DNA of 64,000 nucleotides from Roseimaritima ulvae (GTDB lineage: Bacteria; Planctomycetota; Planctomycetia; Pirellulales; Pirellulaceae). Both the position numbers and the translations under genes were made by a program. The number at the start of each line of letters is the position of its first letter. Position 1 is the first letter of the stretch. A model generated the notes under the pieces. That model searched no databases. It was not told the origin of the DNA and saw only the letters and a program-made list of their open reading frames with translations. Positions 1 through 64,000 of this stretch are shown in pieces. Location: the NCBI RefSeq assembly GCF_008065135.1, contig NZ_CP042914.1, forward strand, positions 6,677,404-6,741,403, given 5' to 3'.

Positions 1-1667
1 AAGCCGGTCAACATTTCTTCACGTTGTTCGTCGGAGGCTTCGCGGACCAACGATTGCATCGAATTCAGAGCCGTCAGTCCACCGCTCAGGCCGATCGGGT
101 CGCCAGGGCTGCTGACGGCCAGGAACTCACCCACGGCGGCGGCTTCGCGAAAGCGTTCCAGCCGAAACAGCACGTAGGTCAGGTAATTGCGGGCCATGTT
201 GACCTGCGTCAGGTCGTCGCCTGGGCGGACCAGGGCCAACCCCTGTCTCAGCAGCGAAGCGGCGGTTTCGCGTTGGGTGGCCACCGTTTCGTTCAACCCA
301 TCCAGTTCGGCTTGCACGGCGGCTTTGTCACCGCCCGGTTCCTTCAGTTTGTTTTGCAGAATCTGTTCGGTCAGCACCAGTTGGTCGCTGGTTTCAATCA
401 TCGTCTTGGCCGCCGCGACGGCTTCGTCCAGCGAACTGGGACGTTCCACCGTGGGCAGTTCTTCCGGCACCTCGGTGTCGATGCCCAACGAAGCCAACAT
501 CGTTTGCGTCTCGTCGACATGGGGACCGGGGACACGTTTGGCATCGTTGAGAAGTTGGCGAGCCGAGCTGGTGGCGGATTTTTTCTGCTTGCCGTTTTCC
601 GCCGTTTCGGCTTGCTTGAGGTAGGCTTTGGCCAGCGCCAGCCGCAGCTCCTGCATTTCCGGAATGCGTTTCTCGTTGGGGCGAGCTCCATCGACCCAGG
701 GTTGGCCGCGTTCGATGGCCGCTTCGACCTGCGGAGGCTGTTCGGCCAGCCGCAACTGAATCGTGCCGGTGGCCGCTTCGATCTTCAGCTTTCGCAAGCG
801 ATCGTCCTCGATCTGCTCCTGAACGCGTTGGTAGCTGTCCAGGGCGGCTTTGTTCTTACCCAGCATTTGTTGGATCTGGCCGCGATACAGCATAGCGTTC
901 GCCCCGGGGGGGAAACCGCTGTATTTTTCGCTGAATTCGGTCAACCGTGTGAGCGATTCTTCCAGCAGTTGCTTGCCGTCTTTGGCGGGATTTTCATAGG
1001 TTTCGGCGGCCAAGCGGCGGGCCTGACCGGCTTGCAACTGGGCCGTCATGTATTGGCCGCGGTATTGAGTCCGACGATCCGAAAGGCCCGGATTGGCCTC
1101 TTCGTCGATCTGGCCGGTGGGCATTTTTTCCAGCTCGGCTTTCAGCGTCACGATGGCCGTATCAAAGGTCTTGGCGGCTTCCATGTACTCGTTGCGAGCT
1201 TTGGCCCGCGTCGCATCGTCCAGCTTGGGAGACTGCATCAACACCAAGGCGTGAATCAACTGCCGTGTGCCCAGCTTCATGCGGGCTTCGGAAACCCTCG
1301 CATGATCCGGCTTGTTCTCGATGAACTCACGCAGCGCCTGTTCGCCGGCTTCGAAATACTGCTCGCGTTCATCCGCCAGCCGAGTGGCACCGGCCGCTTC
1401 TAAATAAACCTGAGCCCGTTCCAAAGCAATCGCGTCACGCAACTCCGATGGCACGCCGGGGTAGGAGTCCAGGTTGTCCAGGTAGTCCAAGGCCACATCA
1501 AAATACTGCGCCGCGCGCAGCTGTTGCAAAAACGCTTCGGCCGGTTCATCGCCGCGAACCACCGTCGCGGGACCAATGCAAACCAAACCAGCCAGCATGA
1601 CAAAGGGGAACAGCGTTGAGCCGAAAGCGCCAACCGAGGCGAGTCGAGACGGTGTTCGTTTACGCAT
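1..1667 (-). CDS. Secreted TPR-like repeat protein (3' part outside window)
   Basis: The minus-strand frame stays open from an ATG at 1667 to the left window edge (555 codons), so the C-terminus is missing. The N-terminus has a positively charged segment followed by a hydrophobic stretch and an Ala/Gly cleavage region (residues about 1-40), a Sec-type signal. The rest is almost entirely alpha-helical and rich in Ala, Glu, Gln and Arg, with recurring helix pairs that resemble tetratricopeptide repeats (for example around residues 45-75, 85-115, 200-235 and 420-450). TPR proteins scaffold protein-protein contacts, probably in the periplasm here. The partner is unknown. It is transcribed divergently from the gene at 1869. 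The long plus-strand frame over the same DNA is a shadow of this GC-rich gene. Confidence 0.72.
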   Translation of the reverse strand, partial: MRKRTPSRLASVGAFGSTLFPFVMLAGLVCIGPATVVRGDEPAEAFLQQLRAAQYFDVALDYLDNLDSYPGVPSELRDAIALERAQVYLEAAGATRLADEREQYFEAGEQALREFIENKPDHARVSEARMKLGTRQLIHALVLMQSPKLDDATRAKARNEYMEAAKTFDTAIVTLKAELEKMPTGQIDEEANPGLSDRRTQYRGQYMTAQLQAGQARRLAAETYENPAKDGKQLLEESLTRLTEFSEKYSGFPPGANAMLYRGQIQQMLGKNKAALDSYQRVQEQIEDDRLRKLKIEAATGTIQLRLAEQPPQVEAAIERGQPWVDGARPNEKRIPEMQELRLALAKAYLKQAETAENGKQKKSATSSARQLLNDAKRVPGPHVDETQTMLASLGIDTEVPEELPTVERPSSLDEAVAAAKTMIETSDQLVLTEQILQNKLKEPGGDKAAVQAELDGLNETVATQRETAASLLRQGLALVRPGDDLTQVNMARNYLTYVLFRLERFREAAAVGEFLAVSSPGDPIGLSGGLTALNSMQSLVREASDEQREEMLTG

Positions 1668-1868
1668 AGGGGATATACCTGACCGTAGCGGGCCGATGAG
1701 AGGGGCGAGTTCCTTTAGGATAACCGATCGCAACGAAAATTCACACTAATCCAACGGCAGTCGTCCGCAGACGGATCGGTTATGCTGAGGATAGTAACGT
1801 TTGCATTGCCCATTCCAACGTTTTCACCCAACCGTCCCCCACTGCTTGCTCGCCCGGTTGCCCCCACG

Positions 1869-3317
1869 ATGCGGATCCCATCGAATTTCAGTGAGCAGAA
1901 TCTGTATCGCCAGCGTCGTAACCTGCGCCGGCAATCCTCGCATTCCATGCGGCGGGTCATCCGCTTGGTATTGGCTTTAGGGGTTGTCCTGGTGGTGATG
2001 CGGCAAGCCGCCGACCCGGGCATCTACAAACCCTTCTTCCCGCAAGCCCCCACCGCGCTGACGGAATCGCCACCCTCCGCACCGGGCACCAACGCACCGG
2101 GCACGACCGCACCGGGCACCAACGCGCCGGCCCTCAATGGAGCGGAGACCTCCGGCCCGGACTCACCGGCAACCGACAACCAAGGCCAGACTCCTGATGC
2201 CGCGGCGGCGGCCGCTCAATCGCGAAGCACCGAGGTCGAACGCGGCCTGGTCGCTCGCCTGGATGCCGATGGACAAAAACGTTTGACGAAGTGGCTGGCC
2301 CACTGGCGACGCGTCACCGCGGCGACGACCACGGACTCCGCAACATCAGAACAGGAGCCGCCCCCACTTCACCCTCCCCCTGGAATGGTCGAGCGTCAGC
2401 GAGGGGAAGGCGTTTCCGCGGGAGCAGACGACCTACCCGAGCTCGCGTTCCCGGACGGGGCGGCGGCCCGAGAAGCTTTGATCGCCGCTTGCGAATCCCA
2501 GGTACCGGCCTTCGATTCCCCCGAAGCGGCCGCGCTGCTGGCGGCCGTCGATCCGCTGACGCTGGCCCGCCTGCAAGACGCCTTGGACGCGACTTACCAA
2601 AGCCGTGTCGCCGATGGCGCGATCTGGCGGAGCAGCGACGCGGATGCCTTTTATCGCTACCTGGAACTGGCCACCGATGACGATTTTGCCGCCGCCTTCC
2701 TAAACGCCGAACCGCCACCGCGACGGGTGGGAGTGCTGCCGCTGATGCAACAGCCCGACGAATACCTGGGACAAGCGGTATGGTTGTACGGCAACGTCGC
2801 TCGCGCTGTGCCGGTACCCGCCAAAGAAAATTCGTTTGGCATCGAGTCGTACTGGGAGGTTTGGCTGCGCCCCGACGACGGCACCGAACGCGCCGTGATC
2901 CTGTACGCCCCGGACGTTCCGCCAGAAGTCTCCGCGGTCGCGCCCGACGCGACCCTGACGCGCGGACCACGAATAGCGATCGCCGGCAAATTCCTTAAAC
3001 GTCGACTGTTCGGAGCGGTCGGTGGGGCCACGGAAAGTCCGGTCATTGTGGGCCGGGTTTGGCAGCGCGACCAGCACTCGCCCAGCGCCCCGACCACGTC
3101 TAACAATCGCCCCCGGTTTGGAATCATCCTGGGACTCGCCGCCGCCGTCGGGATTGGCTTGGCCTGCGTGCTGCTGTGGAAAAGCTCGCTCGACGCCAAA
3201 CATCTCCGCCGCGTCCGCAAGACCACCGCCACACTGCCTGACTCGCTCGCGCAAGCCATTGCACCAGAGAACATCAACAAGCGGGCAGACTCCGAGCCCC
3301 ACGAAACGAAACCATAG
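1869..3317 (+). CDS. Membrane-anchored hypothetical protein with an in-frame repeat insertion
   Basis: I do not recognise a named family. About 482 residues: a basic N-terminal segment, a membrane helix at about residues 27-45, a Pro/Ala/Thr-rich linker with three GTNAP/GTTAP pentapeptide copies (about 72-90), a helical region, a beta-rich domain (about 290-410) and a second membrane helix near 420-440 before a basic tail. This suggests a large extracytoplasmic loop between two helices. It sits 9 bases upstream of the next gene, which also has a beta-rich body and a C-terminal membrane helix, so the two are probably co-expressed and may form a complex. Residues about 167-181 are encoded by a dispersed repeat (family A) found elsewhere between genes. 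The start is uncertain: in-frame ATGs at 1782 and 1947 are alternatives. Confidence 0.6.
   Translation: MRIPSNFSEQNLYRQRRNLRRQSSHSMRRVIRLVLALGVVLVVMRQAADPGIYKPFFPQAPTALTESPPSAPGTNAPGTTAPGTNAPALNGAETSGPDSPATDNQGQTPDAAAAAAQSRSTEVERGLVARLDADGQKRLTKWLAHWRRVTAATTTDSATSEQEPPPLHPPPGMVERQRGEGVSAGADDLPELAFPDGAAAREALIAACESQVPAFDSPEAAALLAAVDPLTLARLQDALDATYQSRVADGAIWRSSDADAFYRYLELATDDDFAAAFLNAEPPPRRVGVLPLMQQPDEYLGQAVWLYGNVARAVPVPAKENSFGIESYWEVWLRPDDGTERAVILYAPDVPPEVSAVAPDATLTRGPRIAIAGKFLKRRLFGAVGGATESPVIVGRVWQRDQHSPSAPTTSNNRPRFGIILGLAAAVGIGLACVLLWKSSLDAKHLRRVRKTTATLPDSLAQAIAPENINKRADSEPHETKP
2367..2410 (+). repeat. Family A repeat inside a coding region
   Basis: This stretch matches the dispersed repeat seen between genes at 10391-10499, 17381-17425 and 60620-60729. 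It has the TTCACCCTCC edge, then the core TCGAGCGTCAGCGAGGGGA. Here it is read in frame as part of the gene at 1869-3317 and adds a Pro-rich/basic peptide containing VERQRGEG. Confidence 0.75.
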
Positions 3318-3326
3318 GAATCATCG

Positions 3327-4697
3327 ATGAGCCGCCTGCCCTTGCGAAACGTTTTGACCGCGGCCTTGGCGATCGCCTGCCTGGCTTGCAGCGGCCAGCG
3401 ACTGCAAGCCGAGTCGGCGTTGGAACTGCTGAGCGAGTTTGATGCCCAAGGCGTTGCCGATGCCGCATCGTGGCTTGGCAAGCCCAACGACGAAGCGGCT
3501 CAGACGCAGGTCGCCCAGCTGCTGTTTCAATTGCGCCGCGTCGGGCAAGACGGTTTGCGAAAACGCTTGCCAGACAGCGATGCTGCGCAGGCATCCCGGC
3601 AACCAGGCGACGTGATTCGCTGGACCGGTCGGGCCACCAAAGTAGCCGGCAGTTCGATCCCGGAAACGCAAGCCGAGGTGCTGGAGATGCCGCGGGTGTT
3701 TCGTTTCCAGATGGAAGACAGCCCGCGGTATGTGATCACGCCCGAGGTTCCTTCGCCCTGGCTACGTCCCGACGGCTCCTCCCATTCGCACGCCATCGAA
3801 GTCATCGGCATTGTGGTGCGTACCGATGAACAGGGGCAGCCCGACGTGATCGCCGCCCCGCGGGCCCAGTGGTTCCCGGATCAAGACGACGTGGTCCCCA
3901 CCGAAGGCTGGCGATTGCTGGCGGCGGCGGGATTGGATTGCGGACGGCTGGACGCAGTGCGTCGCCATGACAAGCAACCGTTGTCCGCCGAGGAACCGTT
4001 TTACGAAATGCTGGCCGCAGCGCAGCAGGCGGGCCGCAGCGCCCCCAGCCCGCAAGCGGTCAGCGTCCTGGACCTGCTGAAAGATTCCCGCCGCCGCATC
4101 GGTCAGTGGGTTTCGCTGCCCGTCGAATCGGTGCGTGTTACCAAGATTGTGTTGCCCGCCGGCAGCTCGGCCGCGGAACAAATCGGCCAGGACCACTACT
4201 GGCAACTGGATACCTTTGGACATGTCGACGGACACGTCGTCATCGAACCAACCGACGAGCCATCGGGGCAGGGCGGGGCGGAACGGATCGAGTTTGCCAA
4301 TCGCTATCCGGTTTCGCTGGTCGCCTACAATTTGCCCGAACCGTTGATGCAGGCTATCGAGCGACAGGCTGGGCGCGATGCGGCGGTGGCCATGGTGCGG
4401 CAACCGCTGTCGGTGCAGGGATTCTATTATCGGCAGTGGAGTTACGACACCGAATTTGTGCAATCGCGGCACGCCGGTCGGCAGTTTGGCCCGCTGTTGA
4501 TGGCTTCGCGGCTATCGGTCCGTGACGTCGCTCTGCCGGCCGATGGAATTAATTGGCAGGCGGTGGTTGCCGGGGTGTTTCTGGTTGGTTTGATCGCGAT
4601 TGCCGCGGGCAGTTGGTGGATCGGACGGCGTGATCGTCAGCACGTCCTGCGTCGCCGTCAGCAGGAAATGGACGAGGAATTCCCTCTGTCTACTTGA
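3327..4697 (+). CDS. Secreted/membrane-anchored hypothetical protein
   Basis: 456 residues with an N-terminal signal peptide (about 1-28, hydrophobic core AALAIACLAC), a mixed alpha/beta extracytoplasmic body, and a C-terminal membrane helix at about residues 413-435 followed by a strongly basic, cytoplasmic-looking tail. No catalytic motif was recognised. The gene follows the preceding membrane protein by 9 bases, in the same orientation and with a comparable C-terminal anchor, so the pair is probably one operon. The Cys in the signal region is not in a clean lipobox. The function is unknown. The pairing with another membrane-anchored, beta-rich protein suggests a structural or envelope role, but this is inference only. 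Confidence 0.65.
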   Translation: MSRLPLRNVLTAALAIACLACSGQRLQAESALELLSEFDAQGVADAASWLGKPNDEAAQTQVAQLLFQLRRVGQDGLRKRLPDSDAAQASRQPGDVIRWTGRATKVAGSSIPETQAEVLEMPRVFRFQMEDSPRYVITPEVPSPWLRPDGSSHSHAIEVIGIVVRTDEQGQPDVIAAPRAQWFPDQDDVVPTEGWRLLAAAGLDCGRLDAVRRHDKQPLSAEEPFYEMLAAAQQAGRSAPSPQAVSVLDLLKDSRRRIGQWVSLPVESVRVTKIVLPAGSSAAEQIGQDHYWQLDTFGHVDGHVVIEPTDEPSGQGGAERIEFANRYPVSLVAYNLPEPLMQAIERQAGRDAAVAMVRQPLSVQGFYYRQWSYDTEFVQSRHAGRQFGPLLMASRLSVRDVALPADGINWQAVVAGVFLVGLIAIAAGSWWIGRRDRQHVLRRRQQEMDEEFPLST

Positions 4698-4750
4698 CCG
4701 GCGGCTCGCATCGCTGAGGATATGCGGGTCACTGTCAGGACTCTTTTTAA

Positions 4751-5725
<975 letters not shown>

Positions 5726-5988
5726 TTCTTTCCCGGTTACCGTTGACATGGGGCCTTCGGGCGCAGTAAATTCCGCCCCTTCAAAGCTTGCCGAACGTCG
5801 CCTTCAATGTTTGTTTTTTTGGGGCGGCGTTCTGGTGCATCGAATTTATTTTTCGCACCCTTTTCCTGGCAACACCATGTGATTGACCGTTCTTAATTGC
5901 TAGCGTCAACGCATGACGACAATCCTCGCCGTCGGCCTATGACGTCCAGGATTCCCCCCATCTCAGCCCTTTCCGCCCCAACGCGATC

Positions 5989-6780
5989 ATGAACCGACTG
6001 CCCTCATCGGATACGTGGAACACTCAGACCGAAATCACGCAGTCCAAGGGCCGCCAACCGCAGTTAAGCCCCTTCCCATCGAGTCTCGCTAGCAATTCGC
6101 CCAACGCGTTTTTCGTACCCGCTCGTTACGAGAAAAACTACGCCTATCCGCTGGTCGTGTGGCTGCATCACGACGGAGCCACCGAACAACAGGTGTCTCA
6201 GGTTCTGCCCCACGTCAGCGTTCAGAATTATGTGGGCGTGGGGATCCGTGGCTCTCGCGCCGCCGATGCCGCAGGCCATCGTTACGACTGGGTGCAAACC
6301 GCCGGCGGGATTGCCCAAGCGGAGCAGTCCGTAATGGACGCGATCGAAAACGCGTCACAACGCTATTCGATCCATCCCGAACGCGTATTCATCGCCGGCT
6401 ACAAAGCGGGTGGCACGATGGCGCAGCGAATCGCACTACGCTGCCCCAGCCAATTCGCTGGCGTAATTTCACTCGGTGGCGGATTCCCCGGCGGCTGCCG
6501 GCCGCTGGCAAACCTGCAGCAAGCTCGCGAGCTGAACATGTGGATGGCGTTTGCGACCGAATGCAAAGAGTTTTCGCTCGACGCCATGACCGACGACCTA
6601 CGACTGCTCAACGCCGCCAAAATGCGCGTCGAAGTCCAGCAACTTGAAGCCAGCGACGAAATGCTGGCCCCGGTGCTGCGCCAGGTAGATCAGTGGATTA
6701 TGAGCCTGGTAACCGGGCAAACCCAACCCCGCTGCGTGCCCGACTGGGACACCGTACCGGTTGAGTTTTCCGCGAATTAA
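5989..6780 (+). CDS. Alpha/beta-hydrolase-fold protein, catalytic residues replaced
   Basis: 263 residues matching the phospholipase/carboxylesterase (or esterase D/PHB depolymerase-like) fold. Visible are the PLVVWLHHDGA strand with oxyanion region (about 54-65), a central IHPERVFIAGYKAGGTMAQ nucleophile elbow and a following LRCPSQFAGVISLGGGFPGG segment. In active relatives the elbow reads G-[FY]-S-x-G-G; here the Ser position is Lys139 (GYKAGG). The later regions that normally carry the Asp and His also lack convincing HGxxD and GH motifs. This is probably a catalytically dead homologue with a binding or regulatory role. No signal peptide is evident. The gene stands alone, about 240 bases ahead of a response regulator. 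Confidence 0.78.
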   Translation: MNRLPSSDTWNTQTEITQSKGRQPQLSPFPSSLASNSPNAFFVPARYEKNYAYPLVVWLHHDGATEQQVSQVLPHVSVQNYVGVGIRGSRAADAAGHRYDWVQTAGGIAQAEQSVMDAIENASQRYSIHPERVFIAGYKAGGTMAQRIALRCPSQFAGVISLGGGFPGGCRPLANLQQARELNMWMAFATECKEFSLDAMTDDLRLLNAAKMRVEVQQLEASDEMLAPVLRQVDQWIMSLVTGQTQPRCVPDWDTVPVEFSAN

Positions 6781-7019
6781 ATCCACCGGACGCTGGGGCA
6801 CGGTTCTTGGCGCGGTCGATGCGCGTGAGAACCGGTCGCTAGCGCGATTCGGCTGATGCTACCCCGCCGGCTCATCAACCGTTTGGACGCTCCCCCCGGA
6901 TGATTCTTTGCCAGCCTTGTTTCGCGGCACGCTCTGGAGCGTTACGCTAGGGAGTGAACGAACAGCCAATGGTGTCGCTGTCTTTTGTGTTCTCCTTCCG
7001 CCGCTAAGCCCGACCCGCT

Positions 7020-7427
7020 ATGAGTCCATCTGAATCGTCCCAGAACGAGTCTGGAAACGAAACCCAAAAGAAGGTGTTGATCGTTGACGACGACGTGGAG
7101 ATCGTCGAATCGATCCGCTACGCATTGGAAGGCGAAGACCTGCAGGTGGTCATCGCCCGCGATGGCAACCAAGGCCTGGCGTTAGCGGAACGCGAAAACC
7201 CGGATCTGATGATTTTGGACATGATGATGCCCAAACGCAGCGGATTCCTGGTGCTCGAAAAACTGCGACGAGCTCGTGACGAATCGCTCCCGGTGATCAT
7301 GATTACCGGCAACGAAGGCAGCCGTCACAAAGCCTATGCGGAACTGCTGGGCGTGAATATCTACCTCCGCAAACCCTTTGCGATGGAAAAGCTGATCGAA
7401 AGCGTCCATAAGTTGCTCGGCTCGTAA
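7020..7427 (+). CDS. Single-domain response regulator (CheY-like receiver)
   Basis: 135 residues: a short polar N-terminal tail (1-17), then one REC domain. The acidic pocket IVDDD (21-25), phosphoacceptor Asp67 in DLMILDMMMP, Thr96 (MITG) and Lys118 (LRKPF) are all present, so phosphorylation should be possible. No output domain follows, so it probably acts by protein-protein contact, as CheY or Spo0F-type relays do. No histidine kinase is nearby, so the partner is encoded elsewhere. A cluster of hairpin repeats starts 11 bases after the stop codon. Confidence 0.92.
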   Translation: MSPSESSQNESGNETQKKVLIVDDDVEIVESIRYALEGEDLQVVIARDGNQGLALAERENPDLMILDMMMPKRSGFLVLEKLRRARDESLPVIMITGNEGSRHKAYAELLGVNIYLRKPFAMEKLIESVHKLLGS

Positions 7428-7438
7428 GCCGACCCCCC

Positions 7439-7598
7439 CGTAGCCGAACTCGCCAGAGTTTGGACCGACCGCGCAACCGTAGCTACGCTCGCCAGAGCGT
7501 GGGGACCGCGCCGTCCCTTTCGTCGTTTGCCTCGCCGGCCCCACCGCCTGGCGACGGTAGCTACGAAAACATCCAAAGCCTGGCGACTTCGGCTACGC
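7439..7598. repeat. Cluster of four family B hairpin repeats
   Basis: Two units in forward sense (GTAGCCGAACTCGCCAGAG type at about 7440 and GTAGCTACGCTCGCCAGAG type at about 7479) are followed by two in reverse sense (about 7541-7566 and 7571-7597). Each can fold into a stem of about 8 bp closed by the constant loop GCCA. The two reverse units carry CCTGGCGA rather than TCTGGCGA, so their stems have one mismatch. They fill nearly the whole gap between the response regulator and the DUF423 gene. Confidence 0.85.
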
Positions 7599-7626
7599 AA
7601 AAGCCCCCCTTAAAACCAACCGCCCC

Positions 7627-8070
7627 GTGAACGATTTCCGCCCCGACACGTACCACTTCACGCGGCAGTGCTTGATCCTAGCCGGTTGGGTGGGTGGTCT
7701 CGGCGTATTGGTGGGTGCGTTTGGGGCGCATGGAATGCCGGCGTTTTTGGAAAGCCGCGGGATGTCGGCCGAAGCGATCAGCGATCGCTTGGAAACCTTT
7801 GAGATCGGCGTCCGGTATCATCTGTGGCACGCGATCGTGTTGCTGGCCTTGCCGGTCGCGACCACTTGCCTACCCGCCCGCCCATTGCGTATCGTCATGG
7901 GGCTGCTGTTGCTGGGGATCGTGCTGTTCAGCGGAAGCCTGTACCTGTTGGTATTGTTGGACGCTCCCAAGCTGGGCATGGTGACACCCCTGGGAGGCGT
8001 TTCGCTGATCGCCGCTTGGGGTTGGTTAGCTGTCGCTGCCATGCGAGGCGGTAGGAAAACGCAAGCCTGA
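7627..8070 (+). CDS. DUF423 family inner-membrane protein (YgdD-like)
   Basis: 147 residues with a GTG start. Four hydrophobic segments are visible (about 18-36, 70-85, 92-110 and 118-138). The first carries the family's GxFGAHG-like signature ([14 protein letters not shown]), followed by the conserved [12 protein letters not shown] segment in helix two and a GSLYLL region in helix three. DUF423 proteins are small integral membrane proteins of unknown function. The start follows directly after a block of hairpin repeats. The gene ends 13 bases before pyrB, in the same orientation, so co-transcription is likely, though a functional link to pyrimidine synthesis is not established. Confidence 0.88.
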
Positions 8071-8083
8071 CGAACCATTATCC

Positions 8084-9082
8084 ATGATGTCTGCCGAGAA
8101 CGATTTGGACCTGCCCTTTCCTGCCGCCTGGACGCGTTCACACCTGTTGGATCTGGAGACGTTGTCGGCAGAGGAGATCACGATCCTGCTGGACACCGCT
8201 CAGCGGCTGAAGGACGCCACCGAAAATTGTCGCCGCAAGCTGTCGCTGCTGTCCGGCAAGACCTGTGCAAATCTGTTTTTCGAAAACAGTACGCGAACCC
8301 GCAACAGTTTCTCCCTGGCGGCTAAACGGCTGGGCGCCGACACGGTGGAATTCTCCAGCAGCGGCAGCAGCATCGCCAAAGGTGAAACCTTCGTCGACAC
8401 GGCCAAGACGATCGAAGCCATGGGCGTGGACTGGGTGGTGACGCGGCATTCCACGCCCGGCACCCCGCACCTGCTCAGCCGGGAACTGGATTGCTGTGTC
8501 TTGAACGCCGGCGATGGGCCGCATGAACATCCCACCCAGGGACTGCTCGATATGCTAACCATCCGCCAGCACGGCAAACCCTTTGTCGGTTTGACGGTGG
8601 CTTTGGTCGGCGACATCGCTCACAGCCGCACCGCGCGGAGCAACATCTGGGGGCTGAAGAAATTGGGCGCTCACGTGATCATCTGCGGCCCGGCCACGCT
8701 GGTCAGCCCGCGTTGGGAAGAGCTGGGTTTCGAAGTCGCTCACAGCCTGGACGAAATCTTACCTCGCTGCGATGTACTGAACCTGCTGCGTGTGCAGTTC
8801 GAACGCCAGGTGGCACGCCCTTTCCCCAGCATTCATGAATATGCCGCCCTGTACGCAATGAACGGTGAACGCATGGCTCGCAGCAAGTCCGACATTTTAA
8901 TCATGGCTCCCGGACCGATTAATCGCGGCGTCGAGATCACCCCCGAAGTCGCCGACGGGCCGCACTCGGTGATCCTGGAACAGGTCACCAACGGGATCGC
9001 CGTTCGCATGGCCGCGCTGTGGTTGCTGTCCGGCGCGGCCGAACGAGCCGCGGGCGGCGCGGCTACGGGAGCGTCCGCATGA
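8084..9082 (+). CDS. pyrB: Aspartate carbamoyltransferase catalytic subunit
   Basis: 332 residues. It condenses carbamoyl phosphate with L-aspartate, the first committed step of pyrimidine synthesis. The carbamoyl-phosphate motif STRTR is at residues 69-73 within [12 protein letters not shown], the HPTQ motif is at about 149-152, and the aspartate-binding LLRVQFERQ segment is present. The stop overlaps the start of the next gene in an ATGA junction, so the two products are translationally coupled. This fits a complex of PyrB with an inactive dihydroorotase-like partner, as described for the Pseudomonas PyrB-PyrC' type enzymes. No pyrI regulatory subunit is nearby. Confidence 0.95.
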
Positions 9083-10362
9083 ATAGCCTACTGATCGAAA
9101 ACGGCCGCCTGGTCGATCCCTCGCAGCAACACGACCGCGTGGCGCGGTTACTGATCATCGACGGGACGGTGAAAGCCATCGACCCGTCCGATGGCGAATT
9201 GCCCAAAGACACTCAGCGTCTGGACGCCTCCGGTCGCATCGTCGCCCCCGGCTTGGTCGACCTATCGACGGAGCTGCGCGAACCCGGTCGCGACGAAGAC
9301 GAAACGATCGCTTCGGGGTCGCAAGCAGCCCTGGCCGGCGGCTACACCTCGATCCTCTGCAGTTCCAATACCCACCCGCCGATCGATACGCCCGGAGCGG
9401 TTGAGTTTGTCCGTCAAAAGGCCGCCAAGGCGCATGCGGCGCGAATCTATGTGACCGGCTGCGTGAGCAAACAACGGCGCGGTGAAGAGCTGGCGGAGTT
9501 GGGCTTGTTGGTCGAAGCCGGCGCGGTGGCGTTCAGCGATTCGCCGGCGCCACTGGCCAACAGTGCGCTGGTCAAACGGGCGTTGGAGTACTGCCGGATG
9601 TTTGATCGTCCGATCTTTGATCGACCGGAAGTTCCCGAACTGGCCGGCCGCGGCGTGATGCACGAAGGCCGCGAGTCCTTGGTATTGGGACTAAACGGCC
9701 TGCCGACCGAAGCCGAAGACCTCGCGGTCGCTCGCGACGTGCGGTTGGCCGAAGCAACCGGAGGCCGATTACACGTCGGTCCGGTCAGCACGATGGGCAG
9801 TATCGACTTGATCCGCCGCGTCAAAAGTCGCGGCATCAAGGTCACCGCATCGGTTTGCCCTCACAACCTATCGATGACCGACGAACAGCTCCGCAGCTTC
9901 GACGCGCGGTTTAAAGTCCACCCGCCACTGCGCAGCGAGCGGCATGTGGAGATGTTGCGGGCGGCGGTCAGCGACGGCACGATCGATGCGATCCAAACCG
10001 GGCACATGCCGCGGGCGCTGGAGAAGAAAATGGACGACCTAGACTTGGCACCCTTTGGGATGACTTCGCTGGAAACCTCGTTGGCGGCCGTCGCCACCAC
10101 GATGCTGCACAGCGACCACCTGGACTGGAGCACTCTGATTCAGCGGATGTCGACAGCGCCGGCCGCGATCGCGGGCATCCCCGGCGGCAGCCTAGCGGTC
10201 GGCCAGAGCGGCGATGTGATCCTGATCGATCCCGAGCGAAGCTGGACGGTCGATGTCAACGCGTTCCACTCACGCTGCAGCAGCACCCCGCTGGCAGGCA
10301 GCCAACTGCAAGGCCAAGTCACCCACGCCATCGTCGGCGGAGAAATCCGCTACGTACGTTAG
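9079..10362 (+). CDS. pyrC: Dihydroorotase homologue lacking metal ligands (PyrC'-like)
   Basis: 427 residues from the ATG overlapping the pyrB stop (an upstream in-frame extension is not needed). The amidohydrolase fold is clear along its length: an N-terminal beta sandwich, [16 protein letters not shown], a central [27 protein letters not shown] segment read in pieces, and a C-terminal sandwich. The catalytic apparatus is lost: the metal-binding HxH after Asp61 is Ser63-Thr-Glu65, the CHVST His position is Pro235, TPHHL reads CPHNL, and the catalytic Asp of DHAPH is Gly308 (GHMPR). It is therefore most likely a structural or allosteric partner of PyrB, and an active dihydroorotase must lie elsewhere. 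The TAG stop lies inside a family C hairpin repeat. Confidence 0.9.
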
Positions 10363-10650
10363 GCTTTCCAGCCTGACGCGAGAGGCTTCACTTCACTCTC
10401 CCTCTGGGAGAGTCGAGCGTCAGCGAGGAGAGGGCCCGCGCCGCTGCCAAAGAACCTCCCCTCGCTTAGGCTCGACCCTCCCTGAAAAGGAGGGTGAAGA
10501 ATGCGTTTCCGCCCGGCCCGCGATTTCCGGCGGCGTTGCCGCCGGAAATCGCGGGCCGGGCGCGTGGTTTGGGCCTCGCTACCAGGGGTGGCGTGATAAC
10601 TCGCTGACGCTCGCATCACTTACCCCTGGCTATTCTGTTTAACTGCTTCG
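10354..10650. repeat. Repeat island: families C and A, a 25-bp palindrome and a further inverted repeat
   Basis: The gap downstream of the PyrC' gene is built of palindromic DNA. A family C hairpin (10354-10377) supplies the stop codon. A double family A element follows (10391-10434 and 10454-10499, opposite orientations). Next is a near-perfect inverted repeat with 24-25 bp arms and a 3-5 nt loop (10510-10562), and then an inverted repeat bounded by CCAGGGGT and ACCCCTGG (about 10580-10628) whose centre contains CTCGCTGACGCTCG, similar to the family A core. No gene is supported here. The large palindrome could end transcription arriving from pyrC' and from the convergent gene, but has no T-run. 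Confidence 0.85.
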
Positions 10651-10741
10651 CAGTATGAAGGCGTTTTGTCGCTGCACAGCCACAACTTTCACACACAAAC
10701 CGTGGTGATTAAGCTCCCGGCGATTGCTTGGCTGCTGATCC

Positions 10742-11113
10742 TCACTCCGCCGCGAACTCTTTCAGTTCTTCCAGCGAGGCGAATTCGAGGGCCGAGATGT
10801 GCGTTGCGGCCAGCACCACGTCGGGCGCCATGCCGGCGTCGTAGGCTTCTTTCCAGCGGGCCGCACACAGACACCAGCGATCCCCGGCTTTTAATCCTGG
10901 GAACTGGTACTCGGGAATCGGGGTCGAAAGGTCGTTGCCTTTCAACTTGCTGAACCGTAAAAAGTCATCAGTCATTACCGTACAGACGACGTGCAGGCCC
11001 ATATCGCCGGCTCCGGTGCGGCAACACCCGTCTCGATAAAAACCGGTCATCGGGTCGGTGCTGCAGCTGATCAGCGGTTCGCCAAACACGTTTTTAGGAA
11101 TGCGGTTGGTCAT
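10742..11113 (-). CDS. DUF2237 family protein
   Basis: 123 residues covering the whole DUF2237 domain: NVFGEPLISCSTDPMTGFYRDGCC near the N-terminus (read in pieces), then DMGLHVVCTVMTDDFLRFS, a GNDLSTPIPEYQFPGLKAGDRWCLCA block, and a C-terminal VVLAATHISALEF segment. The family is small, cytoplasmic and of unknown function. The several conserved Cys residues (CS, CC, CLC) could bind metal, but this is inference. The gene is convergent with the pyrimidine genes and divergent from the helicase gene, with about 170 bases between the two starts. Confidence 0.9.
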   Translation of the reverse strand: MTNRIPKNVFGEPLISCSTDPMTGFYRDGCCRTGAGDMGLHVVCTVMTDDFLRFSKLKGNDLSTPIPEYQFPGLKAGDRWCLCAARWKEAYDAGMAPDVVLAATHISALEFASLEELKEFAAE

Positions 11114-11284
11114 GTTTTAACAGGGGGGCCAGATAGCAAGGGAGGCGAAACGGGGGGTCGCTGTATCATAGCAGCCCGGCGATGCCCAACAGACCTGTCC
11201 CCCAGCAGGGCAATGCGTAAAATGACATGCACGGATGTCGAGCAGGCAAATCCGGGCTATCCCCAGACCCCAGTGTTGGTAGAT

Positions 11285-13600
11285 ATGAGCGAGCAATTAA
11301 CCGAAGCTCAACAAGAGGCGGTCGAGCATATCGATGGTCCGATGTTGATTTTGGCCGGCCCGGGCAGCGGCAAAACCCGCGTGGTGACCCATCGGATCGC
11401 CAATTTATTGCAGCACGGCATCGCTCCGCATCGCATCGCCGCCTTGACGTTCACCAACAAGGCGGCCGACGAGATGCGGATTCGACTCGGCACGCTGGCG
11501 CCCGGGCAAGACGTTTGGATGGGCACGTTCCACCGCTTTTGCGCCCGCCTGCTGCGGCGTTACGCGCCGCTGGTCGGCTTGCAAGAGAACTATTCGATTT
11601 ACGATACGGCGGATAGTAAACAAGCCATGAAGCGGGCCGTGACGGCGGCCAACGTTTCCACATCGCATACCTCGCCCGAACAAATTGCCGCCGTGATCAG
11701 CCGCGCCAAAAACCGACTGGTCGGTCCGGAGATGATGCAGGGCCAATCGCTGCGAGCCAACGAAACGGTCGCCGCGCGGGTCTATCCGGTCTACCAGCAG
11801 CAGTTGCTGACGGCCAACGCCGTCGATTTCGACGACCTCCTGTTTCACATCGCTCGACTGCTACGAGAATCGCCCGAACTGCGGGCGGAGCTGGATCAGC
11901 GGTATCAGTACATCATGGTGGACGAGTACCAGGACACCAACCTCGCCCAATACGCCATCGTCCGCTCGCTGTCGATCGACTATCCCAACCTGGCCGTGAC
12001 GGGCGACCCGGATCAATCGATTTACGGTTGGCGAGGCGCGGACTTGAACAACATCCTGGACTTTGAAAAGGATTACCCGCACGTCAAAACGGTGCGGCTG
12101 GAAAAAAACTACCGCAGCACGCCCAACATCCTGCGCGCTGCGGACCAACTGATCCGTCACAATACGCGGCGGAAAAACAAACAGTTGTTGACCGATCGTG
12201 AAGAAGGCGCCGCGGTCGTCCTGCGAATGTACGAGGACGGCTATCGCGAAGCGGACGACATCGCCGACCAGATCACCGCGGCGATTGCCATGGAGGATTG
12301 TCGGCCTCGCGACTTTGCGGTGTTCTGCCGCATGAACGCCCTCACACGCTCGCTGGAACACGCCTTCCGCTCACGCAGCTTGCCCTACCAGATCGTCAAC
12401 GGCGTGGAGTTTTATCAACGCAAAGAAATCAAAGACCTGTTGGCCTACCTGCACCTGATCAACAACCCCGCGCACGACGTGGCCCTGCTGCGAGTGATCA
12501 ACGTGCCGACTCGAGGGATCGGCGCCAAAACCATCGAGCGGTTAAGAGACTTCGCCGACAGCCACCGCTTGCCCCTGCTCGAAGCGGCTCGTCGTGTCGA
12601 CCAGATCGACACGCTCCCGGCTCGTTCGGCCACTAAAGTGCGCCAGTTTGTGGAGATGTTTGATCGCCTGAGCATCAAAGCCACCGCGGCCTTGGAAGAC
12701 CTGGTGTTGTACCTGCTGGAAGAGACGGGGTACCGCAAGTATCTGGAGAAGAGTTCGGTCGACGAACAGGACAACAGCCCGCTGGCTAACGTTGATGAGT
12801 TTGTCACGGCGACGGTGGAGTTTGACCGGCAACATCCCGACGACGGTTCGCTGGAAGCCTTCCTGGAACAGGTCGCCCTGGTGTCCGACACCGACGCGTG
12901 GGAAGAATCCAACGACCGTGTGACCTTGATGACGATGCACGCCGCCAAAGGCTTGGAATTCCCGCGGGTGTTTATCATCGCCGTCGAAGACGACCTGCTG
13001 CCGCACTACCGCTGCAAAGAAGATCCCATGCAGGTGGAGGAAGAACGACGATTGTTGTTTGTGGGCATCACCCGAGCTGAACAACAGTTGCAGCTGAGTT
13101 ACTGTAAACGTCGTGCCATGCGGGGTGAGATGCGGCCTGTGGTGGGCAGTCCGTTTCTGATGGAATTGCCACGCGAAGAAATGCGTTCGGTCGAGCCGGA
13201 TGATTCCAATCAGTTCTTCGACGCCCCGGATGAATTCGCTTACCCCGACAGCTGGGATCTACCGGCCGTCGATGCCAACGACGACCACGACGAGCTGTGC
13301 CAGTTGCCGCCCGAAGAACAAATGCCGGAGAAGCCCGCCAAGTCGGACAAGGCCCTTCCGGCAGCCTTGACCACGGCCGCCAAACTGCTGGACAACCAAG
13401 ACCAAACCCAAAAGGTGCCGCTGTCGGCCTTTAAGCAGGGGATGGTGGTGACGCACGCCGAGTATGGCGGCGGGCGGATCGCTACGCTGACCGGTCGCGG
13501 CCCCAAGTGCACCGCCACGGTGGAATTTTTCAACGGCACGCAGCGGTCCTTCCGCTTGGCGTTTGCCAAGTTGGTGCCCGGCGACCAAGACCTGGATTAA
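11285..13600 (+). CDS. uvrD: UvrD/PcrA-type SF1 DNA helicase
   Basis: 771 residues. It is a 3'-5' ATP-dependent helicase of repair and replication restart. From the N-terminus: Q-motif region [11 protein letters not shown], Walker A GPGSGKT (25-31), motif Ia [11 protein letters not shown], motif [10 protein letters not shown], motif [16 protein letters not shown], motif IV LEKNYRS, motif [15 protein letters not shown] and motif [13 protein letters not shown]. The C-terminal 60 residues ([15 protein letters not shown]...TVEFFNG) form the Tudor-like domain typical of PcrA/UvrD, which contacts RNA polymerase in studied members. The frame is open further upstream (alternative ATGs at 11215 and 11224), but homology begins at MSEQLTEAQ. 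An acidic linker lies between helicase core and Tudor domain. Confidence 0.95.
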
Positions 13601-13635
13601 GCAAAAAGCAAGAACCAAAACCCTTCAACGAGATC

Positions 13636-14676
13636 ATGATGCAGCGACGACGATTGGGAAGCAGCGGTTTGGTAGTCAGTTCCATTTGCATGGGCACGAT
13701 GACCTTCGGATCGCAATGCGACGAAGCCACCTCCTTTGCCATCCTCGATCACGCCTTCGACGCCGGCATCGATTTTTTTGACGCCGCGGAACTGTACCCG
13801 GTGCCGCCCAACGCCGAGACCTACGGCGAAACCGAACGCATCGTCGGACGGTGGTTGCAGAACAAGCCGCGTGAAGCGGTGATCCTGGCCACCAAGGTCA
13901 CCGGGCCGGGGCATGGTTGGTTCACGCCGCCGGTTCGCCACGGCCACACCGCTCTGGACCGGGTGCAGATCGTGCGGGCCTGCGAAGATTCCCTGCGGCG
14001 ACTGAATACCGATTACATCGACCTGTACCAAACCCATTGGCCGGACCATGGGATGCCCTACGAAGAAGTCCTGGGCGTGCTGACCGAATTGCGGCAAGCC
14101 GGCAAGGTCCGGGCAATCGGCTGCAGCAACGAAACCAGCTGGGGCTTGATGAAAAGTCTGTGGGCGGCCGACGTGCATGGCGTCGATCGTTACCAGACGG
14201 TGCAAAACAATTTCAGCCTGATCAATCGCCGCTGTGAAAGCGAATTGGCTCAGGTCTGCCGCCGCGAATCCGTCAGCCTGCTGCCGTATTCACCGCTGGG
14301 CGGCGGCGTGCTGACCGGCAAATACCAGAACGGTCCGCCGCCGGGGGGGCGATTCACCGCTTATCTTAACGGCAGCCAACAACGTCAGCGGCTGATGGCC
14401 GAGCGGTTTGTCAACCAACGCACCCTGCAGACCGTCGCTCGCCTGCAACCGCTCGCCGACGAACTGGGAACCTCTTTGGCGAACTTGGCGCTTGTATGGA
14501 GTATGCAGCATGATTTTGTCGCATCCACGATTGTTGGCGCAACCAGCGTCGATCAGCTAAAGGAATCGCTGCCCCGCGACGATTTCCGCTTAAGCAGCGA
14601 GGTGCTGGCTGCAATCGACCAGATCGACATGGAGATCCCCAATCCCATGACTGAGGACGGACTTCGCCGGCTCTGA
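13636..14676 (+). CDS. Tas-like aldo/keto reductase
   Basis: 346 residues, the length of E. coli Tas. The (beta/alpha)8 AKR fold has the complete catalytic tetrad: Asp49 and Tyr54 in FFDAAELYP, Lys87 in LATKVTGP and His134 in LYQTHWPDH. The PVPP-x5[12 protein letters not shown] insert after the Tyr matches Tas rather than other AKRs. It would reduce carbonyl substrates with NADPH; the physiological substrate is unknown. The start is one of two adjacent ATGs (13636/13639). The upstream extension of the frame overlaps the helicase gene and is not supported. It probably follows the helicase in the same transcript (35-base gap). Confidence 0.92.
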
Positions 14677-14799
14677 ACTAAAAAAGTACGGGGTTGTTAA
14701 AGTTTGCCGATTGGAGGGTCGATACTAATCAGGTAAACGCTGTCGAGCAGTCCCCATGTGACGCGATTTGAGGCGTTGCCGACTACTTCAAAACAACGG

Positions 14800-15345
14800 A
14801 TGGACGAAGCGATGAAGATGATGAACTGGATTTGCGGGGTCGCCGTGGCGGTTGCCACCGTAGGAATCGTATGCCCCCAAGCAGTGCGTGCCGGTCAACT
14901 GGCCAACGCCCAGCAAAACCCCGCCGTACAGATCCACGACGGCGGGCAATTGCAGCTCGGCCAAGCCGGAACCCTGAAAGGGGCCCTGGTCGATCAGAAC
15001 GGCAAAGGCGTTGAAAAAGCTCCCGTGATCATCGTCCGCAACGGACAGGTCGTGGCTCAACTGGAAACCAACCAAGACGGACACTTCCAAGCCAAGGGCT
15101 TGCGGGACGGGCAGTACCTGGTCGCCACCCACGATGGCATCTACCGCTATCAAACCGTGACCCAAGCCGCTCCCGGAACGGTTCTGAAGCAAGGGGCCAT
15201 CATCAAAGTCGACGGCGAAACCGCTCGCGGAAAATGGTTCACTGGCATGAGCGGTGGATTGCTGGCAACCTTGGCCATCGCCGGGATCGTGGCCGGGATC
15301 ATCATCGCCACCGACGACGATGACGACGACGACGACGCCAGCTGA
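14800..15345 (+). CDS. Secreted protein with regulatory-like beta domain and membrane/poly-Asp C-terminal tail (copy 1)
   Basis: About 181 residues; an ATG at 14812 is the alternative start. The signal peptide (MMNWICGVAVAVATVGIV) is followed by a short domain resembling the carboxypeptidase-regulatory/CnaB-like beta sandwich: TLKGALVDQNGKGVEKAPVI, then QLETNQDGHFQAKGLRDGQYLV. The C-terminus is distinctive: a Gly/Ala/Ile-rich membrane helix (about 20 residues), a run of eight Asp, then Ala-Ser and stop. The next gene at 15635 has the same plan and the same ending. It could be an envelope protein tethered by its C-terminal helix, with the acidic tail on the far side of the membrane. The function is unknown. 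A rho-independent terminator follows, so the two paralogues are separate units. Confidence 0.75.
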   Translation: MDEAMKMMNWICGVAVAVATVGIVCPQAVRAGQLANAQQNPAVQIHDGGQLQLGQAGTLKGALVDQNGKGVEKAPVIIVRNGQVVAQLETNQDGHFQAKGLRDGQYLVATHDGIYRYQTVTQAAPGTVLKQGAIIKVDGETARGKWFTGMSGGLLATLAIAGIVAGIIIATDDDDDDDDAS

Positions 15346-15379
15346 TCGCCGCTGCGTCAACGTCCACGAACAGCAAACC

Positions 15380-15411
15380 ATGCCGGCCTCATTGAGGCCG
15401 GCATTTTTTTT
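15380..15411 (+). terminator. Rho-independent terminator
   Basis: A perfect 11-bp stem (ATGCCGGCCTC / GAGGCCGGCAT) with the short loop ATT(G) is directly followed by eight T. It lies 34 bases after the stop of the first poly-Asp protein and separates it from its paralogue. Confidence 0.92.
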
Positions 15412-15634
15412 GGTCCCTGGGCAGCCTTTAACGTATTCGCCGACGCCTGACTTAGCAGCAATGAAGAGAGAGCAGGCGGCACTTCAGTGCTAACAGGCCT
15501 GCTAGGGGGTAGGCGACAGGATTGCTCTTTTGTCGCCAGCCGTTTTTTGGTATTGGCAGACTTCACCTTTATTCTGCTTGCACGACGCGTTGAAATTGTG
15601 CCGTGTCGTCCCACCCTAGTTTGAAGAGTTTGTG

Positions 15635-16162
15635 ATGAAAGTTCCCAACTGGATGCACGTTGGTTTGGTGTTGTGGATGACCGTCTACCTGGCGACGCCA
15701 CGCTTGCTGGCGGCCGATCAAACACCCGCCTCGGCGGTGCCCATCAAACGCACCATCGACAACATTGTTTTGCATGACGGCCAACTGCGTGGAGCATTGG
15801 TCGACGAAGCCGGAAAAGGCGTTCCCGATGCTCCCGTGCTGATCGGCCAAGACGGCAAACTGCTGAAGCAGCTGCGCACTGACGAAGACGGTCGCTTTCG
15901 CTTTAAGGTTGCCAAGCCGGGCTTGTTCCAGGTGGTCAGCCACGGCAGCGCGGCGGCCTACCACACCTTCCCAGCCGAACAAGCGCCGGAGGGGGCCAAG
16001 CAAGCGGTGATTCACCAAGTCGATCCGCAAGTGGCCCGTGGCGGTTCGCCGGCGGGTCTGTTTTCCTGCCTGGCCAACCCCATCTTCTTGGCGTTGCTGA
16101 TCGGAGCGGCCATCGCCATCCCGCTGGCTTTGGACGACGATGACGACGACGACGCCAGCTGA
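15635..16162 (+). CDS. Secreted protein with regulatory-like beta domain and membrane/poly-Asp C-terminal tail (copy 2)
   Basis: 175 residues from ATG 15635 (a GTG directly before it is possible). A signal peptide ends near AADQTPAS. The middle domain is paralogous to the preceding gene: QLRGALVDEAGKGVPDAPVLI, then QLRTDEDGRFRFKVAKPGLFQVV. The C-terminus again has a membrane helix (about residues 145-165, IFLALLIGAAIAIPLAL) directly followed by seven Asp and Ala-Ser. The two tails are also alike at DNA level (GAC/GAT runs ending GCCAGCTGA), which points to tandem duplication. No partner gene lies in the same operon. Family B hairpins follow 31 bases downstream. Confidence 0.75.
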   Translation: MKVPNWMHVGLVLWMTVYLATPRLLAADQTPASAVPIKRTIDNIVLHDGQLRGALVDEAGKGVPDAPVLIGQDGKLLKQLRTDEDGRFRFKVAKPGLFQVVSHGSAAAYHTFPAEQAPEGAKQAVIHQVDPQVARGGSPAGLFSCLANPIFLALLIGAAIAIPLALDDDDDDDAS

Positions 16163-16192
16163 ACGCGAAATGACCTCCACGGTTCAACTTCG

Positions 16193-16263
16193 GGTAGCCG
16201 ATCTCGCCAGAGATTCGATCGGGGCCGCAGAAAGGTCCAAAGTCTGGCGACTTCGGCTACGGC
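16193..16263. repeat. Two family B hairpin repeats, including a rare stem variant
   Basis: A forward unit GTAGCCGATCTCGCCAGAG (about 16195-16220) has the stem ATCTC/GAGAT around GCCA, a variant not seen elsewhere in the window. A reverse unit of the AAGTC/GACTT type (about 16237-16262) follows. They lie between two convergent genes. Confidence 0.85.
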
Positions 16264-16308
16264 CAGACCCTAAGATCAAATCTTGACACAGCACTAGGGT
16301 GCCGATGA

Positions 16309-17307
16309 TTACAGCTCGTCCTGCGCCTGCTGCAGGACGTCGGCGATCCGCACCGGAGCGCCGCCCTGGCGTTTGCTTTCGTCGGCCGCCTGCATGAAGG
16401 CGTACAGTTCGATGGTTTCTTCCGCATCGATCGGCGGCTTGCCGCTGCGGAAGAATTTGGCGATTTGAACCACCAGCGGACGGTAGCCCTGGTAGGTGCC
16501 GACCGCCTGCACGGCTTCGGTCGTAAAGGCCGTGCCCCCATAACCGCTCTTGCCTTTGCGGATTCCGCGGAACGTGCCGATCCGGCCATCCGCCCATTTG
16601 CCGACGACCAATTCAAAGTCTTCGCTGCTGGTTCGCGTTACCGATTCGCAGCCCGGTCCCATGCAAGTATACAGCGACTCCACGCCGTGGATCCCATACC
16701 AGTACAAATCGGTATGCGATGGTTCCAGCTTGCAGGGACTGTAGGTCGCACATCCCAACACATCGCCATAATCACCGCGGCGGATGGCTTGAGCTCCGTC
16801 GGTGTAACGCAGTGACGAGCTGGAAAAGATCGGTACCTGTTTTTCGGCCGCCAGTTTGTATATGGCCAGCGTATCGGTCAGGTTCGCGGCCACCGGTTTA
16901 TCAATAAACATCGGCTTGCCGGCGTCAATGACCTGTTGAGCCTGAGCGCGGTGCAATTGGCCATCATTGGTTTCCAGCAACACACAATCGACTCGCTTGA
17001 GCAGTTCGTCGATGGAGTCGACGATGTCCACGCCCAAGCCGCGGAGTTCTTCGGTGTATTTGGGGATCCGGCTGGAACTTGATTCAATGGTTTGGCTGCC
17101 GTACGGATAAGCGGCAACCACGCGGCAATTCTGCATTTCCGGATCCGCCGGATCGGCGTTAAAGGCCTTGGTAAAAGCCGGCGCGTGCGAGGTGTCCAAA
17201 CCGATAATGCCGATCTTCAGCAGTTCAGGTTCAGCGCTGGCAGCGGTGCTCATCAAACAGGTCCCCAGCATTAAAAGGGCAAAACATCGGCGTGACAGGG
17301 TAATCAT
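16309..17307 (-). CDS. Secreted Gfo/Idh/MocA family oxidoreductase
   Basis: 332 residues. The signal peptide (about 1-25, cleaved near TAASAE) precedes a Rossmann domain starting LKIGIIGLDTSHA; the usual GxGxxG is replaced by GLDTSHA, which may weaken or change NAD binding. The EKP-like cofactor motif reads FIDKPVA in PMFIDKPVAAN, and a C-terminal beta-sheet domain follows. These proteins are typically NAD(P)-dependent sugar or sugar-acid dehydrogenases; planctomycetes have many exported members. It lies just downstream of a second family member on the same strand, so a shared role in polysaccharide or cyclitol breakdown is plausible. The substrate cannot be named from sequence. Confidence 0.82.
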   Translation of the reverse strand: MITLSRRCFALLMLGTCLMSTAASAEPELLKIGIIGLDTSHAPAFTKAFNADPADPEMQNCRVVAAYPYGSQTIESSSSRIPKYTEELRGLGVDIVDSIDELLKRVDCVLLETNDGQLHRAQAQQVIDAGKPMFIDKPVAANLTDTLAIYKLAAEKQVPIFSSSSLRYTDGAQAIRRGDYGDVLGCATYSPCKLEPSHTDLYWYGIHGVESLYTCMGPGCESVTRTSSEDFELVVGKWADGRIGTFRGIRKGKSGYGGTAFTTEAVQAVGTYQGYRPLVVQIAKFFRSGKPPIDAEETIELYAFMQAADESKRQGGAPVRIADVLQQAQDEL

Positions 17308-17380
17308 CAGTTGGGTACTCTCGGTGCGTGCAAATCGTGGGAAAACAAAACGGGAAGGGGGGAGGGATGCAAAATAAAAA

Positions 17381-17425
17381 ACCCTCCCCTCGCTGACGCT
17401 CGACCCTCCCGGAGGGAGGGTGAAA
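17381..17425. repeat. Family A repeat
   Basis: A reverse-sense copy: ACCCTCCCCTCGCTGACGCT followed by CGACCCTCCCGGAGGGAGGG. It lies between the two Gfo/Idh/MocA genes and ends 9 bases before the stop of the upstream one. The CCCTCC/GGAGGG part can form a hairpin. Confidence 0.8.
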
Positions 17426-17433
17426 TCGTGCGG

Positions 17434-18753
17434 TTAGACTTTGGGTTCCCAGCCTGGTTCGTATTCGCGGGTCCACAGTTTGGCGGCCGCTTCGTTGTTC
17501 AAGATATGCCCGTTGACGGGGTCGGTCTTAAGCGTGCTGTCGGTGCGGTAGGCGATGTTGCCCAGGTGGCACAGCAGGGTGCTGCGATGGGCTTCGACGA
17601 TATTGGCATTGGACAAGCGGTTGGTGCGGATGGCGTCCATGAAGTCGGCCAGATGGTCGCTGTCGCCGCCGGCACCGCTGCCTTCGGCGACCGCTTTCTC
17701 CTGTTGGTCGTACTGGGTATAGCCCGCGCCGCGGATCACGATCGACCCTTCGGTGCCGTGGAAGCTGATGCCAAATCGCGACTCATGCGGCCCCAACGTG
17801 GACCAGCTGAGACCTTCCCAAGTGATCGTCTTGCCTTCGGGAAAATCGAAGGTCGCCATCATCGTGTCGGGAGTTTCTTGGTCATGTTCATGACGGTACA
17901 TCCCCCCGCCGGCCGTGACACGATTGGGGAACGTCACATCCAGGCCCCAGCGGGCGACGTCCAGGCCGTGGATGCCATTGTTGCCCAGTTCGCCGTTGCC
18001 CCAGTGCCAATGCCAGTGCCAGTTGTAATGCACCAGGTTGTCTTTGTAGTCGCGACGCGGCGCGGGGCCCTGCCAGCTGGCCCAGTCCAACCATGAGGGG
18101 ACGTCGGTGGGTTTGCCAAAACCGATCGAGCCGCGACGATTGTTGTACCAAGTCCGCGAATACAAGACCTTGCCGATCTCGCCGGCATGGACTTTCTCGA
18201 TCGCTTCTTGCAATCCCGGCCAGCTGCGTCGTTGGCTGCCCATCTGCACGACCCGTTTGTTTTTCTCCGCCGCCGCGACCGCCCATTCGCCTTCTTGAGC
18301 CGTGTGACTGCAAGGCTTTTCGACATACACGTGTTTGCCCGCCGCACAGCCCAGGATGGTCGCCGGAGCGTGCCAGTGATTGGGTGTGGCCACGACCAAG
18401 GCATCGACCGACTTGTCATCCAGGACACGCCGCACGTCGCCAACGAGTTTCGGTTGGGAGTGGCCCGCCTTTACAAGCTCAGCGCCCGCGCGCTCGGTGG
18501 CTCGACTATCCACGTCGCACAGGTAAGCCACCTTGGCGGCCCCGCTGGCCGCAAACCCCTTGGCCAAGGCGCGGCCGCGACCGTTCACGCCCATCACGCC
18601 GACGGTGATCGAGTCGCTGGGCGACGTCTTCTGGCTGTCCGCCGCAGTGCTGCTGGCGTGTCGCCCCAGGCCGCTCACCGCGGCAGCCGACAAACCGGCT
18701 TTCAAAAACAGACGACGGTCGCGAACACGATTTCGTTGGATATCAGAATGCAT
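17434..18753 (-). CDS. Tat-exported Gfo/Idh/MocA family oxidoreductase
   Basis: About 439 residues from the ATG at 18753. The N-terminus has a twin-arginine signal (RDRRLFLKAGLSAAAVSGLG), so the protein is probably exported folded with its nucleotide cofactor. The Rossmann domain begins ITVGVMGVNGRGRAL, the DALVVATPNHWHAP segment is typical of the family, and the cofactor/catalytic motif is VYVEKPCSH. The long C-terminal domain contains the planctomycete-typical GNNGIHGLDVARWGL and the ending NEAAAKLWTREYEPGW. The likely role is a redox step in carbohydrate catabolism; the substrate is unknown. The frame extends 19 codons further upstream, but the Tat signal favours the chosen start. Confidence 0.9.
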   Translation of the reverse strand: MHSDIQRNRVRDRRLFLKAGLSAAAVSGLGRHASSTAADSQKTSPSDSITVGVMGVNGRGRALAKGFAASGAAKVAYLCDVDSRATERAGAELVKAGHSQPKLVGDVRRVLDDKSVDALVVATPNHWHAPATILGCAAGKHVYVEKPCSHTAQEGEWAVAAAEKNKRVVQMGSQRRSWPGLQEAIEKVHAGEIGKVLYSRTWYNNRRGSIGFGKPTDVPSWLDWASWQGPAPRRDYKDNLVHYNWHWHWHWGNGELGNNGIHGLDVARWGLDVTFPNRVTAGGGMYRHEHDQETPDTMMATFDFPEGKTITWEGLSWSTLGPHESRFGISFHGTEGSIVIRGAGYTQYDQQEKAVAEGSGAGGDSDHLADFMDAIRTNRLSNANIVEAHRSTLLCHLGNIAYRTDSTLKTDPVNGHILNNEAAAKLWTREYEPGWEPKV

Positions 18754-18872
18754 GACGGAACTCCAATAATGGGTAGCTGGAGGAAGGGGAGGGAGTTTGG
18801 GGAGGGACAAACGAGGCAGAAATAGGATAACACGATCGGTGGGAGGTGTGGCGCAGCGTCGTGAAGATCCAC

Positions 18873-18889
18873 CCGGGGGCCCATGCTAC
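18873..18889. repeat. Family D repeat fragment at the fcl stop codon
   Basis: The 17 bases CCGGGGGCCCATGCTAC match one end of both arms of the inverted repeat upstream of dnaE (56635-56710). On the minus strand its GTAG supplies the fcl stop codon. Confidence 0.7.
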
Positions 18890-19818
18890 TGGGTTTGCAG
18901 GCGGCGGTACTCGGCGACGGTGCGGCGGATGCCGCTATCCAGGTCCACGCGGGGCTGAAAACCCAACGCCCGCAGCCGCGAGGGGTCGCTGCACTTGCGA
19001 GGCGTGCCATCGGGATGGGTGGGGTCCCAGTCGATTGTGCCATGAAAACCGGCGGCTTCGGCCACCCGCTCGGCAAGCTCGGCAATCGTCAGGTCGACGC
19101 CAGTGCCCAAATTGATGATTTGGCCATCGTCCAGCCGATCAAACAAAAACCGCATCCCGGCGACCACGTCATCGACATGCATGAACTCGCGACGCGGCGT
19201 TCCCGTGCCCCACAGCGTGAGCCGTTCGGCGCGGGCCTCGACAGCGTCCACAAACCGCTTGACCAACGCGCTCAACACGTGGCTCCGCTGCAGATCAAAA
19301 TGGTCGCCGGTCCCATAGATGTTGCAGGGCATCGGCAACACGCACCGCAGCCCATACTGTTGTCGATAGGCCTGCGCCAATCGCAGGGCCGCGATTTTGG
19401 ACAATGCATACGCTTCATTGGTCGGCTCCAACGGACCGCTCAACAGCGCCTCTTCGCGAATCGGTTGAGGGCAGTCGCGGGGATAGATGCAGGTGCTGCC
19501 CAGCATCAACAGTTTCTCCACACCGTGTCGCTGGCAGGCGTTGAGGGCATGCACGGCCAGCAACAGATTGTTTTCCAGAAAGCCGACCGGATCGGCAACG
19601 TTGGCCGCGATCCCGCCGACTTGAGCAGCCAGCAGAAAAGCGTACCGCGGCCGGTGCTTGGCAAACCAACGTTCGACACTTTGGGCGTCCGACAAATCCA
19701 ATTGCCCGCGTGTGGGCGTGAGGACTTGGGTAAACCCATCGGCTCGCAGTTGAGCAGCCAGTTGGCCGCCGACCATGCCACTGCCACCGGTTACGAGGAT
19801 CACATCATGTGCCTGCAT
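18886..19818 (-). CDS. fcl: GDP-L-fucose synthase
   Basis: 310 residues, the normal length. It converts GDP-4-keto-6-deoxymannose to GDP-L-fucose (epimerase/reductase) for surface glycans. It is an extended SDR with the nucleotide motif GGSGMVG (11-17), the catalytic Ser in GSTCIYP (S108) and YxxxK (Tyr137, Lys141), and the family segment QVGGIAANVADPVGFLENNL. The start was set at MQAHDVILVTGG; a long upstream extension overlaps the phosphatase gene in another frame. It starts 5 bases after the PP2C stop on the same strand, so the two are co-transcribed. The stop codon TAG lies in a family D repeat (GTAGCATGGGCCCCCGG). No GDP-mannose dehydratase is in the window. Confidence 0.94.
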   Translation of the reverse strand: MQAHDVILVTGGSGMVGGQLAAQLRADGFTQVLTPTRGQLDLSDAQSVERWFAKHRPRYAFLLAAQVGGIAANVADPVGFLENNLLLAVHALNACQRHGVEKLLMLGSTCIYPRDCPQPIREEALLSGPLEPTNEAYALSKIAALRLAQAYRQQYGLRCVLPMPCNIYGTGDHFDLQRSHVLSALVKRFVDAVEARAERLTLWGTGTPRREFMHVDDVVAGMRFLFDRLDDGQIINLGTGVDLTIAELAERVAEAAGFHGTIDWDPTHPDGTPRKCSDPSRLRALGFQPRVDLDSGIRRTVAEYRRLQTQ

Positions 19819-19822
19819 AGTT

Positions 19823-21106
19823 TCACAGCTCGACGGTGGCCTCTTCACTGCCACGCTGATGCCGCAGTTGTTGCATGGTGGCGACAATCGCTTTGGCTTG
19901 CCAGCGAATCGCGTCGGCGAAGTCTTCGCGTTCGACCGCCGCGGCGGCTTTGGCTTGCAGGGGGTCGATCTGTTCCCAGGGAACCTGCCAGCGTTTTTCT
20001 GCCGCGGCGTCGCGGAGTGCTTGCACGGTGCCGGCCAAGCGCTGAGCGAATTCCAGCGTGGGTTTGGCGCTGTAGCGGCGGTAGGGACCACGTCCGCTGG
20101 GTCCCTGAACGCTGCCGTCGCTAGGCTGTGAAGGTGTGGAGGCCAGGCAATACCAGGCGGTGAACACGGCTACGATGATCGCTGTGGCGGCGGCCCCCAG
20201 CATCGCGGTGGTCAGTCCCGCAATCGCGAACAGGGCCGTCCCCAGCAGAGCCACTCCCAGAACCACCCACAGCGCGGGCGGCGCGGTGCGGTACTGACGT
20301 GGGCCGCGAATCGGCGCCCCGCTGCGATTAAAATCCGCGTCGGCTTGAACCACGATCAGGGTGATATTGTCCGGGCCGCCACGCAGGTTGGCCAAATCGA
20401 CCAGCACTTGGGTAACGGTCTCCGGCGGTAAGCAGCCCAGCAACATTCCGATCTCATCGTCCTCGACCTGTCCGGTCAAACCATCGCTACATAACAGATA
20501 GCGGTCGCCGCGAAGGACCGGCCAAGGGCCTTCCATATCGACCGCCACTTCCGGACTCGGCCCCAGCGAGCGGGTAATCACGTTCTTGGGAATCGCCCGG
20601 CTCAGTTCGCTATTGGGTTGGACGTGCCCGTTGGCTTCCATTTCCCACACCAGACTGTGGTCAAAGGTCAGCTGTTCCAGCACGTTGCGTCGCAGCCGAT
20701 AGACGCGACTATCGCCCACATGCCCCACCACCACTCCGTCGGGCCCCAAGGCCAGCGAGCTGACCGTGGTGCCCATGTTGTGAAATTCGGGATTGCTCTG
20801 GCCCTTCAGATAGACCTCGCGATTGGCTTCGATGATTGCTTTGCGGAGGGCATCAAGCGGCAAGGCCGTGTCGCTGCGAAGAAAATGCTGAGGGATCTTT
20901 TCCACGGCCATCTTGCTGGCCAGCTCCCCAGCCGCGTGGGCCCCCATCCCATCGGCCACGACAAACAAATGCCCCCGCTTGTTGAACCTTAGTTCACTGT
21001 CGGCGGTGACGGCAGTCGCCGAGTCCTGGTTGTTGGCTCGGCGCATCCCGATATCGGACTGCAGCGAGTGGGTGATCGCATCGTTCCAGTACTCTGGGCC
21101 GGACAT
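19823..21106 (-). CDS. PP2C-family serine/threonine phosphatase with membrane segments
   Basis: About 427 residues. The PP2C catalytic domain covers residues about 10-260: SDIGMRRANNQDSA, the metal-binding VVADGMGAHAAGE, GTTVSSLALGPDGVVVGHVGDSRVYRL, YLLCSDGLTGQV and GGPDNITLIVVQ. Two hydrophobic helices follow (about 280-330), then a helical cytoplasmic tail. This is the usual plan of prokaryotic PPM phosphatases that reverse Ser/Thr kinase signalling, here tethered to the membrane through the middle. The FHA protein at 55954 belongs to the same kind of signalling, but is far away. It overlaps no other gene and is followed closely by fcl. A GTG two codons upstream is an alternative start. Confidence 0.92.
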   Translation of the reverse strand: MSGPEYWNDAITHSLQSDIGMRRANNQDSATAVTADSELRFNKRGHLFVVADGMGAHAAGELASKMAVEKIPQHFLRSDTALPLDALRKAIIEANREVYLKGQSNPEFHNMGTTVSSLALGPDGVVVGHVGDSRVYRLRRNVLEQLTFDHSLVWEMEANGHVQPNSELSRAIPKNVITRSLGPSPEVAVDMEGPWPVLRGDRYLLCSDGLTGQVEDDEIGMLLGCLPPETVTQVLVDLANLRGGPDNITLIVVQADADFNRSGAPIRGPRQYRTAPPALWVVLGVALLGTALFAIAGLTTAMLGAAATAIIVAVFTAWYCLASTPSQPSDGSVQGPSGRGPYRRYSAKPTLEFAQRLAGTVQALRDAAAEKRWQVPWEQIDPLQAKAAAAVEREDFADAIRWQAKAIVATMQQLRHQRGSEEATVEL

Positions 21107-21410
21107 TCGCACGCAAGAAACAGAGGAAGTTGCCGACAGTTCACATCGACCGGGGTCAATCGCTAGTGTAACCGCTCAGCACAGCCGATTGCACCGCTGA
21201 ACCCGGTTTATGGTGCCTGAACCCGCCAGAGTTTGGATTTTTCGCGGCGTGGTGCCAACGCGGGGGACTTTGCCACCGGTGAGGACGGAGCGAATTTCGG
21301 CCTAGGCGTCTACCGTTGGGCTTTGCTACCTTCCCAGCTGACCGCCCCCTAGCATCGGGCGGGTACCAGTAAGCCTGCCTTGCAAGCAGGGCGTCAGAAC
21401 AGGACTTTCC
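21107..21410. other. Intergenic region between divergent PP2C and PEGA lipoprotein genes
   Basis: About 300 bases with no convincing gene. It should hold the promoters of both flanking genes. A degenerate family B fragment (CCGCCAGAGTTTGGA, near 21221-21235) is visible. A possible hairpin AAGCCTGCCTTGCAAGCAGG lies near 21371-21390, just before the lipoprotein start. Confidence 0.5.
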
Positions 21411-21944
21411 ATGAGCGTTTTTTGGCGCCGCCATCAATTATTGGTTGCCGGTCTGATTGTGCTGTCCACCAGCGGCTGCGTCCGTCGGCGGCTGACCGTC
21501 CGAACCAGCCCGCCCGGAGCGGTGGTGTCGGTGGACAATCAAGTGATCGGCACTTCGCCGGCGGCCTCGTCGTTTGTGTATTACGGCACGCGCGAGGTGC
21601 GAATCGAAAAAGACGGCTACCGCACCGAAACCCTCCGCCGCCGCCTGAACCCGCCCTGGTACCAAACCCCGCCGCTGGATTTCATCACCGAGACCTTGTG
21701 GCCTTGGGAGATCCGCGACGAGCGAGTGATCGATGTGGAACTGGTCCCCAAACAAATCCCTCCCATGGAAGAAGTCGTCGGCCGCGCCGATGCGCTGCGA
21801 GGGCAAGCCCGCGCCGGCGTCGTACCGGGCGATGTGCAGCAACCGCTGGAAACGATTACCCTCCCTCCGGGCAGTGCCCCGCTGCAACCGCAGCCGATGA
21901 GCCTCCCCAATGGCGGCCTGCCAGCCGTGATCAGCAGCCCCTGA
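21411..21944 (+). CDS. PEGA-domain lipoprotein
   Basis: 177 residues. The signal peptide ends in a lipobox (LSTSGC, Cys about 23), so it is probably a lipid-anchored envelope protein. A PEGA domain follows (about 26-75): LTVRTSPPGAVVSVDNQVIGTSPAASSFVYYGTREVRIEKDGY, read in pieces. This small beta domain is common in surface proteins. The C-terminal half is Pro-rich and low in complexity. No operon partner: ffh follows after about 195 bases. Confidence 0.88.
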   Translation: MSVFWRRHQLLVAGLIVLSTSGCVRRRLTVRTSPPGAVVSVDNQVIGTSPAASSFVYYGTREVRIEKDGYRTETLRRRLNPPWYQTPPLDFITETLWPWEIRDERVIDVELVPKQIPPMEEVVGRADALRGQARAGVVPGDVQQPLETITLPPGSAPLQPQPMSLPNGGLPAVISSP

Positions 21945-22139
21945 TCCACCGCTTGTCCCCGCGGCCGAACTCACGAGAGTCGGAACGATTGGCCGCGCCG
22001 CCGAACAGTCGGGCAACTGAGACTAGGGCTCGAAAACGGGTGCATTTACAGCCCGCCCCCTGTTCCGCTAGAATTCGGGGCTTTCCTCACCCCGGAAACG
22101 GCCGGGGGCACGCATTACGTCTGATTACCCACCGGTATT

Positions 22140-23609
22140 ATGTTCGATTCGCTCTCAGAAGGCCTCCAATCCGCCTTTAAAAGCTTGCGCGGCAAGGGCA
22201 AGCTGACCGAGAGTAATATGCGAGAGGGGCTGCAGACGGTCGAGCAGGCGATGCTCGAGGCCGATGTTAGCTATCCGGTTGTCCAGGATTTCATGCAGCA
22301 CGTCACCGAGCGTGCCTTGGGCAAACGCGTGCTGCTGAGTTTGCGGCCGCATGAGGAACTGGTGCGGATCGTCTATGACGAACTGGTTTCTATCCTCGGT
22401 CCGGTCGATTCCTCGCTGCATCTGAAGAAAAGCGGCTGCACGGTGCTGATGCTGTGCGGGCTGCAGGGTTCGGGAAAAACCACCACCTGCGGCAAGCTTT
22501 CGCAGTTGCTGCTGGAACAGAAGATCACCCCCACGCTGGTTGCCGCCGACTTGCAGCGACCGGCCGCCATCGAGCAATTGCACGTCATCGGCCGTCAGCT
22601 GGACGTACCGGTGTACAGCAATCCGGACGAAAAAGACCCGGTTAAGGTCTGTCAGGCCGGAGTCAAGCACGCCGAAGCCAACGGTTCGCGAGTCGTCATT
22701 CTGGACACCGCCGGCCGACTGGCGATCGATCAAGAGTTGATGGCCGAGCTCAGCCGGATCGACAAGAAAGTCAGTCCCGACCAGGTTTACCTGGTCGTCG
22801 ACGGCATGACCGGTCAAGACGCCGTGAACAGTGCCGGCGCCTTCAACGCCGAACTGGAACTCGACGGCGTCGTGATGACCAAACTGGACGGCGACGCTCG
22901 CGGCGGAGCGTTGTTGTCGGTCAAGAACGTGACCGGTGTGCCGATCAAATTCATCGGTACCGGCGAACACTTCGACGCCTTGGAACCGTTCCGGCCCGAG
23001 GGCATGGCCAGCCGGATCCTGCAAATGGGCGATATGGTCGCCGCCGCTCGCGAAGCGCATCGGATCGTCGACGAAGATGAGCGGGAGAAGCTGGAAGAGA
23101 TGATGGCCTCCGGCGAAATGACGCTGGATGACTTCAAGAAGTTAATGGAGAAGATCGCCAAGCCCGGGCTGATGGGCAAGATGATGGGGCTGATCCCTGG
23201 CATGGGCCAGATGAAGGAGATGCTGAACAACGAGGACGTCAGCGGCGGCGTCAAGCAAACCATCGGCCTGATCAATAGCATGACCAAAGCCGAACGCCGC
23301 GATCCTAAGATCATCGACACCAGCCGCCGCACGCGGATCGCAGCCGGAGCCGGCGTGCAGCCACCGATGGTCAATCAGCTGGTCAAGCAGTTCGAGCAGA
23401 TGAAGCCGCTGATGAAAATGATGGCCGGCGGCAGCGCCGCGGACCGCATGCAGATGATGCGTCAAATGCAATCCGGCGGCATGATGAACTCGCCCTCAAT
23501 GGGTTTAAAAACCAAACAGAGCACCGGCAAGCGATTAAGCCCGGCGCAAAAAGCCAAACAACGCAAATTGCGAGAGAAAGAGTTACGCCGTAAGCGTCGC
23601 GGTAAATAG
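22140..23609 (+). CDS. ffh: Signal recognition particle protein
   Basis: 489 residues with N, G and M domains in order. This GTPase binds 4.5S RNA and signal sequences and delivers ribosomes to FtsY for co-translational insertion. The P-loop GLQGSGKTTT is at about 107-116, followed by AADLQRPAAIEQL, the DTAGRL motif, TKLDGDARGG and the closing loop FIGTGE. The M domain after about residue 310 is Met-rich with the RNA-binding SxxRRTRIAAGAG segment and a Met-rich C-terminus, ending in a basic tail (KLREKELRRKRRGK). It heads the cluster ffh-rpsP-trmD-rplS-yraN. Confidence 0.97.
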   Translation: MFDSLSEGLQSAFKSLRGKGKLTESNMREGLQTVEQAMLEADVSYPVVQDFMQHVTERALGKRVLLSLRPHEELVRIVYDELVSILGPVDSSLHLKKSGCTVLMLCGLQGSGKTTTCGKLSQLLLEQKITPTLVAADLQRPAAIEQLHVIGRQLDVPVYSNPDEKDPVKVCQAGVKHAEANGSRVVILDTAGRLAIDQELMAELSRIDKKVSPDQVYLVVDGMTGQDAVNSAGAFNAELELDGVVMTKLDGDARGGALLSVKNVTGVPIKFIGTGEHFDALEPFRPEGMASRILQMGDMVAAAREAHRIVDEDEREKLEEMMASGEMTLDDFKKLMEKIAKPGLMGKMMGLIPGMGQMKEMLNNEDVSGGVKQTIGLINSMTKAERRDPKIIDTSRRTRIAAGAGVQPPMVNQLVKQFEQMKPLMKMMAGGSAADRMQMMRQMQSGGMMNSPSMGLKTKQSTGKRLSPAQKAKQRKLREKELRRKRRGK

Positions 23610-23740
23610 AGTAAGACGCTGAGATTTCAGACTGGACTCCCGAACGGTTCGGGATCCTTGGTGGCGACAGCCATCGGACGACTAAACGAAAGTGAAGTTT
23701 TCAACACACGTAGCAATTGAGTTTTTAGGAGTAGACGAGA

Positions 23741-24181
23741 GTGGCAGTACGTATTCGATTGAAAAAGATGGGCCGCGCCCACCGTCCCTTTTTTCGCCTC
23801 TGTGCGATCGACCAACGCTCCCCCCGGGACGGACGCGTGATCGAAGAACTGGGACAATACGACCCGATGGCTCCCGAAACCGATGCCCGCGCCATTCTCA
23901 AAGGCGAACGGATCAGTTACTGGCTCAGCGTCGGAGCTCAGCCCAGCGATAAGGCCGGAGTACTGATCAAGAAGTACGGGGAAAACGGGACCCACCTGGA
24001 ACAACAAAAGGCCGCTCTGGAACGACTGGCCCAACGCAAAAATTACGAATGGACGCCGCCCCCGGCAGCGCCCGCCAAACCGGCCAAGCAGGAAGAACCC
24101 GCTGCCGAAGAAGCGGCTGCCAGCGAAGAAACGGCTGCCGAAGCCGGCGGTGAAGAGACTCCCGCCGAAACCACCGAATAG
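23741..24181 (+). CDS. rpsP: 30S ribosomal protein S16
   Basis: 146 residues with a GTG start. The first 80 or so residues are canonical bS16 (MAVRIRLKKMGRAHRPFFRL..., GQYDP, ISYWLSVGAQPSD). After residue about 110 comes an extension rich in Ala, Glu and Pro (PPPAAPAKPAKQEEPAAEEAA style), almost absent from E. coli S16 (82 residues). Such tails occur in several phyla and are probably disordered on the ribosome surface. trmD starts 14 bases after the stop. The usual rimM gene between them is missing. Confidence 0.96.
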   Translation: MAVRIRLKKMGRAHRPFFRLCAIDQRSPRDGRVIEELGQYDPMAPETDARAILKGERISYWLSVGAQPSDKAGVLIKKYGENGTHLEQQKAALERLAQRKNYEWTPPPAAPAKPAKQEEPAAEEAAASEETAAEAGGEETPAETTE

Positions 24182-24195
24182 GGAACCGTTCGTCG

Positions 24196-24912
24196 ATGCG
24201 GTTTGACATCGTTACCCTGTTCCCGGCAATCTTTGATGGCTATCTGACCCAGAGCCTGCTGAATAAAGCGATTCAGCGAGATCTGGTGGAAATCCATCGA
24301 CATGATTTGCGCGATTGGTCGAACGATCCCAAACACCACAAAATCGACGACCGTCCTTTTGGCGGCGGCCCGGGCATGCTGATTCAAGTCCAACCGACCG
24401 TGGAATGTGTGGAGGAAGTAGAACGCGCCTGCGATGTGCCGGCTCGACGAATTTTGTTGACGCCGCAAGGCCGCAAGCTGGACCAACGTCTGGCCGAAGA
24501 CCTTGCCACCAGCCCTCGACTGCTGCTGATGTGCGGCCGCTACGAAGGCTTCGATCAACGGGTCATGGATATCCTCCAGCCCGAAGAGATCAGCGTCGGC
24601 GATTTTGTCCTGAACGGTGGCGAAGTAGCCGCGATGATTGTTGTCGACGCGGTCGTGCGGTTGATTCCGGGCGTCCTGGGCGACGAGCAGAGTAGTTTTG
24701 ATGATTCGTTCAGCCGCGGTAATCGGATGCTGGAATTCCCCCAGTACACGCGTCCCCGCGAATTTCGCGGACACAGCGTGCCCCAAGTGCTGCTCGACGG
24801 CGATCACCAACGCATCGCCGCCTGGCGTGCCGACGCCAGCCGAACCCGCACAGCCGAACGCCGCCGAGACCTACTCGAACCAACGCCGGACGACGATCCC
24901 CAACTTCCGTAA
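24196..24912 (+). CDS. trmD: tRNA (guanine-37-N1)-methyltransferase
   Basis: 238 residues, typical length. It methylates G37 next to the anticodon and prevents +1 frameshifting. This is a SPOUT-fold enzyme: MRFDIVTLFPAIFDGYLTQSL at the N-terminus, the DDRPFGGGPGM catalytic loop, the AdoMet knot MCGRYEGFDQRV and EISVGDFVLNGGEVAAM, then the SFS-RGNRMLEFPQYTRP segment (conserved domain linker) and the C-terminal tRNA-binding domain ending in an Arg-rich tail. It lies between rpsP and rplS as in most bacteria. Confidence 0.97.
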   Translation: MRFDIVTLFPAIFDGYLTQSLLNKAIQRDLVEIHRHDLRDWSNDPKHHKIDDRPFGGGPGMLIQVQPTVECVEEVERACDVPARRILLTPQGRKLDQRLAEDLATSPRLLLMCGRYEGFDQRVMDILQPEEISVGDFVLNGGEVAAMIVVDAVVRLIPGVLGDEQSSFDDSFSRGNRMLEFPQYTRPREFRGHSVPQVLLDGDHQRIAAWRADASRTRTAERRRDLLEPTPDDDPQLP

Positions 24913-24969
24913 CACGCCCCTCAGAAAAATCACTCACTAAAAACCAACATCCAATATTTGGAAATACAG

Positions 24970-25323
24970 ATGACCCACAAAATCATGGAACTGGTAGAAA
25001 AGTCCAGTTTGAAAGACGACGTACCGCAGTTCGACATCGGCGACACCGTCGACGTCCACACCAAGATTCTGGAAGGCGACAAAGAACGTATCCAGGTATT
25101 CTCCGGCACCGTCATCGCACGCAGTGGCGACGGCACCCGGGAAATGTTCACCGTCCGCCGCATCGTCGCCGGCGAAGGTGTGGAACGCAAATTCCCGCTG
25201 CACAGCCCTCGCGTGGCCAAAGTGGAAGTCAAGCGCAGCAGCGTCGTACGTCGCGCCAAACTGTACTTCCTCCGCGACCGCGTCGGTAAAGCCGTGCGTC
25301 TGAAAGAGCGACGCCGCAGCTAA
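24970..25323 (+). CDS. rplS: 50S ribosomal protein L19
   Basis: 117 residues, usual length for bL19, which lies at the 30S/50S interface. The full family pattern is visible: FDIGDTVDVHTKILEGDKERIQVFSG (read in pieces), the SGDGTREMFTVRRIVAGEGVER core, FPLHSPRVAKVEV and the basic end RRAKLYFLRDRVGKAVRLKERRR. The start at MTHKIMELVEK is preferred over an in-frame ATG four codons upstream. It is followed by two family B hairpins that could end the ribosomal transcript, then by the YraN gene. Confidence 0.96.
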   Translation: MTHKIMELVEKSSLKDDVPQFDIGDTVDVHTKILEGDKERIQVFSGTVIARSGDGTREMFTVRRIVAGEGVERKFPLHSPRVAKVEVKRSSVVRRAKLYFLRDRVGKAVRLKERRRS

Positions 25324-25343
25324 TCGCGCCACGCTGAAGAAAT

Positions 25344-25408
25344 CGTAGCTACCGTCGCCAGACGGTAGGAAATCCAGCGCAACCCACGCTCTGGCGAGCG
25401 TAGCTACA
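25344..25408. repeat. Two family B hairpin repeats
   Basis: A forward CCGTC/GACGG unit (25344-25369) is followed by a reverse CGCTC/GAGCG unit (25383-25408), in the gap between rplS and the YraN-family gene. Confidence 0.85.
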
Positions 25409-25417
25409 GAAAACGGC

Positions 25418-25873
25418 ATGTCGATCCGATCCCTGCTGGAAAACGCCAGTCGCCGCTATAGCGACTGGCGTTTTGGCAAGATCGACCCCGCTGCGCCGCT
25501 CGGCCGCCGCGGCGAACAAGCCGCCGCACGCTTGCTGCGGCAAAAGCGTTACAAGGTGATCGCTGAAAGCGAAAGTGATCGAGCCGGCGAAATCGACCTG
25601 ATCGCCGTCGATGGACGCACGATCGTATTCGTGGAAGTCAAAACGCTCTCCAGCACCAAGCCCGGCCATCCCGCCGATCGCGTCGACGACGCCAAGCAGG
25701 GCCGCATCACCCGCGCCGCCCTGCGGTTTCTCAAACGCCATCACCTGCTGGAACACCGCGCCCGCTTCGACGTGGTCGCCGTCTGGTGGCCCGCCGGCGA
25801 TGACGCCCCCAGCCGCCTGCAGCATTACGAGAATGCCTTTGAGGCGCAGGGCGATGGGCAATGGTTTGCCTGA
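25418..25873 (+). CDS. YraN/UPF0102 family putative endonuclease
   Basis: 151 residues. It has the restriction-endonuclease-like UPF0102 core: LGRRGEQAAARLLRQKRYKVI at the N-terminus, the catalytic-looking ESESDRAGEIDLIAVDGRTIVFVEVK (E...D...ExK arrangement), and the C-terminal ALRFLKRH...RFDVVAVWW segment. Members are small presumed nucleases, often found near ribosomal or rnh genes, with function not firmly established. The order after rplS is common in bacteria. The start at ATG 25418 leaves about 33 residues before the core. The gene ends 17 bases before an octamer repeat tract. Confidence 0.9.
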   Translation: MSIRSLLENASRRYSDWRFGKIDPAAPLGRRGEQAAARLLRQKRYKVIAESESDRAGEIDLIAVDGRTIVFVEVKTLSSTKPGHPADRVDDAKQGRITRAALRFLKRHHLLEHRARFDVVAVWWPAGDDAPSRLQHYENAFEAQGDGQWFA

Positions 25874-25889
25874 GGGGCAGAGAAAGTCT

Positions 25890-26078
25890 GAGAGACAAGG
25901 AGACAAGGAGACAAGGAGACTGGGAGACTGGGAACGGACGGAAGCGCCCCAATAGCCTAGGCGAAGCTATCTCCCTATCTCCCTATCTCCCTATCTCCCT
26001 ATCTCCCTATCTCCTTGTCTCCCTATCTCCCTATCTCCTTGTCTCCTTGTCTCCTTGTCTCCTTGTCTCCTTGTCTCC
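25890..26078. repeat. Octamer microsatellite, inverted arrangement
   Basis: A left block of GGAGACAA-type octamers (about 25890-25933) faces a right block of its complement: a run of CTATCTCC octamers and then TTGTCTCC octamers (about 25967-26078). The two blocks are separated by about 33 bases and could pair as a long hairpin. The right block overlaps the 3' end of queC on the minus strand and encodes its last 15-16 residues. Confidence 0.88.
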
Positions 26079-26774
26079 CGCCCCCGGATCCACCAACCCG
26101 TTCTCTTCGAACCCTTTGCTGCGCAGCAAACACGCGTCACAGCGACCGCAAGGCGTCCCCTGCTCGCCGGGGTCATAGCAGGAATTAGTGGCCGCGTAAT
26201 CCACGCCCAACTCGACGCCTTTGGCGATGATCTGGGCTTTGGTCCAGTGCAGCAGCGGCGCGTGGATGCGGATCGCTCCGGGTTGCTCGACGCCGATTCG
26301 GGTGGCCAGATTGGCCATCCGTTCAAAGGCTTCGATAAATTCCGGCCGGCAGTCGGGATAGCCGCTGTAGTCGAGCGCATTGACGCCCACAAACAGGTCA
26401 CGGCAGTCCAGCGTTTCGGCCAGCGCCAAAGCCAGGGAAAGAAACACGGTATTACGCGCCGGCACGTAGGTCACCGGGATGCCACCGGCCAGGGCGTCTA
26501 CCGAATCGCTTTTGGGCACGTCGATGGCGTCGTCGGTAAGGGCCGAGCCACCGAACTGAGCCAGATTGATGTCCACGACGCGGTGCGAGACGGCCCCCAA
26601 CTGCTGGCTTAGCGTCCGCGCGCAGTCCAGCTCATATTGATGCCGCTGGCCGTAGCGAAAACTGATCGCGTGGACCGCAAAGCCTTCGTGGTTGGCGATC
26701 GCCAGACAGGTGGCGCTGTCCAAGCCTCCGGACAACAAGACCACCGCCGGACGTCGCTCCGCCTTTGCAGACAT
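26031..26774 (-). CDS. queC: 7-cyano-7-deazaguanine synthase
   Basis: 247 residues. It makes preQ0 from 7-carboxy-7-deazaguanine with ATP and ammonia, for queuosine or related modified bases. The PP-loop [12 protein letters not shown] is at residues 11-22; [17 protein letters not shown] and [19 protein letters not shown] are family segments. The C-terminal zinc site is complete ([20 protein letters not shown], four Cys). The normal protein ends near ENGLVDPG; the last 16 or so residues (DKETRRQGD repeated) come from the octamer microsatellite. It follows an 82-codon gene by 3 bases. No other que genes are in the window. Confidence 0.94.
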
Positions 26775-26777
26775 GAT

Positions 26778-27026
26778 TTACTTCTTTGCCGGCTCAAGTT
26801 CGTTCAAGGATTTGCCCAAGCGTTTGCGGCCGCGGGTGGTTTTGGAAGCCGTTACGCGTTTGGTGGTTGTCGACGATTGATCGCCATCCCGCAACAGGGC
26901 GGCCACGCCGGGGTGCAATTGATCTTCGTCGGCCGGCGTGCCCAGGGTGTCGATCGCGTCGCTGACGCCCAACAGGACCGATTGTCGAACTCCGTCGCGC
27001 AACCAATTAAAGAAATTGACGTTCAT
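26778..27026 (-). CDS. Small hypothetical protein upstream of queC
   Basis: 82 residues from ATG 27026 (a TTG start further upstream is less likely). The N-terminal half is amphipathic: MNVNFFNWLRDGVRQSVLLGVSDAIDTLG. The C-terminal half is polar and basic (TTTKRVTASKTTRGRKRLGK). I do not recognise a family. Only 3 bases separate it from queC on the same strand, so it is the first gene of that transcript. The basic tail might bind nucleic acid, but nothing in the sequence proves it. Confidence 0.6.
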   Translation of the reverse strand: MNVNFFNWLRDGVRQSVLLGVSDAIDTLGTPADEDQLHPGVAALLRDGDQSSTTTKRVTASKTTRGRKRLGKSLNELEPAKK

Positions 27027-27270
27027 GGTGCGATTGTACCTCGCTAGCGGTGAAATGCGGTTGGTTTCTATCTGTGGGCCAATACCCAATTAGCCCTCTG
27101 ATAAGCAACCAGGGGCCTCGGTGTCCAGAGCGGAAACCAAGACAGTTCCCAATGTGGGGACATAAAAATGGCAACCTTCAGCACGTAACACTCTGCAATC
27201 GCTGACGCTTATCGAGGCGTGCAGTTGAATGGTTCGGCTCACACGAAGAACTCCACACCGAGGAAGAAAG

Positions 27271-27756
27271 ATGTTTACGAAAATGTTTGCCAAGGTCGCC
27301 GCCCCGATTGTCTGCTTGGCCCTGTTCAGCACTTCGCTGGCAGCGCAACCCCCGTCCAGCAAAGCCGACGATTCCGCTCAGTTCAACGCTTACGCCCACA
27401 GTTATGTCTCCATGGTGATTGCCGACGGTTTGGCGAACGTGATGGCGGGCGACGGGGAAACGGGCGAGGTGGCGCTGTGGATCTCCGATTACTGCCACAA
27501 CGGATTTAAGCACTGCCAGGTCGCCTTGAATCAAGACGACGATACGCAATGGGCCGCGGCGGTCGACGACCTGGAACTGGCACGGATGTGGTGCAATACC
27601 CTGATCGTGTTCGCCGGCGACTCGTATTCGTACACCACGCTCAGGGAAATCCGCTCGCTGATGTGGAATCTAGACATCGCCATCGAAAACGCCGAAGACG
27701 CGATCCCTCGGCTGACCCGACCGGGCACGATCCCGCTGCCTTGGGACCGCCCGTAA
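27271..27756 (+). CDS. Secreted hypothetical protein
   Basis: 161 residues. Signal peptide: MFTKMFAKVAAPIVCLALFSTSLAA, cleavage about residue 25. The mature part is largely helical with three Cys residues, two of them in DYCHNGFKHC, which may form a disulfide or bind a metal, and a Trp-containing ARMWCNTL helix. It ends in a Pro-rich tail. No known family was recognised. It is transcribed alone: a strong terminator follows and a separate gene begins beyond it. The chosen ATG is preferred because it places the signal peptide at the N-terminus. Confidence 0.7.
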   Translation: MFTKMFAKVAAPIVCLALFSTSLAAQPPSSKADDSAQFNAYAHSYVSMVIADGLANVMAGDGETGEVALWISDYCHNGFKHCQVALNQDDDTQWAAAVDDLELARMWCNTLIVFAGDSYSYTTLREIRSLMWNLDIAIENAEDAIPRLTRPGTIPLPWDRP

Positions 27757-27801
27757 TTCGCTCCTTGCGTGCCATCCACAGTTGGTTCTCTGGTTGCTCA
27801 G

Positions 27802-27837
27802 CGGCCGACACCCTAGCGGTTGTCGGCCGTTTTTTTT
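27802..27837 (+). terminator. Rho-independent terminator
   Basis: Stem CGGCCGACA / TGTCGGCCG with loop CCCTAGCGGT, followed by eight T. It lies 46 bases after the small secreted protein gene. Confidence 0.93.
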
Positions 27838-27948
27838 GAACTTGAGTCAAAATCGGATTTTTTCTAAAGTCCCTCCGCAACCGCCGTTTTTCGAGTCGAA
27901 TTCGGGAAACGCAATATCGAACAGGGAATGGTTCAAGGAGGAACCGAC

Positions 27949-29754
27949 ATGACCGTGTGGACTCTACGTGCGACGTTGCCACTGTGCGTGGCAAGCTTTC
28001 TTGCCGGCCTGTGCCTACTGCACAGCCTGCCCGCCGCGGCCCAGCAACCATCCAATGATCTGGTGGCGGTCGTCAACGCTGACCCCATCACCCGCGACCA
28101 ACTAGGCCAAGAAGCGGTCCGCCGCCACGGCGCCGAAGTGGTCGACGAAATGGTCAATCGCTACCTGATCGTGCAGGCCTGCAAAGCCAAAGGCATTCAG
28201 ATCAGCGGCCAACAGGTGCAGGACGAAGTGATCCGCATCGCTAAGAAATTTGGACTGACCACCGAAGCCTATCTGCAACTGCTGCTTGAAGAACGCGACT
28301 TCACGCCGCAACAGTACAGCAAAGACGTCGTCTGGCCGATGCTCTCGCTGCGAGCCTTGGTGGCCGACGAAGTTCAGGTCAGCGAAGCCGAAATCCGCAA
28401 AGCCATGGAAAGCCAATTTGGCGAAGCCGTCAAATGCCGCATGATCATGGTCGGCAGCCGCGCCAAAGCGGACCAGCTGCGTCAGTTAGCCGTCCAGAAG
28501 CCGCACGAATTTGGCGCCTTGGCGATGCGAGAAAGCGAAGATGAGACCAGCGCCAGCGTGCACGGCCTGATCCCGCCGATTCGCCGCCACACCGGTGACG
28601 CCGAATTTGAAAACATGGCGTTTGCCCTGAAAGATGGCGAAATCTCCAAGGTCTATCCGCTGGGTGATCAGTGGGTGATCCTGCAGTCGGTCCGCCACAT
28701 GCCCGCGTCCTACCCCGCCGAACACGCCTTACCGATGGTCCGGCAACAGATCTCCGACCGCATCGCCGACGAAAAAGTCCGTGTCGCCGCGTCCAAGCTG
28801 TTCAGCAAACTGCAGCAGGAAGCCAACGTGATCATCGTGTTGGGTGACGAAGCACAAACCAAGAAATACCCCGGAGTGGCCGCGATCATCAACGGCCAGA
28901 AGCTGACCGTCGCCACGGTCGCCGCCGAATGCATCGAACGCCATGGTGCGGCCGTGCTGGAAGGTGAAGTGAACCGCAAACTGTTGACGCAGGCTCTTCG
29001 CAAAGCCGACCGACGCGTCGAACAGGCCGACATCGATGAAGAAGTTCGCCGCGCCGCGGTCTCGTTTGGCTACGTCGACGCCCAAGGCAACGCCGACGTG
29101 GAGACTTGGATGCAGGCCATGTTAGGCGATGCCGATGCCAACGCTCGCGAACTGTACCTGCGTGATTCGGTATGGCCCACCGTGGCCCTGAAAAAACTGG
29201 TCGAAGGCCAGGTCGACGTCACGCAGGAAGACCTCCGCAAAGGCTTCGAAGCCAACTACGGACCTCGCTGCGAAATCCTGGCCTGCGTGCTGGGTGATCA
29301 ACGCACCGCACAAAAAGTCTGGGACATGGCACGTGCCAACCCGACCGACAAGTTCTTTGGCGAACTGGCTCATCAGTATTCGATCGAACCGATGAGCCAA
29401 AGCAACTTTGGCCGCGTCCCCCCGCTGGCCCGTCACAACGGCCAGGACACGCTGGAACGCGAAGCCTTCAAACTGAAACCCGGCGGTGTGGAAGCGATGA
29501 GCGGGATTATCTCGACCGGTGCCGAACGCTGGGTGATCATGCGTTGCGTGGGCTACACCGATCCGGTGGTCACCAAATTCGACGATACCGTCCGCGAAGA
29601 ACTGACTCGCACGATCTTCGAAAAGAAACAGCGTCTGGCCATGGCCGACACCATGGACAGCCTGAAGGAATCCGCCCAGATCGACAATTTCCTGGCCAAA
29701 CGCACCCAATTGGGCAGCCGGGTCCGCCAGGTTTCCAACACCGAAAAGCGTTAG
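27949..29754 (+). CDS. Secreted peptidyl-prolyl isomerase with two SurA/parvulin-like halves
   Basis: 601 residues. A good Shine-Dalgarno (AAGGAGG) precedes ATG 27949, which also starts the signal peptide (about 1-31). The protein is an internal duplication. Each half has a SurA-like N-terminal helical part (VVNADPITRDQLGQEAVRRHG... and IINGQKLTVATVAAECIERHG...) and a parvulin-like PPIase part. The matching segments are GLIPPIRRHTGDAEFENMAF in half one and GRVPPLARHNGQDTLEREAF in half two, each followed by a WVI strand. It probably acts as a periplasmic chaperone/isomerase for outer-membrane or secreted proteins. A terminator follows, so it is monocistronic. Confidence 0.9.
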   Translation: MTVWTLRATLPLCVASFLAGLCLLHSLPAAAQQPSNDLVAVVNADPITRDQLGQEAVRRHGAEVVDEMVNRYLIVQACKAKGIQISGQQVQDEVIRIAKKFGLTTEAYLQLLLEERDFTPQQYSKDVVWPMLSLRALVADEVQVSEAEIRKAMESQFGEAVKCRMIMVGSRAKADQLRQLAVQKPHEFGALAMRESEDETSASVHGLIPPIRRHTGDAEFENMAFALKDGEISKVYPLGDQWVILQSVRHMPASYPAEHALPMVRQQISDRIADEKVRVAASKLFSKLQQEANVIIVLGDEAQTKKYPGVAAIINGQKLTVATVAAECIERHGAAVLEGEVNRKLLTQALRKADRRVEQADIDEEVRRAAVSFGYVDAQGNADVETWMQAMLGDADANARELYLRDSVWPTVALKKLVEGQVDVTQEDLRKGFEANYGPRCEILACVLGDQRTAQKVWDMARANPTDKFFGELAHQYSIEPMSQSNFGRVPPLARHNGQDTLEREAFKLKPGGVEAMSGIISTGAERWVIMRCVGYTDPVVTKFDDTVREELTRTIFEKKQRLAMADTMDSLKESAQIDNFLAKRTQLGSRVRQVSNTEKR

Positions 29755-29824
29755 CGAAGCGGCCACCGACCGCTGGCCCCACGCCCCATCAGCCGCTGGG
29801 CGCTAGCCCCCGGTTCCCCCCCGA

Positions 29825-29859
29825 CCCGACTTCCAGGCCTCCGGAAGTCGGGTTTTTTT
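29825..29859 (+). terminator. Rho-independent terminator
   Basis: Stem CCCGACTTCC / GGAAGTCGGG with loop AGGCCTCC, then seven T. It lies about 70 bases after the parvulin gene. Confidence 0.95.
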
Positions 29860-29974
29860 CTTGGATTTGGGCAATTGCCTGCCCCCTGTGCTAAGCGGGG
29901 ACCAAAATGAGACAATGGGGGCCCGAACACCTTTGAATTCCCTGCCCACCTTCCATCGCCTACCGCGTATTGCC

Positions 29975-31258
29975 ATGAGTGACGCTATTAATCTTGACGG
30001 GCCGGCCATCGAATCGCCGTCGGTCGACCCCGCTGAATCCGCTACGGCCAAACAGAGTGTCCCGGTCAAAGTGGCCGGCCGCGTCGATCGCTTGCCGCCC
30101 TACATGTTCGGCCGCATCAACGCCATGCTGTACCAAAAGCGTCGCGATGGCAGCGACGTGATCGACCTGGGCATGGGCAACCCTTCAGATCCGCCCGATC
30201 CGATCGTGGTGGCCAAACTGGCCGAAGCCGCCGCCGATGAACGCAACCACGGCTACAGCAAGTCCAACGGGATCGCCAACCTGCGACGTGAGGTGGCCAG
30301 CAAGTACTATCGCAAGTACGGCGCCCGCCTGGATCCTGAATCGGAAATCATCGCCTGCCTGGGTAGCAAGGAAGGCTTCTCGCACATGTGCCTGGCGCTG
30401 ATGGGACCGGGCGATACCGCGATGATCCCTGCGCCGTATTTCCCGATTCACATGTACGGCGTGATCCTGGCTTCGGGCAACGTGGTTTCGTTGGACGTGG
30501 CCGATCCCGACAAATTTCTGTCCAACGTCGCCTACACCTGCGAAAACCTGACGCCACGGCCCAAGGTGCTGATCGTCAACTATCCCCACAATCCCTCTTC
30601 GGCCACGATCGATCCCTCGTTTTTCGTCGAGGTCGTTCGTTTGGCGCGGAAGTACCAGTTCATGGTGCTACACGATTTTGCATACGCCGACATCGCCTTT
30701 GATGGCTACCAACCGCCCAGCTTTCTGGCCGTCGACGGAGCCAAGGAGGTGGGCGTCGAATTTACGACGATGAGCAAGGGCTACAACATGGCCGGCTGGC
30801 GAGTCGGATTCTGTGCCGGCAACGCCGAAATGATCCGAGCCTTGGGAACCATCAAGGGCTACTACGATTACGGCATGTTCCAAGCCATCCAGATCGCGGC
30901 CATCGTGGCTCTGCGAGAAACCGAGGCAGCCGTCGAAGCCCAATCGGTGGTCTACCAAAAACGCCGCGACGTGCTGGTCAACGGCTTGCGGCGACTGGGC
31001 TGGAAAGTGACACCTCCCAAAGCCGGGATGTTCGTCTGGGCCGAAGTCCCCGAGCAATGGCGGAAGGCGATGAGCACCATGGACTTTGCCATGATGCTGC
31101 TCGAACAAGGCGATGTGGCGGTCAGCCCCGGCAGCGGATTTGGACCGGCCGGCGAAGGCTATCTGCGGTTGGCGCTGGTGGAAAACCAACAACGCCTCCG
31201 CCAAGCCATCCGCCAAATCGGCCGCTGCCTGGAAAAAGCCAGCGCAGCCCAAGCGTAA
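29975..31258 (+). CDS. PLP-dependent aminotransferase, AlaC-like
   Basis: 427 residues, fold type I class I/II. The best match by eye is AlaC/YfdZ (glutamate-pyruvate aminotransferase) or the related LL-diaminopimelate aminotransferase group: [17 protein letters not shown], the [18 protein letters not shown] segment, [10 protein letters not shown], and the PLP lysine in [16 protein letters not shown] (about Lys268). It catalyses amino transfer between amino acids and 2-oxo acids in the cytoplasm. The N-terminal 30 residues are not conserved. The frame is open further upstream, but it enters the preceding terminator region, so ATG 29975 is preferred. Confidence 0.9.
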
Positions 31259-31289
31259 CAAGCAGCCAGCACGCCCGTCGCCATCGTCC

Positions 31290-31342
31290 CCGTAGCTACC
31301 GTCGCCAGACGGTGGGAGGGCGCTCTGGCGAGCGTCGCTACG
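31290..31342. repeat. Two family B hairpin repeats
   Basis: A forward CCGTC/GACGG unit at 31291-31316 and a reverse CGCTC/GAGCG unit at about 31319-31341, between two convergent genes. Confidence 0.85.
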
Positions 31343-31349
31343 GTCTGCG

Positions 31350-31823
31350 CTACGGTCCTGACGTATCGGGTCGCTCTTCCTGGTACTTGACCTTGGCGGC
31401 TTCGGCGGGCACCTCAAAGTCCTTGGTGGTGTCTTCCTCGGGCAATTGCGTGGGAATCTCGTAATACGGGAACAACGCCGTAGAGACCTCCTCGCCGGAC
31501 TCTTCGTCGGTCTTCGCGCCGCTGGGATCGATGCCCTCGATTCCCACTACGATCGCGCCGCCGGCCATCTTCTTGCCCCCTTCGGCCGCCGTATCGTATT
31601 TGCCATCGACGATATTGGCGTACCCGGTATGCCCGACATTGTCCTTGGACCCATCGGGGCGGAAGTAGATTTTTCCGGCCGGGATCGGGTTGCCGTCAAA
31701 GCTAACACTTCCCGAGATATCGTAACCACTGTCGCCACTACAGCCGCTGAACAAGCAAGCCGCAACCACCACCGCCAACGCCGACTTCCCAAAGCCGCGA
31801 GCTGAATTCGATCGACTACACAT
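31350..31823 (-). CDS. Small planctomycete lipoprotein (beta-domain type)
   Basis: 157 residues. After a basic N-terminus (MCSRSNSARGFGKS) comes a hydrophobic stretch ending in the lipobox LFSGC, so the protein is likely lipid-anchored. The next segment, YDISGSVSFDGNPIPAGKIYFRPDG, is typical of the small carboxypeptidase-regulatory-like domain found in planctomycete lipoproteins. It is followed by an acidic, Thr/Glu-rich part. It lies 87 bases downstream of a DUF1559 gene on the same strand, a pairing that is very common in planctomycetes. An open upstream extension (to 31898) is not needed. The function is unknown; it probably resides in the cell envelope. Confidence 0.82.
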   Translation of the reverse strand: MCSRSNSARGFGKSALAVVVAACLFSGCSGDSGYDISGSVSFDGNPIPAGKIYFRPDGSKDNVGHTGYANIVDGKYDTAAEGGKKMAGGAIVVGIEGIDPSGAKTDEESGEEVSTALFPYYEIPTQLPEEDTTKDFEVPAEAAKVKYQEERPDTSGP

Positions 31824-31910
31824 AAAGATACTCAGACAGACAAGTTGGATAACTAGATAAGAAAACCTGGAGCCACCGGCCTGATGCCCCCAGGGCACAC
31901 GAGCAACAGA

Positions 31911-32885
31911 CTACTGCTGTGCCGTGACTTCACCATGTTTGACGCTGGCCAAACATTTATAGAGCGCCATGTCGATGGTTTCGGCGATAAATCGGACGCT
32001 GCCATCGGCGTTGACAAACTGAGCTCCACCGGGATGGTTGGATGCAAAGCTAATGTCGTTGAAGTTATTCGATCCGTTATAGAACGTGGAATTGATCGGG
32101 TAAGTCACGTTTTTGGTCGTGCCCGAACCACCGTTTTGGCCACGCACCCAGCTGCGATAATCATTGGTTTGACCGGGTGGCAATGAGATCGAACGTTCGG
32201 CGACCATCAGGGTGTTGGACGTCCCGTCGAGAATCGTGGCAAACTTGACACGGTGCTTGGTGGTCACGCTGCCGGGATTATCCCTGTACTGCTGCAGCGC
32301 CCCGTCGGTGGCGTAAGCTCCATTGTTGGTCGCCGCCCCCACCACGTATCGGTAGGTCGTACCGTTGTAGACGTTCAGCGAAGGATTCGCCCGACTGGAA
32401 GGCCCCATTACACCGTAGTAATGAGTGGTGTGATTGAAGGTACCATCATCGGTCCGCTCCGCACCATTGGTGGACCGGTTATCCGCGCCCGAGGGACACT
32501 TGTAGCCGGGTATCTCGTAGTTGCCCACGATGTTGTTGACTTCCGCCGTGTAGGGCTGCGTAAAGTCGTACTGTTCGTAAATCGCCTGCTGTTCGATGTT
32601 AGGCAGGATGAACACCAACCAACTGGTGCCTTTTATGTACGTCGGCCCCGACGCGCTTTTGGGCTCTGGATACACGTTTTCCTGAGCCCCGGGCGGAAAG
32701 TGCCCGTAAGTGTCATGGAAGGTGTGCAATGCCAACCCCAACTGCTTGCAGTTATTGCTGCAACTCATCCGCCTGGCCGCTTCCCGAGCCGCTTGCACGG
32801 CCGGCAACAGCAACCCCACCAATACCCCGATGATGGCAATCACCACCAACAATTCCACCAATGTGAATCCTCGCTTACGTAACAT
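31911..32885 (-). CDS. DUF1559 domain protein with prepilin-type N-terminus
   Basis: 324 residues from ATG 32885. The N-terminus carries the type IV pilin-like methylation motif (RKRGFTLVELLVVIAIIGV; cleavage after Gly) and the adjoining LLLPAVQAAREAARRMSCSNNCKQLGLALHTFHD block that defines the planctomycete DUF1559 family. The rest is a beta-rich, Asn/Gly-rich pseudopilin-like domain with the C-terminal ASNHPGGAQFVNADGSVRFI signature. These proteins occur in many copies per planctomycete genome and are presumed surface or pseudopilus components. It is first in a two-gene unit with the small lipoprotein downstream. Confidence 0.95.
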   Translation of the reverse strand: MLRKRGFTLVELLVVIAIIGVLVGLLLPAVQAAREAARRMSCSNNCKQLGLALHTFHDTYGHFPPGAQENVYPEPKSASGPTYIKGTSWLVFILPNIEQQAIYEQYDFTQPYTAEVNNIVGNYEIPGYKCPSGADNRSTNGAERTDDGTFNHTTHYYGVMGPSSRANPSLNVYNGTTYRYVVGAATNNGAYATDGALQQYRDNPGSVTTKHRVKFATILDGTSNTLMVAERSISLPPGQTNDYRSWVRGQNGGSGTTKNVTYPINSTFYNGSNNFNDISFASNHPGGAQFVNADGSVRFIAETIDMALYKCLASVKHGEVTAQQ

Positions 32886-33116
32886 CAAACCAATCTCCAA
32901 CAAAATTAAGAAAAGAAGAATAGAGAAAGTGTCTCAGTCCCCAAGGTGAACAGGAGCCCCATTGAATATAAAGTCCAGGGTCCCGCCCCCCCGCAATAGA
33001 GGAAGCGACAGGTGCCAATGTAGCGGCACACAAGGTCGACAACAACATTTTTCTCACGCTGCGGATTGGAAACCTGCACCGCCCCGGGAGGGCCCCCGTG
33101 GTGAACACGCCAGCAA
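32886..33116. other. Intergenic region upstream of the DUF1559 gene
   Basis: No gene is supported. The part next to the DUF1559 start is A-rich on the plus strand (AACAAAATTAAGAAAAGAAG), so the promoter of the minus-strand gene is expected here. The small frames crossing into the neighbouring hairpins are repeat-derived artefacts. Confidence 0.45.
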
Positions 33117-33221
33117 CGCAGCGACGCTCGCCAGAGCGTGGGACCGCCCGAGCTCGTAGCCGAACTCGCCAGAGTTTGGAAGTGCGCAGCCCGCCCACCG
33201 TCTGGCGACGGTAGCTACGGG
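33117..33221. repeat. Three family B hairpin repeats
   Basis: Forward CGCTC/GAGCG (33118-33143), forward AACTC/GAGTT (33155-33180) and reverse CCGTC/GACGG (33194-33220) units, 15 bases from the end of the giant surface protein gene. Confidence 0.88.
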
Positions 33222-33235
33222 GGCTTTTGGCCGGG

Positions 33236-36200
33236 CTAGGCGAAGTACCAATGCCCCACTAGGCCATCGTCCAGATCCACATAATGCAGCGTGCCATCGG
33301 GGCCTTGCTGGATGGCAACCACCACGGCTGCGTCGGTGGCAAAGTTCTGCACGCTGATTACGTTGCCGTCGGCATCGATGTTAGCGTTGCGAACCAAACC
33401 TTGCCCCAGGTCGTTGAAGAACAAGTCGCCCTGGAATTCCTCCGGATAGACATCGGCAGTATAGAAACTGCCCAGTACGATCGCGTTGATACCGTCCGCG
33501 GCGTGATTGAGCGCAAACTGGGACGCGGTCACTTCCGCACCGCTGGCATAAAACGCCTGAGCTTCAGGAAGGTCTTGGTAGCCGCCGGTACGCAAACTTG
33601 TTCCGCTGCCGCCTTCATAGTACGGCCAGCCGAAATTGGCACCCGCAGGTCCCGCGTTGATTTCTTCCCACTGCGTATAACCCACATCGCCGATGTACAA
33701 CTGGCCAGAATCGGGATCGACGGTGATCCGGAACGGATTCCTCAAGCCGTACTGATAGACCTTCGAGCGATTGGCATCGGGATCGTCTGCGACGAAGAAC
33801 GGATTGCCCGCGACCCCGTCACCGGTCAGCGGATCGATCCGCAGGACTTTACCGGACAGGTTATCGATATCTTGTACCCGAGTCGCGCGGGGGTCCACAC
33901 GGTTGTAGCTTGCACCGTCGCCGATCGAAACAAACAGGTTACCCTCGTTATCAAAGGCCAGCGAGCCGACGGTGTGGGATTCACTGTCACTGGCGATAAA
34001 GTCCTGCAGGTTACTGCCATCGGGCAAGATTCCCGCCGGCGGTTCTTCAAAATCGACCGTACTGTTGGCGAACCCGTTGAAGTTTTCCCAGGTGCTGTTT
34101 TCACCCAACAGGATGACTTCGCTGTTCGCCACGGCGGTGGTGTAGTTGGTGGACGCGTCGGCGGTGACACGAATTAACCTTCCGGCACGATTGCCGTTTT
34201 GATCCGGGCCCGCCAAGGGATCGTCCAGGTTCTCGTAAACCTCCGGGGGATCATAAGTGAACAGCAAGTACACGTAGGGGTTGGCTTCGAATTCAGGATG
34301 CACAGCGATGTCCAACAAGCCGCGGTCGCGGGTGTCGTTCACCTGATCCCGAATGTCAATAAACGGCTCGGCTTGCAACACACCGTCACGGACGACTTTC
34401 ACCAAGCCCGACTTTTCCGCGATGTACAGGTTCTGATCGTTGTCACTCCACTCGATATCGATGGGCTGCGTCAATCCGGAAATCAACGTTTCAGAAACCA
34501 AGGTGGTGCCCGGCGTGGGCGGCAAAATGGTGCCCGGCGTATCGAGCGAAAAGTCCCAATTCAGTACGCGGTGATTGTTAAAGTAGCCCCCCGTCGCCGC
34601 GGTAAAGCCCAGGTATCCGGTGCTGCCGACCTGGGCTTGCAGGTCCAGATCCACAACCATCAAAGGCTGATCGGGCTTGTCGACCGAGCCGCTGACGTAC
34701 ACCGCTAACTTGTCCGTATTGCCGTTGTAGTCGACCCAGGCGGTGATCAGTGCCGCGTTGTTCAAATCCAGCAAGGGGACGCGGGCATCGAGGGGCGTTG
34801 CCAAATTACCGTCGACGTTGATGGCCAAGTGATTGTTGTTGATATCGCCATCATTCAAATAGGTGTCAAACTCCACGGCCACGCTATTGTCGATCCCGCT
34901 CAATCCCAATCCCCCGCCACCGCTGCCGATCGCATTCAAGCCGCGCGGATCGTTTTGAATGACGAAGCTAAACCCGTCGGCGCCCAACGACTGCTGACCG
35001 CCGTCCAGCTGAAATTGGAATTGGGTCTGGAACGAGGTGTCACTGTGAATCGGCAGCGGTTCGGTTAAGTAAGCCGCGCCCAATTGAGCCCGTAGATCGG
35101 GGGTCAGCAACAATTCGTCGCCGCTGATTGCAGCGTCACCGACCAAAGTCAATCCTTCGGCACCGCTGAAATCGGCAAAGTTGGGCAAGACCACATCGTC
35201 GTCCTGGATGGTCACGGTAGCGGTGCGAGGAGCTAACAACGTGGCGCCGCCGGTGACGTTATCAATCGCAAATCCAAACGTCTCATTGCCCTCGGCCAGC
35301 GTGTCATTCGATACCGCGACCACGACTTCACTTGCGGTCTGCCCGGATTCGAATACCAGCGTGCCACTACGAGCTTCAAAGTCTTCGCCGGAAGTGGCCG
35401 TGGCATCGATAGTGCTGTAATCCACCGTCACACGTCCGTCGCTGCCGCCGGTTCGCTGCACGGTCAGGGTCACCGTCTCCGCAGCTTCGTCTACCTCCAG
35501 CACGCTGCTGGCCAACGCGATCACGCCGGCCTGGCCTTGCCCGGCATCGTATTGGAAGTAACCGTTACCGTGCAGGTATTCGCTCTCGCGATACCCCGGC
35601 GTGATGCCGTCCGCTTCCAGGTAGGTGCCCGTGGAATACACCGTCGGGGCTTCGCTTTCATAGCTGACTCCGCCGACCACGATGCGATCGACACGGAGGT
35701 TGCGGTCGATCGTTTCGCTGAACAGGTCGTTCGTAAACGCCACCCGCACCTGATCGGCGGTGATGACGCCGTTTACCTCGGCGGTGTAAGCGACGTATTG
35801 TTCGGCTTGGTCATCGCCACCGATGTCGGTCCAGCTCCGCACGGTCGCTCCGTCGATCTGCAGTTCCATCTGTTCGGTGTTGGTGGAACCGGCCGCATAG
35901 ATCGTAATCGTGGTTTGTTCGCCGCCGGGGTCCTGACCAGGATATTGGAAGTATCCATTGCTGTGCAGCGTTTCGGATCGCCGGAACCCGGGCTGCGTGC
36001 CGTCTTCGGGTTTCCAGGTGCCGGTGGAATATACGTCGGGCGATTCGGTTTCAATGAAGGTGTCGTCGATTTGCAGCGAGTCGACGTACAGATTGCGATC
36101 GATGCCACCGTCTTCGTACAGGTCGTTGGTGAAGGCGATTTGAACGCGATCGGCGGTGATCGTTTCGGCGGCTTGATACTGATAGGTCACGAATTGCCGG

Positions 36201-37423
36201 TTGCCCGGATCGCCGCCTACGTCGTCCCAGATGCGTACCGTTTGACCATCGATCCGCAGCTCCATCGTCTCCTGCCCGGTCTCGCCGGCCGCGCGAATCT
36301 GGATCAACGAACCGCTGGGGTCAGGATCGGGCTCGGCGTACTGGAAGTAACCGTCGGCGTGGAGCACTTCGCTGAGCCGATTGCCCGGCGTCACCCCATC
36401 TTCGGGTGTCCAGGTACCGGTGGAGAGCACCGTGGGATCTTCGGTTTCAAAGGTTTGCCCATCGACGGTGATACTATCAACCCGCAGGTTACGATCGACG
36501 CCGCCGTCGACGAACAGGTCGTTGGTAAACGCCACTCGAATACGGTCGGCCGAAACGCCGTCGGCCGCTTCGTAGGTGAACGTCTGAAACTGCCGCTCGT
36601 CAAAGTCGCCACCAATGTTGTCCCAAGTCTGCACGGTGACGCCATCGATCTGCAGTTGCATTTGTTCTTCACCGGTGGCGCCGGCGGCACGAATCGAAAT
36701 CGGCAGCAGGCTGTCAAACGATTGCAGCGCCGCGTCGGCAAACGCGACACGCGAATCCACCGCGCCCAGGTGGTATTCCAATTCCCAGTCACCGCCTCGC
36801 CGGTCGTTGCCGGTACGGTCGACCGACGCCGCCACATCCGCACCGCTCAACTGAGCCAAACGGCCGACAAAGTGTTGTCCCCGGTCGCCCTGAGCGACCT
36901 CGCAGCCATACAACAGGATGTCGGCATTGGGGGCTAGCGCGGCGGCCCATTGTTCGATCCGCTGCTGTTGCTGTTGCAAACTGTGAGCATCGACGACTTG
37001 GCCGGCCAACTGCAAGCTGCCGGGCTTGCCGTGGGAAACGAGGTGCAGGGACTGAACGTTTTGGCGTCGCTGCAGCACGTCGGAAATCTGCTCGAGGCCA
37101 TCGCCGTGGGGATCCAACAGAACGACTTCGGCATCGTCGACAAGGCCCTCGGCGAGAACCTGGAAATCCGTCACAGCCGCGTCGACAAACACGATCGAGG
37201 AGGCAGTCGTGCGAGCCGCCTGCTGAGTGTCCAACCGTTCGACCTTCCCGCCCGGGACCACTTCGGCCACCTCGGCGGCGTCTCCACCAGCCACGTCGGC
37301 GACCACCGCTCCGGCATCGCCGGCGAGCATCACGCGGGGTTCCAGCTCGGCGGATTCCCAACGCATTGGCTGGCGCAGCGGAGCTTTCCGCGGTCCCCAC
37401 AGTCGTTTGATCAGTCTGGACAT
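33236..37423 (-). CDS. Giant LEPR/DUF4347 surface protein with CBM repeats, Calx-beta, lectin-like and sugar dehydrogenase domains
   Basis: 1395 residues with no classical signal peptide. Order: a basic start, then the planctomycete LEPR-xLL motif (ELEPRVMLAG, 26-35); a DUF4347 domain (about 77-224, with LHLVSHGKPGSLQLAG and ADILLYGCEVAQGDRGQ); three tandem repeats of about 120 residues (about 242-362, 373-493, 505-625) resembling Ca-dependent xylan-binding CBMs, each with RAAG-x-T..EQM-LQIDG, VAFTNDL and GYFQY; a Calx-beta repeat (about 635-735, ending TVTIQDDD); an L-type-lectin-like domain (about 740-935); and a glucose/sorbosone dehydrogenase-type beta propeller (about 955-1390, with RGLLDIAVHPEF, SIGDGASYN and GLRNPFRI). 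It is probably exported to the cell surface to bind and oxidise polysaccharide-derived sugars. It lies next to a set of export-type genes that may secrete it. Confidence 0.9.
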   Translation of the reverse strand: MSRLIKRLWGPRKAPLRQPMRWESAELEPRVMLAGDAGAVVADVAGGDAAEVAEVVPGGKVERLDTQQAARTTASSIVFVDAAVTDFQVLAEGLVDDAEVVLLDPHGDGLEQISDVLQRRQNVQSLHLVSHGKPGSLQLAGQVVDAHSLQQQQQRIEQWAAALAPNADILLYGCEVAQGDRGQHFVGRLAQLSGADVAASVDRTGNDRRGGDWELEYHLGAVDSRVAFADAALQSFDSLLPISIRAAGATGEEQMQLQIDGVTVQTWDNIGGDFDERQFQTFTYEAADGVSADRIRVAFTNDLFVDGGVDRNLRVDSITVDGQTFETEDPTVLSTGTWTPEDGVTPGNRLSEVLHADGYFQYAEPDPDPSGSLIQIRAAGETGQETMELRIDGQTVRIWDDVGGDPGNRQFVTYQYQAAETITADRVQIAFTNDLYEDGGIDRNLYVDSLQIDDTFIETESPDVYSTGTWKPEDGTQPGFRRSETLHSNGYFQYPGQDPGGEQTTITIYAAGSTNTEQMELQIDGATVRSWTDIGGDDQAEQYVAYTAEVNGVITADQVRVAFTNDLFSETIDRNLRVDRIVVGGVSYESEAPTVYSTGTYLEADGITPGYRESEYLHGNGYFQYDAGQGQAGVIALASSVLEVDEAAETVTLTVQRTGGSDGRVTVDYSTIDATATSGEDFEARSGTLVFESGQTASEVVVAVSNDTLAEGNETFGFAIDNVTGGATLLAPRTATVTIQDDDVVLPNFADFSGAEGLTLVGDAAISGDELLLTPDLRAQLGAAYLTEPLPIHSDTSFQTQFQFQLDGGQQSLGADGFSFVIQNDPRGLNAIGSGGGGLGLSGIDNSVAVEFDTYLNDGDINNNHLAINVDGNLATPLDARVPLLDLNNAALITAWVDYNGNTDKLAVYVSGSVDKPDQPLMVVDLDLQAQVGSTGYLGFTAATGGYFNNHRVLNWDFSLDTPGTILPPTPGTTLVSETLISGLTQPIDIEWSDNDQNLYIAEKSGLVKVVRDGVLQAEPFIDIRDQVNDTRDRGLLDIAVHPEFEANPYVYLLFTYDPPEVYENLDDPLAGPDQNGNRAGRLIRVTADASTNYTTAVANSEVILLGENSTWENFNGFANSTVDFEEPPAGILPDGSNLQDFIASDSESHTVGSLAFDNEGNLFVSIGDGASYNRVDPRATRVQDIDNLSGKVLRIDPLTGDGVAGNPFFVADDPDANRSKVYQYGLRNPFRITVDPDSGQLYIGDVGYTQWEEINAGPAGANFGWPYYEGGSGTSLRTGGYQDLPEAQAFYASGAEVTASQFALNHAADGINAIVLGSFYTADVYPEEFQGDLFFNDLGQGLVRNANIDADGNVISVQNFATDAAVVVAIQQGPDGTLHYVDLDDGLVGHWYFA

Positions 37424-37783
37424 CGGCTTGATCTCGATCGTTTTTCACATAGTTATATGCCCCCCACCAGTATCGACGACGATAATCCCCCCAATGGTGA
37501 AAAGCAACAAAATCAGCACATTGGGCCGCGGAGCGAAGAATCGCGGAACGAAGACTTGGCGAAATCGATCGCGTTGACTAACGTCGAACTTAGGCTCTGT
37601 CTGAACACGGCAAGAGCACCGATCTCTAAGCGATTCCTCGGTGTCCCCCGTCCACCAGATCATTGGCGCACTCCGTCTTCCAGCCCCCCAAATTTGATCG
37701 GAATGATTTGGGGGAGGGGGGACCGGTTATCTGCCAGGGCCTAGTCTTCCTGCTTTCCTGTCTCATCCGTTGTGGCTCATCCC
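37424..37783. other. Divergent intergenic region between the giant protein and the MFP gene
   Basis: About 360 bases with no convincing gene. The stretch next to the giant-protein start contains TATAACTATG on the minus strand, a possible -10-like element. A purine-rich run (GGGGGAGGGGGGA near 37709-37722) precedes the MFP gene. No dispersed repeats are present, unlike most other gaps. Both flanking promoters should be here, which would allow coordinate control. Confidence 0.45.
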
Positions 37784-38647
37784 ATGGTTTATCGATCCTG
37801 TTGTCTACTGTGGCTCTGCCTGTGGGCGACCAGCCTTCCCGTCGCTGGCGAGGATTTTCAGATCGTCGACGCCCAGGTCACGCTCGCCGGCGACATCACG
37901 ATCGCAGCAGCCACACCTGGCATCGTGGCGGACATTGCTGTGACCGAAGGGCAAAGTTTAGAACCCGATGCCTTGATCGCGCAATTGGATGACCGGCACG
38001 CTCAAGCTGAACTGCGAGCGGCCATGGAATCGCTACAGGTGGCGATTTTGGAAAGCGAAAACGATGTCGATCTGCGGTATGCCGAAATGACACTGGCGGT
38101 ACATCAAAAAGAATACGAACACAGTCAGTCGGCTAATACCCGCTTTGCCGGCAGCGTCTCGCAAAGTGAACTACGACGCCTGCAGTTGGTCGTCGACCAA
38201 GCCAAGCTGCGAATCGAACAAGCTCGCCGCGACCGCGAAATTCGACAAGCCAAAGTCGCCGAACTGCAAGCCGGCGCCGATGCCGCCCGGCAAGTCGTCG
38301 CCCAGCACACCATCCACAGCCCCACCTCCGGCGTGGTGGCCCAACGCATGGTCGATCCCGGCGAATGGGTCGCCGCGGGAGATCCCGTGGTGCGGGTGAT
38401 CGACCTGAGCCACTTCCGGATCGAAGGTTTTGTCGATCAAGCCGACGCGGCCAAGTTAACGGCTGGTATGGAGGTCCGCTTTGTTCCCCACAACGCCAGC
38501 GAAGTGGAATACCCCGGAGTGATACAGTTTGTTGCCGCGGAGCTGCATCCGGTCACCGGGCAAGCGCGTCTGTGGGCCGAAGTCGGCAACCACGACGGCA
38601 AACTGCAAGCCGGCATGCGCGGCACCTTGCACGTACAACTCCCGTAG
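37784..38647 (+). CDS. HlyD/RND-type periplasmic adaptor (membrane fusion protein)
   Basis: 287 residues from ATG 37784 (GTG 37772 possible). The signal peptide ends near PVAGED. The first lipoyl-like half is GIVADIAVTEGQSLEPDALIAQLDD (about 43-70, read in pieces), followed by a long alpha-helical hairpin (about 70-155), the second lipoyl half HSPTSGVVAQRMVDPGEWVAAGDPVVRV, and a beta-barrel. Such adaptors bridge inner-membrane pumps to TolC. A TolC-type gene lies just beyond the repeat array, in the opposite direction, and two further MFP-containing proteins follow. It has no separate N-terminal helix, so it is probably periplasmic. The stop codon TAG is part of the first family B hairpin downstream. 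Confidence 0.9.
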   Translation: MVYRSCCLLWLCLWATSLPVAGEDFQIVDAQVTLAGDITIAAATPGIVADIAVTEGQSLEPDALIAQLDDRHAQAELRAAMESLQVAILESENDVDLRYAEMTLAVHQKEYEHSQSANTRFAGSVSQSELRRLQLVVDQAKLRIEQARRDREIRQAKVAELQAGADAARQVVAQHTIHSPTSGVVAQRMVDPGEWVAAGDPVVRVIDLSHFRIEGFVDQADAAKLTAGMEVRFVPHNASEVEYPGVIQFVAAELHPVTGQARLWAEVGNHDGKLQAGMRGTLHVQLP

Positions 38648-39146
38648 CCGAAGTCGCCAGACTTTGGATCCATTCGTAGCTACCGTCGCCAGACGGTGGG
38701 CGGGTCACGCACTTCCAAACTCTGGCGAGTTCGGCTACGAGCCCGCGCGGTCACACGCTCTGGCGAGCGTAGCTACCGTCGCCAGACGGTGGTCGGGTTG
38801 CGCACTTCCAAACTCTGGCGAGTTCGGCTACGAGCCCGCGCGGTCCCACGCTATGGCGAACGTAGCTACCGTCGCCAGACGGTGGGCGAGTCGCGCACTT
38901 CCAAACTCTGGCGAGTTCGGCTACGAGGCGGTCGATCCCACGCTCTGGCGAGCGTAGCTACCGTCGCCAGACGGTGGGCGGGTCACGCACTTCCAAACTC
39001 TGGCGAGTTCGGCTACGAGGCGGTCGATCCCACGCTCTGGCGAGCGTAGCTACCGTCGCCAGACGGTGGTCGGGTTGCGCACTTCCAAACTCTGGCGAGT
39101 TCGGCTACGAGCCCGCGCGGTCCCACGCTATGGCGAACGTAGCTAC
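38643..39146. repeat. Tandem array of family B hairpins (five ~93-bp units)
   Basis: A leading forward AAGTC/GACTT hairpin (38643-38668) is followed by five tandem units starting near 38675, 38768, 38861, 38953 and 39045 (periods 93, 93, 92, 92). Each unit has one forward CCGTC/GACGG hairpin, one reverse AACTC/GAGTT hairpin and one reverse CGCTC/GAGCG hairpin, giving about 16 hairpins. Adjacent units share GTAGCTAC. Units two and five carry the variant CTATGGCGAACG, whose stem is mispaired. Two alternative spacers (CGAGCCCGCGCGGTC and CGAGGCGGTCGAT) mark which units were copied together. It fills the gap between the convergent MFP and TolC genes. The open frames across it (TSKLWRVRL type) are not genes. 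Confidence 0.95.
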
Positions 39147-39166
39147 GATGCGCCGCTACGGGGCGT

Positions 39167-40990
39167 TTACCGCGTGTGAATATCGACGCAGTAGGCGGTT
39201 TCGGCTAACCGCACGCCGCGATCACGGAGCAGACAGCCGCTGGCCAGGCTAACGTTTTTAATGGCGATCGCATAGTCGGTGCTGGCTTCGATGAAACGCT
39301 GCTGGGCTTCGATAAAATCTTCCTGCGCGTCCAGCACCAAATGCACCGTGGACTGCCCGATGTCATATTGAGCTCGAGTCGCTTGCAGACGTTGTTCGGC
39401 GGCTTGCATCCGCTGCCGCGTCAGCTGAATGCCGGCCTGCAAGACTTCCACTCGAGCTACCGCTTCGCTTAATTCGTGAGTCACCAAGCGTTGCTGGGTA
39501 TCCCAGACCGCGCGTTCGCGTTGGATTTTCAACTTGGCACTTTGCACCGCAGCGCGAGCCTGTCGTCGTCCCGCGGCCATCTGCATCTCGACACCAAACT
39601 CCCACTCTTGATGATCGAGCGAGAAAAAGTCGTCGTAGGCGCTGGCAAACCGCGGCCCATCGCCGGTCAAATCGTCACCGAAGCCGCGGAGTCGGTAGCG
39701 ACCGATCACGTCCAACTGCGGCAACAGGAAATTCTTCGCTGCCAACAACCGAGCTTCCTCTTGTTGGATGCGAATCGCCTGCCGCCGCAAATCGACTCGC
39801 GCTCCCATGGCCTCCGCCAGCATCGCTTCCCAGTCATACACCAATGGGGCGGGCGAGCCTCGATCGACCGGGCGGATCAAGACGCCATCGGTCGTGGGCA
39901 TGCCGATTAAAAACCGCAATCGACGTTCGGCATCCAGAACACCCGTTTGCCGCCGTGTGCCATTAAGCGTTTCCAGCGTCTGATAGCGGTACATCAGATA
40001 CTTGGCTTGGGCCTGCGAGACTTTGTCGGCTTCGCCTCCAGCCAAACCTTCATCCGCTTTCGCCTTGACGGCTTGCCAAGTCTGATAAGCGGCATCGCGA
40101 GCGACGCGTTTGCCTTCGTATTCGCGGTAGGCCAACTGCAGGGTCCAGTACGCGTCCTCGACGTCGCTCACAAAATCCTGCAAGGCGCGTTCGAAATCCA
40201 ACAAGCTGATCTGCGAATTCATTCTGGCGATCACAATGCCGTTGGAAAACTGAAATCCCGGTTGGGCATTGGGTCCGGCGATAGCGTTGTACTGCCGACC
40301 CGCGCCACGCAGCAGCGGTTGCCGAATCCCGACTTCCATCTGCGTCTCCCAGACGCTCGGGAACAGGTTGGCCGAGCGATTATTGTTGTCGTAGTCGATA
40401 CGCCGATCGAGCGACACCACTCCGCCGCCGGGCAACCGACGCGACAAGCCGCTCTGCATCGACAGCGTATCCTGCAACAGTTCCTGCGCTCCACCGCCCA
40501 ACACCGCGTTGTTGAACACGCGATCGTTGTTGGCCGCTGTCAGCGAACTGTTCAGCACCGTGTCAAATTCGGCCAGGGCGGCTTGCGGTCCGTAGAACGG
40601 ATCGGTTTGCTGCAGGGCGAAATCGTAGCGGGTCGTAACCGCTGAGGGCGAGTCCAACACGCGGCCGCCCAGATCACGTATCACGCGACTATCGCGGAGC
40701 GCCGTTTCGATGACTTGCTGCCGCGTCATGTCGACGAAGTCCGTCGGTTCAACGGCGGTGTTTCGCGGTCGCAACGACGGTGGCGGCGAAGCTGATTCGC
40801 CAGCCAGAAAACGCACCTGAGCGGCAGCGTTGTCCTTGGGAACCGGAGCATGCAACGGCACGGCATCCAGCGGTTGCCAGACCGAAGGAGCCGAAGGCGA
40901 ATCGTGGGAAGCGCAGCCGCAGGCCAACATCATCAGGCCCGCCAGCCATCCGATGCCAGACGTACGCGTCGGCAGTGCCACGATTTCCAT
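39167..40990 (-). CDS. TolC-family outer-membrane efflux lipoprotein
   Basis: 607 residues. The N-terminal hydrophobic segment ends in a lipobox-like ACGC (Cys about 26), as in NodT/OprM-type outer-membrane factors. The body has the long coiled-coil TolC repeat pair: a first helical block around residues 225-330 (MNSQISLLDFERALQDFVSDVEDAYWTLQLAYREYEGKR, read in pieces) and a second around 420-570 (ALRQ..IRIQQEEARLLAAKNFLLPQLDVIGRY, QLTRQRMQAAEQRLQATRAQYDIGQ). It is expected to form the outer-membrane channel for the neighbouring MFP proteins. It ends convergently with the first MFP gene and starts divergently from the GAF-MFP gene. Confidence 0.92.
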   Translation of the reverse strand: MEIVALPTRTSGIGWLAGLMMLACGCASHDSPSAPSVWQPLDAVPLHAPVPKDNAAAQVRFLAGESASPPPSLRPRNTAVEPTDFVDMTRQQVIETALRDSRVIRDLGGRVLDSPSAVTTRYDFALQQTDPFYGPQAALAEFDTVLNSSLTAANNDRVFNNAVLGGGAQELLQDTLSMQSGLSRRLPGGGVVSLDRRIDYDNNNRSANLFPSVWETQMEVGIRQPLLRGAGRQYNAIAGPNAQPGFQFSNGIVIARMNSQISLLDFERALQDFVSDVEDAYWTLQLAYREYEGKRVARDAAYQTWQAVKAKADEGLAGGEADKVSQAQAKYLMYRYQTLETLNGTRRQTGVLDAERRLRFLIGMPTTDGVLIRPVDRGSPAPLVYDWEAMLAEAMGARVDLRRQAIRIQQEEARLLAAKNFLLPQLDVIGRYRLRGFGDDLTGDGPRFASAYDDFFSLDHQEWEFGVEMQMAAGRRQARAAVQSAKLKIQRERAVWDTQQRLVTHELSEAVARVEVLQAGIQLTRQRMQAAEQRLQATRAQYDIGQSTVHLVLDAQEDFIEAQQRFIEASTDYAIAIKNVSLASGCLLRDRGVRLAETAYCVDIHTR

Positions 40991-41341
40991 CCTTGGTTCC
41001 CATCCTTTTCGCCAAGCTCTCCGGCTTGGGGTACGTTAGGCTTTTCAGCCTGACATCCTGCACTGGCGGTCCGCCTGGAACGGCCGACGTACGTTGTGGT
41101 TCGGAATCTTACCACCGCTTCCGGCAACGATTTTTGCCGGTTACTCATCGCCCCTACCACCGTCGCAATCGCTACCAGCGGACCAGAATCGACCGCGACC
41201 CGACGCGTCCGCTCCCTAACTCGATAGCTCACGGCCCCGCCAAACTAACGTGGATACGGCTATCCGACATCTATAACTGTGTTTGCTGGTTTTTGGCGTT
41301 TTTTTGTGGCTTCCCCCGGTACCTCTTCGACGGATCTTCGC
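40991..41341. other. Divergent intergenic region with a family C hairpin
   Basis: About 350 bases between the TolC-type gene and the GAF-MFP gene. A family C hairpin (GTACGTTAGGCTTTTCAGCC) lies at 41031-41054. No other gene is supported. If the GAF-MFP protein starts at GTG 41279, the gap is 63 bases shorter. Confidence 0.5.
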
Positions 41342-43333
41342 ATGCAAGCGGCGGACGAAATCCAGCACGCCGCCGGTCCGCTTAGTCTTATCGCACGGAT
41401 TGTCCGGCTGATCGACCAACCGGACTCCGCAGCCGAGCGTCTGCCGCACGCCTGCCAAGAGATCGCCGCAGCCACCGCCGCGACGCTGGTAGCGCTCCGC
41501 GAAACGCCCTCGCAAAGCCCCCATCTGGCGGGCACCGAAGCGACCGCGGGCGACGATTCGGATGGACTCGCCAAACTCGAATCCCTGTTTGCCAGCCTCA
41601 CCGCACAACCCTCCGCGCGCTCCGTCGATTTCGCACCGCACGGCTCGCGACGAGTGCTCGGCTGCCGATCGGCGGACGGGCGATTGTCGCTGCTGGTCGT
41701 GCTCGACGCGCCACCGGCTCTGGCCAGCGAAGCCGCTTGGCTTCGCGGCTTGGAACTGGTGCTAAATCAACTTACCGCGGCGAATCGGTCCCTCGTGGAA
41801 CCATCGTCACTGGCCACGTTCGACTTCAGCGACTTCCATCGCTCACTGGACATCCGGCAAGTTTGTTCGGCCATCGCCAACGACACTCGGCTGCTGCTGC
41901 AGGTGGACCGCGTGAGCGTTCTGCTGCGGCGCGGCAGACGCTTTAAAACGCTTGCCGTGAGCGGTGTTTCCAAGGTCCATCGACGTTCCAACCTGATCCG
42001 GACGTTGGAACAACTGGGCCGAGTGATCGCGGCCACCGGAGAAACCTTCTCTCACCCGAGCGACGATGAACTGCCTCCGCAAATCCAAGCCGCCTGGGAC
42101 GACTATGTGGATCAGTCGCTGGTCGATCGACTGCGCATCGTGCCCCTGTTTGCACCCCGCGACGATTCCCAGCAGCAACCGAGCGATCAACCGGAAACGG
42201 ACGACCGCGGCGTTCAGGCACATCGCCGCCCAACCCCGTTGTTGGGTCTGTTGGTGATCGAACAGTTGTTCGACGATCGCTCGGCGGATGACCACCGTTC
42301 GGCGCCAATCCGCGACCACCGTGCGGTGGTCCGTCACGCGGCCGTCGCCATCGAAAATGCGGAACGGCATCGCCGCATTTTTCTGCTGCCGCTGTGGAGC
42401 TTGTTGGGTTCGGCTGTGGACCGCAGTCGGCGGATCTGGACCGCGCTGGTGCTGCTGGTGCTGGCGAGCGTCGTGGCCGCACTAACATTCATTCAAGTGG
42501 ATCATTACGTCGTCGCCACCGGCACGCTGCAACCGCAACAGCGGCAACACGTGTATGCACCGCACGACGGAGTGGTTCAAACCGTACATGTGCAGCACGG
42601 CCAACGGGTGGGCGTCGAGGCGCCGTTGGTGACCCTGCAAAGTGCCGAACTGGAACGTCAAACGGAACAGATCCTCGGCCAGATCCAAACCGTCGGCCGA
42701 CGTCTGAGTGCCGTCCGTTCGACTCGCCGCTCCCGCACGCTTTCGGCCAACAACACCGACTCACCGTTCGATTCGTTGGCCGGCGAGGAACAGCAACTGC
42801 AAGCGGAATTGGCTAGCTTGGAAACCCAACACGCATTATTAAAACGACAGCTGCAACAGTTGCAGATTCGCAGCCCGCTGGCCGGGCAGATCGTCAGCTG
42901 GGACCTGCACCAACGCATCGGTTCGCGTCCGGTTTCGCGAGGACACGAACTGTTGACCATCGCGGATATCGATGGCCCCTGGGTCCTGGAAATGGAGTTG
43001 GCTGATCAGGATATCGGCACCGTGCGTCGTGCTCAGCAACACGGCCGCACGGAATTGCCACTGCAATACGCCTTGGCGACCGCCCCCGAACAGCTGTACC
43101 CGGCGTCACTGTCGCGGGTTGCCGAAGCATCGCACCGCAACGCAGACGGCCAGACCGTGGTCGAATTAGAAGCCGCCCTCGCCGGTGATGCCGCCCATGC
43201 GTTGCGGGTGGGCGCCAGGGTGCGAGCGAAAATCTATTGCGGCCGTCGTTCCGCCGGAGCGTCCTGGTTCAGCGACGTCGCACGGGCGTTTCGCAAACAT
43301 GTGCTGTTTCATTTCCAGCGAACCAAACCATGA
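41342..43333 (+). CDS. GAF-like sensor / membrane fusion protein (HlyD) chimera
   Basis: 663 residues from ATG 41342; GTG 41279 would add 21 residues. The N-terminal half (to about 360) is cytoplasmic and contains a GAF-like region: DFHRSLDIRQVCSAIANDTRLLLQVDRVSVLL, then a VDRLRIVPLFAPR strand and a LLGLLVIEQLF strand. A single membrane helix (about 365-385, IWTALVLLVLASVVAAL) follows. The C-terminal half is a HlyD adaptor: lipoyl half VYAPHDGVVQTVHVQHGQRVG, a coiled-coil hairpin (ESNG-free, Gln/Leu-rich), the second half QIRSPLAGQIVSWDLHQRIG, and a beta-barrel. A sensor may thus control an export adaptor across the membrane. The stop overlaps the next start in ATGA. Confidence 0.85.
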   Translation: MQAADEIQHAAGPLSLIARIVRLIDQPDSAAERLPHACQEIAAATAATLVALRETPSQSPHLAGTEATAGDDSDGLAKLESLFASLTAQPSARSVDFAPHGSRRVLGCRSADGRLSLLVVLDAPPALASEAAWLRGLELVLNQLTAANRSLVEPSSLATFDFSDFHRSLDIRQVCSAIANDTRLLLQVDRVSVLLRRGRRFKTLAVSGVSKVHRRSNLIRTLEQLGRVIAATGETFSHPSDDELPPQIQAAWDDYVDQSLVDRLRIVPLFAPRDDSQQQPSDQPETDDRGVQAHRRPTPLLGLLVIEQLFDDRSADDHRSAPIRDHRAVVRHAAVAIENAERHRRIFLLPLWSLLGSAVDRSRRIWTALVLLVLASVVAALTFIQVDHYVVATGTLQPQQRQHVYAPHDGVVQTVHVQHGQRVGVEAPLVTLQSAELERQTEQILGQIQTVGRRLSAVRSTRRSRTLSANNTDSPFDSLAGEEQQLQAELASLETQHALLKRQLQQLQIRSPLAGQIVSWDLHQRIGSRPVSRGHELLTIADIDGPWVLEMELADQDIGTVRRAQQHGRTELPLQYALATAPEQLYPASLSRVAEASHRNADGQTVVELEAALAGDAAHALRVGARVRAKIYCGRRSAGASWFSDVARAFRKHVLFHFQRTKP

Positions 43334-45561
43334 ACGCGAGCTCACGTCCTGGCCGGTTGGTTGGTCGCCAACCATTGAACCTGAGGATGCGCAGCGACCT
43401 GGTGTCGCAAACCATCCACTCGTCCAGTGGCGACCGAGTGACAGTAAAAGATCCGGTCGCGCTGAAATATCACAGTCTTCGCGACGACGAATGGTTCGTC
43501 TTGCAACTGTTGCGTTCACCGATTGATCTGGAATCGATTCGTGCCGCCTACCAGCGACGTTTCGCACCGCGCCGAGTCAGCTTGCCACAAATCCAAGCCT
43601 TGCTGTTCCGCTTGCATCGCAGCGAATTGCTGATTTCCCAAACGCCTGGTCAAGCCGCCCCGCAGGCTCGACGCCGTGGTCGGCAACGGCAGCAACAATG
43701 GCTGGGGCGATTGCAAAGCGTATTGTTCTTGCGGTTTCCGGGCTTCGATCCGGCACCCTGGCTGGACCGCTTGTATCCGGCAGTGCAGTGGCTGCTGCGG
43801 CCCGGCATGTTAGCCCTTGCCGCGGTGCTGGCCGTATTGGCGGCCGGTCTGTTCGCCGCTCATTACGAAACATTTCTGGCGGAACTGCCAAATTTGCAAC
43901 AATGGATCCAGCCGCGGGAATTGTTTTTGTTAGCCGTGGTGTTAGGCGCCACCAAGGTCTGCCACGAACTCGGACACGCGATCGTCTGCAAGCACCTGGG
44001 CGGCGAATGCCACGAGATCGGCCCGATGCTGTTGGTGTTCACTCCCGCCCTGTACTGCGACACCTCGGATTCGTGGATGTTGCCGGGGCGAATGCAACGC
44101 GCCGCGGTGGGCGCCGCGGGGATGGGCGTCGAATGGATGCTGGCGTCGTTGGCCACGTTTGTCTGGTGGTATACCCATCCCGGCATCGTGCATCACGCGG
44201 CCATGAATGTGATGCTGGTTTGCTCGATCAGCACGCTGCTATTTAATGGCAACCCGCTGCTCCGTTACGACGGCTATTACATCCTTTCGGACCTGGCCGA
44301 CACGCCCAATTTAGCGCAACGCAGTCGCGATTACTTTTACCGTCTGACGGCTCGTTGGCGGCTTGGCATTCGGCAGCCTGGCTTGTCGCCACCCTCGCGG
44401 CGGGCGGCGTTTTGGTGGCTGGTTTATCAACTGGCCGCGACCGCGTATCGCTGGTCGATCACGCTGGTCATCCTGTGGTTTGTCACCCAGTTTCTAAAAC
44501 CTTACGGCTTGCAGTCCATCGGCTGGTCCCTGTGTTTGTTCACGGTGGCAATGATGATCGCGATGCCGCTGTGGCGATCGATTCAATTCATCCGTACTCC
44601 TGGGAATACCAGTAAGATGCGACGCGGAAATCTACTTATCACCGCGGCTGTATCCGTGGGATTGATAGGCCTGTGCTTTTTGCCCGTGACCCATCATGTG
44701 GTCGCCGAGGCACAGATCATTCCCCACCAAGCCACGCCGGTGTATGTCACGACCAGCGGTTTTCGCTCTCGCAATCCCACCGCCGCATCGCTCCCCTTCG
44801 GACGCCGAGTGCAGCAGGGCGACACGCTGCTGAACCTCCGTGATCCCGAACTGGAACTGCAGTGGTTGCAAGCTCAGCAGCGGCTCGAATCGCAACGACT
44901 GCTGCTGGAACAACTGCGTCGCACTCAGACCTACGATCCCCAATCGGCCGCTCAAATTCCATTTGCCGAGGCCGCTTTGCAAGACCTGCGGCAACGCGCC
45001 TCCAAACTGACCGCCCAGCGCAAAGCTCTACTGATCACCGCCCCGGTCGACGGCGTGTTGGTGCGTCCCGAACCGCTGCAGGAGCCGCAGGAGGGGACAG
45101 CGCTGGCGCGGGTCACCGGCTGGGCCGGCGAAGCGATTAACGCCGGTAGTTTTCTGGAGACCGGCATCCAGCTGGGCACTCTCGCCGCGCCCGGTCGCTA
45201 CGACGCTTGGTTGAACGTTGCCCAAGCCGACATCGAATACGTCCAAGTCGGCCAACCCGTGCTGCTGCAACTGGACGCCTTCACCGACCGCCGGGTCCAG
45301 GGGCGAGTGGTAGAAATCGCCGGCCAAGACCTTTCGCAACAGAGCGACACGGGCCCCACCCCGTCAAGCGAGGGCGGGGCAGGGCAGGGCAGGGCGGCGG
45401 CAGCGAATCAGCTCGGCGACTATGCGGTGCGGGTGCAACTGGAACGCAATGGCCTGCCGCTGACGTATTACGAACGCGGCCGAGCCAAGATCTTGGTCGA
45501 TACCCATCCGCTGGCAAAGCGTCTGTATCGCGCTGCGGCGGCGTTATTTCGGTTCCAGTAG
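43330..45561 (+). CDS. PqqD-like / M50 site-2 protease / HlyD membrane fusion protein
   Basis: 743 residues; ATG 43330 overlaps the previous stop. Residues about 33-104 resemble a PqqD/RRE-type winged helix (VTVKDPVALKYHSLRDDEWFVLQLL, then LESIRAAYQRRF and LLFRLHRSELL). The M50 site-2 protease core follows: a hydrophobic segment (about 158-180), zinc motif HELGH (212-216), the FTPALYCDTSDSW loop, and NPLLRYDGYY with likely third ligand Asp314. More helices (about 370-425, 438-460) lead to a HlyD part (about 465-743): VYVTTSGF..., Gln/Leu-rich coiled coil, ITAPVDGVLVRPEPLQEPQEG, and a barrel. It could bind a substrate N-terminus, cleave it in the membrane and pass it to TolC. A Gly-rich insertion (SSEGGAGQGRAAAA) sits near residue 685. 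Confidence 0.88.
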   Translation: MNASSRPGRLVGRQPLNLRMRSDLVSQTIHSSSGDRVTVKDPVALKYHSLRDDEWFVLQLLRSPIDLESIRAAYQRRFAPRRVSLPQIQALLFRLHRSELLISQTPGQAAPQARRRGRQRQQQWLGRLQSVLFLRFPGFDPAPWLDRLYPAVQWLLRPGMLALAAVLAVLAAGLFAAHYETFLAELPNLQQWIQPRELFLLAVVLGATKVCHELGHAIVCKHLGGECHEIGPMLLVFTPALYCDTSDSWMLPGRMQRAAVGAAGMGVEWMLASLATFVWWYTHPGIVHHAAMNVMLVCSISTLLFNGNPLLRYDGYYILSDLADTPNLAQRSRDYFYRLTARWRLGIRQPGLSPPSRRAAFWWLVYQLAATAYRWSITLVILWFVTQFLKPYGLQSIGWSLCLFTVAMMIAMPLWRSIQFIRTPGNTSKMRRGNLLITAAVSVGLIGLCFLPVTHHVVAEAQIIPHQATPVYVTTSGFRSRNPTAASLPFGRRVQQGDTLLNLRDPELELQWLQAQQRLESQRLLLEQLRRTQTYDPQSAAQIPFAEAALQDLRQRASKLTAQRKALLITAPVDGVLVRPEPLQEPQEGTALARVTGWAGEAINAGSFLETGIQLGTLAAPGRYDAWLNVAQADIEYVQVGQPVLLQLDAFTDRRVQGRVVEIAGQDLSQQSDTGPTPSSEGGAGQGRAAAANQLGDYAVRVQLERNGLPLTYYERGRAKILVDTHPLAKRLYRAAAALFRFQ

Positions 45562-45623
45562 CCAGATACATGGGACTCGCGTCCCAGGCTTTATGCTGCC
45601 GCCGCTACGCGGCTGTCATTCGC

Positions 45624-46504
<881 letters not shown>

Positions 46505-46508
<4 letters not shown>

Positions 46509-47533
46509 GAAGTCGCCGCCTGTTCGGCTGCGGCCGCGTCCGCGTCGCGTTGGTCTTGTCCGACGGCGTGGAACAGATCCGCAATCACATCTTCCAGCGG
46601 CGGGTCTTCCACCGACACGTCCTCCACGGTATGGTCGCGCAAAGCCTGCGCCAGCCGCGAGGGCACCTCGGCTCGCGGGATGCGAATCCGGGCCTTGGGC
46701 CAGTTGGTGTCCAGGACTTCGCCGATCAACCCCAGGTTGCTGGGCTGGACGTCTTCGGCGAACTGCAGCGTGACGATTTTGCTACCCGAAAACTTGTCGA
46801 CGATTCCCGACAACGAACCGTCGTATTGGATGCGGCCGTCGGCGATGATCACCACGCGTTTGCACAGCGCCGCGACGTCTTTCATGTAGTGGCTGGTCAG
46901 CAGGATCGTGATCTTGCGTTTCTCTTGATAGTACTTAAGAAACTGCTGGATGTTGTGCTGGGCGATGACGTCCAAGCCGATCGTGGGCTCGTCCAAAAAC
47001 AGCACGTCGGGACTGTGCAGCAGGGCCGCCATCAATTCCATCTTCATGCGTTCGCCCAGCGACAATTCGCGAACCGGCTGGCCCAGCAACCGAGCCACGT
47101 CCAGCAGATCGGCCAGCTCCTGCAGGCGTTGTTTGAATTCCTGGGGATCGATGCCGTAGATCTGTTGATGCAGCCGATAGGATTCCTGCGCCGGCAGGTC
47201 CCACCACAATTGATTTTTCTGCCCCATCACCAGGGCAAACCGGCGGCGGTAGTCGTGTTTGCGTTCCCAGGGCACATAGCCCATCACGGTGGCCGAACCG
47301 CTGGTCGGATTGATCACGCCGGACAGCAGTTTCAGCGTGGTCGTTTTGCCCGCGCCGTTGGGGCCCAAAAAGGCGACAAATTCGCCCTGTTCCACCGTCA
47401 GGTCGATGCCTCGCACCGCCTGCACCTCGCGGTATTCGCGATGAAACAGCCCGCGGACGCTGTCCATTAACCCCTCGCGTTTTTGGTACACGCGATACGA
47501 TTTGGTTAAATCGGAAACCTCAATGATGGGCAT
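46505..47533 (-). CDS. ABC transporter ATP-binding protein
   Basis: 342 residues from ATG 47533. Walker A GPNGAGKTT, Q-loop region VMGQKNQLWWDLPAQES, signature LSLGERMKMEL, Walker B DVLFLDEPTIGLD and the H-loop LLTSHYMKD are all in order. This is the COG4586-type exporter ATPase, with the extra N-terminal KREGLMDSVRGLFHREYREVQAV insert that marks it. The C-terminal 90 residues form a regulatory-like extension ending in an Ala/Asp-rich tail. It is translated with the permease that overlaps it, and may export a drug, lipid or polysaccharide. It converges on the M50-MFP gene; no link to that system is proven. Confidence 0.93.
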
Positions 47534-47717
47534 TGCGGACAGCTTTACGGCAGGCGTCAAATGAAATGGACAGGGCGCACGCGCGGATCGTCAGTTCGAC
47601 ACGGAACCTCGATTGTAAACCCAAGAGCAAGGATTCCAAGCGGACCGGGTTGTACAGTATTCTAGGCCCCTCGCGCCCCGCTTGATGGCCGAGCCCCGCC
47701 CTGTAGATGGATTGTAA

Positions 47718-48638
47718 ATGGATATCGACTCACGCTCCCCGCACCAAGCGATCACGTATTTCAACCGTTACACCGGGCAGCAAGAGCAGGAAGCGATCTA
47801 CGGCGAAGCCTTTCTGCGGTGGACCTACGAAACGCGTCTGGGCCGGATCGCTCTGGCCCTGGCCGCCAAACGGGTGTGGTTTTCCAAATGGTACGGCTGG
47901 CGGATGGATCGCCCGGCCAGTCGCTCCAAGGTCCTGCCGTTCATCGAAACCTATGGCCTGGACCCCGACGAATTCCGCGATCCCCCCGAATCTTTCCGAA
48001 CCTTTAATGAGTTCTTCTACCGCAAGCTGAAACCGGCCGCTCGGCCCATCGATCCGGATCCTCAAGCCGTCGTGTTCCCCGCCGACGGCAGGCAACTGGC
48101 CATCGCCGACGTCTCGCAAACCGATGGGTTGTGGGTCAAAGGCCAACACATGGACCTGCCTCGCCTGCTCGGCAGCCCCGAGTTGGCGGAGCGTTACGCC
48201 GGCGGCAGCCTGTTGATCTCGCGGCTCTGCCCGACCGACTATCACCGGTTCCACTTCCCGGTCTCCGGCACCGCCGGCCCTGCGCGGCAGATCGACGGTT
48301 CGCTGTCTTCGGTCAGCCCGGTGGCGTTAAGGCGGCGGCTGGACATTTTGTGGGAAAACAAACGCCAGCTGACCGAAATCGAAACGGACCACCTAGGCAC
48401 CGTGCTGATGATCGAAGTCGGTGCGGCGTGCGTGGGCGGGATTTTCCAAACGTTTGCGCCCGGACCGGTCGAGAAAGGCGCCGACAAAGGCTACTTCACC
48501 TTCGGCGGATCGATGACGATCGTGGTCTTCGAAGCCGGCCGCGTGCGGCTTGCCGACGACCTGCTCGAGCACGCCGCCGAGCAACGCGAAGTCTACGCCC
48601 GCATGGGCGACCGAGCCGCCATGGCGAATAATCCGTAA
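47718..48638 (+). CDS. psd: Phosphatidylserine decarboxylase proenzyme
   Basis: 306 residues. It makes phosphatidylethanolamine from phosphatidylserine, at the membrane. The family pattern is complete: SFRTFNEFFYRKLKPAARPI, VVFPADGR, the RLCPTDYHRFHFPVSG block with catalytic-type Asp/His, MIEVGAACVGGI, and the self-processing site FGGSMTIVVF, where Ser265 becomes the pyruvoyl group. The GGS rather than LGST site and overall length match the type II / clostridial-type Psd group. It starts divergently from the ABC ATPase gene and is first in the direction of ispF-cysS-ruvC-ruvA, with hairpin repeats in between. Confidence 0.93.
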   Translation: MDIDSRSPHQAITYFNRYTGQQEQEAIYGEAFLRWTYETRLGRIALALAAKRVWFSKWYGWRMDRPASRSKVLPFIETYGLDPDEFRDPPESFRTFNEFFYRKLKPAARPIDPDPQAVVFPADGRQLAIADVSQTDGLWVKGQHMDLPRLLGSPELAERYAGGSLLISRLCPTDYHRFHFPVSGTAGPARQIDGSLSSVSPVALRRRLDILWENKRQLTEIETDHLGTVLMIEVGAACVGGIFQTFAPGPVEKGADKGYFTFGGSMTIVVFEAGRVRLADDLLEHAAEQREVYARMGDRAAMANNP

Positions 48639-48647
48639 CGTGTAATT

Positions 48648-48740
48648 CGTAGCCGAACTCGCCAGAGTTTGGACGGCAGAGAACCACCGTCTGGCGACGG
48701 TAGCTACGGGTGTCTCCAAACTCTGGCGAGTTCGGCTACG
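48648..48740. repeat. Three family B hairpin repeats
   Basis: Forward AACTC/GAGTT (48648-48673), reverse CCGTC/GACGG (about 48685-48709) and reverse AACTC/GAGTT (about 48714-48740) units between psd and ispF. Confidence 0.87.
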
Positions 48741-48835
48741 GCAGTGGCGACGTGCCGTCGATGATTGCTCGGTAGACCGGTACAATACGCTGCGCAGCTC
48801 CTGTTTTTTGCTCTCCCCCTTGCTCGACCGCTCCC

Positions 48836-49327
48836 ATGCACGCTCCTCCGATCCGAATTGGTCTTGGCTTCGACACCCACACACTCGGCAACGGTGGCCC
48901 GTTGCGACTGGGTGGCATCGACATCGAATCGGAGATCCACGCGATCGGGCATAGCGACGCCGACGTGTTGCTGCATGCGATCACCGACGCCATTTTGGGA
49001 GCGGGTGACTGCGGAGACATCGGCCGCCTGTTCCCTAATACCGACGAAGCCAACCGCGGGCGTGATAGCGGCGAATTCCTGGCCGAAGCGCTGCGGCGAG
49101 TGCGAGCCAAGGGCTGGGAAGTGGTGAATCTGGACTGCGTAGTGCTAGCACAACAGCCCAAAATTTCGCCGCACCTGGATAAAATGCGGCAAAGCATTAG
49201 CGAAATCGCAAATCTCTCTCCCACTCAGGTTGGCATAAAAGGTAAGACAGGCGAAGGTGTGGGTCCGATTGGACACGCCGAAGCCATTGCAGCCCGCTGT
49301 GTCGTGCTGCTGTACCGAACCGAATAA
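48836..49327 (+). CDS. ispF: 2-C-methyl-D-erythritol 2,4-cyclodiphosphate synthase
   Basis: 163 residues, the usual size of this trimeric MEP-pathway enzyme. The zinc ligands Asp13 and His15 (GFDTHTL) are present, as are the family segments [31 protein letters not shown], and the C-terminal [22 protein letters not shown]. It forms the cyclodiphosphate ring in isoprenoid synthesis. It ends 28 bases before cysS; ispF next to cysS is a recurrent bacterial pairing. Confidence 0.96.
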
Positions 49328-49355
49328 CCCCGTCGCTGTCAATCATTCTGCCATT

Positions 49356-50963
49356 ATGAGCACTGCTGCCGTCCCCCAAACGTCTAAATCGACCGGCCCC
49401 ACGATGCCCGAGCTCCGCGTCTACAACACGCTTTCCAAAACCAAAGAACCGTTCGCCCCGCTTCACCCCCCCAAGGTGGGCATCTACCTGTGTGGCCCCA
49501 CCGTGTACGCCGAAGCCCATATCGGTCACATGGTCGGCCCGGTGATTTTCGACACCATCAAACGCTACCTGACGCACAACGGTTATCAGGTCACGCTGGT
49601 CGTCAACATCACCGATGTGGATGACAAGCTGATCGCCAAAAGTCGCGAACGCGGCGTGCCAATGAGCCAGATCGCGACCGAGATGACGGCCGACTACATG
49701 GCCAACTTGAAGGAACTGGGCGTCAACCAGATCGACTACATGCCCCGTGCAACCGACAACATGGACGGCATCATCCAGTTCATCCAGTCGCTCGAATCCC
49801 AGGGCTATGCCTACGCCGTCGATGGCGATGTGTTCTTTGAAGTCGCTAAGGACAAGAGCTACGGTGAATTGTCCAATCGCTCCACCGATCAACAGCAGGG
49901 CGAAGGCGGCGGCGCGGCCGCTCGCAAACGTTCGCCCAGCGATTTCGCGCTCTGGAAAGCCGCCAAGGGCGACGAGCCGGCCTGGGACAGCCCCTGGGGT
50001 CGCGGCCGACCGGGCTGGCACATCGAATGCTCGGCGATGAGCCACCGGATCCTCGGCGAAACCTTCGACATCCACGGCGGCGGGCTGGACTTGATGTTCC
50101 CCCACCACGAAAACGAACGGGCGCAAAGCAGCTGCTGCCACAACGCTCCGATGGTCAAATACTGGATGCACAACGGCCTGATGCGAGCCGGCAACAAAGG
50201 CAAAGTCGGCGGCAAGAGCGACCGCGATGCCACTACCGAATCGGTGGCCGAACAAACCGAAGGCAAGATCAGCCGCAGCAAGGGCGGTGGCGGACTGGCG
50301 GAATTGATCCGCAAACAGACCGGCGAACGACTGCGGTTCTTCCTGCTGCGGACCCACTACCGAAGCACGATCGTGTTCAACGACGAAGCCTTGGCCGAAG
50401 CCGGCACGTCGCTGGAAGCTTTTTATCGCTTCTTCGATCGCTTCGACGAAATCAGCGGGACCTCGTTCTACGACTTGAAACCGGTCACCCGGCGCAGCGA
50501 AGGGGACATCGACGCCGGGCAAGATCCGGTGCTGGAAGAAGTCCATCAGTTGCGAGAAAAATTCTTCGCCGCCATGGACGACGATTTTAATACCGGCGCG
50601 GCGATCAGCGTGCTGTTCGATTTCCTCCGCACGCTCAATCGCCATATCGACCAAAGCGGTTTGGGCAAAGCCGCCGACCCGAACTCGCCGGCCTCCGCCA
50701 CCCTGCGGACCGCCGTCGGCGTGCTGCGAGAACTGACCGCCATCCTGGGCCTATTCATGCGTCCGGCCGTGCAGACCACCGGTGGCGACGATGCCGAAGC
50801 GGAACTGGCCGGGGATCTGATGAGCCTGCTGATCGAGCTTCGCAAGTCGGCTCGCGAAAACAAAGACTTCGCCACCTCCGACGCCATCCGCGATCGCTTG
50901 GCCGAACTGGGCATCGCGTTGTTGGACAAGAAAGACGGCACCAGCTGGGAACGCACCAAGTGA
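49356..50963 (+). CDS. cysS: Cysteine-tRNA ligase
   Basis: 535 residues, longer than E. coli CysRS (461). Class I synthetase with HIGH (55-58, after CGPTVYAEA), zinc ligands around Cys46 and in [10 protein letters not shown], the [21 protein letters not shown] block and the KMSKS equivalent KISRSK (about 304-309). The extra length comes from an N-terminal extension of about 15 residues and insertions: [14 protein letters not shown] near residues 180-195 and [21 protein letters not shown] just before KISRSK, both polar and probably surface loops. The in-frame extension upstream (to 49257) overlaps ispF and is not supported. The stop overlaps the ruvC GTG start. Confidence 0.95.
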
Positions 50964-51487
50964 GCGACGCGACGCCGAAGCCGATGCGAATCCTGGGCAT
51001 CGACCCCGGCCTGAACATCACCGGCTACGGCGTAATCGAAACCATCGATAACTCAGTCCGCTTGTTGGAAGCCGGCGTGGTTCGCACCAAAGCCCGACGC
51101 TCGATGCCCGAGCGTCTGCTGGAGCTGCACGAAGGACTGACCGAAGTGGTCACCGCGCACCAGCCCCACGTGATGGCCCTGGAACAGCTGTACTCGCACT
51201 ACGAACGGCCCCGCACGGCGATCCTGATGGGACACGCCCGCGGCGTGATCTGCCTGTGTGCCGGACAAGCCGGGATCGACGTCAAGAGCTTCGAACCCAC
51301 CAAGGTCAAGAAACTGATGACCGGCAACGGACGCGCCCCCAAGCACCAAATTCAGCTGGCCGTCAAAATCCAGCTGAACCTGACCACCTTGCCCGAACCG
51401 GCCGACGTGGCCGACGCGCTGGCCATCGCCCTGTGCGGACACCACGAAAGCCGCATCGGCATCGGCCTAACCAACTTTAACCTGTAG
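50960..51487 (+). CDS. ruvC: Holliday junction resolvase
   Basis: 175 residues with a GTG start in a GTGA overlap with the cysS stop (ATG 50984 is the alternative). RuvC cuts four-way junctions during recombination, with RuvAB. The RNase-H-like catalytic acids are all visible: Asp15 (LGIDPG), Glu75 (ALEQLY), Asp149 and Asp152 ([11 protein letters not shown]). The basic [14 protein letters not shown] region contacts DNA in known structures. ruvA follows, but ruvB is not in the window. The stop codon TAG is the start of a family B repeat (CTGTAGCTACCGTCGCC). Confidence 0.95.
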
Positions 51488-51551
51488 CTACCGTCGCCCG
51501 TAGCTACCGTCGCCAGACGGTGGGACCACGCTCTGGCGAGCGTAGCGACGA
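51485..51551. repeat. Family B hairpins between ruvC and ruvA
   Basis: A truncated forward unit (TAGCTACCGTCGCC, 51485-51498) carries the ruvC stop. Next come a full forward CCGTC/GACGG unit (51497-51522) and a reverse CGCTC/GAGCG unit (about 51527-51550). Confidence 0.87.
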
Positions 51552-51573
51552 GGGCTCTTTCAAGGACTCTATT

Positions 51574-52197
51574 TTGATCACCAAAATTTCCGGCAAGCTG
51601 CTGGCCACTTCCGAAGAAGCGGTCACGATCGACGTTCCGCCGTTTGAGTACGAGGTGCTGGTCGGCGATTACACGCGCCGCCAACTGCAGGCCCAGATCA
51701 ACCAAGACATCCGCCTGCACACGCTGGACTACATCGACGGCAACGCTCAGGGCGGACGCCTGACGCCGCGGCTGATCGGTTTCCAAACCTTGCCCGAACG
51801 TCAGTTTTTCGACCTGTTTTGCAGCGTCGATGGGGTGGGCGTGAAAAAGGCGCTGCGAGCGATGGTTCGCCCGGTGCATGAGTTGGCCGTCTTGATCGAA
51901 CAGCAAGACGCCAAGCAGTTGTCGGGGCTGCCGGGCATCGGGCCAGCGACCAGCGAGCGGATCATCGCCAAACTGCGGCGGAAGATGCCGCGGTTCGCCC
52001 TGATGGTCGCCCGCGACGAAGTCGAAGCCACGATCGAAGCCGGCCCCGGCGTCGTCGGCGATACCTTCGACGCCCTGCTGGCCCTCGGCCACAGCGAAGC
52101 CGACGCACGGCAGTTGATCGACGACGCCCTGGAAACGGGCAAAAAATTCAAAGACACCGAAGCCCTGCTAACGGCGATCTACCAGAAGCGGGGGTAG
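51574..52197 (+). CDS. ruvA: Holliday junction branch migration protein RuvA
   Basis: 207 residues, set to a TTG start at 51574. No in-frame ATG or GTG gives the correct N-terminus, because the upstream open frame runs through hairpin repeats. The protein begins LITKISGKL, the usual start of the OB-fold domain, followed by the acidic-pin region and the helix-hairpin-helix segments (VDGVGVKKALRAM and LSGLPGIGPATSERIIAKLRRK). The C-terminal domain III (about 155-207, ALLALGHSEADARQLIDDAL) binds RuvB in known RuvA. It binds Holliday junctions as a tetramer. Confidence 0.93.
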   Translation: MITKISGKLLATSEEAVTIDVPPFEYEVLVGDYTRRQLQAQINQDIRLHTLDYIDGNAQGGRLTPRLIGFQTLPERQFFDLFCSVDGVGVKKALRAMVRPVHELAVLIEQQDAKQLSGLPGIGPATSERIIAKLRRKMPRFALMVARDEVEATIEAGPGVVGDTFDALLALGHSEADARQLIDDALETGKKFKDTEALLTAIYQKRG

Positions 52198-52203
52198 CGG
52201 GTT

Positions 52204-52350
52204 GTAGCTACCGTCCCTGCCGTAGCTACCGTCGCCAGACGGTGGGTGGGGCGGGGATTAGGGGAGTAGCCGAAGTCGCCAAGACTTTGGACAGGGGCGA
52301 CTAAACCGCTAACTCCCTTACCTGTCAGCCTGGAAAGGCTGACGTACCCG
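52204..52350. repeat. Family B and C hairpins after ruvA
   Basis: A truncated forward CCGTC unit (52204), a full forward CCGTC/GACGG unit (52220-52245) and a forward AAGTC unit with one extra A in the loop (GCCAAGAC, 52264-52291) are followed by a reverse family C hairpin (52324-52347). Confidence 0.82.
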
Positions 52351-52379
52351 GCTACGGAGCAGACCTCCCCCCTCAACAA

Positions 52380-53177
52380 CTACTCCCCAACCGGCGTTTC
52401 CTTCTCGCCGTCTTTGATGAACGGCTCCCGTTCTTGCGTGCCGGTGGCGGGTTTGAATTCGCGCACCCAGATGTTGCGGAACCGCACCGGGTTGCCGTGG
52501 TCTTGCAGGGCAATCGGTCCCTTCTCCCCGTGTTTGGTGTAACGAGGCGGCCGGTTGTAGGGCGTGTCCCCTTTCAGCTCAAAGTGGTTCAGGATCAACA
52601 CGCCGTTATGCACGGCCGTGATGTAAGCCGGTGATTCCAAACTGCCGTCTTCTGCAAACCGCGGCGCGGTCCAGAAGATGTCGTAGGTGTTCCACTCACC
52701 GGGCTTGCGCATGACGTTGACCGCCGGCGGAGTTTGTTTGTAAATCGCGCCGGCTTGCCCGTCGTGATAGGTTTCGTTGTCGTACGAATCCAGCACTTGA
52801 ATCTCGTAGCGGCCCATCAGGAATACGCCGCTGTTGCCACGGCCTTGTCCCGAACCTTTGACCGGCAGTGGAGCCGACCATTCGATGTGCAACTGGCAGT
52901 CGCCGAACTCTTGTTTCGAAACGATTTGCCCCTTGCCGGAAAACGCCACACCGTCCCGCACGTCCCAGTTCTCACCGTTTTTCCATTCGTTCAGGTCCGA
53001 GCCGTCGAACAGGATCACTGCGTCCGATGGGGGTTGATCGTCGGTTTCACCGGGCGTCACGATCGCCGGCGGTTCCCACTTGATGCCGTTCAAATACTCT
53101 TCGGCGGACGCGACGTTGGACAACAGGACAGCGGCACTCAGGGCACTCAGGGCCGACTTAACGAAACGATTCACCAC
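52380..53177 (-). CDS. Secreted DUF1080 (3-keto-disaccharide hydrolase-type) protein
   Basis: 265 residues with a GTG start. A Sec signal peptide (about 1-26, ends NVASAEE) precedes a DUF1080 jelly-roll domain: VILFDGSDLNEW, WDVRDGVAFSGKGQIVSKQEFGDCQLHIEWSAP (read in pieces), GNSGVFLMGRYEIQVLDSY and the C-terminal GPIALQDHGNPVRFRNIWVREF. This fold is a concanavalin-like lectin/glucanase; planctomycetes encode many exported copies, some hydrolysing 3-keto-glycosides. It is not linked to other carbohydrate genes here. It faces ruvA convergently across a block of hairpins. Confidence 0.9.
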   Translation of the reverse strand: MVNRFVKSALSALSAAVLLSNVASAEEYLNGIKWEPPAIVTPGETDDQPPSDAVILFDGSDLNEWKNGENWDVRDGVAFSGKGQIVSKQEFGDCQLHIEWSAPLPVKGSGQGRGNSGVFLMGRYEIQVLDSYDNETYHDGQAGAIYKQTPPAVNVMRKPGEWNTYDIFWTAPRFAEDGSLESPAYITAVHNGVLILNHFELKGDTPYNRPPRYTKHGEKGPIALQDHGNPVRFRNIWVREFKPATGTQEREPFIKDGEKETPVGE

Positions 53178-53611
53178 GGTTGGACTCTTGGGGGGGAAGG
53201 GAGGGGAAGGTAAAAATCAGCGAAGCTCTCGACGGAACTTCACCAGCACCGGATTATGATCCGACGTTCGGTGCAGAGCAACAAACGGCCCGGAACGTGA
53301 CAGCGACCGTTATTCGACTGCGAACAAGGCCGCCAAGTCGAGCGTCACGTTGGCCGCCGTGGGACGCGTTCGCCCATAGCGTCGCGGACCTGGCAGCGGT
53401 ACTCATAACGATTTCGGACAAGTCGCTCCGGATTGAAGGGGTCGATCCTGATTGGTCGGGCCCCACGGAATTCGCCGCCCAGAGCTGGACGGCTCTACAC
53501 ATACAGTCTAATCGATTCCCACGGCGTAGGCATATTTGCTCGACGGCGGTACGATTCGTGGTTCCCCTTCCGCGTGTTCCTTTGTTTTCTTGACTCTTCC
53601 ATAGCCATCCC
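53178..53611. other. Intergenic region without supported gene
   Basis: About 430 bases between the divergent DUF1080 and RlmI-like genes. An open frame of about 137 codons runs from 53180 to 53593 but has no recognisable domain, no good start and no homology-like pattern, so it is not called. No repeats of families A-D are visible. It should hold both promoters. Confidence 0.4.
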
Positions 53612-54844
53612 GTGTCGAAACTACCCAGCGTCGTCGTTAAACCCTCGCGTCAATTTCCCTTTGTCTCGCGACACCCCTGGGTGCACGCCAGTTCGCTGGC
53701 CGAATCCAGCGAAAGCTTCCCGTTGGGTCAGGAAGTCGACCTGGTGCAACACGACGGCACCTGGCTGGCGAGGGGCCTATTCAACCCCAATAGCGGACTC
53801 CGCGTGCGGCTGTACAGCTGGAACCGCCAACAGAGTCTGGACGAAGCGTTTTTCCGCACGCGGATCGATCAGGCGATCGCTCGGCGGCGACTGGCCGGCC
53901 TGTTGCCCGCTGCCCCTCACGACAGCGACTCAGACGGCAGCGGAACACTGGCCGGCGTGACGACCGCGGCGCGGTTGGTGTTCAGCGAATCGGACGGGCT
54001 GAGCGGCTTGATCGTCGACCAATACGCCGACTGCCTGGTCGTGCAAATCGCCGCGGGCGTGATCGCGCTGCGGCAAACCGCGCTACTCGAACACCTGCAG
54101 CAGCGGCTGCAACCGCGTGCGATCTTCCTCCGCACCGATGCCAAGACGGCCAAGAAGGAAGGCATCGAACAGCAGGAGGGCTTGGCGAAGGGCGAGGCCT
54201 CGGAGGAACCCATCCTGTACGACGAAAACGGACTCCGCTGGTCGGTGGATCTGGAACACGGCCAGAAAACGGGGGGCTACTTGGATCAACGCGACAATCA
54301 CGCTGCGGCCGCAAAATACCTGACCGGCCGCCGCGTGCTGGACGTGTGTTGTTACGCCGGCGGGTTTGGCTTAGTGGCCGCCTCCCACGACGCCAGCAGC
54401 GTGACCGGCATCGACAGCAGCCAACGAGCCCTGGATGCTGCCGCCGCCAACGCCCAACGCAATGGCTTGAAAAACGTACGCTTTGAAAAAGCCGATTGCT
54501 TCGACTATCTGGCCGCGGACGCAACCGAGCAATTCGACGCCGTGGTGCTGGATCCGCCCCGCTTCGCCGGTTCGCGACGGCAAGTCGACGCGGCGCTGCG
54601 AGCCTACGCGCGGCTCAACCGCGGAGCCCTCGAGCGGCTGCCGGCCGGCGGTGTGTTGGTAACCAACAGTTGCAGCGGAAGCGTCAGCCGCAGCGACTTC
54701 CTGAACATGCTGGTCAACGTCGGACGCCGCGCCGGCCGCGACATCACGGTCTTGGAAAGCCGTTCGGCGGCCGCCGACCATCCGATGCGGGTGTCGTGTC
54801 CGGAGAGCGACTACCTGAAATGTTTTATCTGCGAAGTGCAATAA
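53612..54844 (+). CDS. RlmI-like class I SAM-dependent rRNA methyltransferase
   Basis: 410 residues with a GTG start (MSKLPSVVV). It has the N-terminal PUA-like domain (about 8-70: FVSRHPWVHASSL), a linker domain with DGLSGLIVDQY, then a Rossmann methyltransferase domain: VLDVCCYAGGFGLVAA (AdoMet motif I), VTGIDSSQRALDAAA, and the catalytic-type DAVVLDPPRF motif. This is the plan of RlmI, which methylates C1962 of 23S rRNA; the exact target here cannot be read from sequence. A Gln/Lys/Glu-rich insertion at about 170-195 (KTAKKEGIEQQEGLAKGEAS) is unusual. The stop codon is directly followed by a family C hairpin. Confidence 0.9.
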   Translation: MSKLPSVVVKPSRQFPFVSRHPWVHASSLAESSESFPLGQEVDLVQHDGTWLARGLFNPNSGLRVRLYSWNRQQSLDEAFFRTRIDQAIARRRLAGLLPAAPHDSDSDGSGTLAGVTTAARLVFSESDGLSGLIVDQYADCLVVQIAAGVIALRQTALLEHLQQRLQPRAIFLRTDAKTAKKEGIEQQEGLAKGEASEEPILYDENGLRWSVDLEHGQKTGGYLDQRDNHAAAAKYLTGRRVLDVCCYAGGFGLVAASHDASSVTGIDSSQRALDAAAANAQRNGLKNVRFEKADCFDYLAADATEQFDAVVLDPPRFAGSRRQVDAALRAYARLNRGALERLPAGGVLVTNSCSGSVSRSDFLNMLVNVGRRAGRDITVLESRSAAADHPMRVSCPESDYLKCFICEVQ

Positions 54845-54868
54845 GTACGTCAGGCTTTCCAGGCTGAC
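54845..54868. repeat. Family C hairpin
   Basis: GTACGTCAGGCT-TTCC-AGGCTGAC begins at the base after the rRNA methyltransferase stop. The 3' arm has one mismatch relative to the other copies. Confidence 0.8.
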
Positions 54869-54879
54869 ACCCCAACCGC

Positions 54880-55686
54880 TTATTGGCGATCCGCAAAGGG
54901 GTTGTGTTGGATTTCCGAGGTGCCCTGCGGCGAGGGCAGAGGCTCCTCTTCCGCTTCTTCCGGCTCGGCATCTGCCCCCGGTTCCGCCGATGGGGCCGCG
55001 AAGGTGTTCTCGACGGGCTGAGCGGGCGCGAAGTCGCTGCCGTTTTCTTTCAGCATGATCTGCACCATCGCTTCCAGATATTCCAGCGGACGCGAACCGA
55101 CCACCGTGGCTCGCACCATTCCGCTGCCGTCGATAAACAGCGTGGTCGGGTACCCGCGGAATCGGGGGACCTGGACCTTCAGCTCCGGCGTGCCCAGGGC
55201 CAGCGGGTAGTTCACCGGTTGGCGGGCGAGGAATTTGCGAATGGTTTGTTCGGCGCCGCGATTGGTCATCGCCCGTTCATAGTTGAAGCCGATGACCGAC
55301 AACCCCGCCTCGCCGTAGCGCTGCTGAAGGTCGACAAAATGCGGGACTTCTTGGCGGCAGGGTGGGCACCAGGTGGCCCACAGGTCGACGATCAAGACGC
55401 GGCCCTGGAAGTCTTGATGGTGGAGCGACTGGCCGTCGATGGACTGGGTATCGAACACAAAACGGTAGTCGCGATGAGCGTCCAGATCCTGCTGAGCGGC
55501 CTGCCGGGCGGACGCCGAAGGGCCGCTACCGAGACGCTGCAGTCCGGCTTGCGGAGCGTTTGAGCGGGACACCGGATGAGCCTCCGGGGTGGCCGAAACT
55601 GCCCATGGGGCGACCGAACTGTCACAGCCGCTGCCCAAAATCAATGCCAGAGCGGCCCCAAACTGAAAAACAGAAGTGCGGTTCAT
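54880..55686 (-). CDS. TlpA-like thioredoxin-fold lipoprotein
   Basis: 268 residues from ATG 55686. Lipobox LGSGC (Cys about 21) suggests a lipid anchor. A proline/serine-rich linker leads to a thioredoxin-like domain: DFQGRVLIVDLWATWCPPCRQEVPHF (read in pieces), with redox motif WCPPC, and GYPTTLFIDGSGMV containing the cis-Pro loop. This is the TlpA/ResA type, which reduces disulfides in the periplasm or in cytochrome assembly. The C-terminal 50 residues are acidic and Pro/Glu-rich, probably disordered. It is divergent from the FHA gene and separated from it by about 270 bases. Confidence 0.9.
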   Translation of the reverse strand: MNRTSVFQFGAALALILGSGCDSSVAPWAVSATPEAHPVSRSNAPQAGLQRLGSGPSASARQAAQQDLDAHRDYRFVFDTQSIDGQSLHHQDFQGRVLIVDLWATWCPPCRQEVPHFVDLQQRYGEAGLSVIGFNYERAMTNRGAEQTIRKFLARQPVNYPLALGTPELKVQVPRFRGYPTTLFIDGSGMVRATVVGSRPLEYLEAMVQIMLKENGSDFAPAQPVENTFAAPSAEPGADAEPEEAEEEPLPSPQGTSEIQHNPFADRQ

Positions 55687-55953
55687 GCTGAAAAACTTCG
55701 CGTTCAATATTAAATCCAGATACAATCAACTCGTTCAGTCGTTGCTCAAGCTTAGGTCGCAACCGCCGCATGCGCCGGCCCAACCCCACCCGCCCCAGAT
55801 GTTAAAAAAACAATTTTTCCGGCCACACCACACCGATCGGAGGGGTTGACCGTTGATTATCCCGGTTCCAACAGCGACAATCGGCCCACTTGCCCAACCA
55901 TCAAACCGGCGGTTATCGCTGGTTATTTCCTAGACTTGCTAGACGAGCCTCGC

Positions 55954-56619
55954 ATGTCAGACATCACAATCACGATTCTTCATGGTGCGGACCGCGGTAA
56001 GGTTTACCGTCAGTTGGCCGTCCCGATGACGATTGGGCGTGAAGAGGGCAACTCGATCCAACTGAACGACGAGCGGGTCAGCCGCTGCCATCTGAAAGTC
56101 CAGCGTGACAATGACCGCCTAGTGCTGACCGACTTGGACAGCACCAACGGCACCAAGGTCAACGGCCAGGAAACCCACCTGCGGATTCTCCGCTACGGAG
56201 ACCTGATCGCCGTCGGCCGCAGTCTGATGCTGATCGGCAGCGATGAGCAGATCGCTCAGCGGATGGCTCGGATCAACGGCAAAAGCGACGACGGTAGTTC
56301 CTCGTCATCGTACAATCGCGAAGCCGGTTCCTTCGAGGGCTCGTTGGGCTTTGACATCGGCGAAGGCACTCCGCCGCAACTAGCCAACTTACTGGGGCTG
56401 GTCGAACCCCCGGAAGTCCCGGATCACATGTCGGCCGGTCAAGCCGCGCAATTCTGCGAAATCTTGGAATACCTCCAGGCTCGACTTCACAAACTAATTG
56501 AATCGGCCGATATCGACGAAACCACACAAAAGGTGAACGTCAACTTTTCCACCTGGCAGCGGTTGTTGGACCTGCAAGCACGCCTGGCGACCCTGGTACG
56601 CAGCGTCGCCAATCCATAG
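55954..56619 (+). CDS. FHA domain protein
   Basis: 221 residues from ATG 55954; the upstream extension (to 55846) is not needed. The FHA domain covers about residues 5-95: IGREEGNSIQLNDERVSRCHLKVQRDNDRLVLTDLDSTNGTKVNG (read in pieces), with the phosphothreonine-binding GR, S-R-H-like SRCH and N-G-T residues. The usual His of SRxH is kept. The C-terminal helical part (about 145-221) is unrecognised. FHA proteins bind pThr and usually work with Ser/Thr kinases and PP2C phosphatases. It probably precedes dnaE on the same strand, with a perfect inverted repeat in between. Confidence 0.88.
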   Translation: MSDITITILHGADRGKVYRQLAVPMTIGREEGNSIQLNDERVSRCHLKVQRDNDRLVLTDLDSTNGTKVNGQETHLRILRYGDLIAVGRSLMLIGSDEQIAQRMARINGKSDDGSSSSSYNREAGSFEGSLGFDIGEGTPPQLANLLGLVEPPEVPDHMSAGQAAQFCEILEYLQARLHKLIESADIDETTQKVNVNFSTWQRLLDLQARLATLVRSVANP

Positions 56620-56634
56620 AATTGGTTTGGTAAA

Positions 56635-56710
56635 GTAGCATGGGCCCCCGGCCCGTGTGCACCAGTCGCTCCAAACCGCAATTTAGTCACGGGCCGGGGG
56701 CCCATGCTAC
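56635..56710. repeat. Perfect inverted repeat (family D pair)
   Basis: A 23-bp left arm (56635-56657, GTAGCATGGGCCCCCGGCCC + GTG) and its exact complement (56688-56710) surround 30 bases of unique sequence. Each arm has an internal GGGCC-CCC-GGCCC hairpin. The repeat ends 16 bases before the dnaE start and so lies in its 5' leader. Confidence 0.93.
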
Positions 56711-56726
56711 AAAAAGGATTGCCCGC

Positions 56727-59700
56727 ATGGATACCAAGCCGTTTGTGCATCTGCATTGCCACAGTCACTACAGCTTGTTGGACGGTGCGGGGGACGTCGG
56801 CAAACTGATCGGGCGTTGCAAAGACCACGGCATGAACGCCTTGGCGCTGACCGATCATGGCAACCTGCACGGGGCTTTGGAGTTTTACCGCAAAGCCAAA
56901 GCGGCGGAGATCAACCCGATCATCGGCTATGAAGCCTACATCGCTCCGGGCAGTCGCTTCGACAAAGACGGCGCCGGCAACAGCCGCGACGCCAGTTATC
57001 ACCTCACTCTGCTGGCTCAAAATCGTACCGGTTTTCGCAACCTGATCAAACTCGCCTCGGCCGCCAGCCTGGAAGGCTTCTACTTCAAGCCGCGGATCGA
57101 CAAAGAGATCCTCAAGGCCCACAGCGAAGGCATTATCTGTCTGTCGGGCTGTGTCAGTAGCGAATTTAGTCGCGCCGTGTTGAAGGGTACCGATACGGCC
57201 GAAGCCATCGAATCGGCAAAAAACATTGCCGGCTGGTTTCACAACGTGTTTGAGGATCGCTACTACATCGAAGTCATGAACAATGGCGTCGATATCCAAA
57301 AAATGCAGCTCGAAGGCGCCGTCGACATCGCCAAACAGATGGGGCTGCCGGTCGTCACCACCAGCGACACCCACTATGTCGATCCGGAAGACGCCGAAGC
57401 GCAGGACGTGATGCTGTGCATCAACACCGGCCGCTTCCGCACCGACCAGTCGCGGATGCGGATGGACGGCAATCAATACTTCCTCCGTAGCCCGGAGCAG
57501 ATGTATGAGAAATTCCCGGGGCTCGAAGACGCCGTCGCTCGCAGCCAAGAAATCGCTGACAGCGTCGACATCGATCTGGAACTGGGCAAGCACTACTTCC
57601 CGAATTTCGAATGCCCCGACGACCTGCAGCCGATCGATTACCTCCGCCAGCTGTGCATCAAAGGCCTCAAAGAACGTTACGAAGGCAACGACGAACGGCT
57701 GATCGATGGCGAGCTGTCTGAGGAGGTGATGGCTCGCCTGGAACGTGAACTGGGCGTGATTGAGAAGCTGGGTTTCCCCACCTACTTCTTAATCAACTGG
57801 GACTTTGTCCACGTCGCCCGCTCCAAGGGCATCGCCGCCACGGCTCGTGGTAGCGGTGTCGGTGCAATCGTTTGTTACGCGCTGTACCTGTCGCACGTCT
57901 GCCCGCTGCAGTACGACCTGCTGTTCGAACGGTTCCTGGACGAAAGCCGACTGGAACCGCCGGATATCGATATCGACTTCGAGAAAGAACGTCGTGTCGA
58001 AGTCATCCAGTACGTCAAGGAACGTTACGGACACGACAACGTTTGCCAGATCGGGACCTTTGGTACGCTGGCCGCCCGAGCGGCCATCAAGGACGTCGGC
58101 CGCGTGCTGGGGATTCCCCTGACACGCGTCAACCAGATCACCGAAATGGTGCCGGACGAGCTGAAGATCACCATCAAAAAGGCGATGGAGAAAAGCGACG
58201 ATCTGCGGCTGACGTACGAAAACGATCCCGAGATCCGCGAACTGCTGGACCTCGCGATGCGGATCGAAGGCTTGGCTCGCAATGTCGGCACCCACGCCGC
58301 GGCGGTCGTCATCGCCGACCGCCCGCTAACCGAATTTGTGCCGCTCGGCCGCGTCCCCGGCAAACAGGACGTGATCACCCAGTGGCCGATGAACGACGTC
58401 GAAGCGGCCGGACTGCTGAAGATGGACTTCCTGGGGCTCCGCAACCTGACCATGCTCAGCCGAGCGGTGGCCTTCGTCGAACAGACGACGGGCGAAAAAA
58501 TCGATCCGCTCAAATTCCCGCTCGACGATCGCGCTTCATACCAACTGTTGCAGCGCGGCGAAACCAAGGGCGTGTTCCAATTGGAATCCGGCGGGATTCG
58601 CGACCTGCTACAGCGGATGAAACCCGACTGCTTCCACGACATCATCGCAACCGCCGCGTTGTACCGGCCCGGTCCGCTCGAGGGCGGCATGGTCGATATG
58701 TACGTGGACATTAAACACGGTCGCCAACAACCCGAATACAAACACCCGGTCCTGGAAGAAATCCTCGCCGAAACCAACTCGGTGATGGTCTACCAAGAAC
58801 AGGTGATGCGGATCTTAAACCGCTTGGGCGGCATCCCGTTGGCCAAAGCCTATACCTGTATTAAGGCGATCAGTAAGAAAAAGATCGACCTGATCAATTC
58901 CAACCGCGAAAAGTTCATTGAAGGCTCCGTCGAATCGGGACTGGCCAAAAAAGACGCGGAAGACATTTGGAACCTGATCGAAAAATTCGCCGGCTACGGT
59001 TTTAACAAATCGCACAGTACGGCCTACGCCCTGATCGCTTTCCAAACCGCGTACCTCAAGGCGCACTACCCGGTCGAGTTCATGGCCTCGCTGCTGTCGA
59101 GCGATATCTCGGCGCGGAACTTCAAACGCAAAGACCCGATGGTTGAGCACATGGAGGACTGCGACCGGATGGGCATCGAAGTGGTCAATCCGGACGTCAA
59201 CCACAGCGACGCCGACTTCTCGGTGGCCGATGGAAAAATCTACTTCGCGCTCTCCGCCATCAAAGGCTGCGGAGGATCGACGGGCGTCGCCATCGAAGAG
59301 GAACGCAAGAAAAACGGTCCCTACAAAGACATCTTTGACTTCTGTGAACGCGTCGACCCGGCGGCCTGTAACAAGTCGGCCATCGAAACCCTGATCAAAG
59401 CCGGCGCGATGGACAGTTTTGGTGTCCACCGCAGCCAACTGACCGCCGTCATGGAACGGGCTATGCAAAGCGGTGCCGCGGCCCTGGCGGACAAAAAAAG
59501 CGGTCAGGCCAGCCTGTTTGGTGACATGGAAGAGGAGGAAGACGCTCCCACCGCCGCCGAATCGATGCCGGCCATGGAGGAATGGCCCGAGAAACAAAAA
59601 TTGCTGGCCGAAAAAGAAGTCCTCGGCTATTACCTATCCAGCCATCCGCTGGCCGAATACGAACCTAAACTGGCCGCCTTCCGCTCGCATACCACCGACC

Positions 59701-60290
59701 AGTTTGGGCCGCTCAAAGACCGCGCCGAAGTCATGGTCGGCGGCATGATCAGCTCGATCAAAATCGCCCACACCAAAAACAGCAAACCCGGGGCACCAAC
59801 CAAATACGTGAACTTTGATCTGGAAGATATGCAAGGCGCCGTGCGCTGCATCATGTGGCCCAGCGGCTACGCCGAAATGGGCGAAAAAGTCCAAGCCGAC
59901 GCGGTCGTGATGGTGCGCGCGGTGTGTGATAAACGCGGCGGCGGCGACGAAGTGAACCTGATCATCAACGAATTGATCCCGCTGGATGAACTGGACGGCA
60001 AATACACCCGCGGCATCCGCATCCAAATCGACCAGAACAAACACGAAGAGGCGACGCTGCCGCAAATTCGGGAAATCGTTCGCGGCTACCCCGGCAAACA
60101 GGAATTGCAGTTCGCCGTCAAAGTCACCGACGGCTACGTGATCCATCTGCGAAGCAAAAAGATGCATGTGGAACTGACGCCGGAACTGCGCGAGCGGCTC
60201 GATGACCTGCTGGGTACCGGCAGCTACAAGATGTTGACCAGCCGTCCGCAGTTGGCCCAGGGCGGCGGCCCCCGCCGCCGCGGCGGCTAG
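56727..60290 (+). CDS. dnaE: DNA polymerase III alpha subunit
   Basis: 1187 residues from ATG 56727 (a poor SD, AAAAAGGA). The open frame upstream runs through a repeat and is not coding. Order: PHP domain with HLHCHSHYSLLDG; catalytic polymerase core with the three Asp of PDIDIDFEKERR (413-417); the YGHDNVCQIGTFGTLAARAAI finger segment; the KMDFLGLRNLTML block; helix-hairpin-helix and OB-fold domains (MVGGMISSIKI...); and a C-terminal tau-binding-like region. It is the single-replicative-polymerase DnaE1 type by length and order. No other replication gene adjoins it. Confidence 0.97.
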   Translation: MDTKPFVHLHCHSHYSLLDGAGDVGKLIGRCKDHGMNALALTDHGNLHGALEFYRKAKAAEINPIIGYEAYIAPGSRFDKDGAGNSRDASYHLTLLAQNRTGFRNLIKLASAASLEGFYFKPRIDKEILKAHSEGIICLSGCVSSEFSRAVLKGTDTAEAIESAKNIAGWFHNVFEDRYYIEVMNNGVDIQKMQLEGAVDIAKQMGLPVVTTSDTHYVDPEDAEAQDVMLCINTGRFRTDQSRMRMDGNQYFLRSPEQMYEKFPGLEDAVARSQEIADSVDIDLELGKHYFPNFECPDDLQPIDYLRQLCIKGLKERYEGNDERLIDGELSEEVMARLERELGVIEKLGFPTYFLINWDFVHVARSKGIAATARGSGVGAIVCYALYLSHVCPLQYDLLFERFLDESRLEPPDIDIDFEKERRVEVIQYVKERYGHDNVCQIGTFGTLAARAAIKDVGRVLGIPLTRVNQITEMVPDELKITIKKAMEKSDDLRLTYENDPEIRELLDLAMRIEGLARNVGTHAAAVVIADRPLTEFVPLGRVPGKQDVITQWPMNDVEAAGLLKMDFLGLRNLTMLSRAVAFVEQTTGEKIDPLKFPLDDRASYQLLQRGETKGVFQLESGGIRDLLQRMKPDCFHDIIATAALYRPGPLEGGMVDMYVDIKHGRQQPEYKHPVLEEILAETNSVMVYQEQVMRILNRLGGIPLAKAYTCIKAISKKKIDLINSNREKFIEGSVESGLAKKDAEDIWNLIEKFAGYGFNKSHSTAYALIAFQTAYLKAHYPVEFMASLLSSDISARNFKRKDPMVEHMEDCDRMGIEVVNPDVNHSDADFSVADGKIYFALSAIKGCGGSTGVAIEEERKKNGPYKDIFDFCERVDPAACNKSAIETLIKAGAMDSFGVHRSQLTAVMERAMQSGAAALADKKSGQASLFGDMEEEEDAPTAAESMPAMEEWPEKQKLLAEKEVLGYYLSSHPLAEYEPKLAAFRSHTTDQFGPLKDRAEVMVGGMISSIKIAHTKNSKPGAPTKYVNFDLEDMQGAVRCIMWPSGYAEMGEKVQADAVVMVRAVCDKRGGGDEVNLIINELIPLDELDGKYTRGIRIQIDQNKHEEATLPQIREIVRGYPGKQELQFAVKVTDGYVIHLRSKKMHVELTPELRERLDDLLGTGSYKMLTSRPQLAQGGGPRRRGG

Positions 60291-60316
60291 GCAGCGCCGC
60301 CCGCCCAACATCCGCC

Positions 60317-60841
60317 CGTAGCCGAACTCACCAGAGTTTGGACAGACCGCGCACCGTAGCTACGCTCGCCAGAGCGTGGGTCCGACCGCGCATCGTAGCT
60401 ACGCTCGCCAGAGCGTGGGACCGACCGCGCCCCGTAGCCGAACTCGCCAGAGTTTGGACAGACCACGCACCGTAGCTACGCTCGCCAGAGCGTGGGGGCA
60501 GCGGGGTTTGTCAGCCTGGAAAGGCTAACGTACTTTACTCGCCTGCGTTTGGAACTGGACTTCACTCTCCCTCGGGACGTGAAAGGTATTACTGCAGCAT
60601 TGGACCTTGGGGCCGCTAGCTTCACCCTCCTTTTTAAGGAGGGTCGAGCCTCAGCGAGGGGAGGTTCTTTGCGGCGGCGCGGTCGCCCTCTCCTCGCTGA
60701 CGCTCGACTCTCCCAGAGGGAGAGTGAAGTGAATCCGTCATTCATACACTTCACGTCCGCCGGGAGGGTGAAAAGCCTAGTGTCCAAAGTCTGTCGACTT
60801 CGGCTACGAAAATGTCCACCGTCTGGCGACGGTAGCTACGA
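60317..60841. repeat. Repeat-filled gap: families B, C and A
   Basis: Five forward family B units (60317, 60354, 60396, 60432, 60471; types AACTC, CGCTC, CGCTC, AACTC, CGCTC) come first; the first has the loop ACCA instead of GCCA. Then a reverse family C hairpin (60510-60533), a double family A element (60620-60665 and 60687-60729) that is the mirror image of the copy at 10391-10499, including its spacer, and two reverse family B units (about 60782-60808 and 60813-60840). No gene is supported in the roughly 560 bases between dnaE and the next gene. Confidence 0.9.
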
Positions 60842-60851
60842 AAAAGGCTCG

Positions 60852-61931
60852 CTAGCGCTGGTAGATCGGTAAGAAGCCGCGATCCAACTGCAGCATGATC
60901 AGATTGCAGGCGGTTACGTACACCGGATGGATTTGGCCTTCCCAATATCCGTCCGGTTTCTGTTCGCCAACGATGCGGTTGTACAATTTATCACGGAAGT
61001 CGTTCCACAGATCATCCCCTTGGCGGTACACGACCTGGCTGTAGTACAAGTACGTGTAGTGCCAATGCCCAAAGGCTCGCGCGGCGTCGTTGATGTTATG
61101 CAGATTGTCTTTGGCGTACTTCAGCATGTCCGGCACATGTTCGCTGTCGTAATCGCCCGCGTTGTAAAGCGCGGCCAGGGCGGCGGCGGTGATCGCCGGC
61201 CGACTGCTGCCCGTTTGCCGACTGCTGTAGCTGATCCCGCCGTCGGCGTTCTTGCAGGTATAGATGTACTCCTTGGCGCGGTCGATGATTTCGGCTGGTA
61301 CGGGAATGCCGGCGTTGCGGCAACCGCGCAGCCCCTGGACCTGCGTGATCGTGGTGGAACCTTCATCAAAGTTGCTGCCCTCGCGAGCCGACACGTATCC
61401 CCAGCCGCCGGCGGGCGTCTGGGCATTGCCGCTGAACTCCACCGCTTTGGTCAGCACTTCGACCAGTTCTTCGCGGCGATCTATCAAGCCTTCTTCGCCC
61501 AAAACCTGGGACAGGAACAGCATCGAAAAGCCGTGCCCGTAGGTATAGCGGCTGTCGGTTTGCGGATCGCCGATCAAGCCGTTCTGACGCGACTTGCTGA
61601 TGATATAGTCGGCCGCTCGGCCAATTTCTCGCGCATACGGTCCCTGAGTGGTCGTCGAACCGCTGGCGATCAGCGCCGTGCCGGCCAGGGCCGCCATCGC
61701 GGTGGGGTACACCTGCGTATTCCATTGGCCCCGCGAGGACTGATTTTTGCTTAACCAATTCAGCCCCTTGTTGGTCGCATCGGTCCAACGGGGATCCCGA
61801 TTTCCAGCGGCCGTGGCCTGCCTCCCCCCCGCTGCAGTCAGGCCGGCAACCGCCGCGGCGGAACCGGCAAGCCGGAGCAGCTGGCGACGTGAAAACGAGG
61901 CGTTGCATGCGACAGGATTGCGAGCGGGCAT
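60852..61931 (-). CDS. Tat-exported prenyltransferase/squalene-cyclase-fold protein
   Basis: 359 residues from ATG 61931. A twin-arginine signal (SRRQLLRLAGSAAAVAG) precedes an alpha/alpha toroid made of QW-like repeats: TNKGLNWLSKNQSSRGQWN, AVEFSGNAQTPAGGWGY, AKEYIYTCKNADGGISYS and EQKPDGYWEGQ. This fold is shared by terpene cyclases, prenyltransferases and complement-like proteins. I see no DxDD cyclase motif, so a catalytic role is unproven. The family is abundant in planctomycetes as exported proteins. The upstream extension of the frame is not supported because it puts the Tat signal inside the protein. Confidence 0.85.
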   Translation of the reverse strand: MPARNPVACNASFSRRQLLRLAGSAAAVAGLTAAGGRQATAAGNRDPRWTDATNKGLNWLSKNQSSRGQWNTQVYPTAMAALAGTALIASGSTTTQGPYAREIGRAADYIISKSRQNGLIGDPQTDSRYTYGHGFSMLFLSQVLGEEGLIDRREELVEVLTKAVEFSGNAQTPAGGWGYVSAREGSNFDEGSTTITQVQGLRGCRNAGIPVPAEIIDRAKEYIYTCKNADGGISYSSRQTGSSRPAITAAALAALYNAGDYDSEHVPDMLKYAKDNLHNINDAARAFGHWHYTYLYYSQVVYRQGDDLWNDFRDKLYNRIVGEQKPDGYWEGQIHPVYVTACNLIMLQLDRGFLPIYQR

Positions 61932-62042
61932 GATTGGATCCGTATATTCCCTGGTCACCATGGTTTCGGTACGCTCCCAGCATACCATCTCCGGTCACAC
62001 TCGGCCCAGATGAAAAACCTCCGCTACCGCGAACTCCGTCAC

Positions 62043-62909
62043 TCAGGCTTCCGTGACCGCAGGGTGTTTGCCGCGTTTTTGTTGGCACTCGTTGCAAAAG
62101 AAGGTCGAACGCTGGGCCTGCACGATGCGGCGGATCGGCTGCCCCCCGCAACGCGGACAGGGCTGGCCCTCGCGATCGTACACGCGGTGATGGTTCTGGT
62201 AGCCGCCGGCGTCGTTAAGCGCGTTGCGGTAGGTGCCGTCGGATAGCGTCGAACCTTCGTGGCGGATGGCTTCGCGTAACACCATCGACGTGGCGGCCTG
62301 AATCCGCTGCCACTGCGGCCTGCTCAACTGGTCGCAGCGAGTGCGAGGATCGACGCCGGCCACGTGCAGGATTTCGGCCGCATACAAGTTGCCAATCCCG
62401 GTCACGGCTTTCTGGTCCAACAGCGCCACCTTGATCGCTCGACGACTGCATTTCAGACGCTCACGCAGCTGTTCCGTGGTGATTTCCAAGGCATCGATGC
62501 CCAACACATGCTCCCCCAGCACGGCTTGCTTTTGGTCAGCCGACAGCAACCGAAAGGTGCCCAGACCGCGGCGATCCCAGAACAACAATTCGTTATGACG
62601 GTCTCCCTGCAAGCCGATGCGAACCCGCAAATGCGTCGAATTGGGGGGCTGGGCGACCAATACCAGCCCGGTCATCCGCGGCTCGATCACGATCACCGCG
62701 TGGTCGTCCAGATGCAACAGCACACGTTTGCCGCGACGGCCCACGGCGGTGATCTGGCGGCCTTGGACGCGGCGGTTCAGAACATCGATGCGGGGCTGGA
62801 TTTGGATCGGCCGCAACCGGCAGGGCGTGCGTTGGACCGACTGAATCACGTGCCCCACCACGCCTTGCACCCCGCGGCGCATCGTTTCGACTTCGGGCAG
62901 TTCAGGCAT
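62043..62909 (-). CDS. mutM: Formamidopyrimidine-DNA glycosylase
   Basis: 288 residues from ATG 62909 (MPELPEVETMRRG; Pro1 after Met removal is the catalytic nucleophile, Glu2 the base). It removes 8-oxoguanine and opened purines from DNA. Further features are the H2TH domain (VTGIGNLYAAEILHVAGVDP), a substrate loop, and a C-terminal zinc finger with four Cys (PCPRCGG and FFCNECQ). The Fpg signature reads GTYRNALNDAGGYQNHHRVYDREG in pieces. A divergent trpB start lies about 95 bases away. Confidence 0.95.
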   Translation of the reverse strand: MPELPEVETMRRGVQGVVGHVIQSVQRTPCRLRPIQIQPRIDVLNRRVQGRQITAVGRRGKRVLLHLDDHAVIVIEPRMTGLVLVAQPPNSTHLRVRIGLQGDRHNELLFWDRRGLGTFRLLSADQKQAVLGEHVLGIDALEITTEQLRERLKCSRRAIKVALLDQKAVTGIGNLYAAEILHVAGVDPRTRCDQLSRPQWQRIQAATSMVLREAIRHEGSTLSDGTYRNALNDAGGYQNHHRVYDREGQPCPRCGGQPIRRIVQAQRSTFFCNECQQKRGKHPAVTEA

Positions 62910-63004
62910 GTTCCATTTTCGCAGTACGTTGACTTTCCCGGGCCATCGCCGACAATCGATAGGGAAATCCACAGCCCATCCAATTAAAACCTTTTAGATC
63001 CCCC

Positions 63005-64000
63005 ATGACGACCACCCCCGAAGGCACCGCTCCCGAAGGCACCGCTCCCGCCGCCTCTGCACAGGTCCCCAACGCCCAGGGGCGGTTTGGCGATTTTGGT
63101 GGGCGATTTGTTCCCGAAACCCTGACCAAAGCTCTGGACCAACTGGTCGACGAATACGAACAGGCTAAGAAAGATCCCCAGTTCCAGCGAGACCTGGCGA
63201 ACTTGCTGAAAACCTTCGTCGGCCGCCCCAGCCCGCTGTACCACGCCCGGCGGTTAAGCCAGGCGGTCGGAGGCGCTCAGATCTGGCTCAAACGCGAAGA
63301 CCTGAATCACACCGGGGCCCACAAAATCAACAATACCCTGGGGCAAGCTCTGCTCACCCTGCGGATGGGCAAAAAACGCGTGATCGCCGAAACCGGCGCC
63401 GGCCAGCACGGCGTCGCCAGCGCCACGGCCTGTGCCCATTTCGGCCTGCCCTGCGTCGTTTACATGGGCTCCGAAGATGTCCGCCGACAAAAACCCAACG
63501 TGTTCAGCATGCGGTTGCTGGGCGCCGAAGTCCGCCCGGTCGAAAGCGGTTCGCAGACGCTTCGGGACGCCGTCAACGAAGCCATGCGGGACTGGATGAG
63601 CAGCGTCGAAGATACGCATTACATCATCGGCAGCGTGATCGGGCCGCATCCCTTCCCGATGATGGTCCGCGACTTTCAATCGGTGATCGGCAGCGAAACC
63701 CGCGAACAGTGTCGCGACAGTTTTGGTCGCTTGCCCGACTGCGTCGTGGCCTGCGTGGGCGGAGGCAGCAACGCGGCCGGCATGTTCTACCCATTTGTCG
63801 AAGACGAAGGCGTGCGATTGGTCGGCGTGGAAGCCGGCGGCCGCGGCGTCTTGCCCGGCGATCATGCCTCGCCGCTGACCTTCGGCGCCCCCGGGGTCCT
63901 GCACGGCAGCTTCAGCTACGTGATGCAAGACGAAGACGGCCAGACCTGCGATGTGCATTCGATGAGTGCCGGCCTGGACTATCCAGGTGTCGGTCCCGAA
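63005..64000 (+). CDS. trpB: Tryptophan synthase beta chain (3' part outside window)
   Basis: 332 residues are visible and the gene continues beyond the right edge. It converts indole and serine to tryptophan with PLP. The PLP lysine is Lys107 ([11 protein letters not shown]), the phosphate-binding GGGSNAAG is present, and [15 protein letters not shown] is the standard start of the domain. The first 22 residues are not conserved and include a direct repeat (EGTAP twice, from a duplicated 15-bp stretch). It is divergent from mutM. trpA, the usual neighbour, would lie beyond the window. Confidence 0.97.

Follow-up and report, generated by a model that had tools for sequence, protein, structure and literature searches.

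A block of five ORFs in Roseimaritima ulvae probably represents a conserved export module, with the adjacent giant protein, which has a LEPR leader and a DUF4347 domain, as its cargo. All five ORFs of the original prediction are found in the window (the whole 64,000-nucleotide stretch of R. ulvae DNA that was analysed). The giant surface protein (33236-37423, minus strand; 1395 residues) has a LEPRVML leader motif at residues 27-33 (37325-37345, minus), followed by DUF4347 (36704-37195, minus), three CBM60 domains, and Calx-beta, legume lectin and glucose/sorbosone dehydrogenase (GSDH) domains. MFP1 (37784-38647, plus) is a periplasmic adaptor of the RND_mfp type (TIGR01730, 110.7 bits against a cut-off of 94.9). 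It is followed by a TolC-family outer-membrane factor (OEP; 39167-40990, minus; PF02321, 1.3e-29), which is probably a lipoprotein, its lipobox having been judged by eye. Next comes a GAF-like/transmembrane/MFP fusion (41342-43333, plus; HlyD_3, 1.8e-12), the transmembrane segment of which was placed by eye and the GAF match of which is weak (16.9 bits, cut-off 22.4, E 0.0093). The stop of that gene is overlapped by the start of a PqqD-like/M50/MFP fusion (43330-45561, plus; HlyD_3, 4.2e-9), here called the M50-MFP fusion, with a predicted RRE fold in its PqqD-like part. Profile matches confirm three MFP modules and a single TolC-type channel in the block, and the predicted lack of pumps also holds: tblastn of the window at E<=1 gave no SecA, and the only adjoining ABC genes (45624-47560, minus) are an ABC-2/DrrAB-like pair rather than a type I or PCAT-type pump.

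The machinery has been known since 2015; it is the cargo that looks new. Kamneva et al. (PMC4452313) described, in Planctomycetes and Proteobacteria, a module of SecA_DEAD, Peptidase_M50-HlyD, GAF-HlyD and HlyD proteins, proposed its second SecA as a possible ATPase, noted that some secondary SecA_DEAD proteins are encoded away from their partners, and called the role of the module completely unknown. The paper's passages on the module contain no giant cargo, LEPR leader or RRE domain. Among the open-licence PMC matches listed, the module appears only in that paper, no title or abstract deals with its giant cargo or with LEPR leaders, and there are no experiments on it. Set against those same passages, the window locus has the M50-HlyD fusion (M50 below threshold, catalytic residues present), the GAF-HlyD protein (GAF below threshold) and the further HlyD protein; an OEP, which the module sometimes includes, is also there, and an ABC transporter is missing from both. 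It differs in lacking SecA_DEAD. Because there is no SecA in the window and the three SecA_DEAD genes of the R. ulvae genome all lie outside it, we describe the locus as a SecA-less variant of the module and not as a full member.

The survey of planctomycete genomes that the original prediction called for was run on 393 genomes (phylum Planctomycetota, inferred from named relatives), and its outcome leaves the prediction standing. With kinship ignored, the M50-MFP fusion is present in 30 of the 32 genomes with DUF4347, where 14 would be expected, and in 80 of the 83 with a LEPR leader, where 35 would be expected; by genus, 67 of 70 with LEPR carry it. (Presence was set at E<=1e-60, two M50 candidates were scored per genome, positions come only from the matches listed, and genome counts were tallied by hand.) The two DUF4347 genomes without the fusion are those with the weakest DUF4347 matches (60.5 and 51 bits). 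LEPR matches are present, and the M50 core was not found, in genomes G087 and G388.

Neighbourhoods tell a similar story at shorter range. At the first 50 DUF4347 loci, a set that takes in two weak matches (L120 and L227) and several short contigs, M50-MFP genes occur at 17 and SecA2 at 11, with one or the other at 20; weak matches L121 and L122, and those in genomes G001 and G070, were left out of the locus count. Adding the M50 gene of L115 and a further locus, L225, brings M50-MFP to 19 of 51. The order OEP-SecA2-MFP1-MFP-M50MFP, divergent from the giant gene, recurs at five loci (L193, L196, L202, L207, L217) and again in the R. ulvae genome at 31-49 kb, where it diverges from another DUF4347 giant; GAF-type sets are found at L206 and L215, the latter also with SecA. 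One locus in the R. ulvae genome has SecA2 adjoining a DUF4347 giant. The predicted absence of a motor thus describes the window locus accurately and does not extend to the 11 of 50 loci with SecA2 beside the giant, so that it is a trait of some loci, the window's included. In all, M50-MFP and/or SecA2 lies in the fetched stretch at 22 of the 51 loci. The term "dedicated", also part of the original prediction, is loose: in the R. ulvae genome no module lies alongside three of the five DUF4347 giants.

Could these be chance neighbours, an efflux-type module that happens to lie next to an unrelated surface protein? MFP and OEP genes are common, and the LExR motif is no more frequent around M50-MFP genes of other genomes with GAF-type modules (3/20 regions) than in controls (3/20), as such an account would have it; the lack of motif enrichment also weighs against the export reading. 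The chance account is nevertheless already disfavoured, and we rate it very improbable: about 1-2 M50-MFP loci, on assumed densities, would be expected where 17 of 50 were seen, and neither M50-MFP nor SecA2 occurs in any of 20 control regions (hand-picked at round-numbered positions; they come from 12 genomes that carry M50-MFP, other than those in which the strong DUF4347 loci lie). In Pseudomonadota, moreover, giant and module form contiguous operons; a plasmid operon of the harmless Azospirillum brasilense (L125) runs DUF4347 giant-TolC-MFP-MFP-M50MFP.

On plasmids of that phylum, a giant gene, for a product of about 2,300 to 16,200 residues, adjoins 13 of the 14 M50-MFP loci inspected, and 12 of the 13 N-termini that were read have the leader. 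Thirteen of these modules were chosen for diversity among 60 of the 79 records listed, some in the knowledge that DUF4347 was on the same plasmid; the fourteenth, from Alisedimentitalea, was reached through a SecA match and is also among the 79. Forward tests went both ways. In Indioceanicola the leader of an unannotated giant led to inspection of the DNA downstream, where OEP, MFP1 and M50 genes were found; in Qingshengfaniella a giant with a leader has no module within about 9-13 kb.

The M50-MFP fusion is the component that suggests how a cargo might be chosen. Its N-terminal domain (approximately residues 1-105; 43330-43644, plus) is modelled by AlphaFold2 as a three-stranded sheet with three helices, the leader-binding fold of RRE domains; the best Foldseek matches include TbiB1-leader complexes, lasso B1 proteins and PqqD of M. 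extorquens, with only the first below E 1e-3. The PqqD profile (PF05402) is matched at E<=0.1 by 18 of 39 aligned members, the window protein not among them. M50 is matched at the same threshold by all 39, the window protein scoring 18.6 bits (E 0.0012; cut-off 27.2), and no M50 structure appears among the best 50 Foldseek matches of the fusion. The catalytic residues are invariant throughout the 39 sequences: H212, E213 and H216 of the HELGH zinc site (residues 212-216; 43963-43977, plus), and N308, P309, D314 and G315 of NPLLRYDG (residues 308-315; 44251-44274, plus), which we take to be the second metal-ligand motif of site-2 proteases. The C-terminal part (44677-45549, plus) is a MacA/MexA-like adaptor domain with a helical hairpin (Foldseek, 1.5e-12 to E. 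coli MacA). The predicted RRE fold and the invariant HExxH and Asp residues are consistent with leader binding and cleavage. Of the proposal that the PqqD-like domain recognizes the leader, the fold is borne out by the model; from it we infer the recognition itself.

The same domain has a bearing on a reading in which the module handles small RiPP-like peptides and giants adjoin it for other reasons. RRE folds are typical of RiPP enzymes, the M50 core scores best, among named relatives, with the daptide-maturation metalloprotease NF041824 (168 bits, below the cut-off of 300), and an M50-MFP gene at 3.83 Mb of the R. ulvae genome has upstream a Gly/Ser/Lys-rich ORF of 110 residues with a LERLEDR motif. 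That ORF, having a LEDR-type motif too, would then be the same sort of cargo on a small scale, and giants adjoin nearly all of the inspected plasmid modules; we regard the peptide reading as improbable. The daptide systems and the epipeptide systems (YydH/LiaK, NF058609; 33.5 bits against a cut-off of 225) share an RRE-type domain, an M50 core and a leader logic with the module, and differ from it in that the window protein is fused to an adaptor, its putative cargo runs to a thousand residues and more, and its scores are below their cut-offs.

On the cargo side, the LEPR-XLL leader profile (NF012209, cut-off 17) scores 14.4 bits with the giant in a protein scan and 19.8 bits in a whole-genome search. 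DUF4347 occupies residues 77-240 (best whole-protein E 8.8e-60, profile search), and its His and Cys are invariant in 17 of 17 aligned bacterial sequences, a clan CD-like pair that makes it a putative self-cleaving peptidase. Peptidase_C80, a clan CD profile, is matched at E<=1 by 5 of the 17 (best 1.6e-4), with 22.4 bits against a cut-off of 23.8. Among solved structures, 9qpe_G, named a DUF4347 domain-containing protein, matches in sequence (E 0.00045), and 11xu_A1, an oncogene-like protein that aligns along almost the whole domain (E 6.4e-7) and lacks both His and Cys, looks from its sequence like a true relative. Matches to de novo TIM-barrel structures were set aside because they are based on one short repeated stretch. 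IncHI Big/RSP proteins, the export of which is ascribed to a type IV system in the relevant part of PMC6764697, do not belong to this system, nor, from what PMC9430717 and PMC7730722 say of them in part, do ArtA and the DDxP proteins.

As we envisage the conserved module at work, the RRE-fold domain of the M50-MFP fusion would bind the N-terminal LExR leader of the giant, and SecA2 (in the case of the window locus presumably supplied in trans from elsewhere in the genome) would push the chain across the inner membrane by way of the M50 transmembrane core or SecYEG. The M50 site would cut off the leader, passage across the envelope would be by way of the three adaptors and the TolC-type channel, and DUF4347 may then cleave itself through its His/Cys pair. 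The scheme of the original prediction, recognition followed by M50 cleavage and transfer to TolC, is partly borne out by co-occurrence, neighbourhood and fold, with recognition, cleavage and transport as its conjectural steps.

An unlikely alternative has the giant cross through Sec, or through a classical type I system with its genes at another place, the M50-MFP module only trimming it or retaining it at the surface, much as LapG and LapD act on LapA. It would account for the 29 of 51 DUF4347 loci at which the fetched stretch contains no M50-MFP and no SecA2 (a count that also weighs against the export reading), for leaderless DUF4347 relatives (Phaeobacter, Halotia, Gloeothece) with no annotated module genes nearby, and for G029, where the M50 core was not found and a hydrophobic start looks Sec-like by eye; conservation of the M50 residues is what a processing enzyme would show. 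Yet the modules bring their own adaptors, outer-membrane channel and, at the loci counted above, SecA, and therefore exceed the needs of a trimming enzyme, and no LssB-type ABC protein of the R. ulvae genome reaches the cut-off (best 322 bits against 693). A hydropathy scan for signal peptides, the classical form of which the giant is predicted to lack, separates poorly: its chosen cut-off is passed by 2 of 37 giants and by no more than 8 of the 26 controls, which are adaptors and channels.

LapA, as a type I giant adhesin, combines an adaptor and a TolC-family channel with a repeat-rich giant cargo and N-terminal processing. These traits, found also in the parts of PMC9430717 that treat ArtA, are common to the present module, which differs in having no ABC protein in its block, a proposed signal that is N-terminal instead of C-terminal, and a membrane M50 protease fused to an adaptor. 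By type I criteria, the window locus has the MFP and the TolC-family channel and lacks a HlyB/PCAT-type ABC transporter. In the accessory Sec systems of Gram-positive bacteria a second SecA (SecA2) serves large surface proteins, as is proposed here; the present module differs from them in its adaptors, M50 and TolC. It is quite possible, and we put it forward tentatively, that this is a separate kind of secretion system, common to Planctomycetota and Pseudomonadota and also found on plasmids, in which RiPP-style leader recognition serves cargo as large as about 16,000 residues: the RRE-M50-adaptor protein would read the leader, cut it and couple an inner-membrane gate to the TolC conduit, with a SecA2 motor in place of the ABC pump.

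Naming a cargo class (giants that have a LExR leader at the N-terminus, often with DUF4347 after it) makes a secretion-related module testable, as does the presence of similar modules beside giant genes in very different bacteria. It points to a way in which some very large bacterial proteins may be exported, and suggests functions for the LEPR-XLL motif, DUF4347 and the RRE-M50-MFP fusion. The operon also exists in Azospirillum brasilense.

All five genes on which the original prediction was built, a giant surface protein and four export-type genes, lie where it placed them. The giant (33236-37423, minus strand) has its LEPR motif at residues 27-30 and DUF4347 at residues 77-240, and profile matches add three CBM60 stretches, a Calx-beta, a legume-type lectin and a glucose/sorbosone dehydrogenase domain. 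An RND-type adaptor (37784-38647, plus), a TolC-family protein (39167-40990, minus), a GAF-like/MFP fusion (41342-43333, plus) and the PqqD-like/M50/MFP fusion (M50-MFP; 43330-45561, plus) follow, the stop codon of the GAF-like/MFP gene overlapping the start codon of the last. An ABC-2/DrrAB-like pair (45624-47560, minus) adjoins the block. Near the giant's other side are a DUF1559 pseudopilin-like gene with H-X9-DG-CTERM (31911-32903, minus), which adjoins it, and, a few genes away, a 608-aa SurA/PpiC-like rotamase whose unit is, by eye, present twice (27928-29754, plus).

The module itself is already known. The passages of Kamneva and colleagues on these loci (PMC4452313) describe a conserved set of secondary SecA_DEAD (SecA2), M50-HlyD, GAF-HlyD and HlyD, sometimes with an OEP, and lacking an ABC transporter; they propose that ATPase activity possibly comes from SecA_DEAD and the membrane pore from the M50 protein, and term the module's broader role completely unknown. 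As described there, its parts are all present in the window block except SecA, of which the 64-kb window holds no trace; our best guess for the motor of this locus is SecA2 acting in trans. Among the papers listed by searches of open-licence literature, no earlier description of a giant cargo, a leader or an RRE reading for this module was found.

There is good support for a pairing of the giants with this module. The original prediction, a dedicated export and processing system, was to be checked by co-occurrence across the phylum (Planctomycetota, as inferred from named relatives). Of 118 genomes in a first sample, 31 carried M50-MFP, 11 carried DUF4347 (above 60 bits in 7) and 13 carried LEPR. 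All but one of the LEPR genomes also had M50-MFP (12/13; hypergeometric P = 1.8e-7), as did 6 of the 7 with DUF4347 above 60 bits (P = 0.0013); these P values are too small because shared ancestry is uncorrected. In a larger, overlapping sample of 393 genomes, tallied by hand, with M50-MFP in 167, DUF4347 in 32 and LEPR in 83, the fusion is present in 30/32 DUF4347 genomes (14 expected) and 80/83 LEPR genomes (35 expected), again uncorrected for shared ancestry, and in 67 of 70 LEPR genera. Low-stringency searches of the five exception genomes matched the adaptor domain only, save for a weak M50-core match in one (G228). One DUF4347-like protein (60.5 bits; locus L120), from a genome in which no M50 core was found (G029), lacks a leader and has, by eye, a Sec-like hydrophobic start, in contrast with the leader-bearing giants.

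In the stretches fetched around 50 DUF4347 loci (64 kb in the case of the window, no more than 20 kb elsewhere), M50-MFP was found at 17, SecA2 at 11 and one or both at 20; counting the M50 gene of L115, which its stretch cuts, and including locus L225 brings this to 22/51, with M50-MFP at 19. Neither occurred in any of 20 control regions. The same arrangement recurs from locus to locus. The giant points away from an OEP-SecA2-MFP1-MFP-M50MFP set at five loci (L193, L196, L202, L207, L217) and from a like set without SecA at six (L114, L117, L118, L119, L199, L216); at L206 and L215 it points away from GAF-type sets resembling that of the window, with SecA at L215. Two results count the other way: at 29/51 loci both M50-MFP and SecA2 are absent from the fetched stretch, and the LExR pattern turned up in 3 of 20 regions centred on M50-MFP genes from other genomes, just as in 3 of 20 controls. 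These results could be read simply as some modules each exporting several cargoes encoded elsewhere.

The genome of R. ulvae encodes five proteins with DUF4347 and, not counting a further weak match at 406 kb, six M50-MFP fusions. A fusion lies within 10 kb of two of the five giants (window, 39 kb) and not of the other three. One of the genome's three SecA_DEAD genes, at 42.5 kb of the contig, is part of a second locus, OEP-SecA-MFP1-MFP-M50MFP, directly adjoining another LEDR/DUF4347 giant of 2843 aa; in the region at 15.7-49 kb (L013 and L014) this giant has an M50-MFP/MFP/OEP set on either side, and one of the two sets includes SecA2. The fusions at 2.96 and 2.00 Mb belong to GAF-MFP/MFP1/M50MFP operons, with neither a DUF4347 giant nor an OEP in the fetched stretches around them. 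A further SecA_DEAD gene (7887809-7889008, minus; 729-aa frame) has no recognised module genes in the surrounding 33 kb. At 3836775-3837107 (minus; L023:11776-12108), upstream of an M50-MFP gene and with an OEP gene on the opposite side, lies a 110-aa Gly/Ser/Lys-rich ORF with a LERLEDRIAPS motif, a candidate for a small cargo of this kind.

The pairing recurs on plasmids of Pseudomonadota. In plasmid searches, 122 records matched DUF4347 and 79 matched M50-MFP. A giant gene adjoins 13 of 14 M50-MFP loci inspected, among them loci ordered giant-TolC-MFP1-MFP-M50MFP (Burkholderia anthina, Azospirillum brasilense, Niveispirillum, Kosakonia, Variovorax, Cupriavidus) and loci with giant-DUF3467, then adaptors, M50MFP and SecA (Pontibrevibacter, Methylosinus, Mesorhizobium); in Magnetospirillum a 493-aa ELWxxDGT gene takes the giant's place. 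The DUF3467 gene, of about 93-106 aa, lies between giant and adaptor genes at four alphaproteobacterial loci (L130, L134, L135, L136). Twelve of 13 N-termini read carry the leader, as LExR but IEPR or MEPR in two (the E. coli giant is outside this count); that of Alisedimentitalea lies upstream of the annotated start. Of two further leader-bearing giants, that of Indioceanicola has OEP, MFP1 and M50MFP downstream, and downstream of that of Qingshengfaniella no module genes were found. Phaeobacter, Halotia and Gloeothece encode DUF4347 proteins that lack a leader and whose flanks show no annotated module genes. The M50-MFP matches listed include at least 18 Escherichia and at least 8 Citrobacter records; on the one examined, pECTOK-001_2 (NZ_AP018397; L124, L144), an Ig-like giant precedes a TolC-MFP-MFP-M50MFP set, with DUF4347 annotated as a separate, neighbouring gene.

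The mechanism is only suggested. An AlphaFold2 model of the fusion (39 sequences; pLDDT 83.7, pTM 0.65) has an alpha/beta domain at the N-terminus, a core of helices and an adaptor that is MacA/MexA-like, with no M50 structure among its best 50 structure matches. Modelled alone (pLDDT 80.9), the N-terminal 128 residues resemble leader-peptide-binding RRE proteins (TbiB1-leader complexes, a lasso B1-leader complex, PqqD), the best match having E = 9.3e-4 and, on the target, TM 0.67. All 39 aligned fusions keep HExxH and the second-site Asp unchanged, and both are present in 11/11 of a wider set; in DUF4347, which resembles C80 weakly, one His and one Cys, in SHG- and YGC-like settings, are invariant in 17/17 sequences. 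These features fit a scheme in which the RRE-like domain would bind the giant's leader, the M50 site would cleave it and the giant would process itself through DUF4347. Nearly the whole DUF4347 profile also aligns with an epithelial cell-transforming sequence 2 oncogene-like protein (PDB 11xu chain A1, E = 6.4e-7), in a stretch without the His and the Cys, and one solved chain, PDB 9qpe chain G, is itself named a DUF4347 domain-containing protein.
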